A stretch of DNA of 64,000 nt, taken from Marchantia polymorpha subsp. ruderalis (lineage: Eukaryota > Streptophyta > Marchantiopsida > Marchantiales > Marchantiaceae). Below the pieces are notes generated by a model. The model made no database searches and was not told the DNA's origin. It saw only the letters and a program-made list of their open reading frames with translations. The stretch's first letter is position 1. The number at the start of each line of letters is the position of its first letter. Made by a program: the position numbers and the translations under genes. The stretch spans positions 14,054,501-14,118,500 of the forward strand of contig AP031352.1 in assembly GCA_037833965.1 (NCBI GenBank). Reading direction: 5' to 3'. Of this stretch, positions 1-64,000 are shown piece after piece.

Positions 1-239
1 TAAAATCGTTACACAAAAACTGAAAAAGAAAGGAGATATGGACATTGGGAAGACATCTTGACATCCGATAATACTTTACGATAATGAAAAATTAGCTACA
101 TTTTTCGAACACAACCGGGAGTCAACCTAACTCTACCCTAAACCGACATTTCTTCTGTGCACCAATCCGGCTGGAGTTGCAATGCCCAGCAAGAAGTTCA
201 GGACATTAGCTTCGCCTGAACAATACCTCCATTAACCTG

Positions 240-510
240 CAGTGGCTTTTGAGATAGCAGAATGTTTTCAGGAGAGCGCAACAGTCCCGACCCTGTCATA
301 AGACGTGTATGTTTCCATCATCCACTTTCTCAGATCCGCGCCCATGTCTACAATCAAATCAGTGTCGATGAATTGCTGCAATAAGTGGTGATGGATGACT
401 TCCTGCAACTTACTGAAGTGGGCGATGCTGAAGAAGAGATTTCCTCCAAGTGCTATAGTGGAAACTAAAAAACTCTCTCGAATCTTCATCACATTTTCGT
501 GTCCAAGGCG
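240..510 (-). other. possible coding fragment, function unknown
   Basis: A 74-codon open frame reads leftwards from an ATG at 492 to a stop near 268. The residues look protein-like, with a hydrophobic stretch near residues 8-24. Upstream on the same strand the frame stays open for about 15 codons back to a TAG that could be a splice acceptor, so this may be one exon of a broken gene rather than a complete small gene. I do not recognise the family. It lies just downstream, in minus-strand terms, of the diverged repeat at 604-1010, which also has coding-like character on the minus strand. Confidence 0.2.
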
Positions 511-603
511 GACCTAATGATTCTGTTGAATCCGCAAAGCTAAAATGAATGAACCTGAATATAAATAAAGCATGCTGAGTTCGTGGTGCTCAGATGACAG
601 AGT

Positions 604-1010
604 ATTCACCTGTTCAAACCTCATCACATCATCAATCTTGCCACCGGAATCCGATCTGCTACCGTTTTTGCAAATCTGCACATCTTGCTAGGCAAGCCGA
701 TTCCAAGGAATTGTCTAGCTTCAGCTAGCAAAACATCTCAAAATGTGCACTAAGGAATACTATCCCGTACCCGATCTCAGCGTGGGCATTTGTAAGAACT
801 TATGGACCTCTACTACTGCAGCCTAGACATCAATGCTTGTTTGATAAACTCCCTTGCACATAGAATTTACAGCACACAACCACGCTGCAATCATTTAAAT
901 CAAATATTCTATCACTCTTGTCAAGAGTGAAAGAATATCACTCTTGACATCAGTTTAAAAAAAACCAAATAAAGTGTTATGATTGTTTCACAAATTGTAC
1001 CGTCACTCTT
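604..1010. repeat. diverged repeat A, copy 1
   Basis: This stretch aligns by eye, in the same orientation, with 12215-12600. Shared landmarks include TCATCAATCTTG, GCCGATTCCAAGGAATTG, CTCAGCGTGGGCA and ACTTATGGACCTCTACT. On the minus strand both copies can be read as a short peptide beginning near AEARQFLGIG, but copy 2 carries a stop and a frameshift. They may therefore be relics of the same exon or of an old transposon. The family is unidentified. Confidence 0.6.
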
Positions 1011-1838
1011 CCACTCTCTCCCTCTACCGTGCCCTGCGCTGTCGCTGCCTAAGTTGGAACACAAGGCAAGTTAATACACAAGGCGATGACAACCGGTTTC
1101 CAACACGTGTCTCACAACGGCCGAACGAGACACGGCGCGCTCGATTCGATGAGTGGCTCGATCGACGCGACTGTCACACACGAAGTCCGGCACGAAGTCC
1201 GGCACGACGGTGACCAACGCAGTCAGCCTGAGTCAGACTATCGGGGTTCATCGGCATGATCGCGTGCTCGCTTTTCTCTCCGTCTGCACCTCCTGGACGG
1301 CTACAGAACCTCCAACGTGTCCCCTGAGTCGAGCGAGTCCAAGCATGTCAGCAAACCTGTGGCGGTGAAAGTGATCTTTATCTAAAATTCCGACTCCTCA
1401 GCAAACTTACGAAGACAAACAATCCCAAAAGATCAACGGAGAGACAGAATTCTGGAACAATTTCGAATACGAGGATACAGTGGACTCAAAACTCCAGTTT
1501 CACCAAATAGATCCTGATGACGAGCTCTGCGTTCCAGCAAATTTTCTCCCCTGCTCGTCTCGGGACATTATAGAAGCATGAGATGGTTGAGAATGCGATA
1601 TCGAACTCTGGTGCAGGAGACATCGCCTCTGCTGCAGATCGAGAGCCGAAATTCATCTTCAGAATCCAACTCTACAAGGTGAAATTCTGTTAAGAGGTGA
1701 GTGAATGGATAGCAGTTGAAAGTAATGGAGGGAGAAATTGCGGAAGCGGGCAATTCGCCCGCAGATGAAGAACATATCCAGATCCAGGAGAGCTCGTTGC
1801 GTGCGCACGTACTAGTTATCCCTTTGAGTATAATCTAG
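1011..1838. other. no recognisable gene
   Basis: Mixed-composition sequence with only short fortuitous frames. A direct doublet of CACGAAGTCCGG lies near 1180-1205. I see no domain, RNA gene or repeat boundary. Confidence 0.5.
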
Positions 1839-3134
1839 GTTTCGCATGTCACCTCGGCCGTGTTGCTGTCAGCCAAGCTCGCCAAGCAAGACATCACTGT
1901 CACAATCTTCACGGACCGATACATGCTGCCACACATCCACTCGCTTCATTCGCCCGAAGCGCTGCAAAGTCTCGACATTCGGTTGGCCATTATGGACCAC
2001 GATGAGTCGGAACGTGAGTTGCATGAAGACTGGGGCAGACCATTTAAAGACTCGTACGCCGTGATGCGAGCTGCAGAACCTTACTCTCAAAATATGGCCT
2101 CTGCCCGATCCTCAGGAGCTGCCGGCCTACCCACATGCGTCATAGCAGACATGTTCTGTCTTTGGGCTCAGGTACATATGACGATCTACACCCTTCCCCA
2201 GGCGTGTTTTCCTTCTCACCCTATTTCGCCAAACGTAGAGACTGCTCAGATTTGTCGTCTGCTCGGATTTCTCTGATTTCTAGGCCGAAACAGTTTTGGG
2301 AAAGCCTTCTCTATTGTAGATGTTTTTGTGTTTGTGACGAACCTTCTTTTGCTAGTGCTCAGATTCTATTCGATGGCATCTCGATAGGATACACATCAAA
2401 ATTTGGAAGAAAAAGAGAATCCGCACTTGTGTGTGAATCCGCATTTGTGCTCTCACAGGTTTGTACTACATTGTTTACTTGGAAAATCAAATTTGAGAAA
2501 CTGACGCTCCAACTCTTACGGATATGATTAACAAACCTAAACTTCTCCTCCGTTAACCTTTTAGCTACTTCTAATCATAACTTTTTCAGATTCCAGTTTA
2601 CAACAATTATAATGTACAGCTTTTTAGATCGCATGCCAAAATTATCCACAGACAGAGAGAGTAAACAATCTTGTCTTTGGGAAGGTCATGCTGCTGTCAT
2701 GTGGGATTGTGCAGGTTCCTAAAGTGTTCACGATTGGGCCGCTTGCAGCAGCAAGAACTGAAGCCGCTGCGCGAGAGGGAGAAAGAGAGGAATGTTTGGA
2801 GTGGCTGGACCGTCAGCTTGTCTCCTCTGTAGTATACATCTGCTATGGTAGCATGGCAAAGTGGACACCGGAAAGTCTTCGTGAATTAGCCCTTGCACCG
2901 GAGGCAAGCCAATGCCGATTTCTATGGTTTCTTTACCAGGAGAGCGGTGATGATTTGGTTCTTGCACTTCCAGCACAATTCCTGGAACGAGTGGGCGAAT
3001 GTGGCAAGGTAGTCACTTACTGGGTACCTCAAGTTCAGATTATTCAACATCAAGCTCTCATATGCAAAGTATATTGGGAGGAGTGCCCATGCTGTGTCTG
3101 CCCTTTAGAGTTGAGCAGAACCTTGATCAAGGTC
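1839..3134 (+). pseudogene. UDP-glycosyltransferase (UGT) pseudogene
   Basis: Plant UGTs transfer a sugar from a UDP-sugar to small acceptors in the cytosol. Exon 1 (about 1839-2171) encodes the N-terminal acceptor half, starting in the conserved HVT...A motif near 1845, and ends at CAG with a GT donor. An intron of 543 bp ends at a CAG acceptor at 2714. Exon 2 begins at 2715 in the same phase and shows the usual family sequence FTIGPL, ECLEWLD, VVYICYGSMA and the W-P-Q start of the PSPG sugar-donor box near 3020-3055. The box is broken: the GxxxHCGWNS core is missing, the frame shifts, and the family motif GVPMLCLPFRVEQNL follows in another frame (about 3079-3127). The gene then stops at a palindromic element (3135). 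No start codon or signal is visible upstream. The donor half and C-terminal helix are gone, so it cannot make an active enzyme. Confidence 0.85.
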
Positions 3135-3231
3135 ATCATCGACAGGATACTTACCATTCTATTTTCGTTGATAGATACAACGAAGATAGAACGGACAACG
3201 AATATAGAACGGAAAGTATCCTGTCGATGAT
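3135..3231. mobile_element. 97-bp palindromic MITE-like element
   Basis: Perfect 18-bp inverted repeats, ATCATCGACAGGATACTT at 3135-3152 and its complement at 3214-3231, continue inwards as an imperfect inverted repeat of about 36 bp (TTCTATnTTCGTTG). The element begins directly after the truncated UGT coding sequence. A related half copy lies at 3641-3676. I cannot define a target duplication, and the superfamily is unknown. Confidence 0.7.
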
Positions 3232-3640
3232 AAACTTGCGGGTGTGTTCTTATCAACCTCGTCTACAATGTGTTCCACGCATTGTTTGCAATTGACAGAC
3301 TCAGCTCCCAATATTTTAGAATATGCATTGGGTCCTGGATCTTAAGGACGAGCTTGAACTGAAATTCCGTCATCTATTAAGAACAAAAGCTTCTGCAACA
3401 ACAAGTGCAAGCAGAACATGTCAGCCGAAATTTCAATATTGACCGACTCTTTAGTACACATTTGAATTGGTCGATGTTCCTCTAGATTTGTCAGGTCCAC
3501 CCTCAAACTTCTCCCATCTCGAAAGAAAAAACTCTGCAAAATATAAACACGGGAAAAACAAGATCAACGGCCGAATAGATTCCAGCCAAGAGTGTTTAGG
3601 AGGATTCTCTTCAGGACGGGAGTATCTCCAGTTTGTCCAT
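3232..3640. other. unassigned spacer with short minus-strand frame
   Basis: Between two copies of the palindromic repeat. A 65-codon minus-strand frame (3342-3539) is open but starts in no recognisable domain. It could belong with the minus-strand fragment at 3664-4104. Confidence 0.3.
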
Positions 3641-3676
3641 TCATCGACAGGATACTTTTCGTTCTATCTTCGTTGG
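3641..3676. repeat. half copy of the 3135 palindromic element
   Basis: TCATCGACAGGATACTT followed by TTCGTTCTATCTTCGTTG matches one arm of the element at 3135-3231. No second arm is present here. It provides the stop codon that ends the minus-strand frame at 3664. Confidence 0.65.
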
Positions 3677-4104
3677 TAAGTGGAGTGCCAGGAAGTCCCG
3701 CCCATATATTCAAAGATTTCAGAGATTTGATCCCCGCGCAGTACCCTGCCTAATAGATTTAATGATAACATCAACTCATGGTCACTCGAAGTTGAGAGAT
3801 CAAGCTCCACGGTTTGCTCCTTGACATCGGAGCTAGCAGCACATGCAAGAGCTTCTATTGACTTCCAGTCATCTCTATCATCTTGGTCTAAAGAAAAGCT
3901 TACATCTCTAGTTGTCGCTGTAGCATTGTCACGTATGACTTCGCCGAGCTGGTGCCATTCCTCAGGACGCATTTGCAACCGGGACAACAACACTTTCTTC
4001 AATGATGGGTTGGAAATAAGAAGTTCCCTTAAACAGTCTCCGAGTCTATCCATACCCGTCAGCCAAAGACGTTCAATGGGTCGGTTGCCATCATCTCCGG
4101 CCAT
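3664..4104 (-). pseudogene. LRR-like gene fragment (tentative)
   Basis: A 146-codon frame starts at an ATG at 4104 (MAGDDGNRP...) and ends inside the half palindrome at 3641-3676. The middle contains NPSLKKVLLSRLQMRPEEW and later VELDLSTSSDHELMLSLNLL. The spacing of leucines and asparagines recalls ribonuclease-inhibitor-type leucine-rich repeats of plant NLR-like proteins, but the repeats are too few and too irregular for a firm call. No kinase or nucleotide-binding motif is visible. Truncation by the repeat arm suggests a dead fragment. Confidence 0.35.
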
Positions 4105-7100
4105 GATTCTATGAAATCTGGTCGATATCTCTGAAATGAAGTACTCTGCCTTGTGTAAAACTCAATGTACAACTGGACAGTGAGAATGCGAATCAAGCTG
4201 CATCAACACCCACGGGAAGACAGACCCTCAGAAGCAGCTTTATCATCAGACCTTTGCAGCTTAATCATCAGATCTTCCCATTAAGTTGTGTGCATGATCG
4301 AGGTCAAGACAACATACGAACACAACAAGCGTGTTCCTCCATACTCGGAGTGATTGGAAAATGTTCTGAGAGAAGGTCAGAGTAACTCTTGACGTTGTTG
4401 TTCAAGCGAACGTGATAATTGAGTGAATGCATCAGTGTGCTGATACACTCGATGTCGTCCTCGCTGAAAACAGAGATTTTAATCGTCATCTTCATTGAAT
4501 ACTTTTTGCTGGAATGCAAAAAGTGGATGTACTGGAAAGCAAAAAGTAGTACTGTTGCTTTTCAAGTGGATGTATGCAAAAAGTATGCAAGTGGATGTAG
4601 TCTGACAACTGAGAGGCACATGGGTAGTCAGCTCGGTGGACATAGCCTGTTGTCCTTTTTTCTTGCTTTGAAGATCCTTACAGTAGTCTACACTACTCTA
4701 CATAACTCGTAGGTTCAGAACAAACCGATGAACTTTTTGGAAGTCTACCAAACATAATGTAGAGGAACTGTGTATAGAGTATACGAATACTCGGGGTTTT
4801 CAACTGCTGGTATGATTGTTCTTCTACCTCAACTGTCTAACACTGCACAGTTCTAAAACCAGAGTCTGGAGGTCTTTCGACCTCAAACATAAAATTCAAA
4901 TCAGATTTCGTCCGAGCTAAGAGCACTCCTGCTTGTTCATCACGTCGTATAGAACACGATAGAACCAGCATGATACTTGCTAAGGTCAACCGTCAATCCT
5001 CTCAAGAATTCACATTTTTCGTACTTGCTTGCAGGTGAAGAAAAACTGTGTTGTATACATGAGATGAAAATTACCTCATATGCTGAATGTTAGATAGCAC
5101 TAAGTCATGAGTTCAGATGAAGATCTCGTTAACGTGTAAAGGAGAAGACAAGCATACATGGAAACTCAAAAATTTGATATATATTAACTAAAATGAAACA
5201 AGTCATACTGTAATTTTTGCACTCGTTTGCTCATTTCATAAATCAAATGAGAAAATTAAAGCACATTCCTAACCCGATAAAGTCATTTAAACACTACCGT
5301 GTTATTTCACGTTTTCTCTTTTCTCTCTCCTGTGTAAAGCACATTCTCTCTTTCTTGTGTATTGTCACCATGGTTACGGCCTAAAAGTTTTAGTATCATT
5401 GTCACCATGGTTAGTCATATATCCATTGATGTACTTGTAAGAGAAGTTTATTGAAATGTTATAGTAGGTCACATGGTACGTTGAAACTTTCATTGTATAG
5501 TTTGCTAGAAATAGCTTTTGCTCACATTAGGTTATAGATAAAAAGTGTTTTGAAATAACTCAGCTGACACCAGTGTTCTCAATGGCATTGAATCTTTATG
5601 CAACCACTTCCAAAAAATGCACAATATTATTCCATAGTTTTCAGAGTGTGGACCACTCGGTGGTCCACACATTGAAATATATCTTAGATATTTTCAGATC
5701 TTAACTGAAGATCCTTTAGTATATTGTTTTTCAATTCCCGCTTGTATTGTACTTGAGCAGTTCACTTTACATAGTGAAGATGGTGGGCTGGATACTTATG
5801 ATTTTTTTGTCTGACCTTGATTAAAAAGCACATGACAATGACTGGACTAGAGAGTCCATCAGAATCACGCTACCCTCTTTTCTTCTTTTTGAATTCCAAC
5901 CCTGAGCTGAGTTGAATATGCAACCCCGAAAGCCTCTTTTGGCTTCTTCACTGCATTTGATACCCACAAGAGTGGCGTTTAGGTTAAAAACTGCTATATG
6001 ACGTTTGGTGATTCATTAGTCTGACCGCATGCGTGAAAACTAAGTTTAGAAAATGAAACTACCCAGTGTTTTTATCTTCTGCAAATCCCACACAATCTTC
6101 CAAGAGCATAACCGCTTACCAGATTGCTTTTCAGGTCTATCGTAGAATCACGAAGTATCCTGTCCGGCTACAGTTATGGGTGATTATTACAGTATCAAGT
6201 TGCTGGGTAGAAAACCAATAAAAAATAATCGAGTATAATAAAAGAGAATAGAATTGCAGAGATTACCACAAGTACGATGTTCATGGGTAATTGAGGATGA
6301 TTCTTGGGAATGCTCTCAAACACCTAACATTGCCAAAGTGAATTCTACCAGCAAGTCTTAAGCACAACGTGACTGCTGCCTTGATGCTTGTTCCTCTGGA
6401 ATGCAGAGTATGGGTCTCAGGAAGAAATTATACACCGTGTGGGTATGAATATAGAGTTATGACGCTGCTGAGTTCAATAGAATTCGATCTCCAAATATGT
6501 CTCGATGTTACATCGAGAATATAATTTTCCAGGAAATTCCAGAAACTCTAGTCAGTGTACAAATAAATGTACCACCTGGAGTGGCATGGAGCTCCGAGAT
6601 GGCAGGCAATGAAAAAGAATCCAGGAAAGAGTCGTAGTCCAGCAGCCGAATTCACTTAATGCAATATTTTTTCAATTATAATGTTGATGAGTAGTTTGCT
6701 TTTATGAAATATTTTACAAACAAGCATTGTTCGAATATCACATTAAATTGTCTAGATATTGGTTTTGTCTATTTATACTCTAATAACTAAGTCTATAAAT
6801 ATATTATGGATGAAAGATCTGAATCAATAAAAATTAAGCTGATTGCAACACCATTTGCATTATATAGGTTTGTTGCTAAATAAAACCATATGCTGATTTA
6901 CATTGGCCAGATTCATGTAAAGAATATCTGCAACATTTGTGAAAATTTTATTATCAAAATTAGATGTTTGAGATTATGAGATACTTAATATCTTTATATT
7001 CCAAGATAAAATTTGAACTGAAGAACAGAAGAAGAATATCGTATAATTTTTTGGTCTAAATAGAAAGTTGCAGGCTAAAAATTGCCTTCACATAATAATT

Positions 7101-8387
7101 TATGTGATGATGTGACATAAGAATTCAAAAATAAATAAACATTTTTGAACAATTATAAACATCTTTAGGTTCAGGATGTTGATTTTTAAATCATTTTTTC
7201 GTCAAATTTTATGACTAGCATTTTTGTTCAAAGCTATATTCAAAGTATAATTCTTGGAATGTGGACAAACGCTTTGGAATCTTTGTTAAAATAAATCTCA
7301 ATATGGTTACATTTTTATGTTGTAATCTAGAAACTTTTTTCGTGACTTCTTGGATTGCTAGCTTCCATTCATATTTTTGGTACAGATTCTATATGAGCAA
7401 TCTTTTTTTGGTGTTTTTTCTTTCTAATTACTATCATATCTTTTCTTTTCTTTTTTAAATGAAACAGCAATCCTGTACCCAACTAGTTGATTATCTGATG
7501 GAACAGATAACCATCCATCATCTAACCAAAATCCTACAGTCCCAAATCCTTGATCTTGTATTTTATTGGCCCTTGTGGAACAGTAGATATCACCGGCCTA
7601 GACTCATCTAGTTTTAGTAGTTAGTTTCGTTAATTCTGTTACACTCCCAACCCCCAAAAATTATGATTTTCTTAGTCTTTAATTTTCTGCCTTGTATTGT
7701 TAATCTACCGTCTCCTTTGTTCTTTGCACTACGTGCCTGTGCCAAACCTGCCTGGTGCGACCTTGTCCGCATGTACGTTTTGGAACAAATTCTCTAGGCC
7801 CGGGCTGATTCACATCATATCATACACTACATTCTTGGGTTCTATGTTACTCTTTGACCTTCTTCTCAAAACTTTAATTGTCTCCTTAATAACTTAACTT
7901 TACTTTGGAATATTGAGGTTGTTCCCAAGGACTTGCAAAATCAAAATTCTTGAATCATTTTTTTGAAACCACACGTTCCTCTAAATCATCATACCGTACT
8001 TCCACATATCCACTTAAAGGATAGTGTCTAAAATAGATAGAAATATGTGATAGAAATCAAGCCTCCAGAGATAGTAGAGTTTATAAGTTCGAAAAAGAAT
8101 AAAAGAAGATTTATCATGGAAAAATGCAATTACGAGCAATTACTAGACCCCTAGATATTAAGGCTAGCTTATGAACTTTTATTGTACTTCTTGAGCTATC
8201 TCTTATTAATTTCGCGCATTAAGCTTAGTAGTACGTTTATTTGCTAGTATCATGGCTGCTTAAACACAAACAATTCAAAAGTTTCACTTTTTATGTTCAA
8301 ATCACCAAAAGATTTCTAATTTGAGAAAGGCTGGTCGAAACCTTCGAACCCCGTTAAACTACCATCAACCTTCTGAAAGCTGATGAC
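4105..8387. other. AT-rich intergenic DNA
   Basis: No gene recognised. It holds diverged repeat B copy 1 (5450-5990) and very AT-rich stretches (about 6640-7250). Short frames such as 7261-7458 are hydrophobic by base composition only. Confidence 0.6.
5450..5990. repeat. diverged repeat B, copy 1
   Basis: Aligns by eye in the same orientation with 11330-11840. Shared landmarks include AATAGCTTTTG, TGACACCAG, TGCACAATATTATT, CACATGACAATG and a TGAATAT..CAAC segment. The copies are heavily diverged. There is no coding potential, and the identity is unknown. Confidence 0.55.
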
Positions 8388-9274
8388 CAGGCCTCTGCTA
8401 ACTTGGCATTTGCCAAATTTGTCATAACTTAGTCTATTATGGCATCAGCCAATTTTTATTTATGACAAATATGACACTAATTTTGATTTGCTTGAATTGC
8501 TTATAATGTGTGCTTACTAGAGTGACAATATAATTATGGAAGATATATACTCATCTTTCTCTTAGGTAATCATGGAGAAATCACCCTCCACACACATAGT
8601 TTCAGGAAACACGGTTTGGAAAATGTAAGTTCAAAAGTAATCCATGTTTCATCAAATTCCACGGATTCTGGCATTTGATCCACTGTTTTGCAGAGTATAT
8701 CTTCTCTTTCTCATTCTATCAATGAATACATTCTCAATTTTGGGATCAAATAAAAGGCAGTAGAATTGTGTCAACTATGTTTACGTTATTATCCAAACAC
8801 AATGGATCATAGGACGCAACAAAATGAGTAGGATAGTATTCAAAGAAAGTTCGTTTGATATTCACTCCATATTTGCTTTACAGTGTTGACTTTCAAGATG
8901 TTTTGATTTCAGCTCTAGTCAATGTGGAACCTTAAAGTATTTTGTGATTCTAGCCGGACCTTCGCTTCATGTCGATTATTTTTTTTCACCGCTCATACTT
9001 GGCAAAAAGCTACAAAAACCCGATGTAACGACACCATACGTGAAGATCTTCAGCCCATAGTCAAGTATGTGAGAGAGAGAGATCACATGGCTTCTACATT
9101 TCTTTGAAGACATTTCATCAACGTCAACAGCGAAGAAGAGAGAACAAAAACGTTTTAATAGTGAACAAGAACGAAAGTAGACTTGGACTTCCATTCTTAT
9201 TTATGGCATCACGCCAAAATTATTTATGACAAATATGGCATAGCACCCCCAAATGCCATATTTGAAGAGGCCTG
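8388..9274. mobile_element. hAT-like non-autonomous transposon (MITE), 887 bp
   Basis: The ends are CAGGCCTCT at 8388 and AGAGGCCTG at 9266-9274. The terminal inverted repeats extend inwards with shared blocks TGGCATTTG, TTTGTCATAA and GATGCCATAA/TATGGCATCA. It is flanked by perfect 8-bp direct repeats CTGATGAC (8380-8387 and 9275-9282). An 8-bp duplication with CAGG-type ends is the hAT signature. There is no transposase frame inside, so it would need a transposase supplied in trans. Superfamily assignment is by inference from ends and duplication length. Confidence 0.85.
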
Positions 9275-9282
9275 CTGATGAC

Positions 9283-10600
9283 CCTTCAGTACTCACGGGA
9301 TAGCCAGGCTTGGCTACATCCCTGTGGAGACTACGCATCTTGTGAGAATAAATCTTCCCTGCTGCCGTTCCCACGCACCATCCACAAGAAAGATTTATTT
9401 TATGTATTTATTTTTTGTTCCTTATCTGTTATGTTCAGAAAAATAATAATTAAATTATTTATTTTATTCTTTATTTCCCTTTCGAGGACACTGCTCTTTA
9501 TTCCAACCATTGAGAAACCAAACGTTTCATTAATATTCTTTTATATTTTAATGAAGTTTTGTGGCTTAATTTTGATGTTAAACATTTTATGCTATACTTA
9601 ATGAGAAAATTTGATTTATAATAAAGTAAGAAAAGCGTGAATTTTTTATTTATGATATTAAATACAAAAAAAATAAAATTTATATTGAATTGAAAAGAAA
9701 TTAGATTTTTTAAATCCTATAAATGTTTCATTTTAATAAAATTTAATTTTTCGTATTTAATAAAATATTATCCACATTTATTTATTTTATTCATACAAAT
9801 GAATGTTTGAAATGAATTATTTGAATATGATATTACCCAAACAAAGTATATTTATTTGGAAAAAGATTAAATTTTCAATAGAAATTCATTACATTTTTTT
9901 CAAACTAAGAATAATATGTCTCCACGTCAGAATATTATACCTTAATTTAGAAAAAAATATTAAAAAAACTATTTATCTAGATTTTTTATTGCAAAAAATT
10001 CTTTTCATGTTTATTTTTCTTTTGAAATACTCCTACATTATTTTAATATGATAATGACATTATTATTTTCCTTTTTATGAAAATGTGTACATCTTTAATT
10101 GATAATTGATGATTATCAGTATTTAGAAATTTTTTAATAATTTTCAATATTTTAATAAATAAATCAATTCCAAGAATTTCGTTCTACAGAAAATAATGTA
10201 AGATTTTTTAAGGCTCAAAACATATTTGTTTGTGGTTTTTAGATTTTTGATTCATCAATCTTTAGTTTGTATAATTATGCTATATTTCTATAAAGATAGA
10301 AGATTCAGGAAGATGGATACTGTATGACGACTCTTATGTACATTCATCTCAATTCAATTTAAGAAGTTTTTCATCCCTCTTCATCATCAATTGAGAGTTA
10401 TGTTTCTGACATAAAATTTCTGAGATCAAACAAAGCTAAACCGTATAATTAATATAAAAAGCATCGGATCCAAAACATGTTGTCATGAAGATTTGTAAGG
10501 GAACTCATTGAAATTAATCAAGTATTTACTTTTACTCTTTGAGAAACCTCCAAGTTTCCGGATTCTTATTATCTAAGTCCACAATTTGTAAGAACCTCAG
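9283..10600. other. very AT-rich DNA without genes
   Basis: Mostly A/T with runs of T and A, especially 9390-10180. Open frames here are poor in GC-rich codons and look like composition artefacts. No repeat boundary or gene was identified. Confidence 0.6.
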
Positions 10601-11329
10601 GAATTTCAGTTCAGCTCCTTGGAGCAAGAAAAGGCACAGCACAGAGAGAGCAGGTGCATCAAATCATGAGAGGTACAAGGAGTGGGTTCTCCAGTTAGTC
10701 TGTAATGTCTAGCTTGTTCCTTCATGCCGGTTTTTTTCGCCAGCTAGACAAACTTCACCAGTACTTTCGCCCTAGCGATTCTTCTCTCAGCAAAGAGAAG
10801 TGTACAAACACCCCGAGATATGCGTGCTTGAATTACAATTTCGAGTTTTGGCCAATGAAAGTGGTCTTTAATCACATTAAGGACAAAAATGAATTAACAT
10901 GTGTTGTTGGAAAATGTTGCAACCATTATAAAAAAGGTAAGAAACGGTAAGAAGTCTGCAGGTCTGATGATCCTCCTCTTACTAAGTCATCTCACACAAA
11001 TGTATCGACTAGTGATATGAAGAGTGGTGTGTAAATTCACAGAAATACGCAAAACGTTCCAATCTAAAATTATAAGGCCAGTTTAAAGCACACTCTGGGA
11101 TTGTGATCCAGTTGAATCTCTTCAGATCGGTGAAGTAATCGTAGATCACTTGATTTCACTCAAATCATCTAAATAATCTAAAAGGATTACAAGCATCTCT
11201 GATTTCAACTTACATGAAAAGTTGTTATTTTACTTTTATTCTCCCATGGTATTTGATTTCATTGTTGTGTATTGTCTATATTCAAACTGTGTTTGATTAG
11301 TACTCAATTATTGCATTCACTTGATTACT

Positions 11330-11840
11330 TCAAATTTTCATTGGATGATTTGCTGGGAATAGCTTTTGGTCACACGAGCTTAAACGTAGAAAGTGTCTTT
11401 CACTCACTATCATGACACCAGAGCTTTTGTACGTAATCTTTTTCATAGTTGTCAATTCTTTTAAGAAATGCACAATATTATTTCTTATTCCTCGGCGCTT
11501 CATCAACTGTAATATATATTAGAATTTCTCAACCCCGTAGAAAATTTTGTAGTATACTATTTTTCAGTCCCGACTTGTATTTAAGTTACACCATAGAAGA
11601 AAGTGAAGATGCTTGACTAGATACTTTAGTTTTTTCTTTAACCTTACGTAACAAGAACAACACATGACAATGCCTCAACTGCAAAGTCTGATAGAATTAT
11701 GACATAGTTTTCTTTTTTTTTTAACACGCATTTCGAGATGACCCTCAACCCACTTCTGCTTTGAATATTTCAACGCAAAAGCGCCCTTATTCATTTGACT
11801 TTTTCCCTGGTGATCACCAGAGTACTGCAGTGGGTACCAA
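11330..11840. repeat. diverged repeat B, copy 2
   Basis: Direct-orientation counterpart of 5450-5990, sharing the same ordered landmarks. Confidence 0.55.
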
Positions 11841-12214
11841 TATCCATGGATAAACGGGTATCGGCTAGGACCAATGGATGGGTACAAGGAACAAGTGGGT
11901 TGATGGACTATCTTTAACACAATTGAGTTAAATGACTTGACTGAACTTGAAAAACAATCTAAGTGAATTTCAAGTATTCTTGAATAATTTTATTCTGGTG
12001 ATGGACCTATGGCCCATAGGCTATGTATGGGTATGGAAAATGCATGGGTGGATAAGTTTGCCGCAGCTGTGGGTTGGGTATGGGTAAAGTTTTGAAGCCC
12101 AATGCAAGACTGCGGTGACAATAGGAGTACCGTTGAACTTAGAAACCCTCTTGTGGTTTATCGGTCTGAACGGAGCAACTGCCAACCACGTTCTCACAAT
12201 GTAATTGAGCATTT

Positions 12215-12600
12215 TTTCACGAGTTCAAACCTCACCACATCATCAATCTTGTCAGCAGAAACAGGTCTGCTGCAGTTTCTGCAAATCTGCCCGACCTAGC
12301 CAGGCACGCCGATTCCAAGGAATTGCCGAGCTTCAGCGACCAAAATGTCTCAAAATGCGTACTAAGGAAGACTTTACCATAACTGATCTCAGCGTGGGCA
12401 CATGTAACAACTTATGGACCTCTACTTCTGCAGCCTTGAGGTCTATCCTTTTTTTAAAAAAACTCCTTTGCACACAAAATGTACAGCAGACAACCACGCT
12501 GCTAATAAATCACATATTCTGTGACTCCCCACAGCAGTTCAAAAAAAAGCAGATAAATTGTCATGATTGTTTTACAAATTGTACCGACAATCCAGTTCAG
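12215..12600. repeat. diverged repeat A, copy 2
   Basis: Direct-orientation counterpart of 604-1010. The order of the copies along the window is A1, B1, B2, A2, so this is not a single tandem block duplication. Confidence 0.6.
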
Positions 12601-13080
12601 ATGAATTTCAGGATAGACAACACATCGGGCTCGACAAATCTAGCTAGCTGCATTCACATTTCTAAGAAGTCATTCAGATTTTTACTTCTTGACTCTCTTT
12701 CTCGCAAACTCTGTCTTTCCAATCACAGACCAAACATCAGACCGAGGAGTTCTCAGCCGATTGTTTCGTCTATTTCAGAGAGCCTGCCGCTTGAATTCAT
12801 GACGAGTGTTGCGAATGCCAGCTGAGAAAAGTCCACATCTTGAACACTACGTGTGGTCGGACCCTGCAGATATCCTAGATTTAGTTTGATTTCACGTAAT
12901 CTCCGATTGTCGATAGAAAAGCACCTTATGCTAAAGTGCTAAACTGGCTCATCACAAGTAATTAAGTACTCGGCGTACATCTTTGCTTCGTTCTGGATAC
13001 TCCTCTAGAACACTTTTCTGGGTGGTTGGGTGCACTCAACATGCGATTATTCACAGTGGGCTTGAGATTTAGTGGGCTTG

Positions 13081-13990
13081 TTCACAACGACCGGGCGCAC
13101 ATTCCTGCAAATTTACAGCCCCAACGGAGCTGCTGTCAAGAAGTTGTCATTTCGAAACTTTGAGTTTAGGGATTTGAGCATGAATCTTGCGGGGGCCATA
13201 TCTTCTTGCTGCAGTGTCAACAGGAGCTGAGATTTGGTGGGCTTGTTCACAACGGACGGACGCACATACCTGCAAATTTTCAGCCCCAACGGAGCTGCTG
13301 TCAAGAAGTTGTCATTTCGAAACTTTGAGTTTAGGGATTTGAGCATGAATCTTGCGGGGGCCATATCTTCTTGCTGCAGTGTCAACAGGAGCTGAGATTT
13401 GGTGGGCTTGTTCACAACGGACGGACGCACATACCTGCAAATTTTCAGCCCCAACGGAGCTGCTGTCAAGAAGTTGTCATTTCGAAACTTTGAGTTTAGG
13501 GATTTGAGCATGAATCTTGCGGGGGCCATATCTTCTTGCTGGAGTGTCAATAGGAGCTGAGATTTGGTGGGCTTGTTCACAACGGACGGACGCACATACC
13601 TGCAAATTTTCAGCCCCAACGGAGCTGCTGTCAAGAAGTTGTCATTTCGAAACTTTGAGTTTAGGGATTTGAGCATGAATCTTGTGGGGGCCATATCTTC
13701 TTGCTGGAGTGTCAACAGGAGCTGAGATTTGGTGGGCTTGTTCACAACGGCCGGACGCACATACCTGCAAATTTACAGCCCCAACGGAGCTGCTGTCAAG
13801 AAGTTGTCATTTCGAAACTTTGAGTTTAGGGATTTGAGCATGAATCTTGCGGGGGCCATATCTTCTTGCTGCAGTGTCAACAGGAGCTGAGATTTGGTGG
13901 GCTTGTTCACAACGGACGGACGCACATACCTGCAAATTTTCAGCCCCAACGGAGCTGCTTTCAAGAAGTTGTCATTTCAAAACTTTGAGC
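13081..13990 (+). repeat. 165-bp tandem monomers in the LINE 5' region
   Basis: Units begin at 13081, 13246, 13411, 13576, 13741 and 13906, exactly 165 bp apart: five full units and a partial sixth of about 85 bp. Units differ by only a few substitutions (for example TGCTGCAGTG versus TGCTGGAGTG), so amplification was recent. Part of another unit end is visible before 13081. The array directly precedes ORF1, a position comparable to the promoter monomers of mouse L1. Because 165 is divisible by three, a repetitive antisense frame stays open, which I regard as fortuitous. Confidence 0.9.
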
Positions 13991-14018
13991 TTGTGTAACA
14001 TCTTGCAAAGTTGGGTTC

Positions 14019-14756
14019 ATGATGGATTCTGAAAACAAACTTCTCAATCTTGTGCAATCGATTTTGGAGGAATTGAAAGTGCTACGCCAAGAATTCAAGG
14101 CACAAAATGTTGCCTTGGCTGCTGCAAAGAATGAAATCAGGGAGTTGAAGATTTCTCACAAAAGTTTTGAGAAGATCATGCTCCAAATCTCTGGATCTGT
14201 TGAGGACATTCAAGACAAGGTTGGTTCTCAAGCTTCTACTGTTACTACTCCTGCTTTGCATGAAGTGGTTGAAACTCTAGAGGTGAAAATGAAGTCCTAT
14301 GCTGAAGCTACCAAGTCTGCTCATATCTCTTTCTGTCAAGAGCAAGAGATTGAAAAGGCTAATCAATTTGCTCGTATGAAGAATGTAAGGATTTCGGGTC
14401 TACCTGATTCTGAGAAGGAAGAGGTGAAGAGTGTGGTCACCAAGTTTTTGACTGAAACACTTGATGTTCCTAATCCGGATTTGGCTCATGCTTATCGTAT
14501 TGGCAACAAAGGCACACAACCTCGTGCCATTATTGTCAAGTTTGTAGATCAAGCTCAACGTGATATGGCTTTAGCTAACAAGGCCATTCTCAAGGGACGG
14601 AGGATTTGGTTAGATCCAGATCTTACACCTCTTCAAGTTGAAGCAAGGAGGAAGGAGCTTGCAAAAGTCAAAGAAGCTCAAGATGCAGGTTTTGTTGCTT
14701 ATCTACGTGATAGTCAAGCTATTATCACCAAGAGAAGGAGACAATCATCAACCTAG
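14019..14756 (+). CDS. LINE ORF1 nucleic-acid-binding protein
   Basis: This 245-residue protein would bind the LINE RNA and form the ribonucleoprotein that is copied in the nucleus. Residues about 5-75 are heptad-like and probably form a coiled coil (ILEELKVLRQEF, ALAAAKNEIRELKI). Residues about 120-190 contain an RRM-like segment with R-I-S-G-L-P and A-I-I-V-K-F, as in L1 ORF1-type proteins, and the C-terminus is basic (TKRRRQSST). The ATG at 14019 is the first in frame after the tandem monomers. The frame ends at a single TAG, and ORF2 follows in the same frame with no other stop between them. No zinc knuckle is visible in this protein. Confidence 0.85.
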   Translation: MMDSENKLLNLVQSILEELKVLRQEFKAQNVALAAAKNEIRELKISHKSFEKIMLQISGSVEDIQDKVGSQASTVTTPALHEVVETLEVKMKSYAEATKSAHISFCQEQEIEKANQFARMKNVRISGLPDSEKEEVKSVVTKFLTETLDVPNPDLAHAYRIGNKGTQPRAIIVKFVDQAQRDMALANKAILKGRRIWLDPDLTPLQVEARRKELAKVKEAQDAGFVAYLRDSQAIITKRRRQSST

Positions 14757-14780
14757 CAATCCAAGAGATTGAGGGTGTTG

Positions 14781-17700
14781 ATGTGGAACATAAGAGGCCT
14801 ATCTACAACTAAGTATGTGAGTGCACATCCGATTTGGAAGATGGCGGACATCCTCAACATTGTTGAGACTTGGGAGCATGAAAGTAATGTTATTGGAGAG
14901 ATACAAGGGTTTACTCTGGTGGGATCTACTTGGAACCATAGAAATCGACGAGCAGGAAGAGGCTTTGGAGGCATTGCTACTTTCATCAGATCTGAACTTC
15001 TTCCTATGATACATTTAGAAAGCCAAGATATTGGGAAACAATATCATTGGCTTCGTCTTGGATTGATTGGAGGATCTTACAGTTATTTGGCAGTTTGCTA
15101 CTTTGCACCATTATCCATGCAGATCTACTCCACAAGCACTTGCAATCGAAGTCAACCATTCCATCGGCTCATAGGAGATGTTCTCAAATATCAAGACAAA
15201 GGTGAAGTTTTTCTTGTTGGAGACTTCAATGCCCGCATAAGTTCCGCTCAATTTACACAATTTGATAGTTCCTTGTCTTCTCACTCTTTTGAAGAAAGTA
15301 GAGATAGTTTGTGGTCTAGAGTCTCTTGTGATCCTTGTACAAATGATTTGACTGAACATTTCTTGACTTTTGGAGCCACTTGTAATCTGAAAGTTCTCAA
15401 TGGTGTTTCTTTCTTTCCCAACTCTCACTCCAATACATGTATTTCCTCTACTGGTGTTAGCACTATAGATTATCTTTTGTCCTCTGCCACTAATAGTTCA
15501 TTTATCTCAGCGTTTGATATTCTAGAGCCTCAACCAGAATCAGATCATACACCTCTTTTATTTACTCTTTTGTTGTCAACGTCAATCCCTCTCCCTACAT
15601 GTCACTATGTTTCTACTTCCCCCAAGTTTTGTTTAGATGCTAGTAAGAAGCAACTTTATAGTGAACATTTCCAAGACCTCTTGACTTGTACTACTTGGAG
15701 CCTTGATCCACATACATCTAGTTTGCAACTAACTGAGTTGCTCCAAAACTCTGCTTCTAAGTTCTTTTTGAGACATAAGACCAGGAGAGCTAGAGGTCTT
15801 CCTTGCAATGGATGGTTTGACTTTGATTGCAAGCAAGCGAGGGCGAGATCACTTGATAAATCCTTGGATCTTCACAATCGGTTGATTATGACAAGACTTT
15901 ACAAAGACTTGGTGAAGTCCAAGAAACGAGCATTTTTGAGGCAGAAGCAAGAGTGCTTGACAAAGGAGCTCTTGGAGAATCCCAAATCCTTTTGGAGGCG
16001 GTTGGCAGTACAATCTTCTAAACCTACTCTTGATCCCAAGTCTTTGATTTCTTTTGCTGAAAAGCTTTATTTCTTTCCCAATGTTGCATCTATGCCACAT
16101 TGTGAAGGAAATCCAGGCTTATTTTCAGAAGTTGAAGTGATGACTCAACTCAGACAATTGGCAAATGGTAAATGTGAGGATTTGGATGGGCTTTCCATTG
16201 AACTTCTCAAGTGGGGAGGAGATGCTATTGGACCTATACTCACGAAAGTGTTAGAGGATGCTGCTATTCATGGCTTTCCTTCATCTTGGTCTCTACGGAA
16301 GATTGTTCCTATTCACAAATCTGGGAGCAAGGCCTTGGTGACAAACTATCGCACTATCATGGTGGGTAGTATTTTTGCCAAGTTATTTGGCAAATTGGTG
16401 GAGTCAAAGTTGAGCACATGGGCTGAATCTTGTCAGAAGAGAGCGCGGTTCCAAGCTGGTTTTCGTCCTACATTCAACACTATAGACCATATCTTGGTTT
16501 TACGTGTTCTATGGGAGAAATCCAAGGGCAATGGAAAAGCTTTGTTTTGTGCCTTCATTGATTTCAAGAAAGCTTTTGACACAGTACCTCGTGAGCTTTT
16601 ATGGCAAAGATTGCAAGCCATTGGAGTACCATCAGATCTCTTGGCAGCGGTGGCTGCATTATACCACTCAGTTCGGGCCAAGATCAACACTTCTCAAACC
16701 GAAGAGATTATCAGCACCATTGGAGTCATTCAAGGTTGTCCTCTCTCTCCCACTCTCTTTGGAGTTTTCATAGATGATATAGAAAGGTGGTTGGAGGATT
16801 GTGATAGCGAAGGTGTTAAACTTGGAGGCTTTGTCATCAAAGCTCTTTTGTATGCAGATGATGTCATATTACTAGCACGTGATGCCACTAGTTTACAGAA
16901 ACACCTCGACACTTTGGCTAGCTTTTGTACTCAAAATCAGATGGAAGTCAATTTGGAGAAGTCCAAAGTCATTCTTGTGGGCACTAGATCCAAGCTCTCT
17001 TTCTGTTACAAAGGATTAGAGTTGGAACAAGTGAAAAGTTACAAATATTTGGGCATTGATTTCTCATCTGATTATAGTTGGGCACTTTGTGTGCAAAAGA
17101 GGGTAGAAGCTGGTTTCAAAGCTCTATATTCATTGCTAAATAGATGTAGAGGAGCTCATCTAGTGTCTTGGAGTCTTAGGAAATTCTTATTCAGGAGCTT
17201 AGTGTTTCCCGTTATCTTATATGGAACACAAGTGTGGGGTCCTGGTTGTAAGAAGACAGGTTGGCAGCGTTTGGAGAGGGTGCAAAAGATCTTCTTACAA
17301 GAAGAATTGGGTGTGAGGACCCAAACTTCTTATGCGATTCTTCTTGCGGAAACAGGTTGTCTACCTCTTGAGGCTGAAGCTCTCTTTTTGACTATCACTT
17401 ACGTCAAAAGAGTGAGATCTCTTGATGCTTCTCGACTTCCTCTTGAAGCTATGCATGCCACACGTCCCAAGGGTTGGTTTGCAGATGTGGTGACTTGGTC
17501 TTTGAGGTGGAATGTGACGGAACTTGATTGGAATTTGCAACCTATTGCCCTACGCGAGCGTATTAGGGAGGAATTTCTCAGCATTATGTGGAGCACACGA
17601 GGCACCAAGATGCAGTTTTATCAACTTCATGTGAATCCTATGCTTGTTTATTGTGAGCAAGGATACTTACTTGCAGGGATATCTACTTCTTTACGTCATA

Positions 17701-17981
17701 TTATTGCTAGACATAGAACTGGATCTCATAGTCTTGGGATTGAAGAAGGGCGTTGGTTGAACATTGATAGGAGTGAACGTATTTGTAGGCTATGTGATGG
17801 AAGAAAAGTTGAGGATGAAGAGCATGTATTTCTTACTTGTTCTAGGTATGTAGAGATTCGAGGGGCGCATAAAGTTGATGTCAAGAATTTCTTTTCTCTG
17901 CTTCAACTCGAGCCTTATGATTTAGGTTGTTACATTAGAGATATTATTAGTTACCGTTCTAGTGCTTTGGGCACTAGCTAG
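14781..17981 (+). CDS. LINE ORF2: AP-like endonuclease, reverse transcriptase, zinc finger
   Basis: This is the enzyme for target-primed reverse transcription. The N-terminal endonuclease shows MWNIRGL, VETW, a GDFNAR motif near 15221, TIDYLL near 15466 and the catalytic SDH near 15540. The reverse transcriptase follows with NYRTIM, QAGFR, motif A FIDFKKAFDTV near 16555, QGCPLSP near 16731 and the active-site YADD near 16853. A C-terminal CxxC...H...C finger (CRLCDG...EEHVFLTC, 17787-17840) matches the finger common after plant LINE RT domains. The first in-frame ATG is at 14781. The frame is also open upstream through TTG codons to the ORF1 stop. The protein is about 1066 residues, a normal length for the family. 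No RNase H motif was recognised. Confidence 0.93.
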   Translation: MWNIRGLSTTKYVSAHPIWKMADILNIVETWEHESNVIGEIQGFTLVGSTWNHRNRRAGRGFGGIATFIRSELLPMIHLESQDIGKQYHWLRLGLIGGSYSYLAVCYFAPLSMQIYSTSTCNRSQPFHRLIGDVLKYQDKGEVFLVGDFNARISSAQFTQFDSSLSSHSFEESRDSLWSRVSCDPCTNDLTEHFLTFGATCNLKVLNGVSFFPNSHSNTCISSTGVSTIDYLLSSATNSSFISAFDILEPQPESDHTPLLFTLLLSTSIPLPTCHYVSTSPKFCLDASKKQLYSEHFQDLLTCTTWSLDPHTSSLQLTELLQNSASKFFLRHKTRRARGLPCNGWFDFDCKQARARSLDKSLDLHNRLIMTRLYKDLVKSKKRAFLRQKQECLTKELLENPKSFWRRLAVQSSKPTLDPKSLISFAEKLYFFPNVASMPHCEGNPGLFSEVEVMTQLRQLANGKCEDLDGLSIELLKWGGDAIGPILTKVLEDAAIHGFPSSWSLRKIVPIHKSGSKALVTNYRTIMVGSIFAKLFGKLVESKLSTWAESCQKRARFQAGFRPTFNTIDHILVLRVLWEKSKGNGKALFCAFIDFKKAFDTVPRELLWQRLQAIGVPSDLLAAVAALYHSVRAKINTSQTEEIISTIGVIQGCPLSPTLFGVFIDDIERWLEDCDSEGVKLGGFVIKALLYADDVILLARDATSLQKHLDTLASFCTQNQMEVNLEKSKVILVGTRSKLSFCYKGLELEQVKSYKYLGIDFSSDYSWALCVQKRVEAGFKALYSLLNRCRGAHLVSWSLRKFLFRSLVFPVILYGTQVWGPGCKKTGWQRLERVQKIFLQEELGVRTQTSYAILLAETGCLPLEAEALFLTITYVKRVRSLDASRLPLEAMHATRPKGWFADVVTWSLRWNVTELDWNLQPIALRERIREEFLSIMWSTRGTKMQFYQLHVNPMLVYCEQGYLLAGISTSLRHIIARHRTGSHSLGIEEGRWLNIDRSERICRLCDGRKVEDEEHVFLTCSRYVEIRGAHKVDVKNFFSLLQLEPYDLGCYIRDIISYRSSALGTS

Positions 17982-18073
17982 GGGGTTCTTTTGGTTCTCT
18001 CCTAGTTTGGAGTTGAATTGTTTGTATTGTGTTTTTTAGCCTTTTGACCCTTTGGGTCCCACGGGCTTGATCT

Positions 18074-18100
18074 ATTTACCATTTACCATTTACCATTTAC
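18074..18100 (+). repeat. (ATTTACC)n LINE tail
   Basis: Three full ATTTACC units plus ATTTAC close the element. Short tandem tails of this sort replace poly(A) in several LINE groups and mark the 3' end. Confidence 0.8.
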
Positions 18101-19546
18101 AGCTTCATGCAGAAATTCTTCTATGAAGCCTTGGATGTTAAGCGAGGAATTAATAGAAATATTCCATGAGTAATTTACTGTTAGTTTCTCGGTTGCATCT
18201 TTCCATGAAGATTTGGTTTCTCGTCTTTGTGGCATATTACTCTACTCTCAGGGAGGAGCTGAGGGTTTAGATGAATTTTGCATTGGTGCGCAACAGCTCC
18301 TTTCGATCGTTAATCAACTACCCAATGAGCTTTGTGTGATCTTGAGAGACAGCTATACTGTAATAGACACTGTGTCACTGCTGCAGTTATTCCATATTAA
18401 AACTTAAAATCAAAACGTAAAACCCAGCCAAAGCATGTGCCGGTCTGAAAATGCTTTGAATAGAAAGTAACAGAAATGATGCTTTTAAGTGAAAGCGGGT
18501 AATACTCCATACTATGTTCGTCTGCGCGTTCAAGGGCAACGAGGAAGATTATTACATCTGAGACTGAAGCAAGGAGGAGCAGTTCAGCGGTCTTCAAATG
18601 CTAATTTGAGATTCGCTGAAAGTGATAAGAAAGAGAGTGGTCGCCGGTCACAACCAAGATCCTAAGAAGAATCCACTCTGCTGTATCGGCTTTGAATAAA
18701 CACAACAACACATTAAACTTTACCACTAATGGACTATTATAATCCTTTGTCTGAAGTGTCAATCAGTCACATTGACTACTCGTACTCCTGAAACATTCTT
18801 TTCCAGTCACTCTGTAATCAACACCACCCTTCTAAGATTCTAAGAGTGGTCTGTTGCGTGAATCGATTGGAAGAATCTCCCACTTCCACTTGAAGCAACG
18901 TCCACGCGTTTAGAAATATATAATGCGCTGTGGATGCAACTCGCCTGATATTGATAAATAGAGAACTTCGATCTCCAGACTACTTTGTCGCGATTGCTTG
19001 CCTCTTACCATCGTACCTAAACCCATACCTGCCTGTCTTTCAAAAACTCTCAGAGTCCATACCAACTGCGTCATGCGGCAGAGGACAAACTCGAAGAATC
19101 TGATACTCAATTCTGCCCTCAACAAACTGCTGCTCTGATTTCTTCGTAACCCCTTGGCTCAAGGACTGCTGACCAGAAATACCCGAGTAGGAAAGAGTAT
19201 ATAGATAACTCTGACCTGACAACAGTGCTGCAAGTCGCAACAAATCAAACGAAGAGATCCGACTTCTTAACGAGTGCCAGAATTTACCGCACCAGGTTTC
19301 GGGTAATACTTTCATAAATCCCCAAAAAGCTACTCGGCAGATTTCTCATGTGGTAGATACTTAGTCACATATTGGACCTTCCCTCACAACTGGCTTGGCC
19401 CAATCTATTGCAAGCGAGTTGCAGAATTTTTTCATACTTGGTTTTCGGAGTATAGATTGGACATCTATGTAGGTTCCACTGTCACAAGAATATGCCACTA
19501 TCACAAGAATATGACAACAGGCCTAGGTGACACATGCAACTGCAAG
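18101..19546. other. gene-like fragments between LINE and E1, unassigned
   Basis: A plus-strand frame at about 18190-18405 has the pattern NQLPNELCVILRDSY, faintly like the C-terminal part of ABC1/AarF-type kinases. No catalytic motif is present, so this is only a hint. Minus-strand frames at 18910-19125 and 19040-19315 overlap and could be one frameshifted exon. None can be named. The stretch contains no repeat I can delimit. Confidence 0.25.
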
Positions 19547-19861
19547 TGTGGTACCCCACTTTTGGTAATTTTGAGGAAATTAAAACATTTTTGGAAAAAA
19601 CTGTACCCTGGCAGCAATGTAAATAGCCTTCGGTGCATCAAAACAGAGTGAATTCGGAAGATCGCGGGGATTCTCGAGGGATCTTGTAGAATCTAGGATT
19701 TGAGTGCAGCAGTAAGGATGGGCACCACCCTCCCTGCGAGCTCTGCAGTTAGGATCCCTACGGCGCAAGGCGCAAAACCCGCCTTCGGAAGCTGCGTCCG
19801 CGGCGGTAGGGAAATCCTTCATATTTAGGTCAACCCTCGGGCGCCTTGACCGAGTTAGGGT

Positions 19862-19898
19862 CTCGTTGGAAAGAGCTCGACGCACTGATTCCAACGAG
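19862..19898 (+). other. stem-loop in the E1 leader
   Basis: CTCGTTGGAA (19862-19871) pairs perfectly with TTCCAACGAG (19889-19898) around a 17-nt loop. The E2 counterpart near 34062-34100 is recognisable but decayed. It lies in the presumed leader of the coiled-coil ORF. Confidence 0.55.
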
Positions 19899-20039
19899 CC
19901 CAAGAACGCTTGGAACGGATGAGGACTTAGGGAGTTATCACTATCGGAAGATACGTAGACGTTCGCCTTCGGCGGAAGGAGTTCGCCACCGGCGGGAATT
20001 CCGCCTACGCGGAAGGGGGATCAAGTTTTGCCCTATGCG

Positions 20040-22300
20040 CGGACGAAGGAAGTTCGCCTGTGCACAGGCGAAGTAGGGTTTGAGGAGGCGCGAAGTCCGC
20101 CTACGCACAGGAGGTCACCTGTGCACAAGCGCTTCGGCGTCGGCGGGAAATCCGCCTTGGGCCCTAGAAATGCGCCTTGTGAGGTAGAAAGTGTACGGCG
20201 CCTTCTGCGCCAGCACAGCGCCACGGACGAGCAAGGAGCCGCCAGAATAATCAAATCCGTACGGACCATGCGGACGGGACGGGTGGATGCGCTCTTGGAC
20301 TGACGGAGTTGCGGCGGCGGAAGCGCCGACGAAGAGACAAGGAACGGACAGTCTGGACGGAGACGGCTGACCACGGTCAACGCCTTCCGCGCCGGCGCGT
20401 CGCCGCGGACGGAATTCGCCTGCGCACAGGCGAGCGCCTGTGCACAGGAGGATGAAGTTCCGCGCCGGCGGAGAATCCGCCGAGGAGTCTGCCTGCGCAC
20501 AGGCAGGAGTTGAACTTTTGTCCGACATGCGGACACACGCGTCGAGGCAGAAGGGGATTGGCTGAGGAGCAGTACGAACAAGTGTACCGCGCAAGGCGGA
20601 AAACTCGCCTTCGGCGCTGCGCTCCCATGTCCGCGGGGTAGTACGCTCGCGGAGTTCAAATCCGCCAATTCGAGCGTGAGAGTTTAATCGGCGACGGCGG
20701 AGCGTGAAGCCGCGCGTGAGAGCGGAGACCGTTCCAACGTAGAGCCGGCGCGGCCATCAATTGAGACGTCCTCCACGAGCAAGAGCCGACCATGACCTTC
20801 GACCGGGCGGCGGAGAGCGTCCCATTCTTGAATTCGCGATTCCACTCTCTTGTGCGAGCTGCGCGCGTCCATCTGCTGGCTGCTAAGCATTCTCGACATC
20901 GCCGCACAGAGGATTTCTTGGTGATTGAGGGAGAAGTGAGTGCGCGTGATTTGGAATTGAGGGCGATTAGAGTTTGCCGAGAGAGAAAGGAGCTCGAGCG
21001 GTGCGGAAGTAGAATGAGCGGGCGAGCGAACTCCAGGAACGCAATGACGAGACCGGGCAGATTGCGGATGCTGCCGCTTCGTCTACCACAGAACAGGCTG
21101 CGCGCTTTCGAGGAGCGCTTGATAGCAAGAAAGCTCAATTTCTTGCTATGGGGATGGAACTACATCTGTGCGGATATGGTGCGCGAGTGGCTAGAGCCAC
21201 AGGGACCACCCTCGCGCGGATTGCGTCCGCATGTTGATCGGTGGACAGTCCAAGATTGGGCGCAGGCATTGGGAAGATGTGCCGGCATGCTAGGGCATCT
21301 CCTCTTCGACAGTGAGAGCATCAAGGTGACCAAGCAGGAAGAGGCGCAATTTGTGGAGCTGTTCAAGACCGGGAGGTCTACCAAGAATGAGTACAGGACC
21401 CGCGATTACAAGGATCGATTTCGCCGGACTTTGTCCGCGGCGCTGATGCAATTACTGCAGCCACACCGCGCCTGCTACATCACATTGTGGCAGGTCTCTT
21501 TTGTGGAGTGCGTCATCGAGGGAACTCCAATTCACTGGGCGAGCATCCTGCACAGGGTGATGCGACAGCATGCTTTTGAGGAGAAGGGGGGAACTCTAAA
21601 CCATCTCTCTCCTTTCCTCATCAATTTTTATCGACAGCGGAATTGTTTGACAGCGGCGGAGCTTGAGCGTTTTCCGCCGTTGTCCGTCGACCATCCCGGG
21701 AAGTATGTGCGGGAGAATGAGGTCGACACTGATGTAGAGGAGTCACCGACTTCTACTCCATCAAGGCGAAGGGACGAAGGGAGAAACACTCCTGCAGCAC
21801 GAGTGCCGCGGAAGCGGCGATGGAGAGAAGAGTCCGAAGAGGAGCAGCATCAAGAACCCTCTGCTCCCATTCGACCGCGGCCGTTGTACGAGTCATACAG
21901 CCGGCCGAAGCAGAAGGCACGCAGACTGGTGTTACCAGCCAACAGTGCGGACACGGCGACGATTGCGACGGAGAAAGGAAGTGCGTCGCCAGAGAAGCAT
22001 GAGGAAGCGCGGACGTCCGCAGGAGCAACGGACCACGCTGCAGCCTCGACGGGCGAGAGACCGCCTACGGGCCAAGGGCCTCCGGAGTTACCACGTGCGT
22101 TGCGGACAGGTGTTCCGTTTGCGCACAGACGAGACTCCGCGGACGGACGAGACTCCGCGGACAGACGATCACAAGCGGACGTAGATCTACGCTTACGCGT
22201 GGGAAGGAGCAGTCCGCCTGTGCACAGGCGCTCGCCTGTGCACAGGTCGCCTGTGCACAGGTCACCTCCACACGTGCCGCCTGTGCACAGGCAGGAATCA
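20040..22300. repeat. interspersed GC-rich palindromes CGCCTGTGCACAGGCG in E1
   Basis: CCTGTGCACAGG, the core of the perfect palindrome CGCCTGTGCACAGGCG, occurs at least six times by hand count: near 20055 and 20433, and four times clustered at 22215-22290. Near-copies are CCTGCGCACAGG, CCTACGCACAGG and CCTGTGCACAAG. They fall both in the leader and inside the coding frame. The related motif GCCTTCGG also appears about eight to nine times in E1. Confidence 0.8.
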
Positions 22301-23932
22301 CCCCCGTTCCAACGTAGGAAGGGGAAGGAGCCGGCGGAAGAGCCGCCTACGAGACACCGGCCTTCGGGGCCAGACCCTCCGGCGCACCACGCGCCGAGAT
22401 TTGCGCCTTCGGCGCCAGGGCCTTCGAGCCGAGGAGATACGAGCAGGGAGTGTGCGGAGGCCACACCATCGGCGGGTAATCCGCCGGTAGATGCGCCTTC
22501 GGCGGTAGGGCCTCAGGGCCAAGGGACATCGGGCGAGCGGCCCCCGACCATGTCGCTTTTGGCGATGGATGTCCGCGGCGCTACGCCTGCGGCGGACAAG
22601 GCGCCGGCATTTGCGCCTGCGCACAGACCAAGCACAGCCCCCGCGGGCCGATCAAGGGAGCAGCAACTGGCGGAGGAGCGGAGTGACTGTCCGCGGGATG
22701 AATTTTCGGTGCGAGATGCGCAATCAAACCCCGCGCAGCCACCCTCCGCTCGATCGCCTTCGGCGGCGGACGTCGGCGGTAGGGAGGATACGGTAGACGA
22801 TCAACAAGCGGGCGGCGGGGATGCAGCACGGGCACATTCGCCTACCGCCTTAGACATTTTGGCGAAGAGCAGCGAGGCTGCAGCCGTGCCTTCGCAGGCA
22901 GCACACGTCGACGACGTGCAGCCCCACTCGGGTCAGTCGCCAACGCAATCAATGGCGACTGAAATTCTCCACTCGGATGATGACGACGGAGGCTCCACCG
23001 AAGAAATGTCAGGAGCAGGGGACACCGAGGAGGAGGAGGAGGAAATTGTTGGAGCGCCGGCGGCGGCGCTCTCTGAGCAGGTGATTCCGTTGCTGAGGTA
23101 CTTGGATCGCAAAGTCGATAAATACGCCGACCCACTTCAGCCGGGATCTTACATCGAGTTAGTGCGTAGGCGGACTCGCACTAAAGTCCACACCAGCAAG
23201 CTACTAGCTAGAGTGGACCAGGAGTTGAGGGAATTGAAGGAGAAGCATGAATGCTTGTGGGGTCAGTATAAACTCAATCAGAAATTCTACAAGTACTCCG
23301 AGAAGGTGAGGGATGGGAAACTGGAAGAGCTCACCAAGGAGCAGGTGAAGGTCACAGAAGCACTAATTTCTGAGCAGGCCCAGAATCGGATTTTGTCAGA
23401 GGAGCTCGTGCGACAGACGCGGTTGTTAGAACAGTGTCAGCTCGCACGGCAGGCGGATGAGGAGGTAATCCGCAGGCTACAGTCAGAGTGTGGCGAATTG
23501 AGAGCGCAACGTGCTGAGGCCGAATCGCAATTAGTGGTAATTGAAGAGGATCGCAGGAAGGAGGCAGATCGCACAAAGGTGGAGACGGCGAGGCGTGTCG
23601 CCCACTGTCTCAAGGGCTACGCCCACTGGGAAATGGCGGCGTAGGAGAAACTCACACTGCGTGAGTTTGAACTTCGCGCAGCCGGGTTGTTGTCAGGCGA
23701 CAGTAGGAGTCGGCGGAAGGTAGCAAAGAAGCTCGATGCTTTTCTGTCGAAGGCGCAGGATACCATGTCCGCCCTCGAAGTGGAGGTGTCCGCGGCGTTG
23801 CAGCGATTGGGACTGCGCAGTCGAGCAGAAGACTGGCAGGGTAGGGAGTTAGTGCGCGGCAGTCCGTCGCGCAGGAGACGTAGCACAGGTTCCGCGGAGT
23901 GTAGTGTAGCGTGGTTCCGTGCAGGCGTGTAG
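20792..23932 (+). pseudogene. E1 coiled-coil protein ORF, one internal stop
   Basis: From ATG 20792 the frame is open for 950 codons to a TAG at 23642-23644. The same frame then continues for 95 more codons to 23932. At the position of the TAG, E2 has CAG, so the ancestral product was about 1046 residues. Residues about 110-310 form a globular region rich in W, F and H (WTVQDWAQALG, HRACYITLWQVSFVEC). Residues about 315-730 are low-complexity and rich in P, S, R and A. An acidic patch (EEEEEE near 23030) precedes the best-conserved block shared with E2 (LLRYLDRKV, GSYIELVRRRTRTKV, SKLLAR), then a long coiled coil (ILSEELVRQTRLLEQC, ECGELRAQRAEAESQL) and a basic C-terminus. No enzymatic motif is visible. 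I know of no function. A structural, Gag-like role is possible but unproven. Confidence 0.75.
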
Positions 23933-23957
23933 TGTAGTGCTAGTATGACTTAGAAGG

Positions 23958-23986
23958 TATAAAATAGTTCCAGGCGTTTTGCCTGG
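23958..23986 (+). promoter_or_regulatory. E1 TATA box and adjacent hairpin
   Basis: TATAAAATAG (23958-23967) is followed at once by CCAGGC (23970-23975), a 5-nt loop and GCCTGG (23981-23986). E2 has the same arrangement with a compensatory pair change. It lies about 970 bp before the 3' end, downstream of the ORF, as a U3/R promoter would in an LTR. Confidence 0.6.
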
Positions 23987-24369
23987 GGTTCTTTCCCATC
24001 AGAAGTGCAGATCAGGAACCCATTTCCTTTGCGTGTTTGTGTCCTTGAGTTCTGTCACCACGCACGAGGAGTTACAACTTAGTGTTCCGCATTTTGTAAC
24101 TGAAGGCCTTCGGCCGAATGTTCAGAGCTAGTACATTGGTTAGAGACTTGAGTAGTTCGGAACTGCACCTGCGGGTGACTGCCGATGCTCAGAGCCAGTG
24201 ACTAGTTAGATACTTGAACAGTTTCGCCCCTACACCTTCGAGTGTTTCTTTCTGATTGTACTCCTTTGGGATTTTTCCCCTGAATGCCAAAGTGAAGTTT
24301 TGCTACTTCGTGTAATCCTTGGTTGTAAATTCAGGCTACGCTGCAGCAGGTGCCTTGAGGGTAACCCCT

Positions 24370-24836
24370 GTAGTATTTCTGGGAATGACAAGTGCCTGAG
24401 AATTCAAACTCTTCAATAGACTGTTGTTGTGTTACTGGAATGTTTCTCAGTGAGTCCTTCAGTGCGGACCTGTGTTCTCTGCGCGTTTTGTGAGTTGAGA
24501 GTGTTGTTCACCGCGTATGAGTGACTTCGATCCGAAGTAGGCAGTCCAAACCGGGTTTCCTACACTAGCAGCAAGCTAGTGGAAGTGTTGTAAAAGCCGG
24601 AGTTGGAAGTCACTACCCGCAGCTTCGCCGAGTGTGCTCGCGAGAGACTTTCCCCCTGAAATCCTGAAGTAGAGGTCCTAACGGATCTCTGGGTTGTGTT
24701 TCTGTAGTTTCAGGTGTGTGTGTGTGTGTGTTACGCTGCACTGTGCGACCTCCGAGTGCGCTCCGAGTGGACACTTGCAGTATTTCTGGGAGTGACAGTT
24801 GCCTGAGAATTCAAACTCCTCAATAGTCTGTTAAAA
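24370..24836 (+). repeat. internal duplication in the 3' part of E1
   Basis: The segment TAGTATTTCTGGGAATGACA...GAATTCAAACTC..CAATAG at 24370-24431 recurs at 24778-24836, about 408 bp later. The same pair is present in E2 (about 36393-36448 and 36819-36882). A GT dinucleotide run lies at 24714-24731. Confidence 0.7.
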
Positions 24837-24934
24837 TGTGACACTTTGTACCCTGTGTGTTCCTCTGTCCCTGTGGGTTCGACCTTTCTACCACTATATT
24901 GCAGTTTTAGCCTTTAGTGGGTTATTACAGCAAG

Positions 24935-25912
24935 GTTCAGGTCAACGATACTGCACCAGTGATCTTTGCCGACCAAGCGCGGTTTGCAGTTACAATAAAT
25001 TGCATCAGAGATTCATTGTGTATCTACAACTCCTCTTGTTTTGAAGTTTAAATCTGCAAGATTTTCATCTATGTGTTCAAAAAGATACAAAGAATCATTG
25101 AAACCTGAACTTCATCGTGCCATGTGATTTTGGTTTTGAGGTTGAAGAGATCTATACATATACATACGTCTACAGTGTTTCATGGCGACTTTTGTTCCAA
25201 ATATCTCTTTTTGTCCTGAATCTAAGACTTTTTTCTTGAACAAGTTTGTTTTATCAGTAACCCTGGTTGGATTATCCATATGCAAAGAACTATATTAGAC
25301 CAAGATTTTTCTATATTTCTCATATGAACATTTGTCACAAATTAAACATATTTGTTAGAAGAAAAAATTAGCTTCATATAATTTTTCGATCTAAATTTGA
25401 GTAATATCTAGCCTAAAAACTCCAAAAAAAAATGAATGAATTTTCATCAAATAAATCTAAATATATTCATCTTGTAAAGAAATAATCTAATGATATTTAG
25501 ATATCTTTGATATCTAAATATCATTAGATAACTTTTTTTCCAATATATATCATTAATAATTTCAACCTTCACTTTGATTATCTCAAAAATCAAACTTTTT
25601 TTTTCAGAAAAATAATCATAAATTTATCATCAGGCTCTGGGCTCCGAATGGAAGATCTCGAGGCAGGGAAGGAGCATGTTAAAGATACTCAGTCCCAAGA
25701 GAAGAAGACTGGATGGACCTGGTGATGGCTGAGCACGAGAATTCGCTCACGGCTGTATTCTGTCTCCAAGAATTTCCAGTCAAATCTTCTTCTCGTTCCT
25801 CTGTCAGAAAATTCGGACGCCGTTTACTGGTGCGCGGCGGGGCTAGAAATGCTGGCCCTGGTTTTGATCGTTTGGGTGGCTCTGACTCCATAAGTTGCGG
25901 TAGTTTGGTTTC
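24935..25912. other. AT-rich spacer, no gene recognised
   Basis: Contains a perfect hairpin at 25485-25529. At 25679-25933 there is an 84-codon minus-strand frame without a recognisable domain, overlapping the start of the ORF at 25922. Confidence 0.5.
25485..25529. other. perfect 21-bp inverted repeat with 3-nt loop
   Basis: The 21-nt arm at 25485-25505 and its exact complement at 25509-25529 flank the loop TTT. The arms are AT-rich. Neighbouring DNA gives no clear TIR element boundary. Confidence 0.75.
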
Positions 25913-25921
25913 TAGCCCTTC

Positions 25922-26212
25922 ATGTTCTTCCACCCATCCCTAAGGATCAAACTGGAAAAACTCTTCTCTTGGCTCTTCTCTCACAGCGATCGTCTCGGCC
26001 GCCAAGCCATCTTTGCACTGAGCACTGTCCTCATGTTCTTCGTGATCAGAAACATCGATGACTGCCTCACGAAGAAGTATCCACGATCAAATGTTTTCGT
26101 CTGGTGTTTTGACGTCGCGAAGAGGTTTCCTCCTGTTCCGAATAACATTGCTTCTGTTGCACTTCATTTACTCTTTTCCCCATCGTTGCTGTCTTCTTCT
26201 TTGCTCTCTTCA
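25922..26212 (+). pseudogene. 5' part of an ORF split by a copia element (membrane-protein-like)
   Basis: This frame runs 97 codons from ATG 25922, the first ATG after an in-frame TAG at 25913, up to the insertion point at 26212. Its last five bases, CTTCA, are the left copy of the target duplication. On the far side of the retrotransposon, the frame from 31233 continues in phase for 67 codons to TGA at 31434-31436, so the empty site would encode 164 residues. A hydrophobic segment (IFALSTVLMFFVI) near residue 30 suggests a membrane protein. I do not recognise the family. The weak initiation context leaves open that this was one exon of a larger gene. Confidence 0.55.
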
Positions 26213-26360
26213 TATTAGATTAAACCCTAATTAGGGTAGTGACGTGGCATTAGATGAGTCACTGATTAGCAGTAACCCTAAAAGGTACCGCAATTGTATG
26301 TATATATTTGATTACAATTTTGATCAAGCTCTCTTCGAGAACACACATTCTGTGTCAACA
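26213..26360 (+). repeat. left LTR of copia 1
   Basis: 148 bp, starting TATTAGATTAAACC and ending TGTGTCAACA. It differs from the right LTR at several sites, including a 1-bp indel near AGCAG(G)TAACC. The AAACCCTAATTAGGG part resembles telomere repeat units by chance. Confidence 0.92.
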
Positions 26361-26372
26361 TGGTAACAGAGC
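26361..26372 (+). other. copia 1 primer-binding site
   Basis: TGGTAACAGAGC directly abuts the left LTR. The usual plant copia site complementary to initiator Met-tRNA is TGGTATCAGAGC, so there is one mismatch. Confidence 0.85.
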
Positions 26373-26421
26373 TTTTTCTGTGAAACAAAGAAACTCATTA
26401 TAGCGAAGCTAGCTCCTAGAG

Positions 26422-27330
26422 ATGTACCCTATCCTCAAAGAGATGATAGACTCAGCAAAGCTTGACGGTCAGTCTAACTACATGTTGTGGTGTTACAGAG
26501 TCAAGATGACTATGATGCAGGAAGAGCTATGGAATTTTATTGTACCTTCCGCAACTTCGACTCCAGAAGCCAGCAGCTCCAGCGGAGATTCGGGGACGGC
26601 TTCAGCTTCCGCCGCCATAACTTCTACAGCTGCTCCTGCAGTTATCGCTCCACTAGCACTTGTCCAAACGGACGAGGCAGAACAGAAGATACGTGCCTGC
26701 CGCATCATAGTGGCCACGGTAAAAGGTCATATTATTTGGCATGGTATTCATCTCATAGATCCGTCAAACATATGAAATAAACTGAAGCAAATGTATGATG
26801 TTAAATCTCCGTCAAGGCGCCTTGCTCTAAAAGGAAAATTGTATTCTCTTAGAATGTCCGAAGGGAAAACTATAGACTCACACCTACAGGACACAAACTC
26901 GCTAGTAACCCAACTTGCAAGTTTAGTTGTAGTAGTTAAGGATGAAGATCTTGTGGATCAAATGCTTGCAAGCTTGCCCAAGAGCTGGACAACCTTCAAA
27001 GCGATCCAAAAGAGTAGGGATAGGAGTCCTAATTTTTCTTAACTACAAGGATTGATGTTACATGAGGAGAGTTCAAGAAACTAAGATAGATTACAAGATT
27101 CGGATGAACTACTCTACTTTCAAAGGGACAAAACTCAACGTACTTATCCCGGTCGTGATACCCGAAGCAGTCAGCCTCGTGACAACCGTGAAAGAGTATT
27201 TGATCAAAACCGAGGTCGTGGACGTAGCTATCAATCTCGCCGTACCTACAAGAAATGTGGCAAGTACAATCACACCGAGGCAGATTGTGAGGCTGCAAAA
27301 GTAGAGACTCAAATCCACGAGCTCTTATCA
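26422..27330 (+). pseudogene. copia 1 gag
   Basis: The capsid-like part begins at ATG 26422 (KLDGQSNYMLWCYRVKM is the usual copia gag opening). A TGA at 26773-26775 replaces the W expected before NKLKQMYD. The frame continues at 26776-27042 (LKGKLYSLRMSEGKTIDSHL) and shifts after about 27042. A zinc-knuckle remnant, KKCGKYNHTEADC, lies near 27250-27291; the first cysteine of the CCHC set appears to be tyrosine. Confidence 0.85.
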
Positions 27331-27333
27331 CAG

Positions 27334-27921
27334 TTGTCAAAATTGAAGACAGGAGCAAGTTCATACTCTGCGATAGAAGACTCACCTGACGAGCTTGATG
27401 ACGAAGACTCCGAAGCTACACTAAATGCGTGCATGTCTGGCTTCTCCACAGATGAGAAACCATGGTTCCTCGATTCAGGTGCCAGCTCCCATGTTACCGG
27501 AAATTCCTCCCTTCTTTGCGATACTTCTCAGTCCTCTACTTCCACCATCCGTACTGCCGCAGGTCAGATTCCACCTGTAATCCATAAAGGAAATGTCAAT
27601 TTCTCTGACAAATCAGTAAAGACGGTGAAAGACGTTTTGTATGTGCCTGGAGTACGAACAAATCTCTTGTCTGTTGGTCGTTTTGCAGACCTAGGACACA
27701 CAATCTTTTTCAATTCAAATAGTTGCTTTATATTTGACATATTCCATCTCGAGATAGTATGTCTCCAAGCTACAAGAGACCCTAGGACAAAACTCTATAG
27801 ACTCCTTGGTAAATCGCTACTACCTCAAGTGTCTATGCTAAGAGTGACACATCCAGTTTCCACGAAGACAATGGACCTTTGGCACAAATGTTTAGCACAC
27901 GTTAAACAACAAAGCCTCTAG
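27334..27921 (+). pseudogene. copia 1 protease and GAG-pre-integrase region
   Basis: The aspartic protease active site WFLDSGASSHVTGN is near 27463-27504. The histidine-containing LWHKCLAHV of the integrase zinc region is near 27880-27903. A TAG at 27919-27921 ends the frame where family members continue. Confidence 0.88.
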
Positions 27922-27924
27922 CAT

Positions 27925-29196
27925 ATGTCCAACAAGAAATTAGTCAACGGAATTCCATTAATTCCTTACCTCAAGAAGCATTGCGTCAATTGCGTCATGA
28001 GCAAGTCGCATCGCCAGGCATTTCCAAAACTACGGATAACATTTTCCAACAGGCCGCTTCAACTCATTCACAGCGACTTGTGTGGACTCTTGTACACATC
28101 CACGAGAAACAACTATAAATATATTCTTACTTTCATTGATGATTTCTCAAGGAAAACGTGGCTCTATTTTCTCAATTCTAAATCTCAAACTCTATCATAT
28201 TTCATGAAGTTCAAGAGTTTAGTGGAGGCACCTTTGAGAAAGATTGAGACCCTCCGCAGCGGCAGAGGAGAAGAGTACACCTCCACTGACTTCAAGCAAT
28301 TCTGCACAATACACTGCATTCATCATCAGCTTACTGCCGGGTACTCACCTGAACAAAACGGAGTTGCAAAAAGGAAAAATCGACACCTGCTAGAAGGCAT
28401 ATAAAGTGTTGCATCCGGAACCCGCATACCTCGTTATCTCTGGGACGAGGTGGCACGCTCTGTCAACTACGTTCAAAATCGGCTACCATGTAGGGCCCTG
28501 CACTTGCAAACACCAGAGGAGGCTTACTCAAGTCAGAAACTCAATCTTTCGCACCTCAGAGTCATTGGATGCTTAGCTTACTATCATGTCCCTAAGGAGA
28601 AACGGACAAAGCTAGACGCAAAAGCACTTCCAACAATATTTCTAGGCTATGACAAAAATTTAAAAGCCTACCGTTGTTGGAATCTACAGTCTCGAAAGAT
28701 CATCCTGAGCCGAGATGTCGTGTTTGATGAGGCCAGATTCACCCTCTCTTCTCCACATGCAGAAAAATCACTTCTTGATTCATTATACTCTCTCTCACAG
28801 CTTGAGTCACATCCTACACAAACCATTTCAAAACCTATAACAGAACCTGATCGACCTAATCCTAGTTTAGAAAGCTTACCTTTAGGTCCCTCTTCATCTC
28901 TTCAAACTCCGCCACGCTCCCCTCGTATCTCCTCTCCCAAACCTGCAAAGTCAACACCAGTGTCGTTAGAGATCATACCTTCACCTCCACTTGAGCTCCA
29001 CCCTCGAAGCTCACGTGATCGAGCTCCCAGTATACGACTCGGGGAATACTACATATACATGACAACTCAATCTCCCGATTGTTGCTCGATTCTCGCCTTT
29101 CCTCTATCTTCCCCTGCAGGCGACCATCAAAATCAATCGTCAGTACCGTCTTTTCAAGAGGCGATTTCAGACCAAGAATGGCATCAGGCAATGTAG
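27925..29196 (+). pseudogene. copia 1 integrase
   Basis: CVNCVMSKSHR of the zinc-binding module, HSDLCG and FIDDFSRKTW of the catalytic core, and GYSPEQNGVAKRKN are all recognisable. A TAA at 28402-28404 interrupts it. The C-terminal part (28450 on) has the copia-typical FLGYD.N.KAYR segment and a proline/serine-rich linker. A TAG at 29194-29196 ends it, within a motif where WHQAMQ is usual. Confidence 0.88.
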
Positions 29197-30027
29197 GACG
29201 AGATCAACAGCATCCACAAAAACAACACATGGAGGCTAGAAGATCTACCCTTAGGCGTCAAGCCAATCACCTGTCGCTGGGTATACCGATCCAAACCCTC
29301 GACAAATGGCTCACCACCTGTCAAGAAAGCAAGATTGGTTGCCCGAGGCTTTGAACAGCGTCCTGGATTAGATTACGAAGAGACATTCGCACCTATGATA
29401 AAATGGGTGACCATCAGGTTAACAGTAGCTTTTGCAGCATCAGATAGGTGGGAAATACACCACATGGACGTGAAAACTACTTTTTTACACATTGTCCTTA
29501 AAGAAAAAGTATACATGTGTCAACCAGCTGGTTTTGAGGTTCCAGGAAAACGTACCAAGTTCTGTCGCCTTCTCCAATCGCTCTATGGACTAAAGCAATC
29601 CCTGCGCGCTTGGTATGAACGCTTTGATGCCTCCCTGTGCAGCATCGGCCTTACCCGCAGCGCCTTCGACCACAACCTATATTTCCTACACAAGAACAAC
29701 CATATTCTTTTGGTCATGCTCTATGTTGACAACTTGTCCATCGCAGAAAGCGGAACAAAACTGATCTATTGGATAAAACAATATTTTAAGGACACATTTG
29801 ATATGACGGAACTGGGGAAGATTTCAAAATACCTTGGAGTTACCTTCAATTACCTTCCTCATGGTATACTCTTCAATCAGCATGACCACGCAGCATCCAT
29901 TGTCCATGAGTTCTTGCCATCAAACTCTACACCTGCACGAGTACCACTTCCCGCTGATCAAATTCTGGTTGCTGAAACAAGTACTTCTTCCATTGATCCT
30001 ACCTCTTACTCTTTAGCTTGTAGGTAA
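29197..30027 (+). pseudogene. copia 1 reverse transcriptase
   Basis: The sequence RLVARGFEQRPGLDYEETFAP is degraded only at its start. HHMDVKTTFLH, YMCQPAGFE and SLYGLKQSLRAWYERFD follow in order. The catalytic YVDD is YVDN here (near 29728), which would abolish metal binding. A TAA closes the frame at 30027. Confidence 0.88.
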
Positions 30028-30139
30028 ACTTATGTTTCTTACCATTTCCAGACCCGACTTTTCCTATGAGGTCAATTGCATAGCTTCCTATGTGGCACAA
30101 CCTCAACAGGCACATATGGATTATGCCATCCACATACTC

Positions 30140-30700
30140 CGCTACATCAAATTCAGCCTTGAATACTGAATTTTCTACGCCAATGACAAACCTCTAAACC
30201 TTGAAGGCTTCACAGACGCGTACTGGGGAACGTGCCCTGACATACGTCGAAGTGTAGGTGCGTACCTGTTTCACGCCGCTAGGGGACCTGTCAGCTGGAA
30301 CTCAAAGCGACAACTCACAATTTCACGCTCATCCACGGAGAGTGAATACAAGGCCCTCTCCAATGGCGCTCAAGAAGATGTTGGCTGTCACGACTCCTCA
30401 CAGAATTGCTGGTAATCCTTGCAAAGCTTGTTCCGCTCAGCCAAACAAATAGCGAGATTAGTTCAAACCTATAACCTACTCTCCATATTAGTTGTGACAA
30501 CCAGAGTGCACTGAAGTTTGCAAAAAATCTTGTCTTTCATGCGAGGAGCAAACACATAGAAATACATCACCATTTTGTAAGAGAGAGAGTACTAGAGGGG
30601 GAAATTGGATTGAAATTTATTAGTACTTCTCTTCAATCCGCAGACATCCTCATCAAGCCTTTAGGTGGAGTGAAATTTGAATTACATCGTACAAGCATAA
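30140..30700 (+). pseudogene. copia 1 RNase H
   Basis: Motifs SRSSTESEYKALS (near 30326), CDNQSALKFAKN (near 30487), ARSKHIEIHHHFVRE and SADILIKPL are in the usual copia order, but spread over more than one frame. Confidence 0.8.
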
Positions 30701-30719
30701 ACCTGTATAGCCTATCCTT

Positions 30720-31064
30720 ACTCAAAACAAAAGTACCAAGACTCTAACCTTCTGGAAATCTATAAGCCTCTTCAAAGTCTTGAAGGATTTGAACTGCGCA
30801 CCACTAAAACACCAACAATCTGCTCCTCGCGCTCATACTTCGCAACTCGGTCAAGCTTGTGACATTGTCTCAAGAATGCGCGATCAATTGCTTTGAAAAC
30901 GGTTCCACTCACATGTGCCATCAATGCGCAAATGGACCAGAGCACCATTAACACAAAATCCCAACACGTGCCTCAACGGACAATGTCCTGACAACACGCT
31001 TGTGGTTCTCCGACTATCTCCATTATCAAATTGTACAAAATTCACTCCAAAACTGCAGTGTCTC
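30720..31064 (-). other. extra segment between RNase H and 3' LTR
   Basis: About 340 bp that copia elements usually lack at this point. A 60-codon minus-strand frame (30772-30954; AFLRQCHKLDRVAKYEREEQ) looks protein-like but is not recognised. It may be a captured host fragment. Confidence 0.3.
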
Positions 31065-31065
31065 G

Positions 31066-31078
31066 GGTTGAAAGGGGG
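31066..31078 (+). other. copia 1 polypurine tract
   Basis: GGTTGAAAGGGGG directly abuts the right LTR. It primes plus-strand DNA in LTR elements. Confidence 0.75.
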
Positions 31079-31227
31079 TATTAGATTAAATCATAATTAG
31101 GGTAGTGACATGGCATTAGATGAGCCACTGATTAGCAGGTAACCCTAAAAGGTACCGCAATCCTATGTGTATATTTGATTACAATTCTAATCAAGCTCTC
31201 TTCGAGCACACACATTCTGTGTCAACA
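31079..31227 (+). repeat. right LTR of copia 1
   Basis: 149 bp, same ends as the left LTR, followed by CTTCA. Confidence 0.92.
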
Positions 31228-31232
31228 CTTCA

Positions 31233-31436
31233 CTAAATTTTTCACTGTCTTTGTCCCTCATCACCGTTCCAATTTGGATACTAATCTTCGCTCTACATCT
31301 CTTGGTTCATCTTGCTGCAATTGGTTTTGTTGCACCTCTCTTGCTTCTTTCTCTGTCTCGTCGTATCATGCACTCTTATCTGGCCAAACGAAGATTGAGA
31401 TCTAAAGGTATAGGCCAAAATGTTTGTGACGCGTGA
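31233..31436 (+). pseudogene. 3' part of the ORF split by copia 1
   Basis: Continues the frame of 25922-26212 in phase. It encodes a strongly hydrophobic stretch (VPIWILIFALHLLVHLAAIG, then FVAPLLLLSL), then a basic end (RRIMHSYLAKRRLRSKG), and stops with TGA. The pattern suits one or two membrane spans followed by a cytosolic tail. Family unknown. Confidence 0.55.
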
Positions 31437-33010
31437 TCAGCCAATTCTTGAGTCTTCTCATGAGCACGGTAATGTTTAGGCTGACGCTACTACAGTCCAG
31501 TAATTGAGCATCTTCACTTCTCTCATTCGGAATGAAGATTGAAGATCCCGCAGTTTCATGTCTTGGCTCGAAGCCCCAATTTCGCATGATGTACAATGAT
31601 CTGCGAAGGGAGAGCAGAGATACCGCTTATGAAGTATGCATAGCAAGCACCATTCTGGCGTATTTGTCAATGTGTTCATTTCGAGACGAATACTTGTAGC
31701 CATGCATGCGCTTACTCACTCAATTATTCAGCTCATCATTATCCAGCAAAGGCGCAAACTTGGTTGGGAATTGTCCAACATTTCCAAACATTCGACTCCC
31801 TCTTGGTTTCTATGAGAAAGTTTCACACACAATGTTAGACAAAACTAAAACTCTATCTCCGAGAGAATCCATTAAAACTCTTAAAGCTAAGCAGTCTTGC
31901 TTAAATTAGAACCAAAGATCCGATAGAGGTCAGAAATTTTACAGTCGCAAAATTATGAATCCTTTTTTAACAAGTGCAACATCCCTCTTGGCTTCAGAGA
32001 ACGAAATGTGTAAATTGATATTGCGGTCACGAATGTCATTTGAGTAAAGTGTACTGGATAGGTCCATGGTGCCAGCCAAACTGTAAGTGTTAATATTATC
32101 CATATAAAAATGTAAGAATTTATAATAAAAAGTAAATCACAGTATTTTTTAAATATTTTATTTTATTAATAGTATTTATTTATAAAAAATTTAAATACAA
32201 AATAATAATTATAATTAATTTTTGATTTTGATTGAAAATATATGTTATTCATATATATGAAAGAAAATTCCAAAAACCTATGATGCAGATAGCTATTTAA
32301 TTGTTTAAAGTTTGCAATAAACTATATGTTGAATGTTATAACAAACTTATTCATAAAAAAAATTCAAGAACTAAATAAAATTATTATTATTAACAAATTC
32401 ATTCTAAATGATTTTGGAATCTAATCACAATTCATAAAATCTAGAGTTTCAAATTTTTCAATTTCAAAAAATTAGGCAAAATTTAGTTTTTTTGGTGAAA
32501 ATAAAAAAATACATATTAAATTTTTTTCATGTTAAGATGACCATGTTAATAGAATTTATCAAAAAAAACATGTATAATCATTTACAAGTTCATAAAATCA
32601 TGTATAAACTTGTAATATGACTAATCAATCCTGCATTGTTTTGTTTAATAAATATTAATTTTACTACATATAACTTGTATTTGTTTTGAACTTGTGACAT
32701 TCAAATTTTTTTCATTGGGACAAAATTTTGACTTTTAAATATTCTTAATCCTTCAAATTGCAGATTTTATTTTTCTACAAATTTAACATGTTAATGAATG
32801 AAAATTCTTTCATGATCAAATGTAGTTTTGCATACTTTTTGCAATATTTTTTTAAAAAAAATTTAGTCAAATCATTTATCTCAATGAGTAATAAAATCAT
32901 AAACGTAGAATCAAAAGTCATTCAAGGTGATTACAAACACACAAGACACTCATATGAGGTGATTCACACTCAAGGGCTACGAACCAGACTGAAACACGCA
33001 AGAAGGTTTA
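31437..33010. other. spacer, AT-rich from about 32080
   Basis: No gene recognised. Two overlapping minus-strand frames at 31402-31703 are unassigned. 32080-32880 is extremely AT-rich. Confidence 0.5.
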
Positions 33011-33480
33011 TCCAGTAGAAATATTGGGGATATATATATATATGCCCAACGTAAGCGACACACCTAGCTATAAATAGCTATAACTTGAGGTTACTCCTTC
33101 ACCGAAGTTAATCTCAACAATCTACTCCTTCACTTGTGTTAAAGAAATAGTAATGTCTATAACCTATATTATTACTAAGCAGGATGTTCTAGACAGAAAC
33201 CTAACACAAGGTCACTTTTTACACAAGAGTTAATTAAAACTAGACTGTATCATAACAAGATAAAGTATTAACATAAAGAGATAGCTAAAAAACCTTTTTG
33301 CATAGAAGTATCAGAGATCTTGTAATCTATGTATTTATTCCGCGGGAAGTTCTAAGAGGAAACCCAATACAAGCTCTCTCATTACACAGGAGTTTACTAG
33401 AACTAAACCGTAGCCATCACATGATAGAGTAAATATATAAAGAGATAATTGAAATTATTATGATAGAAAATTTTATATTT
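33011..33480 (-). repeat. probable 3' LTR region of copia 2
   Basis: This lies immediately downstream, on the minus strand, of the copia 2 RNase H end and a purine-rich GGGGAGCAAA. It contains an internal imperfect duplication of about 125 bp and a TA run at 33031-33044. I could not fix the LTR ends because the 5' LTR is missing. Confidence 0.4.
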
Positions 33481-33761
33481 GCTCCCCATGCACAACCTAC
33501 ATGGTAGCGCAGTGTTGGCTGAAACTCTCCAAAGTAATAACTTTGATCAAAGCATCAGCTGGATTGAGTTTAGCGTCGACTTTGATTAGCTCAATCGTTT
33601 TATCAAACACTAGTTATCTAATAAAGTGATACAATATGTCGATGTGCTTCACTCTGCTATCTATGACCTGGTTCGCAGCCAAATGTAAAGCACTCTAACT
33701 ATCACAATGAAGATTAATTACCTCTTGCTTCAATCTCATTTCCATGATAAGCCTATCCAAC
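33481..33761 (-). pseudogene. copia 2 RNase H, distal part
   Basis: On the minus strand it reads DRLIMEMRLKQEV, then CDS-stop-SALHLAANQ, then VKHIDILYHFIR and NPADALIKV. The stop is a TAG where CDSQSA is usual. It joins in frame with the part beginning at 36979 once E2 and one CCAAC are removed. Confidence 0.88.
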
Positions 33762-34159
33762 TGTGGTAACTCACTTTTTGTTTTTGTGCGGAATTTAAAA
33801 CATTTTTGAAAAACAGTACCGCAGCAGCAGTGTAAATAGTAATCGGTACATTTTAATAGAGTGAAAATGGATGATCGCGGGTCTCGAAGAATCATCAAGT
33901 TGGGCGCAATGTCCGGGACAGGCGCCCCGGCCCGAACGACCGATTCTGAAGGGAACCCCCTTCGGCGCAAGGTGGAGAATACGCCTTTGGCGCTAGACGC
34001 CTTTGGCGCTAGGGAAATCCCTCAGATGTTATTCAATTCATAACGCCTTGACTTGTTTAGGGTTTCGTTGAAAAAAGCTCAACGCGCTTGTTCTAATGAG
34101 CTCAAGAACGCTTGAAACGGATGAGGGATCAAGGAGTTACGATTGTCGGAAGATACTGA

Positions 34160-34815
34160 GAGGGAGCGCCTTCGGAGGAAGGGCTAGGTCGACGGACGAG
34201 CCGCCTTCGGCTTAGCCGCCTTCGGCCCTAGATCAACGCCTTCGGGGGTGAACTCCTTCGTACAAGCGCCTTCGGCGCCAGCGCATCAAGATTAGGTCAA
34301 CGCCTTCAGGGCAACTAACTCTGTACGGTCCGCCTTCGGCCCAACGCCTTCGGCGGTACGGACACGTGCGCCTTCGGCGGAACGGAACTCCTGCGGCAAA
34401 AGCGCCTTCGGGGGGACAAGAAGGATCGACACGATGTACAAAACCAGTTGACTGCGGTCAACACTTTCGGCCCAAGCGCCTTCGGCGATGCACCTACGTC
34501 GACGGACGTCTTCAAGGATACGCCTTCGGCGCTGTGAGTCAACGCCTTCGGCGCTGAGGGTCAAAGCCTTCGGCGGAAGGAGTCCGCCTTCGGCTGAGCG
34601 CCTTCGGCGGAGCGGGAAAGGACAGAGATGAGAGTCGGCCAGAGGCGAAGGCCTCCGTCGTCGCGACTTCAGCGATACGCCTTCGGCGGAAGCACCGCCG
34701 GCAATTGCGCCTTCGGCGGAAGCGCCTTCGGCGAAAGACCCGTCAGAGGAGCAAGACCACAAGGAGAAGGAGGACGCACGAGTGCCTTCGGCACAGCCGC
34801 CTTCGGCTCAAGCGC
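34160..34815. repeat. cluster of CGCCTTCGGCG-type palindromes in E2
   Basis: GCCTTCGG occurs about twenty times by hand count in about 650 bp, usually as CGCCTTCGGCG, which can fold as a 4-bp stem with a UUC triloop. Spacings are irregular, so this is not a simple tandem array. Where the frame is open it reads as repeated A-F-G-G. Confidence 0.85.
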
Positions 34816-35843
34816 ATTCGGTGCTGCGGCGTTGGTAGTGACAGATCGAGCATGCGGTGCGAACTTGTCGAAGACAGGATCCCCCACAGCCTTAGGCATT
34901 TTGGCCGGGAGCAGTGCGGCAGTAGCAGAAGCAGACGCTATGCAGCCCAACTCCCGGGAATCGCCAGGGAATTCTATGGCGACCGAAATCCTCGATTCGG
35001 AGGATGACGGAGAAGAAGAATCGGGCTCGGACGAGGAGGAGGAGCAATTGGTGAAGGGCACGCCGACGGCGGCACTATGCGAGCAGGTAGTACCTCTGTT
35101 GAGGTATCTTGATCGCAAGGTGACGAAGTACGCAGACCCCCGGCAACCTGGGTCCTACGTCGAATTAGTGCGCAGGCGGACTCGCACTAAGGTCCGAACT
35201 AGCAAGTTGTTGGCACGCTTGGACGAGGACATCAAGGATCTACGCTTGAAGAACGAGGCCCTGCGTGGCCACATTGCTCTTTCGCGGAAGCTGCAAAAGG
35301 TCGTCGACCAGACGCGCGATGAGAAGTTCGAGGAGGAGAAGAAGGAGTTCGCAAAGGAGAAAGCGAAGCTCGCGGATGAGCTGGATTCTGAGCAGACTCA
35401 GAATCGAATTTTGTCAGAGGAGCTCGTGCGGCAGACACGGTTGCTAGAGCAGTGTTAGCTCGCACGCAAGGCGGATGAAGACTTAATCCGCAAACTGCAA
35501 TCGGAGTGCGGCGAATTGAGAGCGCAGCGTGCGGAGGCAGAGTTGCAGTTGGTGGTAGTTGAAGACGATCGCCGGCAGGAGGCAGATCGCACGAAGGGAG
35601 GAGTTGGTGAAGCGAAAGAACCACTGTCTTAGAGGTTACACCCTCTGGGAAGTGGCTGCGCAGGAGAAACTCACATTGCGAGAGTTAGAGCTTCGTGCGT
35701 CGGGTTTGATGTCGGGTGACAGTCGGAGCCGGCGGCGAGTGGCTAAGAAGCTAGATGCGTATTTGTCAAGGTCACGGGACGCCATGGCAAACCTCGAGGC
35801 GGAGGTGACTGCGGTGTTGCGGCGGCTGGGATTGCGCAGTTGA
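34628..35843 (+). pseudogene. E2 coiled-coil protein ORF, disrupted
   Basis: A 276-codon frame from ATG 34628 ends at TAG 35456-35458, where E1 has CAG. Sequence homologous to E1 starts near 34870 (PTALGILA) and includes an acidic patch (DEEEEQL), the conserved LLRYLDRKV...RRRTRTKV block and coiled coil ILSEELVRQTRLLEQC. A frameshift lies near 35600. Beyond it the E1-like C-terminus continues (RGYTLWEVAAQEKLTLREL, GDSRSRRRVAKKLDAYLS) to a TGA at 35841, where E1 has CGA. Confidence 0.8.
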
Positions 35844-35975
35844 GCTGAAGACTTGTCGGATAGGGAGTTAGTGCGCGGCAGTCCGTCGCGCAGAAGGCAA
35901 AGTAGATGAGCTGCAGTGTGCTGCAGCGTAGCGTAGTGTAGTGCAGGTGTATAGTGTTAGTTAGGACTTAGAGGG

Positions 35976-36004
35976 TATAAAGTAGTTCAAGGCGTCTTGC
36001 CTTG
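35976..36004 (+). promoter_or_regulatory. E2 TATA box and adjacent hairpin
   Basis: TATAAAGT at 35976-35983, then CAAGGC (35988-35993), a 5-nt loop and GCCTTG (35999-36004). It is positionally equivalent to the E1 site at 23958. Confidence 0.55.
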
Positions 36005-36978
36005 GAATTCTTCCAGTTTCGGAAGTGCAGATCAGGAACTCATTTTCTCTGCGTGTTTGTGTCCTTAGTTTTGTCACCGCGCAAGAGGAGCTACAGCTTG
36101 ACGAAGATGCCGCATTTTGTAGCTGAAGGCCTTCGGCCGAATGTTCAGAGCCAATGTACTGGTTAGATACTTGAGCAGTTTGGATCTACACCTGCGGGTG
36201 ATTGCTGAATGCTAAGAGCTAGTAACTGGTTAGATACTTGAGCAGTTCGACCCTACACCTTCGGATGATTGTTCCTGATTGTACTCCTTCGGGATGTTTT
36301 CCCTGAATGCCAAAGTGAAGTTTTGTTACTTCGAGTAAGCCTTGGTTGTAATTTAGGTTACGCTGCAGAAGGCGCCCTCGGGGCAAACCTCTGTAGTATT
36401 TCTGGGAATGACTAGTGCCTGAGAATTCAAACTTGTCAATAGACTGTTATGGTGTGCTACTGGATCTTTTCTCAGTTGAGTTTCTCAATTCGGACCTGTA
36501 TTCTCTGCGCATTTTGTGAGTTGAGTGTGTTGTTCACCGCGTGTGAGTGACTTCGGTTTGACGAAGATACTGCATCCGAAGTAGGAAGTCCAAACCGGGT
36601 GCCCTGCACTAGCAGAAACTAGTGGAAGGGTTGTAAAAGCCGGAGTTGGAAGTCACTACCTGCAGAGCCTCTTAATGTACTCGTGAGAAACTTTCCCCCT
36701 GAAATCTTAAGTAGAGGTCATAACCGACCTCCGAGTTGTGCTTTTACAGTTTCAGGTGTGTGTTGAGTGAACTACGCTGCACTGTGCGTCCTCCGAGTGA
36801 CCTCCGAGTTGAGCGCTTGCAGTATTTCTGGGAGTGACAGTCGCCTGAGAATTCAAAATTCAAACTCTTCAATAGTCTGTTAAACGTGACACTTTGTACT
36901 CTGTGTGTTGCCTCTGTCCTTGTGGTTTTGACCTTTTTGCTGCTATATTGCAGTTTTAGCCTTTGGTGGGTTATTACA

Positions 36979-39490
36979 CCAACCAAATAGCTTCTTTTGC
37001 CGCTTCTGTTGCAGCCACATACTTAGATTCTGTTGTTGACTGAGCTACACATTTTTGCAAGGTTGACCTCCAACTAATGCTTCCATCGTCAAGTATAACA
37101 CAAATCCAATTAGATCTTCTTTTATCTAGATACTGTTTGTAGTCAGCATCAACATAATCAAACAAGGATTTGAAATTTTCTAATAGACTAGCAAATAGTA
37201 AGCCATAATCCAAAATAATCTTCAAATATCTAATAATCCATTTCACCAATATCCAAAGCCAATATCTAATAATCAATTAGTGAAATTTTCCTGGATTTGA
37301 CATGTACTTGCTTACCTTGCCTATTGCAAAAGCAATGTTTGACCTAGTGCACACCATCAAATACATGAGGTTGCCTAAGGCTTGTTCATAGGTAACACAT
37401 GACATTCTTCCTTTCTCCACAGCATTGGTATGACATTGAGCTGTAGAGAGTTTGAAATGTGCTGCCAAAAGAGTCCGTACTCTTTTGGAATCGACCTTGT
37501 TGAAAATGTCAAGTATACGACAAACATACTTGATGTGATTCAATCATAGCATCTTCTGATCAAGATACCTATGAATTTGCATTCCTAATATTCTCTTTGA
37601 CTATATATTATTCTATCCCATATATTTTATCTTAAATGCAGACTTCAACTTACTCTTGCATTCATCAACATCGGATTGGTTTTTCGCAAGAATGAGCATG
37701 TCGTCAACGTATAGTACTAGAATGATGAGATTGAACGTTTCATTATTTCATATTTTTATGTAGACACAAGGATCATATACCCTTAGTAAAAAAAACTTTG
37801 TGCCTTCATGAAATCATCAAATCGCGTATTTCACTGCCTATGAGCTTGCTTTAGTCCATACAATGATTTCAACAATCTACAAACCAAACTCTCTTTGCCT
37901 TTGACTTCAAAGCCAACACGTTGTCTCATGTAGATCTTCTACTCTAAATATGCATAGAAAAAGTCTCTAACTACATCTATCTGATCCATAACAAGATCAA
38001 ATATTGCGGCCAGTGCACATACTAGATGAATTGTAGCATACTTAGCTACAGGTGAGAAAATTTTGTTGAAGTTCACACCCTTCTCTTGTGTAAAACCTCT
38101 AGTCACAGTGTAGATTCTTACCTCGTCTCCTGCTAGATTGTCATTCAGCTTGTACACTCACTTGGAGTCAATCAGCGTCTGATTCGTAGGAAGCTCAACC
38201 AGCTCCCAAGTCTTATTATCAATCAGAAATTGCATCTTCCGCTTTATAACAGCATTTCACTCAAGCTTGTTGACAGAAGTTTGAGCTTCCTTGTATGAAG
38301 AAAGTTCATCTTCTTCCAAAATCAACGCCATAGCATTCCCATGTTTGACATTGAAGTCACAATCTTTGAGAATGGATGAATTTGCCCATACACCAAACCT
38401 TTCAAGAGCCCTACTAGCACAACGCAATCTCCTAGTAGACGTTTACGATTGATCTCTATTGTTTGAAACTGTTGCAATATGCTCATCAACGATAACTTGC
38501 TCATGTTCCTTCTATTCTTGATACACAAGTGTTATTTCTTGTGATAGATCATTAGTAATATAATGATCAAACTTTCTCATAACGACATCCATGACTGAAG
38601 ATTTCTCCTTGTCAGTATGAGTAGCCTTAAAATTCTTCCCCTCTTTCAATAAACCAAGCTCATTAAAAGAAACATTCCTACTGACAATCAGCCTACATGC
38701 ATTGTAACATTATATTGCACTAGCATATCCAAGAAAAAGATATTTCTTGGATGTAGGATTTAACTTAGTCATTTGCTCCTTTGGTGTGAGATGATAAACA
38801 ATACAACTAAAAAATTTCAAGCGATTCTAATCCGCCATCTGTTTATGCCGAAGTTCAAACGGTGTGAAAAAATTGATTGCACTAGAAGGAGAAAGGTTAA
38901 TCACATAAACTGTGATGTTGACGGCTTCAACCCAAAATTCTCCTAGTAATCCGAATTCTCTTAGCATACATTGCACCTTCTCCAACACTGTTCTTTTGAG
39001 TCTCTCAAATCAGCATTTTGTTAGAGTGAAATGACAAGTATTTCTCTCCTCTGTACAATACCTTTGAAACTCCTCAAAAGTATATTCGACTCTAATCTGA
39101 TCTCAAATATTTTACCCTCTGGCCAATCTGAGTCTCAACTTGTATGCGCCAAGTTTTGAAGGTGGGAAATACCTAAGACTTGTGGGTAAAAAAATATAGC
39201 CACATATACTTAGAGTAATCAACTATAAAAGATACATATTAGAGATTTCTTGAGAATGAAGCAATATGAGATGGATTCCACACATCACTATGTACATACT
39301 CCAGTATCTCCGTAGAACTATGAGTTCCAACACTAGAAGCTTGTCTACGTTGTTTGCCCATGATACAATGTTCACAAATTGCCAAATCAACTTTATCCAA
39401 AACTGGTAACACTTTTTTTTCATCAAGAAGTCACCGTTACCTATCACTCATTTGGTCTAGTCTGGAATGTCATACATGAAACATCTCTAC
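36979..39490 (-). pseudogene. copia 2 pol fragment (integrase, RT, RNase H start)
   Basis: Read on the minus strand: an integrase remnant with HCIMGKQRRQ near 39370 and VHSDVWNPSHIASFSR near 39295-39245; reverse transcriptase with ARDFF-type motif A context (MDQIDVVRDFFYAYLE, 37939-37990); YEQALGNLMYLMVCTRSNIA (37330-37400); and RNase H opening SLFDYVDADYKQYLDKRRS through SWRSTLQKCVAQSTTESKYV to EAIWL at 36979. Stops and frameshifts are frequent. Sequence upstream of about 39490 is unrelated, so gag, protease and the 5' LTR are missing. The element is split by E2. Confidence 0.85.
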
Positions 39491-41095
39491 GCATGATCTG
39501 ATAAAGTTAACTTTTCCACAAATAGTGGAGGATTTTTGACCTGATTGTATTCTGATTTATGATGATCTTTGAATGTTGTGTTGCAGGCATATAGTAGACA
39601 TATTGAAGATGGATGTACAAGTCAAAGTTGGAGATGATGGCTCTCCAAAACAAAAAAAAGATTGATAACGTCTTACAATTGATGATGTTATTATATATTT
39701 GTGAAAAATTTTGCTTTTTTAGCTCAAGGTTTGGCATCTATGCTAGACAAAGATAAAATGAAGATGAAAAAAAACTCAAGAGTTCGTTTGTCAAATCTTG
39801 AATTAAAATTGAATTTATATATGCATAAATACCCAAGAAATACTATTCTAATTGATTTATCAAGTTAGATACTGATGCGCTATGTACTGAAATGGATGTC
39901 ATATTCCAACAAAAATGGAAGGATGTATGACGTTCAGTTGGTTTTTACTCTTGAAATGTATCTTCAACAGATTCACTTTATCACATAGCGAAATGAGAAA
40001 AATTAATTATTGCGTTGGCAACAAAACACTAGAATTATTACTTGAATGATAAATAGTATGTGGTGAATATCTATATAAACAACAAATTCTACAAGCAAAA
40101 TGACTCCCTTGCTTTAACATGAAGATTGTGTATTTGAAGTGCAAAAAATAACCTGCAAATGCTCTCATATGCCTATCATGTCTTTATCATATTGCAAAAT
40201 TGAATATTCAAGCCAATTGGTGAAACATTATGACACATGTCATAAAGAAATATAAAAAATCATGAGAGCATTACAAGTTGGAAAAGGAAAAATCCAAGGT
40301 TTGACGTTTCACAAGCATTGTATGCGAATTTTGTAACACCAAGAATTACAAAAAATGATTTCATGAAGATGTCATTATACAATCATTAATGAGGGGATGG
40401 AAAATACCTTGGAGAACCACAAATGCATTCTATTGGTACAAAATACTAAAGTATGTTGAGAAGTTTAATCAAAATTGTGTAATTAGTTAACAAAACAAGA
40501 TAAATCATAATAAACTAATCGATGTATCACAAACTTTTCCTCTTTCAAAACAACGATGGCAATATGTCATCATTACCCTATATGTGAATATAAATTTAAC
40601 ATTGATAGGATCTAGTAATTTTTAATTAATAAAATATGAAGTATCATGTGACTTACCATTGAGATTTAATTCAAATTTTATGTTTCTTGATTGAATAAAA
40701 AAAATTATATTAATTGAAATTTTCAACTTGTCATTTAGTGTCTTAAGTCAAAACAAATACTTATTTTAATAGATTAAAAATTAAATTTTGAAATTTTTCT
40801 TGATCCAAAATTTTGCTTTCTGAAATATCAAGAGAACAAATATTGCTCCAAAAACTTAATTTATATATCTTTTTCAATTAAAAGCTAAATAACTAAACTT
40901 AGTCATGACTTAAAAAATATAATAAAATCTAAATCTCTTTTTATAACAACTGTTAATATATTCATATTAATTTTATCATTCAATTAAGAAAATTTACTAA
41001 TTTTTATTTCTTTAGTTGTAATAAAGTAAACTAAGCACAAATTACTTTCTTAGTATATTTTTGAATTCCTGAATGACATTCTTTGGTATTATAGA
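39491..41095. other. AT-rich spacer without recognised genes
   Basis: Heavily AT-rich from about 40560. No domain, RNA gene or repeat end was identified. Confidence 0.5.
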
Positions 41096-41560
41096 CTAAT
41101 GCTTGAAGTCAATCTTTTCTTGGCTCTTGGTTCTAACATGAATAGTAACCTTTGGAGTAGAAGATGATTTGAGCGTTTGGTATCTCACAGGGAAAACTCC
41201 AGGTTTCTTGATTTCAGAGAACCGTTTATCAATATAGGTGGGAACCACTCTATCACAATAATTTTGTAAAACTGCCTTCTTTCTCATATCATTCTTTCCA
41301 TGAAATATACTCTCTTCTAGGTAAGAGTACACTCTTCATATATACACTTCAATCACTTATAACAATCTCTACATTACATCCATCATCAACTGTTTTTTCT
41401 TCTACAATTGTAACCCATGTATATGTATATATAAACATATATAAACTATGTTTCATTGTCAGTTTGGTGATATTATACTCAATAGAATGGGTATCATTAC
41501 TAGTTTCCGTTCCAATATGTACTGAGTCAAGACATAAGTCCAAGATTCGAACTATTTCTT
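41096..41560 (-). other. possible coding relic, function unknown
   Basis: Two adjacent minus-strand frames, 41349-41543 and 41096-41332, each with protein-like composition (for example NYCDRVVPTYIDKRFSEI), are separated by a stop and a frame change. They may be one decayed gene. No family was recognised. Confidence 0.25.
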
Positions 41561-41641
41561 CGCTTATATCATTTCCTTTTATTATAACCTACACCAGTGG
41601 CTTCCGTCCCAGAGGTTCGTACTGAATCTGCTAACCAATCA

Positions 41642-41669
41642 CATCGCATGTACCTTGGTACATGCGATG
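41642..41669. other. 28-bp perfect palindrome
   Basis: CATCGCATGTACC (41642-41654) and its exact complement (41657-41669) are separated by TT. No flanking element ends were found. Confidence 0.7.
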
Positions 41670-43475
41670 AACATACCCAAAAAGTGGAAGAAACGATACC
41701 AAAGACGTTGTACAAGCCCTTGAACAATGTTCAGTCTACTACTCAGTAGATCTACTGTAGGTCTGTTTGTAGCCTTTGTTTGCTGCAAAGTAGAATATCG
41801 CGTGACCATAGAAATTCATCCTCCTTAAAAGTAAACTGACCAAGCACCAAAGGCAAATTTCTGATGTCGAAGCTCATGAAGAAGTGCAATATTCCTGCGT
41901 CATCTTGAAGGCATGCCTGTCATCAGAAGCGTCTAGTATCAAGAATATCATACTGAATTTCAGATAAACTCTTTGAGTTCTAAGAAAAGAAAGTTCTTCT
42001 GCAATGAAAAGGGTATCAGACGGATTTCAACTTAGGCCCTGGAGATTGACAAACAACGTAGGACAGGGATGTTTAAGGACACACAACTCTACAATACATA
42101 GATATGTTAGAAATTTACATACTACAGATAAGTACTGCCGCCTTCGGGACTTCATCCAAAACTTGGAAGAACGAATTTCACATGTTGCTCGCAAAACTAG
42201 TAGCGCTAACAACAAAACTTTTACAAATCAGGATGCTTCATTTTAGAAAAGGAGAGACGCAGCTCAGAGTGTACACAATGAAGTAGAGCATGTCTGAGCC
42301 TTAGCAAGAAGGGAACAATACATCAGAATGTTTAACCAACAACCACGAATGATATGGACACAAGAAGCCGAGGGCCAAGGATTAGACAGATAGGAGTAGA
42401 AATCTGATACCAGATTCAATTGAAAATAATACCACAACACAGACCTTGCTTTTTGAGCATGAAGCACGGTCATATACACTCCAAATAGGGATCTAGCCCA
42501 CAAATACATAATAAGAAACCTCTGCAAGCTTTGCTCCATTGAAGCCCAAGGCAAAGAGAATGAAACGGCAAGTTGAATTCACTGGATATCAAAAATTGGT
42601 ACATCAGAATCTCGTAGTCGTGACAGACAGACACAACAGCTCCCAAGTCACCTTCGTGACGTCCTGACATCAAAAGACCCGCGGCCCTCAAAACTGGAAT
42701 GGATTACAGTCGGACAATATGCTATTCACCGGCCCTCTGCTCAATCAATGCAGCAACAGCCATTTCTACTTTTACAGGTAATCCACGCACAGCGCTATGT
42801 ACTGAAATCCGCAAGTCAGGTTTCAATATTTTCACAAGTCACGTTCGAGATGGAGCCTCTGAGAAAAGATAGACCATGCACAATTCCTGGCAGATGAGAT
42901 GCAAGATACTCACTCGATCACAACTTCCAAAAACCATATGAACTTTTTTGTGGTTCTCCATTTCGCAAGCTCGAACTCGGGGGTTCAGCATGTACACTAG
43001 TCTGCAAAACTAACTTGGATGACCTCAGAAACACCCGAGAAGCACCCTCCATTTCGATGCTCAAGTCCACGTCCAGTGGCCTGCTGAGTACCACGAGGTG
43101 AGGCGGCAGCAAGAGCAGCAGCGGGTGTGCCCTTGAATCACTTCAAGTGGCATCACGAAGATAATCAATATCAACAGTTAAGTATGTCATCCCACCGGTC
43201 TTCTGGCACAATCCACCCTACAACCACTTCAGCTTCAGGGAATAATGAGGGTCACCACAAAGAGTACACGTCCTCGCTTAGGGTTTTTTGGGGGAAAAGA
43301 GGGGTTAGGATGGGGTCACTGTGGTGTGGTTGAACAAGGTGTAGTGCCAGCTGGGTTAAGTAAACCCTGTCGGGCCTAACTTCAGACAGATTACAGGGAC
43401 AAATCTGTTGTAGCAACAAACTTAAATTGACCCCGAAATGGGCAACATTATATCTATCTACAGTCAATAGAGAAA
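41670..43475. other. intergenic DNA and probable KIN8 3' UTR
   Basis: The part next to 43475 is likely the kinesin-8 3' untranslated region. I cannot place the polyadenylation site. No further gene was recognised. Confidence 0.4.
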
Positions 43476-46400
43476 CTATTTCCACTCAGAGATGTGTCTG
43501 GGCCACATTTGCCTGGTCATAGCTGGGGTATTTTCAATTTTGGATTTACGTCTATCGATGATTACTTTCATCTTTGGAACCAAACTGGGGTGTCCGTCAA
43601 GAAGTTCTGCTGAACCAAATGCAGAGACACGAGGCCCATTCGCATCAAGCCCCATGTTCAAACCCGAATCAAGTGATTCTCTCCTTCCCCAGGAACTCCG
43701 TCTATCCCAAGCTCCGGTTGGACTCGTGAGGTACGTCGGAGCAGCTTGATAAATGTGCCCATTGCTGCCTCCATTGCTGTGGATCGCTGCATGACCATTA
43801 GCGAACCCAGAAGGTGTTGAATGCGCCAGACTCTTGGTCACACCGCTATATAAAGGTACAGAGAGCCTTCTGTTGTGCGCAATATCCGCCTCTGTTGGAC
43901 TGACGGAACTCCTAGTAACGCTGGAACTCCACTGCATAGTTGAGCTTACATCGATTCCCCGCTTCAGGTCCTGAAGCTCACTGTCCAAGCGTGAGAGTTC
44001 CTGCAAACAAGGATTCCGATTCTCCATCAGAACTCAATCCACCGACGACTCTCATGTAGAATGGACTTCACACACCCGTCGTTGACCAGCAGGTTCTCTC
44101 AGAATCTACCCGATCAAGGAACCGTCCATTATTACCAATAAATAACAATCCACTCCACGATCATTTATGGGGACCATAGTTCCAGAAACTAGTGAAACTT
44201 TATTCCAAGCATTTGCTCTTGAGAAAATTTGGTAATGTCACATTGTCAATATTTAATAGAAAGGCCTGCACTGTAGTGTAGTGTGCCACAGGTGGTGTAC
44301 AATATCTACAATTATATCGTTCCGTCTCGAACCGTTTTCTTCCTCTGAACCCTTTCTTCCTCTGCGTCGTCACCATGTAGAGTAACTTCCCAAATTCCGT
44401 CTCGAGCGAAGATGAATAACCCACCGTCTACTTTACTCTGCGCTATATATACTATTCTCTATTAGTGCAGGAGCTCGTACCCAACCAGCGTTAAGATCAC
44501 CTTCAAGGCAGGTGCACTTAACAAGAACAGAGTAGTAAGCACTTCTAACACAACAGTTTGATTTCCCGGATTATAGACAGCAGAGTAGGAGAATCCATAG
44601 TATAACGGGGATTTTGATAATCACAGGGATTTTGACCCTAATTGGAGCAACAAAAATGGCTTGTCCGGTGCACGTCAGAAAAATCATGAAGTAGAATAGG
44701 ATGACCGGTACCTTTCGCAGCATATCATTGTCTAAGGCGCTGGCTTTGTCAGGCCTTGTAGTACCGGTCCAGCAGTCACGGTTGTCTGGATCCTCCTCTG
44801 TATCACTAAGTTCACTACCAGCATCGACACCCGCTGTGTCTTCTCTGTCAGTCTCTCTTTCATCCCCTCTGTCTTCACCCCATTTTTGCCGCGTGCGACT
44901 TTCCGCGGACCTCGGACGCCTTTTCTGCCATGTGGGACTAAGGTCTTCTGGTGGTCCAAATACCATTGGAGGAGATCGGCCCCTGGTCACTATACAACCG
45001 TTGCATTGATCTTGTCCCATAGAAGTTGGCCTTCCACGCACTGAGTATCTGCTATCGACTGATCCTGGAGTCTTTATCCGTCTTAGCTTTTCAGGAGTAT
45101 GGCATCCAATATTATAATGGCATCCACTACTATAAACACTACCATCGCCTGATAGGATCCCATCAACATCAACTGTTCTATCCTGAAACTTCGACCTTGG
45201 GTTTGTTACCCTTTCTGAGTTGTTCCACACCTGCATATTGCTGCCGTAACTGTTATCTACCGCACGAACATTTCTCCATCCATCTCGATTGGGAGTTCTG
45301 GGAGAACCTGCTGGCAACTCACTTTCACTACGAACAATAGTATCGCACCAAGCCCTGTTTTCTTTCGCAAGAGCTAAGTCAGGGTTGGGATTGGGGTATC
45401 TCGGACCTGTAGTCGTCAATGGACCTGAAGTTGTCATGTTTTGCTGCTTATGCAAAGTGGGGGCCGGACTAACAGGTACTAGGCCTCTTGCAGGCGGCAT
45501 GATCCCCTCCTCTATCATGATTCCTTGCTGGGCAGCGATTTTCAGGATCTGGTTACGATTCAGCCCCGAACACTCCAGCACAAGCCACAAGTTGTTCAGT
45601 GCTTCTCTTTGGTCATGGATGATCTGATCTCTAACAGCCATCTGAAACTGGAGCTCCATGTTTGTCATTCCCTGAAAAGAGATGTATAATTATACCTATT
45701 AGTGACGATCATATCTCTAGAGGGAACAACAACAACCTTCAATGGGCAACAAGAAGGCAGAGTGGTCATGGTAGTTAGATCCAGACATTATCTTAGCACA
45801 TACCAGCAAACGATACTGGCTGAGAATGCGAAGAAAGGTCTTATTCCGATCACTGCTTATGGCCTCGTCAATCATTCGTTGTAACTGTTTGCGCTGCGCT
45901 TCGTTCTGCTCAATGTCCTGTAAAAGGCCAACCGAACCGAAGCTTATTTCCGTTAAGCTGTAAGCATGTAGAACACAAAGTTAGACCTCCTACATCAACA
46001 TAAAATTTAAAGAAGTGTAGGGAGATATTGGTCCGATCATACCTGTCGGTAATGAGATCCAGCTTCGTCGTTGTCCCTGATATTATCTAGAACAACTTTT
46101 CGCCTGTTACTCAGCTCTTCCAGTTTCGCTGTATCCTTGCCAATTGACTGCGGCCACTGAAAAATTCAATGTTCAATTTGGAGCTCTACATGACTTCAGT
46201 TTGAGCATACGTCTAATAGTTGCAGGACATGACTGCGACCATTGACTCGTTATCGACGACAAAACAAGTGAAATTATGCATTCAAAAGCACTAGAAGCTC
46301 TATGCTTCTTCAATCGTTCAGAGCACCCAGGCTTTAAGATAAAATCTTTATTCTGTTCACCAGATAGGAGAAAGGTTCCGTGGCTTTTGTAGGCAACTGC

Positions 46401-49400
46401 ATGATCGATAGGCTATGAAAAGATTGTGCAGAGCGTGGTTCGCTTTCTCAATTCGGCTAAGGTTGCCCTAGCATTTTGCTAGGGCAAGCTAACATTTTGA
46501 TATGGTCTCACTTCAGGCTACTAGAATATCATAACTGGCACGTACGAGAAGTGATTCCCTTGAACACTTTGAAGAGGTCTGAACAAAGACAGTATACAGT
46601 AACACTTTTCCAAAGAGCACAAAGTGCATATTGCACAAAAAGGCCATGCTAACATCTGCAGCACGCGTAATCCAATGCTGTAGATTGTGTACCTGCCCTT
46701 CTGCAATAAGTTCATCAAGCTGCTGAAGCTCTGCTCTGTTGTGTAGATTCGTATCTTCAAGCTCAAAAAGAGCTTTCTGCAAATTGATGCGTTCTTCTAC
46801 GTTCTCGTTGATATCGTGACTTAAAACATCTAACCACGACAGTTCATCATCAGCAGTTTTTTCTGATGTTCTGGCACTCAATTGCGTCTCTTTCTCTGCC
46901 AGTTCCCTCCTCAGCTGACTCACCTCCACCTGAAACAGGGTCAAGGCATTAGATGCAGCAAAGTAGCTCGTATTGCAAGAATGATCATATATTGTAGGAC
47001 GATGAACTTAAGAACAACACAATTCTATTCATACCTGTAAGTTGTCAATCATTCTTTGATAATCTGCAACATGGGCATCGACCGTTCCCACATTCATCTG
47101 CCAAAGACGGGTATATCACCGCCACTTTAGCAATGATAAACTTTTATGAACTGCTCCTAGCGGATTTCAAGCAATAACGACTGAATGAGCAAAATTTACA
47201 GGGAATGTATGCCAACTGCAATTGTCTGGCTTCTGGACCAGATACACATTTCCAACCAGAAATACTGACCTGGATATGTGTCTTGATCTCCTTCGCTCTA
47301 TCAGCGTATTTCAGTGTGTTGATGGTTTGGTGGTATTGGTCATCTCCGGACGAAACAGTTGCTACCATAACTGTTCGAGAATTTCCACTCAAGCCATCTT
47401 TTAGGAGCCTTGTCAACTTGCTGCAACCGAAGACGTTTCAACAAAAGGTCATTACGAGAATTGTCGACACCAAAAGAGGCAGAAATTCGCAATCTGCACT
47501 CCAGTTTATATGACTACTCGGCAAGTTGGTATCTCTCGAAGTAAAATTTCATGCAGCATGTTATTCCAAAGAAAATATCAGTATCCGTTCTGGTATCACC
47601 TAACAAAGCTTCTAGTCAAAAGGATCTCTCACCTATTTCGGTATGGTACATAGGCCAGTCCCTTCTTCTGCGTCTTTCCAAGGGCGTTGATACAGTTGGC
47701 TAAGGCCAGCAAAGATCGATTGATATTTGCTCCATCCCTCAACTTCTGACCAGCATTATTCGTTTCTGAAGCTCTTTCACTAAAAACACGATAAAAAATC
47801 GAGACCACAAAATGTCAAACTTCAAAGACAAAAAATTGGGATGAACTTCTTCTAAGCATAGGTAAGACGTCGCTAAGTTTCAAGAGAGAAAGACAACAGT
47901 CAGATACACCTACCTGCCAGCTAGATCCACCAGTGCAAGTTTTCCTCGAAGCACCTGAGCTCGGTATGTGTTTCGTTGCTTCCTCTTGACAACGATTTCC
48001 AGGACGGCATGTGATCTGAAGTTCCAGCCAAGCAGATACAGACAATGGAAATAAAAGGGTCAATTTGTAGCCAATATAACAGTCCATGTGGATCAGCACG
48101 TAAACCTTGGAAACAGCCGCCAGTATGACTCCAGTATGGTAATTGATGAAGTTAATGGAACACCTAATTTCCTCCGAGACGTGTAGGCTTCATATAACTT
48201 TCAAAGAAGCTTCTATTCAAGACGACCTACTGGTCTGAAATATGTAAGCCTCAAGTGTGCCCGAAGATAACCACTGCTCGGAAGAAGTAGACCTAGGTGA
48301 GTTCAAAATCCAAATCTATTATCCAGAGCTACAACACCTACTGATCCTCAACCGAAGAGTTTTATTGAACATCATAAGATAGTTTAGAACGAAAACTGAC
48401 CTTGACGAGGTGGCGTTGGCATCGGTACTTTCTGTCTTGCGTCGGGCGTTGCCTTGATTGAGAAGTTCCAGAATTTTCTCCGCAGAACTTACCTGCATTG
48501 CAACAAGTGACTTACATTTGAGACCAACTGATAGTGCTGAAAGTATGTAATTTACCTAGTCCTCACCGGAGCTCAGTCATTCAACAAACCAAGGTCTTTC
48601 GAAATGTTCCCAGTAACTTGGCTATGGCACTGAGGACATGAAGGAGTCCAGACTTGCGCTTCTCCAACCGGAGAAATTGACAGCGTGGAGCATATAATGC
48701 AGCTAATGCTTATACCTTAGAGTAAGTCTACTGTTCCAATAACCTAACAATACCCAGCAAGCCTGACTGCAATAGTGATTGACGTCGGGACAACACATTG
48801 GGACTAAGTTCCACTAGATTTTACACATGTTGTGAATGCGTCAATAGGATCCACCTCCGATGTGTATATCAACAAGCGTATTGACAAACACTCGCATTAA
48901 TTTGAAGGAATGATATGTGCTGTTGAAGTATTTGCAGCAAAATCTCTTGAAAGGAGAGTGGAAAGCAAAGAAGAAGAAGCAGCAGCTTTTCATCTTTTCT
49001 CTCGGCTCAGACAACATGTGTACAGAATTTGATCCTGCAGTCATTCAAACCTGGATGCGCTTCAGGCCGGCGACGGTTATTCCTTGATCAGGATCCTCCC
49101 GAAGTTCCAAATGTCCAGATCTTGGTTCTAGAAGATCGTATATTACCTACAAAATGAGATTCGAGATTTAGGGTACAATGTTAAGAAACTCAACCTGATA
49201 CCAGAGCTATAAATATAAGTGCTCTGCAGCTAGTTTATTCGTACCTCGTTATACACCTCCAGATATGAACATGTAACATCAAATTCGTGCTCAGCTTCTT
49301 GCTTGACAATCAAACCAAAAATAGCCTGCAAGCTGAGAACCATGAGACCCGGATCTTCTGGTGTCCCAGCCATTGTATGCGTTTTACCGCTGTTAACACC

Positions 49401-50761
49401 AAAATACAAACGTCAGTTCCAAAACCGGGAATTGACGATTGTGACATGAATACGACGTCTCCACCCGCCGTCCGATATGACTCTGTCATCAATATAGCCT
49501 AGAGAAGTACGCCGTTGTTATTCAGAAAATTCATTGGACATTCTGGTATGTGCGTGGGCCACGTAGTGTTTCCAATCAAAAATTCAAGAACTTCATGTGT
49601 AGATGTCAAGGTCGATGTGCTTGATTGCATCCACATGAGCAAGCACCTCACAAATCTCAATTTTCAGCTATTCGATTTGAGGTGTGTCGCAAGCATATCA
49701 CTTACCTTCCCGTGGCTCCATAAGCAAAAACAGTGGCGTTAAGACCTCGAACCACTCCTTCAACCATAGAACCCACCGTGATACGGTAAACATCCTGGGC
49801 AAATACATGTGTATAACTTCGTCATATTGAAAGCGGGATTGACAATTATTCTGTTATTACATCGATCCGCTTAAAGCTGAAGTTCACGTGACAAAAATAA
49901 AAAGTTACATCAAAATTCCAGAATCTCACATCTACTCGTAATATTCTCTTCTAAATATTCATAGTTGTGAAAATTGCAGCTAACTCATCAGCTGCGAACT
50001 CACTAGCTGAAATAACTCATCAGCTTAGAAACATACATGCACAAGTACAGTGTTGCTTAGACGATAAACAGTCTCCTTCAATATCGTAGATTCTATAGTC
50101 ATCTGGTTATACGAGTGGTGAGGGAACATTTGTTTGTTCATTTGTACCTCAGATTCGGCACGCTACGGACCCTTCTTTGTGTTGTTTGAAGATAGTAGAG
50201 AAACACTTTTGAAAGCTGAAGTAATATACCTGATTGGTTGCGGATGCACCGAACGCGATGTCGAAGGCATATTTCTTCTCTTTGCTCCGACCCTGTACAC
50301 GATCGAGGTACTCTTTCTGAGTATCCGGATCTAGTACCACCACCACCTGTCCAGAAACCACGTCTTTAGATATCGCAGGCCATAAGACCTCGGTGAAGTG
50401 GTCATGACTGACCAGCTGAAAGGAAGGCTTACACTCCACGACGTCAATCTTGCGCCTAGCGCACAGATGTGGGTCTGAATTGCGAACCTTGTCATCTACG
50501 ACGCGGAGGATGTCCCGCGACTTGTCCTTCTCTCTGTGCGTGATAGGGCGGCATCGTACCGCTACCTGCAAGAAATGCGAAACTCGGTCAGAATCCTACC
50601 AACGACATGTGAACTCAGCTCATTCTGTCCTGACAGGAACTACTGACTTGCGTGAAGTTATGATTGTCATCTGTAGCTGGAAGCTACAGATGTCCAACAC
50701 TACTTACCAGCAAAGTGGTGGCTTGCTTAGACTCGGGAGCTCGAATAGTGCGCATCATCAT
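43476..50761 (-). CDS. KIN8: kinesin-8 microtubule motor (16 exons, 1027 aa)
   Basis: A plus-end-directed ATP-driven motor of the kinesin-8 family; members shorten microtubule ends in spindles and other arrays. Coding exons: 50761-50708, 50565-50488, 50346-50230, 49794-49706, 49389-49245, 49146-49051, 48492-48401, 48015-47914, 47779-47633, 47420-47270, 47097-47035, 46929-46693, 46156-46043, 45917-45804, 45671-44712, 44000-43476. All introns are GT-AG and all phases agree. The motor (about residues 17-355) has P-loop GATGSGKT (109-116), switch I NATSSRSH (219-226) and switch II DLAGSE (254-259). The opening VAVRCRP and the [14 protein letters not shown] segment are kinesin-8-specific. The neck [16 protein letters not shown] (from 359) and coiled coils (379-533) follow, then a low-complexity tail ending in a basic patch. 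Start: first of three consecutive ATGs at 50761, after an in-frame TAA. No lesion seen. Confidence 0.93.
50347..50487 (-). other. in-frame, stop-free intron (exitron-like) in KIN8
   Basis: This 141-bp intron runs from donor AAG/GTTCGC to acceptor GGACAG/GTGG at phase 0. It is a multiple of three with no in-frame stop, so retention would add 47 residues between VVDDK and VVVVLDPD near the start of the motor. Splicing it out restores the family-typical sequence. Confidence 0.7.
50668..50692. other. hairpin in KIN8 intron 1
   Basis: CATCTGTAGCT pairs perfectly with AGCTACAGATG around the loop GGA, near the donor side of intron 1 (50566-50707). Confidence 0.6.
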
Positions 50762-51700
50762 GTCGCAAGAATAGTGGTGGTGTCGAAGTTAGGGACAAGC
50801 TGCATTCCATCCAGCTTGTGACTTCTCCACACCAAACTCTCCCAACTCGTGGGCTCAGCATAAATCTGGTGAGGGGGAGATTGAGCCTGGCAAGGATTCT
50901 GCGGCCTCTTAGACAGCTAATCCAGCTTCTACCTCAGGCAAAGTCCTTGCGGGATGATGTTGGTAAGACCATTTCATGTGACGAAGAAGAGAAAGGAGAA
51001 TAAACGAGGCTGTCTCGGAGATTGTCGACTAATAGACCGTCCTCGGAGAAACTGTCGACTAAGAGATCGTCCGAGGACAGAACTTTCAAAGAATTTTGGC
51101 TTGAGAAAGAACTTTTTGTTTGACATGGAGATTTTCCGTCCGGCGATCAATCCATTCTAATTTCAACATATTGAACACTGAAAAGAGAAGCCCGGCTGAT
51201 GACATTGTGTGACAATTACTGAAGGGACATGAAAGGAGCTTCTAGTCCTCCGAACTGACATCAAACAAAGACTGAATCGAAGTATTCAATTGCGTTTGTA
51301 AGAGTAAAGAAGTGGACATTAAAAAGACGCCTACCTCGAGGATACACATTTCCAATGTGTCCTTCTACCGGATATCATTGCAAGAATTGCTACACCATCA
51401 CATTGCCCGCTGCATTGCCCGAAGGCAACAGTAAGCCACCGAGAAACTCTTCACCAGGGGCAGACTGTAGGGAGAGTCATGCACCTTTCTCTCCCTCACT
51501 TGGGATCTATAGTTCCTCTAGATTCAGAGCCAGCGCGCTTTAAGAATAATCTACGGGGAGAGAATATTACGGGAATCGCTTTGACATGCCAACGTTCGCC
51601 CACTACGCAGAACGAAAATTCCGAAGGCCACATGGAGTGGACTTCAGGCATGCCAAATTGGACACGGGATCGAGGGCAGGGAGGGGCAATTGGGCGAGTC
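50762..51700. other. KIN8 upstream region
   Basis: Likely contains the 5' UTR and proximal promoter. An imperfect duplication, GTCGACTAATAGACCGTCC / GTCGACTAAGAGATCGTCC, lies at 51026-51075. No clear TATA box was identified. Confidence 0.4.
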
Positions 51701-52395
51701 GAAGGTAAGTTAAAATTCAAGCTACAGTGCGCGGCGGGGAAATGCACAAAGATTTCGACTTCTCAGATCACAGGATCCGCTCCACGAAGTGCGAGCAGCC
51801 ATAAGTCACGATGCCACAACGCAGAGCGCAGCATCATCCGAAGCAGGAAATCACAGCGACGGCATCGCTGGAGCGCGGAACAAGCGAAAACCCCACACTG
51901 CACAGTAGCTGACGCCACCACACTACCCGCCCCATGCAGGCAGTCCGCGGGATCAGCATCAAGCGCACAGGCGCTCGCTCGCTCACTCACGCGCACTCTC
52001 GCGGCACAAACTGCGCAGACGTGCGCTGCTGTACACACGCATTCGATCGACCATCCGGCCCCGCGGAACGAGCTCGGGCCGGGCACACGCCCGCCAACGC
52101 GAGAACAATCCACCGCAGAGCGCAATTGCCCGTCGCTGCCCTTGCCTTGCCTTGCCTGGCCTGGCCTTCCCCGCCCTCCCCGCCTCTCCTCGCCTCGCCT
52201 CAAAATCCGTCCCACTCGCCACTCGCAATTCTGCCGGCAATTCGACGCCTCCCTCCCTCCCTCCCTGCCTCCCTCCACGTTGCCAACTCGGCCCCGGGCC
52301 TTCGCAATTCCCAAAAAGACTTCTCGCTCGCGATGCGCTTCACAGCGGCAAACAGTCGCCGAGTTGTCCGAGTGACAGAAAGGCACGGAGCTGCG

Positions 52396-52397
<2 letters not shown>

Positions 52398-52430
<33 letters not shown>
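52398..52430. repeat. (CT)n run
   Basis: About 33 bp of alternating C and T. On the KIN8 coding strand this is a GA run, a common plant promoter element bound by GAGA-binding proteins. Confidence 0.9.
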
Positions 52431-52432
<2 letters not shown>

Positions 52433-52798
52433 CGCTCGGTGCGTTCGTGCTCCGCAGCAGCGAGCGAGCAAGCAGGCGACCATGGCCCGGGCACGCTCGC
52501 AGCAGCCAGCTTAGGAAAGAGGGAAGGCAGCGGCCAGCCAAGCCCCGGGCCCCAGACAGAGAGTCCAGACCAGCCCAAGCCCGCGGGCCTGCCGGTGCTG
52601 CTGCCGCGGCAGTTAACAGGCTCCCTCCCTCCCGCCCCGGCTCCCAGGAACAGCGGCGAGATGCCGAGGGAGCGCCGAGGGCAGCAGCGTCGCCGTGGCA
52701 AGAGCGCGCGCCTGCCCGGGCTGATTGGCTTCTGCTGGGCCCCACCCGCGAGCCGACGCTCGTCCGGTGGGGATGGATGAGACGCCTTGCCTAAACAC

Positions 52799-52820
52799 CC
52801 CCCCCCCCCCCCCCCCCCCC
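52799..52820. repeat. C22 homopolymer
   Basis: A run of 22 C, with CACC before and ACCCACGG after. The minus strand is a G run able in principle to form G-quadruplex structure. Length may be unstable or assembly-dependent. Confidence 0.9.
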
Positions 52821-52910
52821 ACCCACGGTGGACCCCACCCGCGCGGGCCTGGCCGAGATCCAGGTCGTAGCTCCCCGAGCTCGCCCCATGCTTGTTTCCC
52901 GACAGTTCGT

Positions 52911-55900
52911 TAAGTCAGACCTAGGTCAATCTTTAACGGTTATTCAGTCAAGGTTAGGTTTGGTGCCTTGGAAATTCCCCCCCTCCGCCCCTCCCTTGCC
53001 ATGCCTGTGTCACGTACATTATTGGCTTCCGCCATACATCTACGACGCCTACCCGCGCTCGCACTTTCCGCCATTCTTCATCCATCCTGTCCGCGCCTTC
53101 CTTCTCGTGGGTCTCTCCATTCCTGCCTCTTCGTTTCTCGGCCGCTCATGTTTTCTCCTCCTCTCATGAATATGTCGGGCGCCATGCCGTGGATTCGGCT
53201 GCCACTTCTTACCGAGTTCAGACATATTCCGAGTCCGATCTCCGGCTAAGCGTGAGACGTGTTTGGGACTTGCGAGTCCATTTGCCCCAAGTAGATTAGG
53301 TTTACATAATCGGTCAATATCAAATCATCACAGATGTGGTGAAACGTGGGTCCATGTGTTTGATCCATGGGATTTATTTATCACGACATTATACGAGCCG
53401 AGCCATGTAGTGCATGGCCACTTGTTAAATGGGGATCTCAGAGTCACGGACTTCCAGTTTTCATGGGCTCCTGGAGGCCACACTTTTGAGCTTGATTGCT
53501 CAGTAAAGGAGGTAACGGGGACAAGTTACTGACTCCCAAGTATGCTCGGCATTAAATGGCACACCAGGAGATGGCTTCCCCCAAGACGGAGGGCCTTGAA
53601 ACCATGGGAGGCGGACAGTATCATGACATCCCTTTTCACTCTTTCTTCGAGAGCTAATTCTATTCTATCCCGGAGACTTTAAGGGCCGGTATAATGGAAC
53701 GGCGTGGCAACCACAGACTCAAAAGTACAGAACACTCTTCTCGGACCCAGCTGTCGTGAGTACTGGACCTGGAACCGCAGATTCTACGCTCGTAGAATCT
53801 GATGTACATAGACTGACCAACACCCTGTTGGGTGCTCATCATTGTTAACGCATCATCGCCTACGCAGCACTTGAAATTCAAATCCCAGATTACCGAAAGC
53901 TTGATTATTTGCGGGGCCATGATAGACCTCGTGGATGGCTTCTGGCCATGGGTGCAGAGTCGCAGACAGCTTTGATTCAGAGGTCCCAAGGCTTGAACAC
54001 AACTATTCTGTGCTCGCACTCAGTGACTCAGTTCAAGTCACCACCAGCTCAAGGACACCGATGATGTTTCACTGTTCCACCAAAAGGCCCGGGGCCTGCG
54101 AGATCCAAAAGATTCTCGGGAACACCTACCGGCAGAATTTGGAAATTTCTGCAGGAGGGATTTGGGCACCGGCTTGTAATCCGGCAGATTTTCTTCACGT
54201 TGGAGTACAAAGAGCACACAAGTACTGATCATTTTCCCCAGTAATTTAAAACGGACAGAAAACCATTGTCTGGAAAGAGAGTCGACTGTAAACAATATAT
54301 AGGCTTATATCCAAATTCAAAGAACAATGAATATAAGGCACGAAGGAAGATGAGCTCCCATCAACCCGAATGTAGATGAGACCAGGCGACTGGGGCTTAT
54401 ACTATGAGGCTTATACAAATAGCACCAACAGTGTAAAATATGTCAGACTGCAAATAAATTTATCATATATCTTCTGGAATTCAAGGGGCAATCCTATTTT
54501 CTTCAGTTACAACGTCTGTAACTGGCGATGATCTATATGATCGCAATTTTGGTCTTATTGAATATCAAATCCAAAAAATTAAGATAACTGCAAATTGCGT
54601 TCTTGTTTTTGTTTAATTGCAAGTCACCCTTCCTCCTCCCATGGTCACAGTGGACAACTTGCTGATCACATGTAAATTTATTATGCACGCGTGCAAGAAA
54701 ATGTGATATGTTAATTTTTTAACATTCTCAGAAAATCATGAATAATATTAATGTAAAATACTTAGATATCATTGACATAAAGGATCTATAATTCTATTAT
54801 CTATAGCAGTTCCTACATAAAAAGAAAACTTCCAGATATAATTGAATAGATTTCAAGAATAATAATATGATAGTTCAAAAGAATGATGGTAAATTGGGAA
54901 ACTTGAAGGTGAGTAAATTATCATCATGAAAATATCAAGAAGATGTTCGTGTTGGTGAAGATTAGATAACAATTGGTATTTACCGACTATGAACTTCTTA
55001 TATGAGTCCCTGACACTTTTGAAATACGAAGATTCCCGATGTACTGGAATCTTTGTTGCATCCAACGCAGCACTCAACATGCTGGGTCATGCTAGATTTC
55101 AAGCCAATTCAACATTAGTTGTTGGTGAACGAGGAGTGAGGGATATTATTGCCAGGTTGCCATATTTGGCCCATGCATTCTGTTCATGTAAGAATCTGAG
55201 ATAGTGTCTATCTGCGTATTTTTCTTGTGTATAAATAATTTCGAAGGGAATCTGCCTTACGGTCGGAACCTCCCTCCATTCCTCTGATTCCTGAAAAATG
55301 AATGCGCTTTACATTGCATTGAACAAACATCAGAAGCAGCGCAAAGCAGTGTTTCCGCCCTTTGCGGTTGAACATCTGCGTGAAGTGTCTGACATGATTC
55401 TATCCACTCGGTGGATCAAGCTAAAGATCCTCAATTCCTCGTTGACTCAATTCCCTTTAACTTCCTTCTCCTTGGAAACTTCCACAAAGAGCATTAAAAC
55501 AAGAGCCCCATTTGAGCACTTCATGCAGCATAGAGGGACGATGTTTACATATCTTTACCATATTCTTCTCGGCCCTCATTATTGATATGGACCTCCTCCA
55601 GTATTTTGACCCTTTGACTCCACAGTTACCCTTGTGATCTACTGGGCTAGCTCCATTGACACGTTTGGTTTATCCTTGTACTTCACACGGGGCTTCCGAT
55701 CAGTTTGCAATACTACGTCGTTTCTCTCGAAACCACATAGATTTCGAATGAAAATCGCAATACAGGCTTCTCACGCATGATTTGCTGGGACTCTTGAAGA
55801 TCCTACATGGAAACAATTCCAGATCTTTATCCTTGAGAGTCTCGCCGCATGTGCTTGCCAACAACCTCCACCCATGGACTCACAATCTCCCCGAGGCAAC

Positions 55901-58000
55901 GAACCATCCTTGTCGGATCTTACTTTCTATCATTGCTTTCTAATTCTTGGTATCTGTAACTATGAGGTTTGTTATGGTTTACTTTGTTCCTTTTAGTCAA
56001 CCACCTCAAAATGTGACCCTTCATGTGTTAAAGTAAACAAACCTTGTTAGTACGAAATCTCTTGTGGATTAAAAAATTCGCCAAAAAAGGAAGACAATCT
56101 CATGTACCATAAGATATACAGATTTTAATAAAGAAAATAAAATATATATGAAGTGCCCTTGACAAAATTTCTGTATGTGCTAGCCCTATCCTACTACCTT
56201 CGTTTTATCGCTGTAGGACTAATATGTTTTCCCAACTTTTTTTCTGATTACTGGCTCTTCCTCCAAGAAACGTCGTAATCAAAGAGAAAAGCAAGTTGGA
56301 AAGAATATTGGCATGGGAGGGAAGTGATGATGTCCCATACGCCCTGCATTTTAGCAACAGCGGCTCCACTTGAGGCTTGTCGGTATCTCCAGAAAGTACT
56401 CCAATCGAAAGTACTCCAACGTCATGACGCTCACGAATCGGTACAATTCGGTGGCAGGGGTCTCCTAGTCAACGTCTCAGCCGACCCTCTTCATCTCCCT
56501 GAACTTGTACCCCTGGACAACCGAAATATCCTAGTCCCCTACTTCAAGGAGTCGATGACCATCTTCTCGGACGGATTTTGTCCTCCTTTTGGGGAGAGGA
56601 TAGTACCGTGTGTCAAAAGTGGTCTACCCATGCTTGCTCAAGCACCCTTTTAGTGCCGGTGAATCCATAATCCATATGACCCAATGGTCAGTCATAGTGT
56701 TCAGTTCAACAGGTTTTATATATTACAGAGTGTTGAATAAGCACCTGATAAAAATCTTACACTATGGGCTCTAGACCTTATAAACTGCTTCATAGAACAA
56801 TATACCTGTTGAGTACTAAATGACACCGCATTTTTCTCTTCCTGATGTGTTGTTGGTCTCTCATCACTATGGACACAGCCTAGGTATTTGTAAGCTAAAT
56901 TGAGGATATAATCAGGTCCTTTGATTCAATATATATATCCCGCCCTGAAGGTTTTAACACTGTACTTCTTGATGCGGTCTCCCCATCCAATTTGCTCTAT
57001 TAATTGCTCTTCTTTTTTAAGATCTTCCTCTTGCTTGGTGCAGTTTTTCCTAAAGTGAACACTGGTTGCTTACATTTTTGAGATTTATGTCATGACATTC
57101 TCAAATTTCTTACTAAGGGGATCTATTGTGTATAGATATTAATTTACTTCTGGTAACGAGTTCTCAATTTTGTCTTCATGTTCTAATTAATCTTCTCATA
57201 TGTTTATAAATAAAAACCTGTCGGTTCGTTTTTCGCTAAAACATAAATAAAGGGTTTTGATGTGGAGATGGAGTTTTGATAATCTACTAATCTTTGTATC
57301 CTAATATTAATCTTTCTCCTATCTTGAAACCCTCCGGTCTTCTTTATTCATGACTTAGGCTTGAAATCCATCGGGCCACACATTGGCTTGATAATTTCGC
57401 CTTGGGCCAAGATTATGATAATAAATGTAGAAGAAAATCCATATGGCTTGCATGTGGATTAGTGTGATTTACCTCTTGTGTTATTTCTGTTCTACCTAGG
57501 TGAAAATATTTTTTGAGACAATCTTAGAAAAAAACGTTCTTCGGGTTTTTTTTATCTAAGTACATGTGTATACTTCTCTAGACCAATACTCTCTTCTAAA
57601 CATATAAAGAACATTTCAAATCTCTCATATCTTTATCTTCTTACTCAGATAGATATGGTTAACATATAATTGCAATATTTGTAAACTATACAAGAAAAAT
57701 ATTCTGAAATGTTTATTTGAAATAGCCGATTTTCATTGTATGTATTTCATTCTACGATAAGACCGTAAGAATTGATATGTATGTATGTATCGAAGGTTTT
57801 GTGTATAAGACTCGTGTAAGAAAATGTAGACAATTATCTATTGAGCGAAAGCTGTCTATATACCTATAATTTAGAGAAATATGATACTTTATGTAGATAC
57901 TCAATGACATGTTGAATTGATATTGGATAGATATTATTGAATTGAATACTTTATTCTCTCCACGATTTATCTTATTGTATGTAGATGGGCCGCACTTTAT
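52911..58000. other. no recognised gene
   Basis: Short frames at 53263-53532, 53935-54228, 55298-55585 and 56324-56653 are open but have no domain I know and no splice-consistent extension that I could establish. AT content rises after about 56.7 kb. No transposon ends were found. Confidence 0.4.
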
Positions 58001-61000
58001 CAAAATTTAATACAGTTGAAGTGGAAGAACGGGAGTCCATTTGATTTGATAGCTATGGAGAATGTGGGCATTAAGTACATGTGGAATTGATTGTATCTTT
58101 GACAGAGCGACTTTTGATGGAATCAGTTAAAACGGGTAGAGCTCTTCTTAATCTGAAGAATATCACGAAGACGGCATGATGTACGAGAGAGCTCTATTAC
58201 GTCGCCTCAGACTCGCCGCCTGGTACGGTGCTACACATTGTTTATAACGTATTTAAGGAATTTTTCAGAGGAACATGGACACGGGAGGTAAGTAATTTCG
58301 AAAGTCAATCACGTCTCCTCGTCAAACCTTGTGCACTAAGAAAACACTTCAAAAAATTTGTTTTCTCGCACGTCAAATTCTCCAAAAACGCGTCAAACAT
58401 GTTCAAAATATAGAATCGAAACGTCATCCATCGAAAAAACCACAAATATAATCTCAACTCAGACCAAGTCATTGAGGAAATTGCGTCACAAATATTGTCA
58501 GGTGACAATGGAATGTTGAAATATGACGTTACCTCTTCCAACTGACCGTAGATATGGCCGAAGTGTAGAGTAAACAAGAGCATGTTGCTTTCTGGAAGTT
58601 CCAAGGGACAAATTTTGTTCTATTCTTTGCAAAAAAGACTGGATCTAATTACTGTACTATCTCCGCTTGTAGACTTCTTCATATTTTAAGTATGTACTCT
58701 CAGTGGATTCCATGATTACCTTTTTCTCTAGAACGGACTTATTGTGAATTTCAAAAGAATCCAAAACCATTAGCAGCCAGACTGATAGGGACAAATTAGA
58801 CATTTTGCTACAGATGAATTGGAAACTTACTTAATGAGGTAGAAAATTGGAACCGTATCGGTGACATCTGTACGTATAATGCATCTCAGTGGAAAGAGAA
58901 AGGACATCTTTAGTATTAGCACTCACGCCAATCAGTGAAACGATTGAAATAGAGAAACTTTCGACTCTAGTTTAGTGATGAGTTCGTCGCATACGAGTGC
59001 GTATAAAAAAGTTGGACTACCGTAGCAGTGGTAGACATCCACCGAACCCTCAGTTGCAATGAGTACAAGGACCACCTCATTGGCTCCCATCAACGCACCA
59101 AATTATTATCACTAGACATTCTAGCCATGTCAAAATAGAAAGATCTGCCTACCCTCACCAGGGATAGGCCATGTATCCCACGATAGTGTACTTCAATCGA
59201 TGGTCCAGTCCTTGATGTTCCTCACCCTCAGATAGAAAAATTGTTGTCAATCTTTAACCCGGTCACGGTTTACGAATATTTCTCGAATGCTAAACCATTC
59301 GAGACCTTTGTCCTTGTCCTCTAGGACGATGACAAACTACTCAGTAAATGTTGAAGAAATGAAGTAATTCAACACTCCTCAAGACTATTTCAACCATCTA
59401 TGATAGATGCGCTAAATTTTGCCTGCAGATCTAGATTTAGCACATTCAGTATACAATTACTCGGAGGACTACTTCAGGCTTCAAGCTTTCTAGTTTCTTA
59501 AGACCTCTACTCATTGAGCGCTTCTTCAATTTCACTACCTCTAGCGTAAAGGAAAACGCGTTACAGCCAAGACTAGAAGATCCGTTCTTTTCTGTTTCAA
59601 TAAAATAATTTGGTTGGAGATTGTATTGGGCTTCATCGAAATAGTCCAGTCAGAGAGGCCAAACCGTAGACCATATGTTCTTCTCGCTACCCTGTGATCA
59701 TGTGTGAATGAAATTGTGGTCATAACTGCATAGACCAGACTGTTATATCATACTGTACACTGAGTTCTCCTGAATTGCTGGTCCAAAGTGGCAAAAATTA
59801 GATCACACGATGTTATAGAACGTGCCAAGACATTAAGTCAGTCGCCTTCTCAAACGGAAGAAAAGCGAATACCTATACACTTTGACCATTAAAAGCAGTT
59901 CCTGAACAAGTCATGTCCCCTAACATGTAACTTGTTGCTCCTCCGATCTCTAGTCAGTCCGTGCTCATTTTCATTTTGAAGCGCCTTTTGAACGTCTTGA
60001 AGACAAATCCTGCAAAGCAAATCAAATCAAAAGAGGCCAAAAGCAGAACACAAACTCAAAGCCCCCAAATCCATAACATCAAAGCTGTCTCAGGCAAGGT
60101 ATCGAGGACGGAGATCAGACTATGTCCGATGTACTTTGGTTTCTAGCCTGCTGAGTAACCGTATGGCATTATTCGGATGAGACTGGTGTAACAGTTGAAT
60201 ACACAAGGTCTTTATCTGTAGCGTGAGTGCCATCTCCCCTCACAGATTTCTAATAATGTCGAACACGTGATTACGAGGAGACATGGAACTTTTACCGTGC
60301 TCAATGATCAGCTGGAGTGCATTTGTTTCTTTTTTATTCTCTGTTCCCACTTTCCTAGTTTAAAGTGAATGAAGATCAGTTCGATGAGTATTTCATTAGT
60401 CAAGAATTCAACCGTCACGAGAATTCATGTCTGAATCAGGAAATCTATTTCCCGTTAACCTATCTTTTTCCAGACCACCGACCAAGGCACCATGACTTGC
60501 ACATAGAACTTGCTTCAGTCCAGTCGTGGAGGCCTCGATGGAGATTATTTACATCTTTTTGCCTCGAAACTCACGGTTGTGATTAAAATCTGCATTGGAC
60601 CGACATTCCAATCACATGTAAACTCAACCGTAGCTTGTCAATACTGTATGGAACTTTGAGCTTGGTCGACTTACTCAAGAAAAGGGAAAAGTACCAAGAT
60701 CTGGTGAACAACGCCCTAGTATCCGATACTATCGATCTCATTCGACACAATCTGTTCGCCTATTCGACATCATGAGAACTTTGGCGGCCCTCCTGAGGTT
60801 AGAGTGCGCAACATAATGCAGAGACATCCTTTACCTCTCATTAGTCAATCCTAGCATGTGTATCCTGAAGCCTGCAAGATGGGTAAGAGTGACATCGCCT
60901 TACATAACCCCGTAGAAGTTTTGTGCATGTTCAAGAACAGAATTCTTTGTGACATTTTCCAGCAAGACACCCGTCGTTACTGTGCCATTCATTTTAAGTA

Positions 61001-62580
61001 CAGTACTTCAAGCCTTCACCACTTAGACAAAAACGTCTACACGAGTTTTCGTTGAAGAATCTTCCTCAAGCGGCTGAAGGTTGTTGCATGCTTGGCAATA
61101 AACCATTTGCTATAGACATTCGCCCCATTACTTACATGTGTGTTTCGCATTTCGAGGACTGATCACTTCATGTACTAAAGGTCAAGTTCGGTTGTCAACT
61201 TTTCGTTATCTCCTTGGTAGACGACCGGTCAGCTGGCACCTAGCCATTCGAATCCAGCTATACAATCATACATGAACCAAAATGTGATGCATCGTGCATC
61301 AGCTGGCCGTATGGCACAGAACCTTGGATTTCAGACTTCTTGAACAAAGAGGAAACAGAACTGTCGACCCACATACCTCTTTAACCAGGGTTGGAATAGT
61401 ACTTTGACCAACAGTGATCCCGGTCCGCGAACATAAGCCTCTCGGAGATCCCAATCCAACAACCCATCTTTTGAATGCTCTTGACACAGTCAAAACTGAA
61501 GGATCTTGTGAAAGTCCCAAGGTTAGATATCGAAGATGAAGTACGGCCCGTGCACTATCCATGCAGCGTCAGTCCGACGCAAACTCGATGGTCGTACCGC
61601 AGAAACATTACGTTGCATACGACGATGAGAGAGGAAAACTGTCCGGTTCGTGCAGAGTGGTGCACACAGAACGCGTCATTGTAACTATGGGCACCTATTC
61701 ATCTCGTAGATTTGTGGTGCCAAGGGTCATGAGTCACAAGCTGAGCCTAGACAAGGGACACCGGTCGATTTGCCGTGCCACTTTCTGTCGAGAGCATGCA
61801 TTGGTTTGCATGCCATCAAATGTTAAAAAGAACGGAGTACAAGAGCCAACGAGAGCGCAGTTCAGGCTGTGGACTCAAACCGCAACAACGTCCGAACGGT
61901 GAAAAAGTGGCGCTCTTGTGATTCTGAGGTTCGAGTGGAACGACCAGGAGATATGAACAGGCCTACAGCAGCGGCCAACGGCCCAGTAGGCCTCGTTCCA
62001 AACGTTGCAGGTAAAATACTCGTACTGCATTCAATTTGAATTAGGATTCAAATGGCTTTCGACATCGAAACTCATCATTCGTCGATAGACTCTTTTTTCA
62101 AAGAACGTGGCTCTAGCTGCACGATCGAAGACAACCCTTCGAAGAGTACAGGCACATGTACAAAGTACATGATACGATCGTTTACCTCCAGCAAGGGTAA
62201 TTGCTTCAACAATATGTCATCTAGCTTTGTATCGGAGGGATTGTTGGAGCGGAACTTCATGAAACCCATATTCGCGTCTCGATATTCAGCTCTGCATATC
62301 ATTCTCGTGAGAAATATGAGCATGCTTCAAACTACAACAATTGAGCCAGGTTGATCTAAGCAATCATTACTTCTACAGTTCAAGAAGTATTTTCAACTTA
62401 AATTGTACAGGCGAGGAGTTTAGAAAGATATTGGTCTATAATAACGATTGGTTGCAATTGAACTCGAGACCTCAAACTGAGAGTTCACTAAAGTTGCCCT
62501 TCCAAATAGGATCTTGTGATACAGAGAATCTACAACAAATCTCGTGTATAAGTTAATAATGGTACCCAAACCTCCACATA
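58001..62580. other. no recognised gene
   Basis: Mixed-composition sequence. The 113-codon frame at 61561-61902 and the 100-codon frame at 62052-62354 are unassigned. Much of it may be decayed repeat, but I cannot show family membership. Confidence 0.4.
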
Positions 62581-64000
62581 TTGTTCACTGCAAATTAGTC
62601 CATCTATTAGTGAATTATATATATAAAATATTTAAGCATAAAATCATATGAATTCATTGAAATTTCATTAATTTGTTCTATTCACTTTGAAAATATAGGA
62701 GTTACAAAAGTCATTCTTTGACAAGGTTTTTTTGAAAAAACATAATATATTATGACATCATCTAAATAAAAAAAATAATTTTTTTATCATAAAAAATTAA
62801 ACATATTTAAATATATTAATTAATGAAATTTAAAATTAAGAAAAATTCCACAGAATAACATCACAGTATTAATTTCTTTATAAGTGATCATATAATTTTT
62901 GAATAATTTAAAAAATTAATTTACTCACTGTTAATATGGCAATGATTTATCCACAATGTAATCTTTTTTCCTATTTTTTCATTGACTTTATTTCGATATT
63001 GGTTGTTTAATAATTAAATGCAATATTTTAGTATTTATATAAAATATAATTACTAAATTACAAGTCGACTCAGCGAATAGAGAAGTGTGAACAGCACTCG
63101 GCTCAGAAGAACCAGGCAACCAGGGAGAAAGCTCAACACCAAGGCGGCACTAAAGGCAAACGCAACCGTGTTCGACTCTGAATCTGGATGGATCAGGGCC
63201 CAATCTCCACCCCAGCGACAGCACCGAGCAAGTAATGTGCGCACTCCATTTAGAAGCCTCACAAGGCCAACACATTAATTGTATCTCAGCTTTTCACCTC
63301 GTTCATCGGACGGTGCTGCATTCCCTTGACGCTAAAAATCACTAGTGCCACAAGTTAGTCAGACGAGCGAGTGGCAAGCCCTTTATCGATAGCAATCGTT
63401 GCCCGGACTTTTCCTCCTCTTCCTCTTTGATCTTCTCTCTCTCTTACTCTTAAAAGTTCCACAATTCTTCAATTTTTTATCTATCAAGTAATTGTAAGAA
63501 ATAAAATTTCACGTAGTTAAATATAATTATTTTTTAATAAAAAAAATATTTACTTAGAAAAAAAATTCAAAAAAAATTATATTTTTTATTTGTAAAATAA
63601 TTTTTTTCTTCATTGCACTAATGTTAATTCTTTTCTAATAATATTTTTATTTCTAAAAATTTAGATCAACTTATGCATATAAACATTTTAAAAAAAACAT
63701 GAAAAAATCATCAAAATTAATTAAATATAAATTTTGGTTTTTTTATTTTACACTAAATATTATGTACAATAAAAATTTGAGATTTAAATAAGAAGAAATT
63801 TAAGTCAAATATATATTAAAGATTAGGGAGTGGTTAGTTATACTTAAGTTTAGGCTAATTATCCCTCACCCTAGGCTACTGCTCACTCCCATGATGCATT
63901 ACTTGTCATTCTTTACCTTTGTCCGCTAAGACTATATCACAAACATCTAGTAAACATAGGGATATCTTTGACCAATCACGTATCTCTATTCTGTCTAGTA
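62581..64000. other. AT-rich DNA with a small GC-richer island
   Basis: 62580-63060 and 63450-63830 are extremely AT-rich. The block 63065-63440 is more balanced, with short frames on both strands and no recognised product. Confidence 0.5.

Follow-up and report, generated by a model that had tools for sequence, protein, structure and literature searches.

The question raised by this locus is whether two related sequences with TG...CA ends, 5-bp target-site duplications and a long open reading frame belong to a retrotransposon or are DNA transposons. Both sequences, E1 and E2, lie in the window, a stretch of 64,000 nucleotides from the Marchantia polymorpha subsp. ruderalis genome (Table 1). 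A first-pass annotation proposed that they were either solo LTRs with a protein-coding U3 or non-autonomous transposons with short TIRs, forming a family of two copies. The duplications that it named, GCAAG and CCAAC, were borne out by reading at both ends of each copy. The sequences said to be common to E1 and E2 are also real, comprising a leader (repeat family D18), a block of the ORF (D1, D2 and D5) and a 3' part (D4, D8, D9, D11, D12, D15, D17, D19 and D20). The family itself is large rather than a pair, with 1,611 to 3,345 first-look candidates for each of four DNA queries, the best 40 of which were taken per query.

Table 1. Features of E1 and E2 in the window
Feature	Position	Strand	Basis
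5' target-site duplication of E1, GCAAG	19542..19546	.	direct reading
E1, solo LTR, 5,383 bp, ends TGTGGTACC...GGGTTATTACA	19547..24929	+	ends read, repeat comparison, boundaries matching other copies
U3 of E1	19547..23989	+	3' limit inferred from TATA box
U3 ORF of E1, 950 aa, in-frame stop at end	20792..23644	+	ORF reading
Conserved N-terminal domain of predicted U3 protein, aa 79-315	21026..21736	+	pN/pS, invariant columns
Pro/Ala/Arg/Ser-rich linker, weakly constrained	21737..23008	+	composition, pN/pS
Conserved charged, helix-favouring C-terminal part, aa 740 to end of homologous frame	23009..23932	+	pN/pS, proline-free windows
TATA box of E1 LTR promoter, TATAAA	23958..23963	+	same place in E2 and family 3
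R-U5 of E1	23990..24929	+	U3 boundary inferred; 4 of 30 E1-type loci with PBS and gag after the LTR end
3' target-site duplication of E1, GCAAG	24930..24934	.	direct reading
5' target-site duplication of E2, CCAAC	33757..33761	.	direct reading
E2, solo LTR, related subfamily, 3,217 bp, U3 internally shortened	33762..36978	+	ends read, repeat comparison
Surviving U3 ORF piece in E2, 276 aa open	34628..35458	+	ORF reading, alignment with E1
TATA box of E2 LTR promoter	35976..35981	+	sequence reading
3' target-site duplication of E2, CCAAC	36979..36983	.	direct reading

The boundaries of E1 and E2 are reproduced elsewhere in the genome. All four further solo copies with both ends read have these boundaries, and each is flanked by a perfect 5-bp duplication that differs from the others (AAGAC, GGGCC, CATCC and ACTGT). 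A sixth LTR, examined beside the solo and full copies, is a 3' LTR preceded by a PPT. With one full copy, TG...CA ends and 5-bp duplications typical of Ty3/gypsy elements are thus present in E1, E2 and five other copies. Neither E1 nor E2 has an end that is repeated directly at its own other end (20 of the 24 direct-repeat families viewed), and inverse matching of the two ends is limited to TGT and, more loosely, five of the first seven bases.

A complete element with two LTRs around gag-pol, which the first-pass annotation had suggested looking for, was found elsewhere in the 241-Mb genome. Its order is LTR, PBS, gag, protease, RT/RNaseH/integrase, PPT and second LTR. The E1-type LTR end leads into the common leader and PBS and then into gag in 4 of 30 fetched loci (L052, L058, L059 and L060), and in L058 the PBS/gag junction sits at a second LTR end. 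The PBS, TGGCGCCGCTGCCGGGGA, begins 22 nt after the LTR end and is the exact 18-nt complement of a host sequence's 3' end with CCA added. This 3'-end sequence occurs at 29 exact places in the genome, the one fetched being tRNA-Asp(gtc); a search with the initiator-Met PBS pattern gave no match. The internal region of locus L069 encodes a gag of 836 aa with zinc knuckles (Retrotrans_gag, Pfam, 8.2e-13), a protease (Pfam, 2.7e-5) and a pol of 946 aa with RT, RNaseH and integrase domains (Pfam), in the order PR-RT-RNaseH-IN. The PPT follows about 40 nt downstream of the pol stop, and after it come TGTGGTACC and the U3 ORF. In L069 and in L072/L076 the purine-rich run stops where the LTR starts, and in a full element the second LTR opens with the same TGTGGTACC directly after the PPT.

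The family appears to have moved recently. One full copy is flanked by the duplication CCCCT and its LTRs are 99.5% (99.53%) identical over the 2,343 bp compared, the best E1-type R-U5 copies are 98-99% identical, and 42 of the 48 scored copies have an open pol. In L044, an LTR with an R-U5 99% identical to that of E1 is joined through the PPT to a pol that is 97.8% identical to that of L069 over 2,596 bp. It is very probable that the source of E1 and E2 is a young, abundant and recently active plant-type Ty3/gypsy lineage, primed by tRNA-Asp and carrying a conserved accessory gene in its U3. For the E2 subfamily, no gag-pol attachment of its own was found among 30 E2-type loci read on one strand only. 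A single PBS-like leader was seen in these 30 loci, at L021, where a decayed, distant integrase follows.

The alternative of a non-autonomous DNA transposon with short TIRs, 5-bp duplications and a captured gene would fit the TGT...ACA termini, the duplications and the absence of polymerase from both copies in the window. This reading has a negligible probability, as the same sequence flanks gag-pol on either side in an element whose internal region is bordered by PBS and PPT, and no transposase domain was matched in the ORF (Pfam). The LARD, TR-GAG and TRIM non-autonomous elements likewise have TG...CA ends and no pol, as E1 and E2 do. A LARD with LTRs of its own was considered and rejected, since E1 and E2 are themselves LTRs. 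The lack of polymerase and integrase in E1 and E2, correctly reported by the first-pass annotation, is how solo LTRs look. Its first option is supported by the identical LTR at both ends of the full element, the correctly placed PBS and PPT, and the 5-bp duplication outside them. LTR-LTR recombination presumably produced E1 and E2, which are solo LTRs.

In both E1 and the divergent family 3, the ORF is wholly within U3, upstream of the TATA box of the LTR; the transcription start of E1 would be about 30 nt 3' of that box. The order in family 3 is LTR start, ORF, TATA, R-U5, PBS and gag. With the ORF present in the U3 of both E1-type elements and this divergent family, a conserved accessory gene within U3 is a feature of a Ty3/gypsy lineage in this genome. 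A protein of about 1046 residues had been proposed. This length is right for the homologous frame (20792-23932; 1,046 codons and a stop, counting the internal stop) and wrong for E1 itself, in which a stop at 23642-23644 leaves 950 aa. The long ORF described for both copies is likewise real as a conserved block, but approximately its first two thirds are missing from E2. Other E2-type loci (L002 and L004-L008) retain N-terminal domain sequence.

An open frame of 1,000-1,080 codons is present in 48 of the 126 best-scoring copies, 46 of which lack stops in the N-terminal part. The 315-aa N-terminal part is free of stops in 112 of the 126 scored copies, including the 46 open over at least 1,000 codons, and individual copies have up to six stops in it; these lists are best-first, so that the proportion of intact ORFs is not a genome-wide one. 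The encoded protein, as read from sequence, would have about 1,040 residues, with a low-complexity linker between a conserved N-terminal domain and a charged C-terminal part. The N-terminal domain has 28 invariant columns when E1 is aligned with seven pieces of 34-75% identity. The C-terminal part has proline-free 35-residue windows from aa 785 to 945 and is probably a coiled coil. Neither the parts of the protein nor four divergent relatives match a Pfam family at E up to 10, and no PDB chain was matched by sequence or by profile. None of the 277 pattern matches in viral contigs was confirmed as a relative. The E2 ORF piece has a sub-threshold match to BEX (Pfam, E 0.29). Kinship of the N-terminal domain with plant mobile or putative plant transposon domains, suspected from motifs, found no support and is not claimed.

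Whether this frame is a gene or a bystander is addressed by its substitutions. The median pN/pS is 0.41 for the N-terminal part (16 HSPs), 0.40 for aa 740-950 of the C-terminal part (33 HSPs) and 0.66 for aa 330-690 of the linker (14 HSPs, up to 1.32); being based on tblastn, this test is built in a way that favours frame 0, and its HSPs are not independent, as many stem from a single subfamily. In shifted frames pN/pS is 1.01-1.48, against about 0.4 in frame for both domains. Between subfamilies and families, where the median pS is near 0.6, frame-specific constraint is still present in the two separate domains. Alignments made from nucleotides only are free of the bias towards frame 0 and are available for two pairs. 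Between E1 and E2 (846 bp, gap-free) the differences by codon position are 69, 44 and 110, with 282 sites each, and between E1 and family 3 (503 bp, gap-free) they are 54, 40 and 84, with 167-168 sites each. No bias resembling codon position is seen in the R-U5 of either pair. The substitution patterns show purifying selection on two domains of the predicted U3 protein.

It could be argued that the ORF is a passenger, a fragment or relic of a host gene in a recently amplified LTR that is open merely through youth. The near-identical LTRs and R-U5 copies do indicate a young family, stops occur in many copies, and several have a near-neutral linker, with pN/pS of 1.02 and 1.06 over 88 codons in the two LTRs of the full element. 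This is nonetheless very improbable given the frame-specific constraint between subfamilies and families, found in two domains and also in translation-free alignments, and given that family 3 keeps the ORF in the same position.

A selected accessory gene in U3 can be compared with known plant elements. Excerpts of PMC6317226 describe the non-chromovirus lineages of the OTA superclade (Athila and Tat/Ogre/Retand), which the element resembles in its gag-PR-RT-RNaseH-IN order, lack of a chromodomain match, non-tRNA-Met primer, 5-bp duplications, very long LTRs and extra sense gene 3' of pol. The extra ORFs of OTA elements are in the internal region, in the cases given in excerpts of PMC7264820, whereas here the ORF is wholly in U3, and both LTRs and every intact solo LTR therefore carry the gene. 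No chromodomain was matched in the 946-aa pol at E<=1, which does not place the element among chromoviruses. Pfam matches to a second RNase H, the plant mobile domain, Transposase_28 and Athila ORF-1 were absent from the element proteins. Pol has one RNase H region by Pfam, although a divergent archaeal RNase H (aRH) of the Tat type could be missed. Athila ORF-1 (PF03078) is not strictly defining, occurring in 16% of Athila elements.

An envelope-like protein whose gene is in U3 by chance would agree with the position after pol and the sense orientation, which certain plant elements show for their sense aORF (PMC7264820, in part). There was, however, neither a Pfam match to an env-like protein nor a membrane-spanning stretch in the 950 residues of E1 (highest Kyte-Doolittle 19-mer 1.14), and this reading is very improbable. 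Rice Retrosat2, as excerpted in PMC3485330, also has long LTRs (over 3.2 kb) and an extra protein of unknown origin, but its ORF0 is upstream of gag-pol and outside the LTR, of which 2,023 bp are R. The accessory gene described here is comparable in layout to genes of animal retroviruses. The lentiviral nef overlaps U3, and Sag of mouse mammary tumor virus has about 320 residues, against about 1,040 for the U3 protein. The resemblance to sag, an accessory protein gene in the U3 of an LTR (PMC9412291, in part), is an analogy of layout, with an animal virus. No case of a conserved protein inside a plant LTR was noticed in the open-access literature, as represented by listings and the starts of abstracts.

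The position of the PPT offers an explanation for this arrangement. U3 is the stretch from PPT to R, so that a PPT about 40 nt past the pol stop places the gene in U3 through reverse transcription. With the PPT just behind pol, the downstream gene is copied into both LTRs at each transposition, and the LTR reaches about 5.4 kb because its U3 holds a complete accessory gene. The protein may be made from the 3' LTR copy, by way of an mRNA that is spliced or U3-promoted and receives its poly(A) tail in R/U5, and may serve the element as an accessory (in the particle, in nuclear import or in relation to silencing) rather than as an envelope. We lean towards a history in which an old plant Ty3/gypsy lineage shifted its PPT to behind pol and a large accessory gene thereby entered U3. 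The gene would then be present twice per element, and each LTR-LTR recombination would leave behind a copy of it with the 3' end of the LTR. The result would be a self-dispersing family of a previously undescribed protein, sag-like in layout, in a plant and about three times larger.

A different emphasis would be that solo LTRs express the gene through a U3 promoter of its own and that its main role lies beyond the element, as a dispersed gene that is selfish or works at host level. A solo LTR does keep the ORF along with the R/U5, the expected location of poly(A) sites, and Sag of mouse mammary tumor virus uses a second promoter in U3 (PMC9412291, in part). Expression of this kind is unlikely, since there is no TATAAA or TATATA 5' of the ORF in E1 and both E1 and E2 are decaying. 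The accessory role within the element is preferred.

LTRs are usually annotated as regulatory DNA, and in this family a gene under selection takes up about 3 kb of each full LTR. As the LTR holds a gene, masking would wrongly treat solo LTRs of this family as non-coding, or annotation would mistake the gene for a host gene family. Whether an element has one or two copies of an accessory gene depends on where its PPT lies, as the layout shows. The family also provides a testable plant parallel to the accessory proteins encoded in the U3 of retroviruses, with a protein that has no sequence match in Pfam or PDB.

Two elements, E1 and E2, are present at the positions given by the first-pass annotation, each between matching 5 bp duplications. 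Repeat comparison likewise bears out that the leader, the ORF block and the greater part of the 3' region are common to both. The 241 Mb host genome (9 long contigs) was searched and the family is large, each of four DNA queries filling its 40 scored candidates. First-look candidates numbered 1,897 for the ORF block, 1,611 for the E2 3' end, 3,345 for the E1 R-U5 and 2,955 for the E1 ORF start; the copy lists are ordered best-first and the copy counts are lower bounds. The best 40 of the 3,345 E1-type R-U5 candidates, E1 itself among them, match the 843-base query at 98-100% identity, thus the E1-type subfamily is young. At two places in the genome (C1:1829565-1831338 and C9:18153317-18155572), oppositely oriented E2-type ORF blocks have only ~0.4-0.9 kb between them.

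E1, E2 and other features of the window
Feature	Position	Strand	Remarks
LINE-type element	14769-17981	+	1,070-aa open frame; endonuclease and reverse transcriptase matches
E1	19547-24929		flanks GCAAG on both sides
Inverted repeat	25476-25538		30-nt arms, 3-nt loop; AT-rich DNA immediately to the right of E1
Decayed Copia-like element (by eye)	~26213-31227	+	between E1 and E2; LTRs only ~150 bp (repeat pairs D10, D16); PBS-like TGGTAACAGAGC directly 3' of first LTR
E2	33762-36978		flanks CCAAC on both sides
Copia-like polyprotein pieces	~33300-39000	-	on either side of E2, which seems inserted there (by eye only)
Three long overlapping frames	51479-52794	both	probably not all genes

The sequence 3' of the LTR end was read in 30 E1-type loci. 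In most it varies, being by eye unrelated DNA or other repeats, the pattern expected of solo and 3' LTRs. In four (L052, L058, L059 and L060) the LTR end is followed by an identical 22-nt leader, the PBS TGGCGCCGCTGCCGGGGAC and gag; in L058 these stand at a second LTR end. Over its first 18 nt, this PBS is exactly complementary to CCA and the 3' end of a sequence with 29 exact occurrences in the genome; five further places have one mismatch to the pattern. The one exact occurrence that was fetched is a tRNA-Asp, anticodon gtc (ARAGORN). A PBS for initiator Met was looked for and not found.

In L069, the internal region of the full element, gag lies 3' of the PBS as an 836-aa frame with capsid and zinc-knuckle matches, accompanied by a protease frame and by a pol frame of 946 aa that matches RT, RNase H and integrase but shows no chromodomain match. 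A purine-rich run lies ~40 nt past the pol stop, directly adjoining TGTGGTACCCCAC and the U3 ORF seen in E1. This full copy has CCCCT on both outer flanks, and its two LTRs share 99.53% identity across 2,343 compared bases. At a second locus, 97.8% identical to L069 over 2,596 bases, the PPT joins pol to an LTR with 99% R-U5 identity to E1. Of 48 scored pol copies, 42 are open and 6 have one stop. Six LTRs were compared with their flanks: four are solo, each with a perfect TSD and all TSDs different; one end pair belongs to the full copy; the sixth is a 3' LTR preceded by a PPT. The full element with two LTR copies flanking gag-pol that the first-pass annotation proposed to look for therefore exists, with PBS and gag behind one LTR and PPT and second LTR behind pol. 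The first option of that annotation, solo LTRs with a protein-coding U3, was correct, four more solo copies and one full copy having been found. Nine pairs of neighbouring pol copies lie within 40 kb of each other; in five of them the two copies are in the same orientation and 10.8-11.2 kb apart (contigs C4, C6 and C7). This spacing matches the sum of an LTR (5.4 kb) and an internal region (5.8 kb), so tandem LTR-internal-LTR arrays of the E1-type family are likely.

The E1 frame is wholly inside U3: it opens at 20792, ~1.2 kb from the start of U3, and closes ahead of the TATA box (23958). The 1,046 residues originally proposed fit the homologous frame, which runs on to 23932, but E1's own frame ends after 950 residues with a stop at 23642-23644. 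With the 315-residue N-terminal part as query, 126 copies were scored out of 8,281 candidates; this part has no stop in 112, of which 46 have an open frame of at least 1,000 codons.

Among HSPs with an identity no higher than 70% and a length of 80 codons or more, the median in-frame pN/pS is 0.41 for residues 79-315 (16 HSPs), 0.66 for residues 330-690 (14 HSPs) and 0.40 for residues 740-950 (33 HSPs, with some loci represented twice); many of the HSPs are from the E2-type subfamily and they are not independent. Frame shifts of one or two bases give medians of 1.01 to 1.48. As yardsticks, gag has a pN/pS of 0.29 at 64% identity and pol 0.17-0.45 in five HSPs (42-76% identity), with 0.53 and 0.66 in two very distant pieces; nearer gag/pol pieces (at least 85% identity) range between 0.07 and 0.97. 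As tblastn alignments are biased towards the frame under test, the test was redone on nucleotide alignments. Over 846 gap-free bases, E1 and E2 differ at 69 first, 44 second and 110 third codon positions (282 each), against 45, 44 and 33 (310-313 each) in the R-U5 control. For E1 and the divergent family 3, 503 gap-free bases give 54, 40 and 84 (167-168 each), against 50, 46 and 41 (260-264 each) in R-U5. Against selection, the linker has a pN/pS of about 1 or above in several copies, including 1.02 and 1.06 over 88 codons in the two LTRs of the full element, and the N-terminal part of individual copies has as many as six stops. The conserved gene inside a plant-type LTR, the unusual point of the first-pass annotation, is real.

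A family 3 LTR on contig C8 is interrupted by an inserted E1-type LTR (TSD AAGAC); the two sides of the insertion are described separately, not joined. The family 3 LTR starts with TGTGGTAACACAC, followed by the ORF, a TATA box, R-U5 ending in GGGTTATTACA, a PBS with one base different, and the start of gag, which has 55% identity to L069 over 51 residues. The ORF pieces are 51% identical to E1 on the N-terminal side (L077) and 40% on the C-terminal side (L045). A 5' LTR with an internal ORF and gag behind it is therefore present also in a divergent family, and the layout is older than the E1-type family. Farther relatives of the N-terminal domain (L024:2015-2629 and L025:1777-2358; 34% and 40% identity to E1, six and four stops) represent at least one further old family.

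By definition, U3 is the stretch from the PPT primer to R. With the PPT just behind pol, the post-pol region falls within U3, and each transposition doubles it. The simplest origin of the U3 gene would be that the PPT shifted to this place, bringing an accessory gene into U3. A transcript started in the 5' LTR would contain the gene only at its 3' end, far behind gag-pol, so that splicing, reinitiation or a U3 promoter would be needed. No TATAAA or TATATA is found upstream of the ORF in E1. In mouse mammary tumor virus, the U3 gene sag is expressed from a second U3 promoter (PMC9412291).

Neither the parts nor the whole of the E1 protein, nor four divergent relatives, match a Pfam family, and no PDB chain was found for the E1 sequence or a profile of eight pieces. 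Aligned with seven pieces of 34-75% identity, the N-terminal domain of E1 shows 28 invariant columns. The middle is a Pro-, Ala-, Arg- and Ser-rich stretch. The C-terminal part is charged, with windows from residue 785 to 945 free of proline, which is compatible with the coiled coil originally suggested, although a crude heptad score does not single this part out. An envelope protein is unlikely, since no 19-residue window exceeds a Kyte-Doolittle value of 1.14. We take the U3 product as an accessory protein of the element, with particle assembly, nuclear import or silencing interference as possible roles.

Many non-chromovirus elements carry extra ORFs (PMC6317226). In the plant elements covered by PMC7264820 these are internal, mostly between pol and the 3' LTR, whereas the E1-type element has its ORF in U3. 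No plant case of a conserved gene inside an LTR was noticed in the open-access papers searched. The element itself is of a known kind, an LTR retrotransposon; what appears to be new is the conserved gene within a plant-type LTR.
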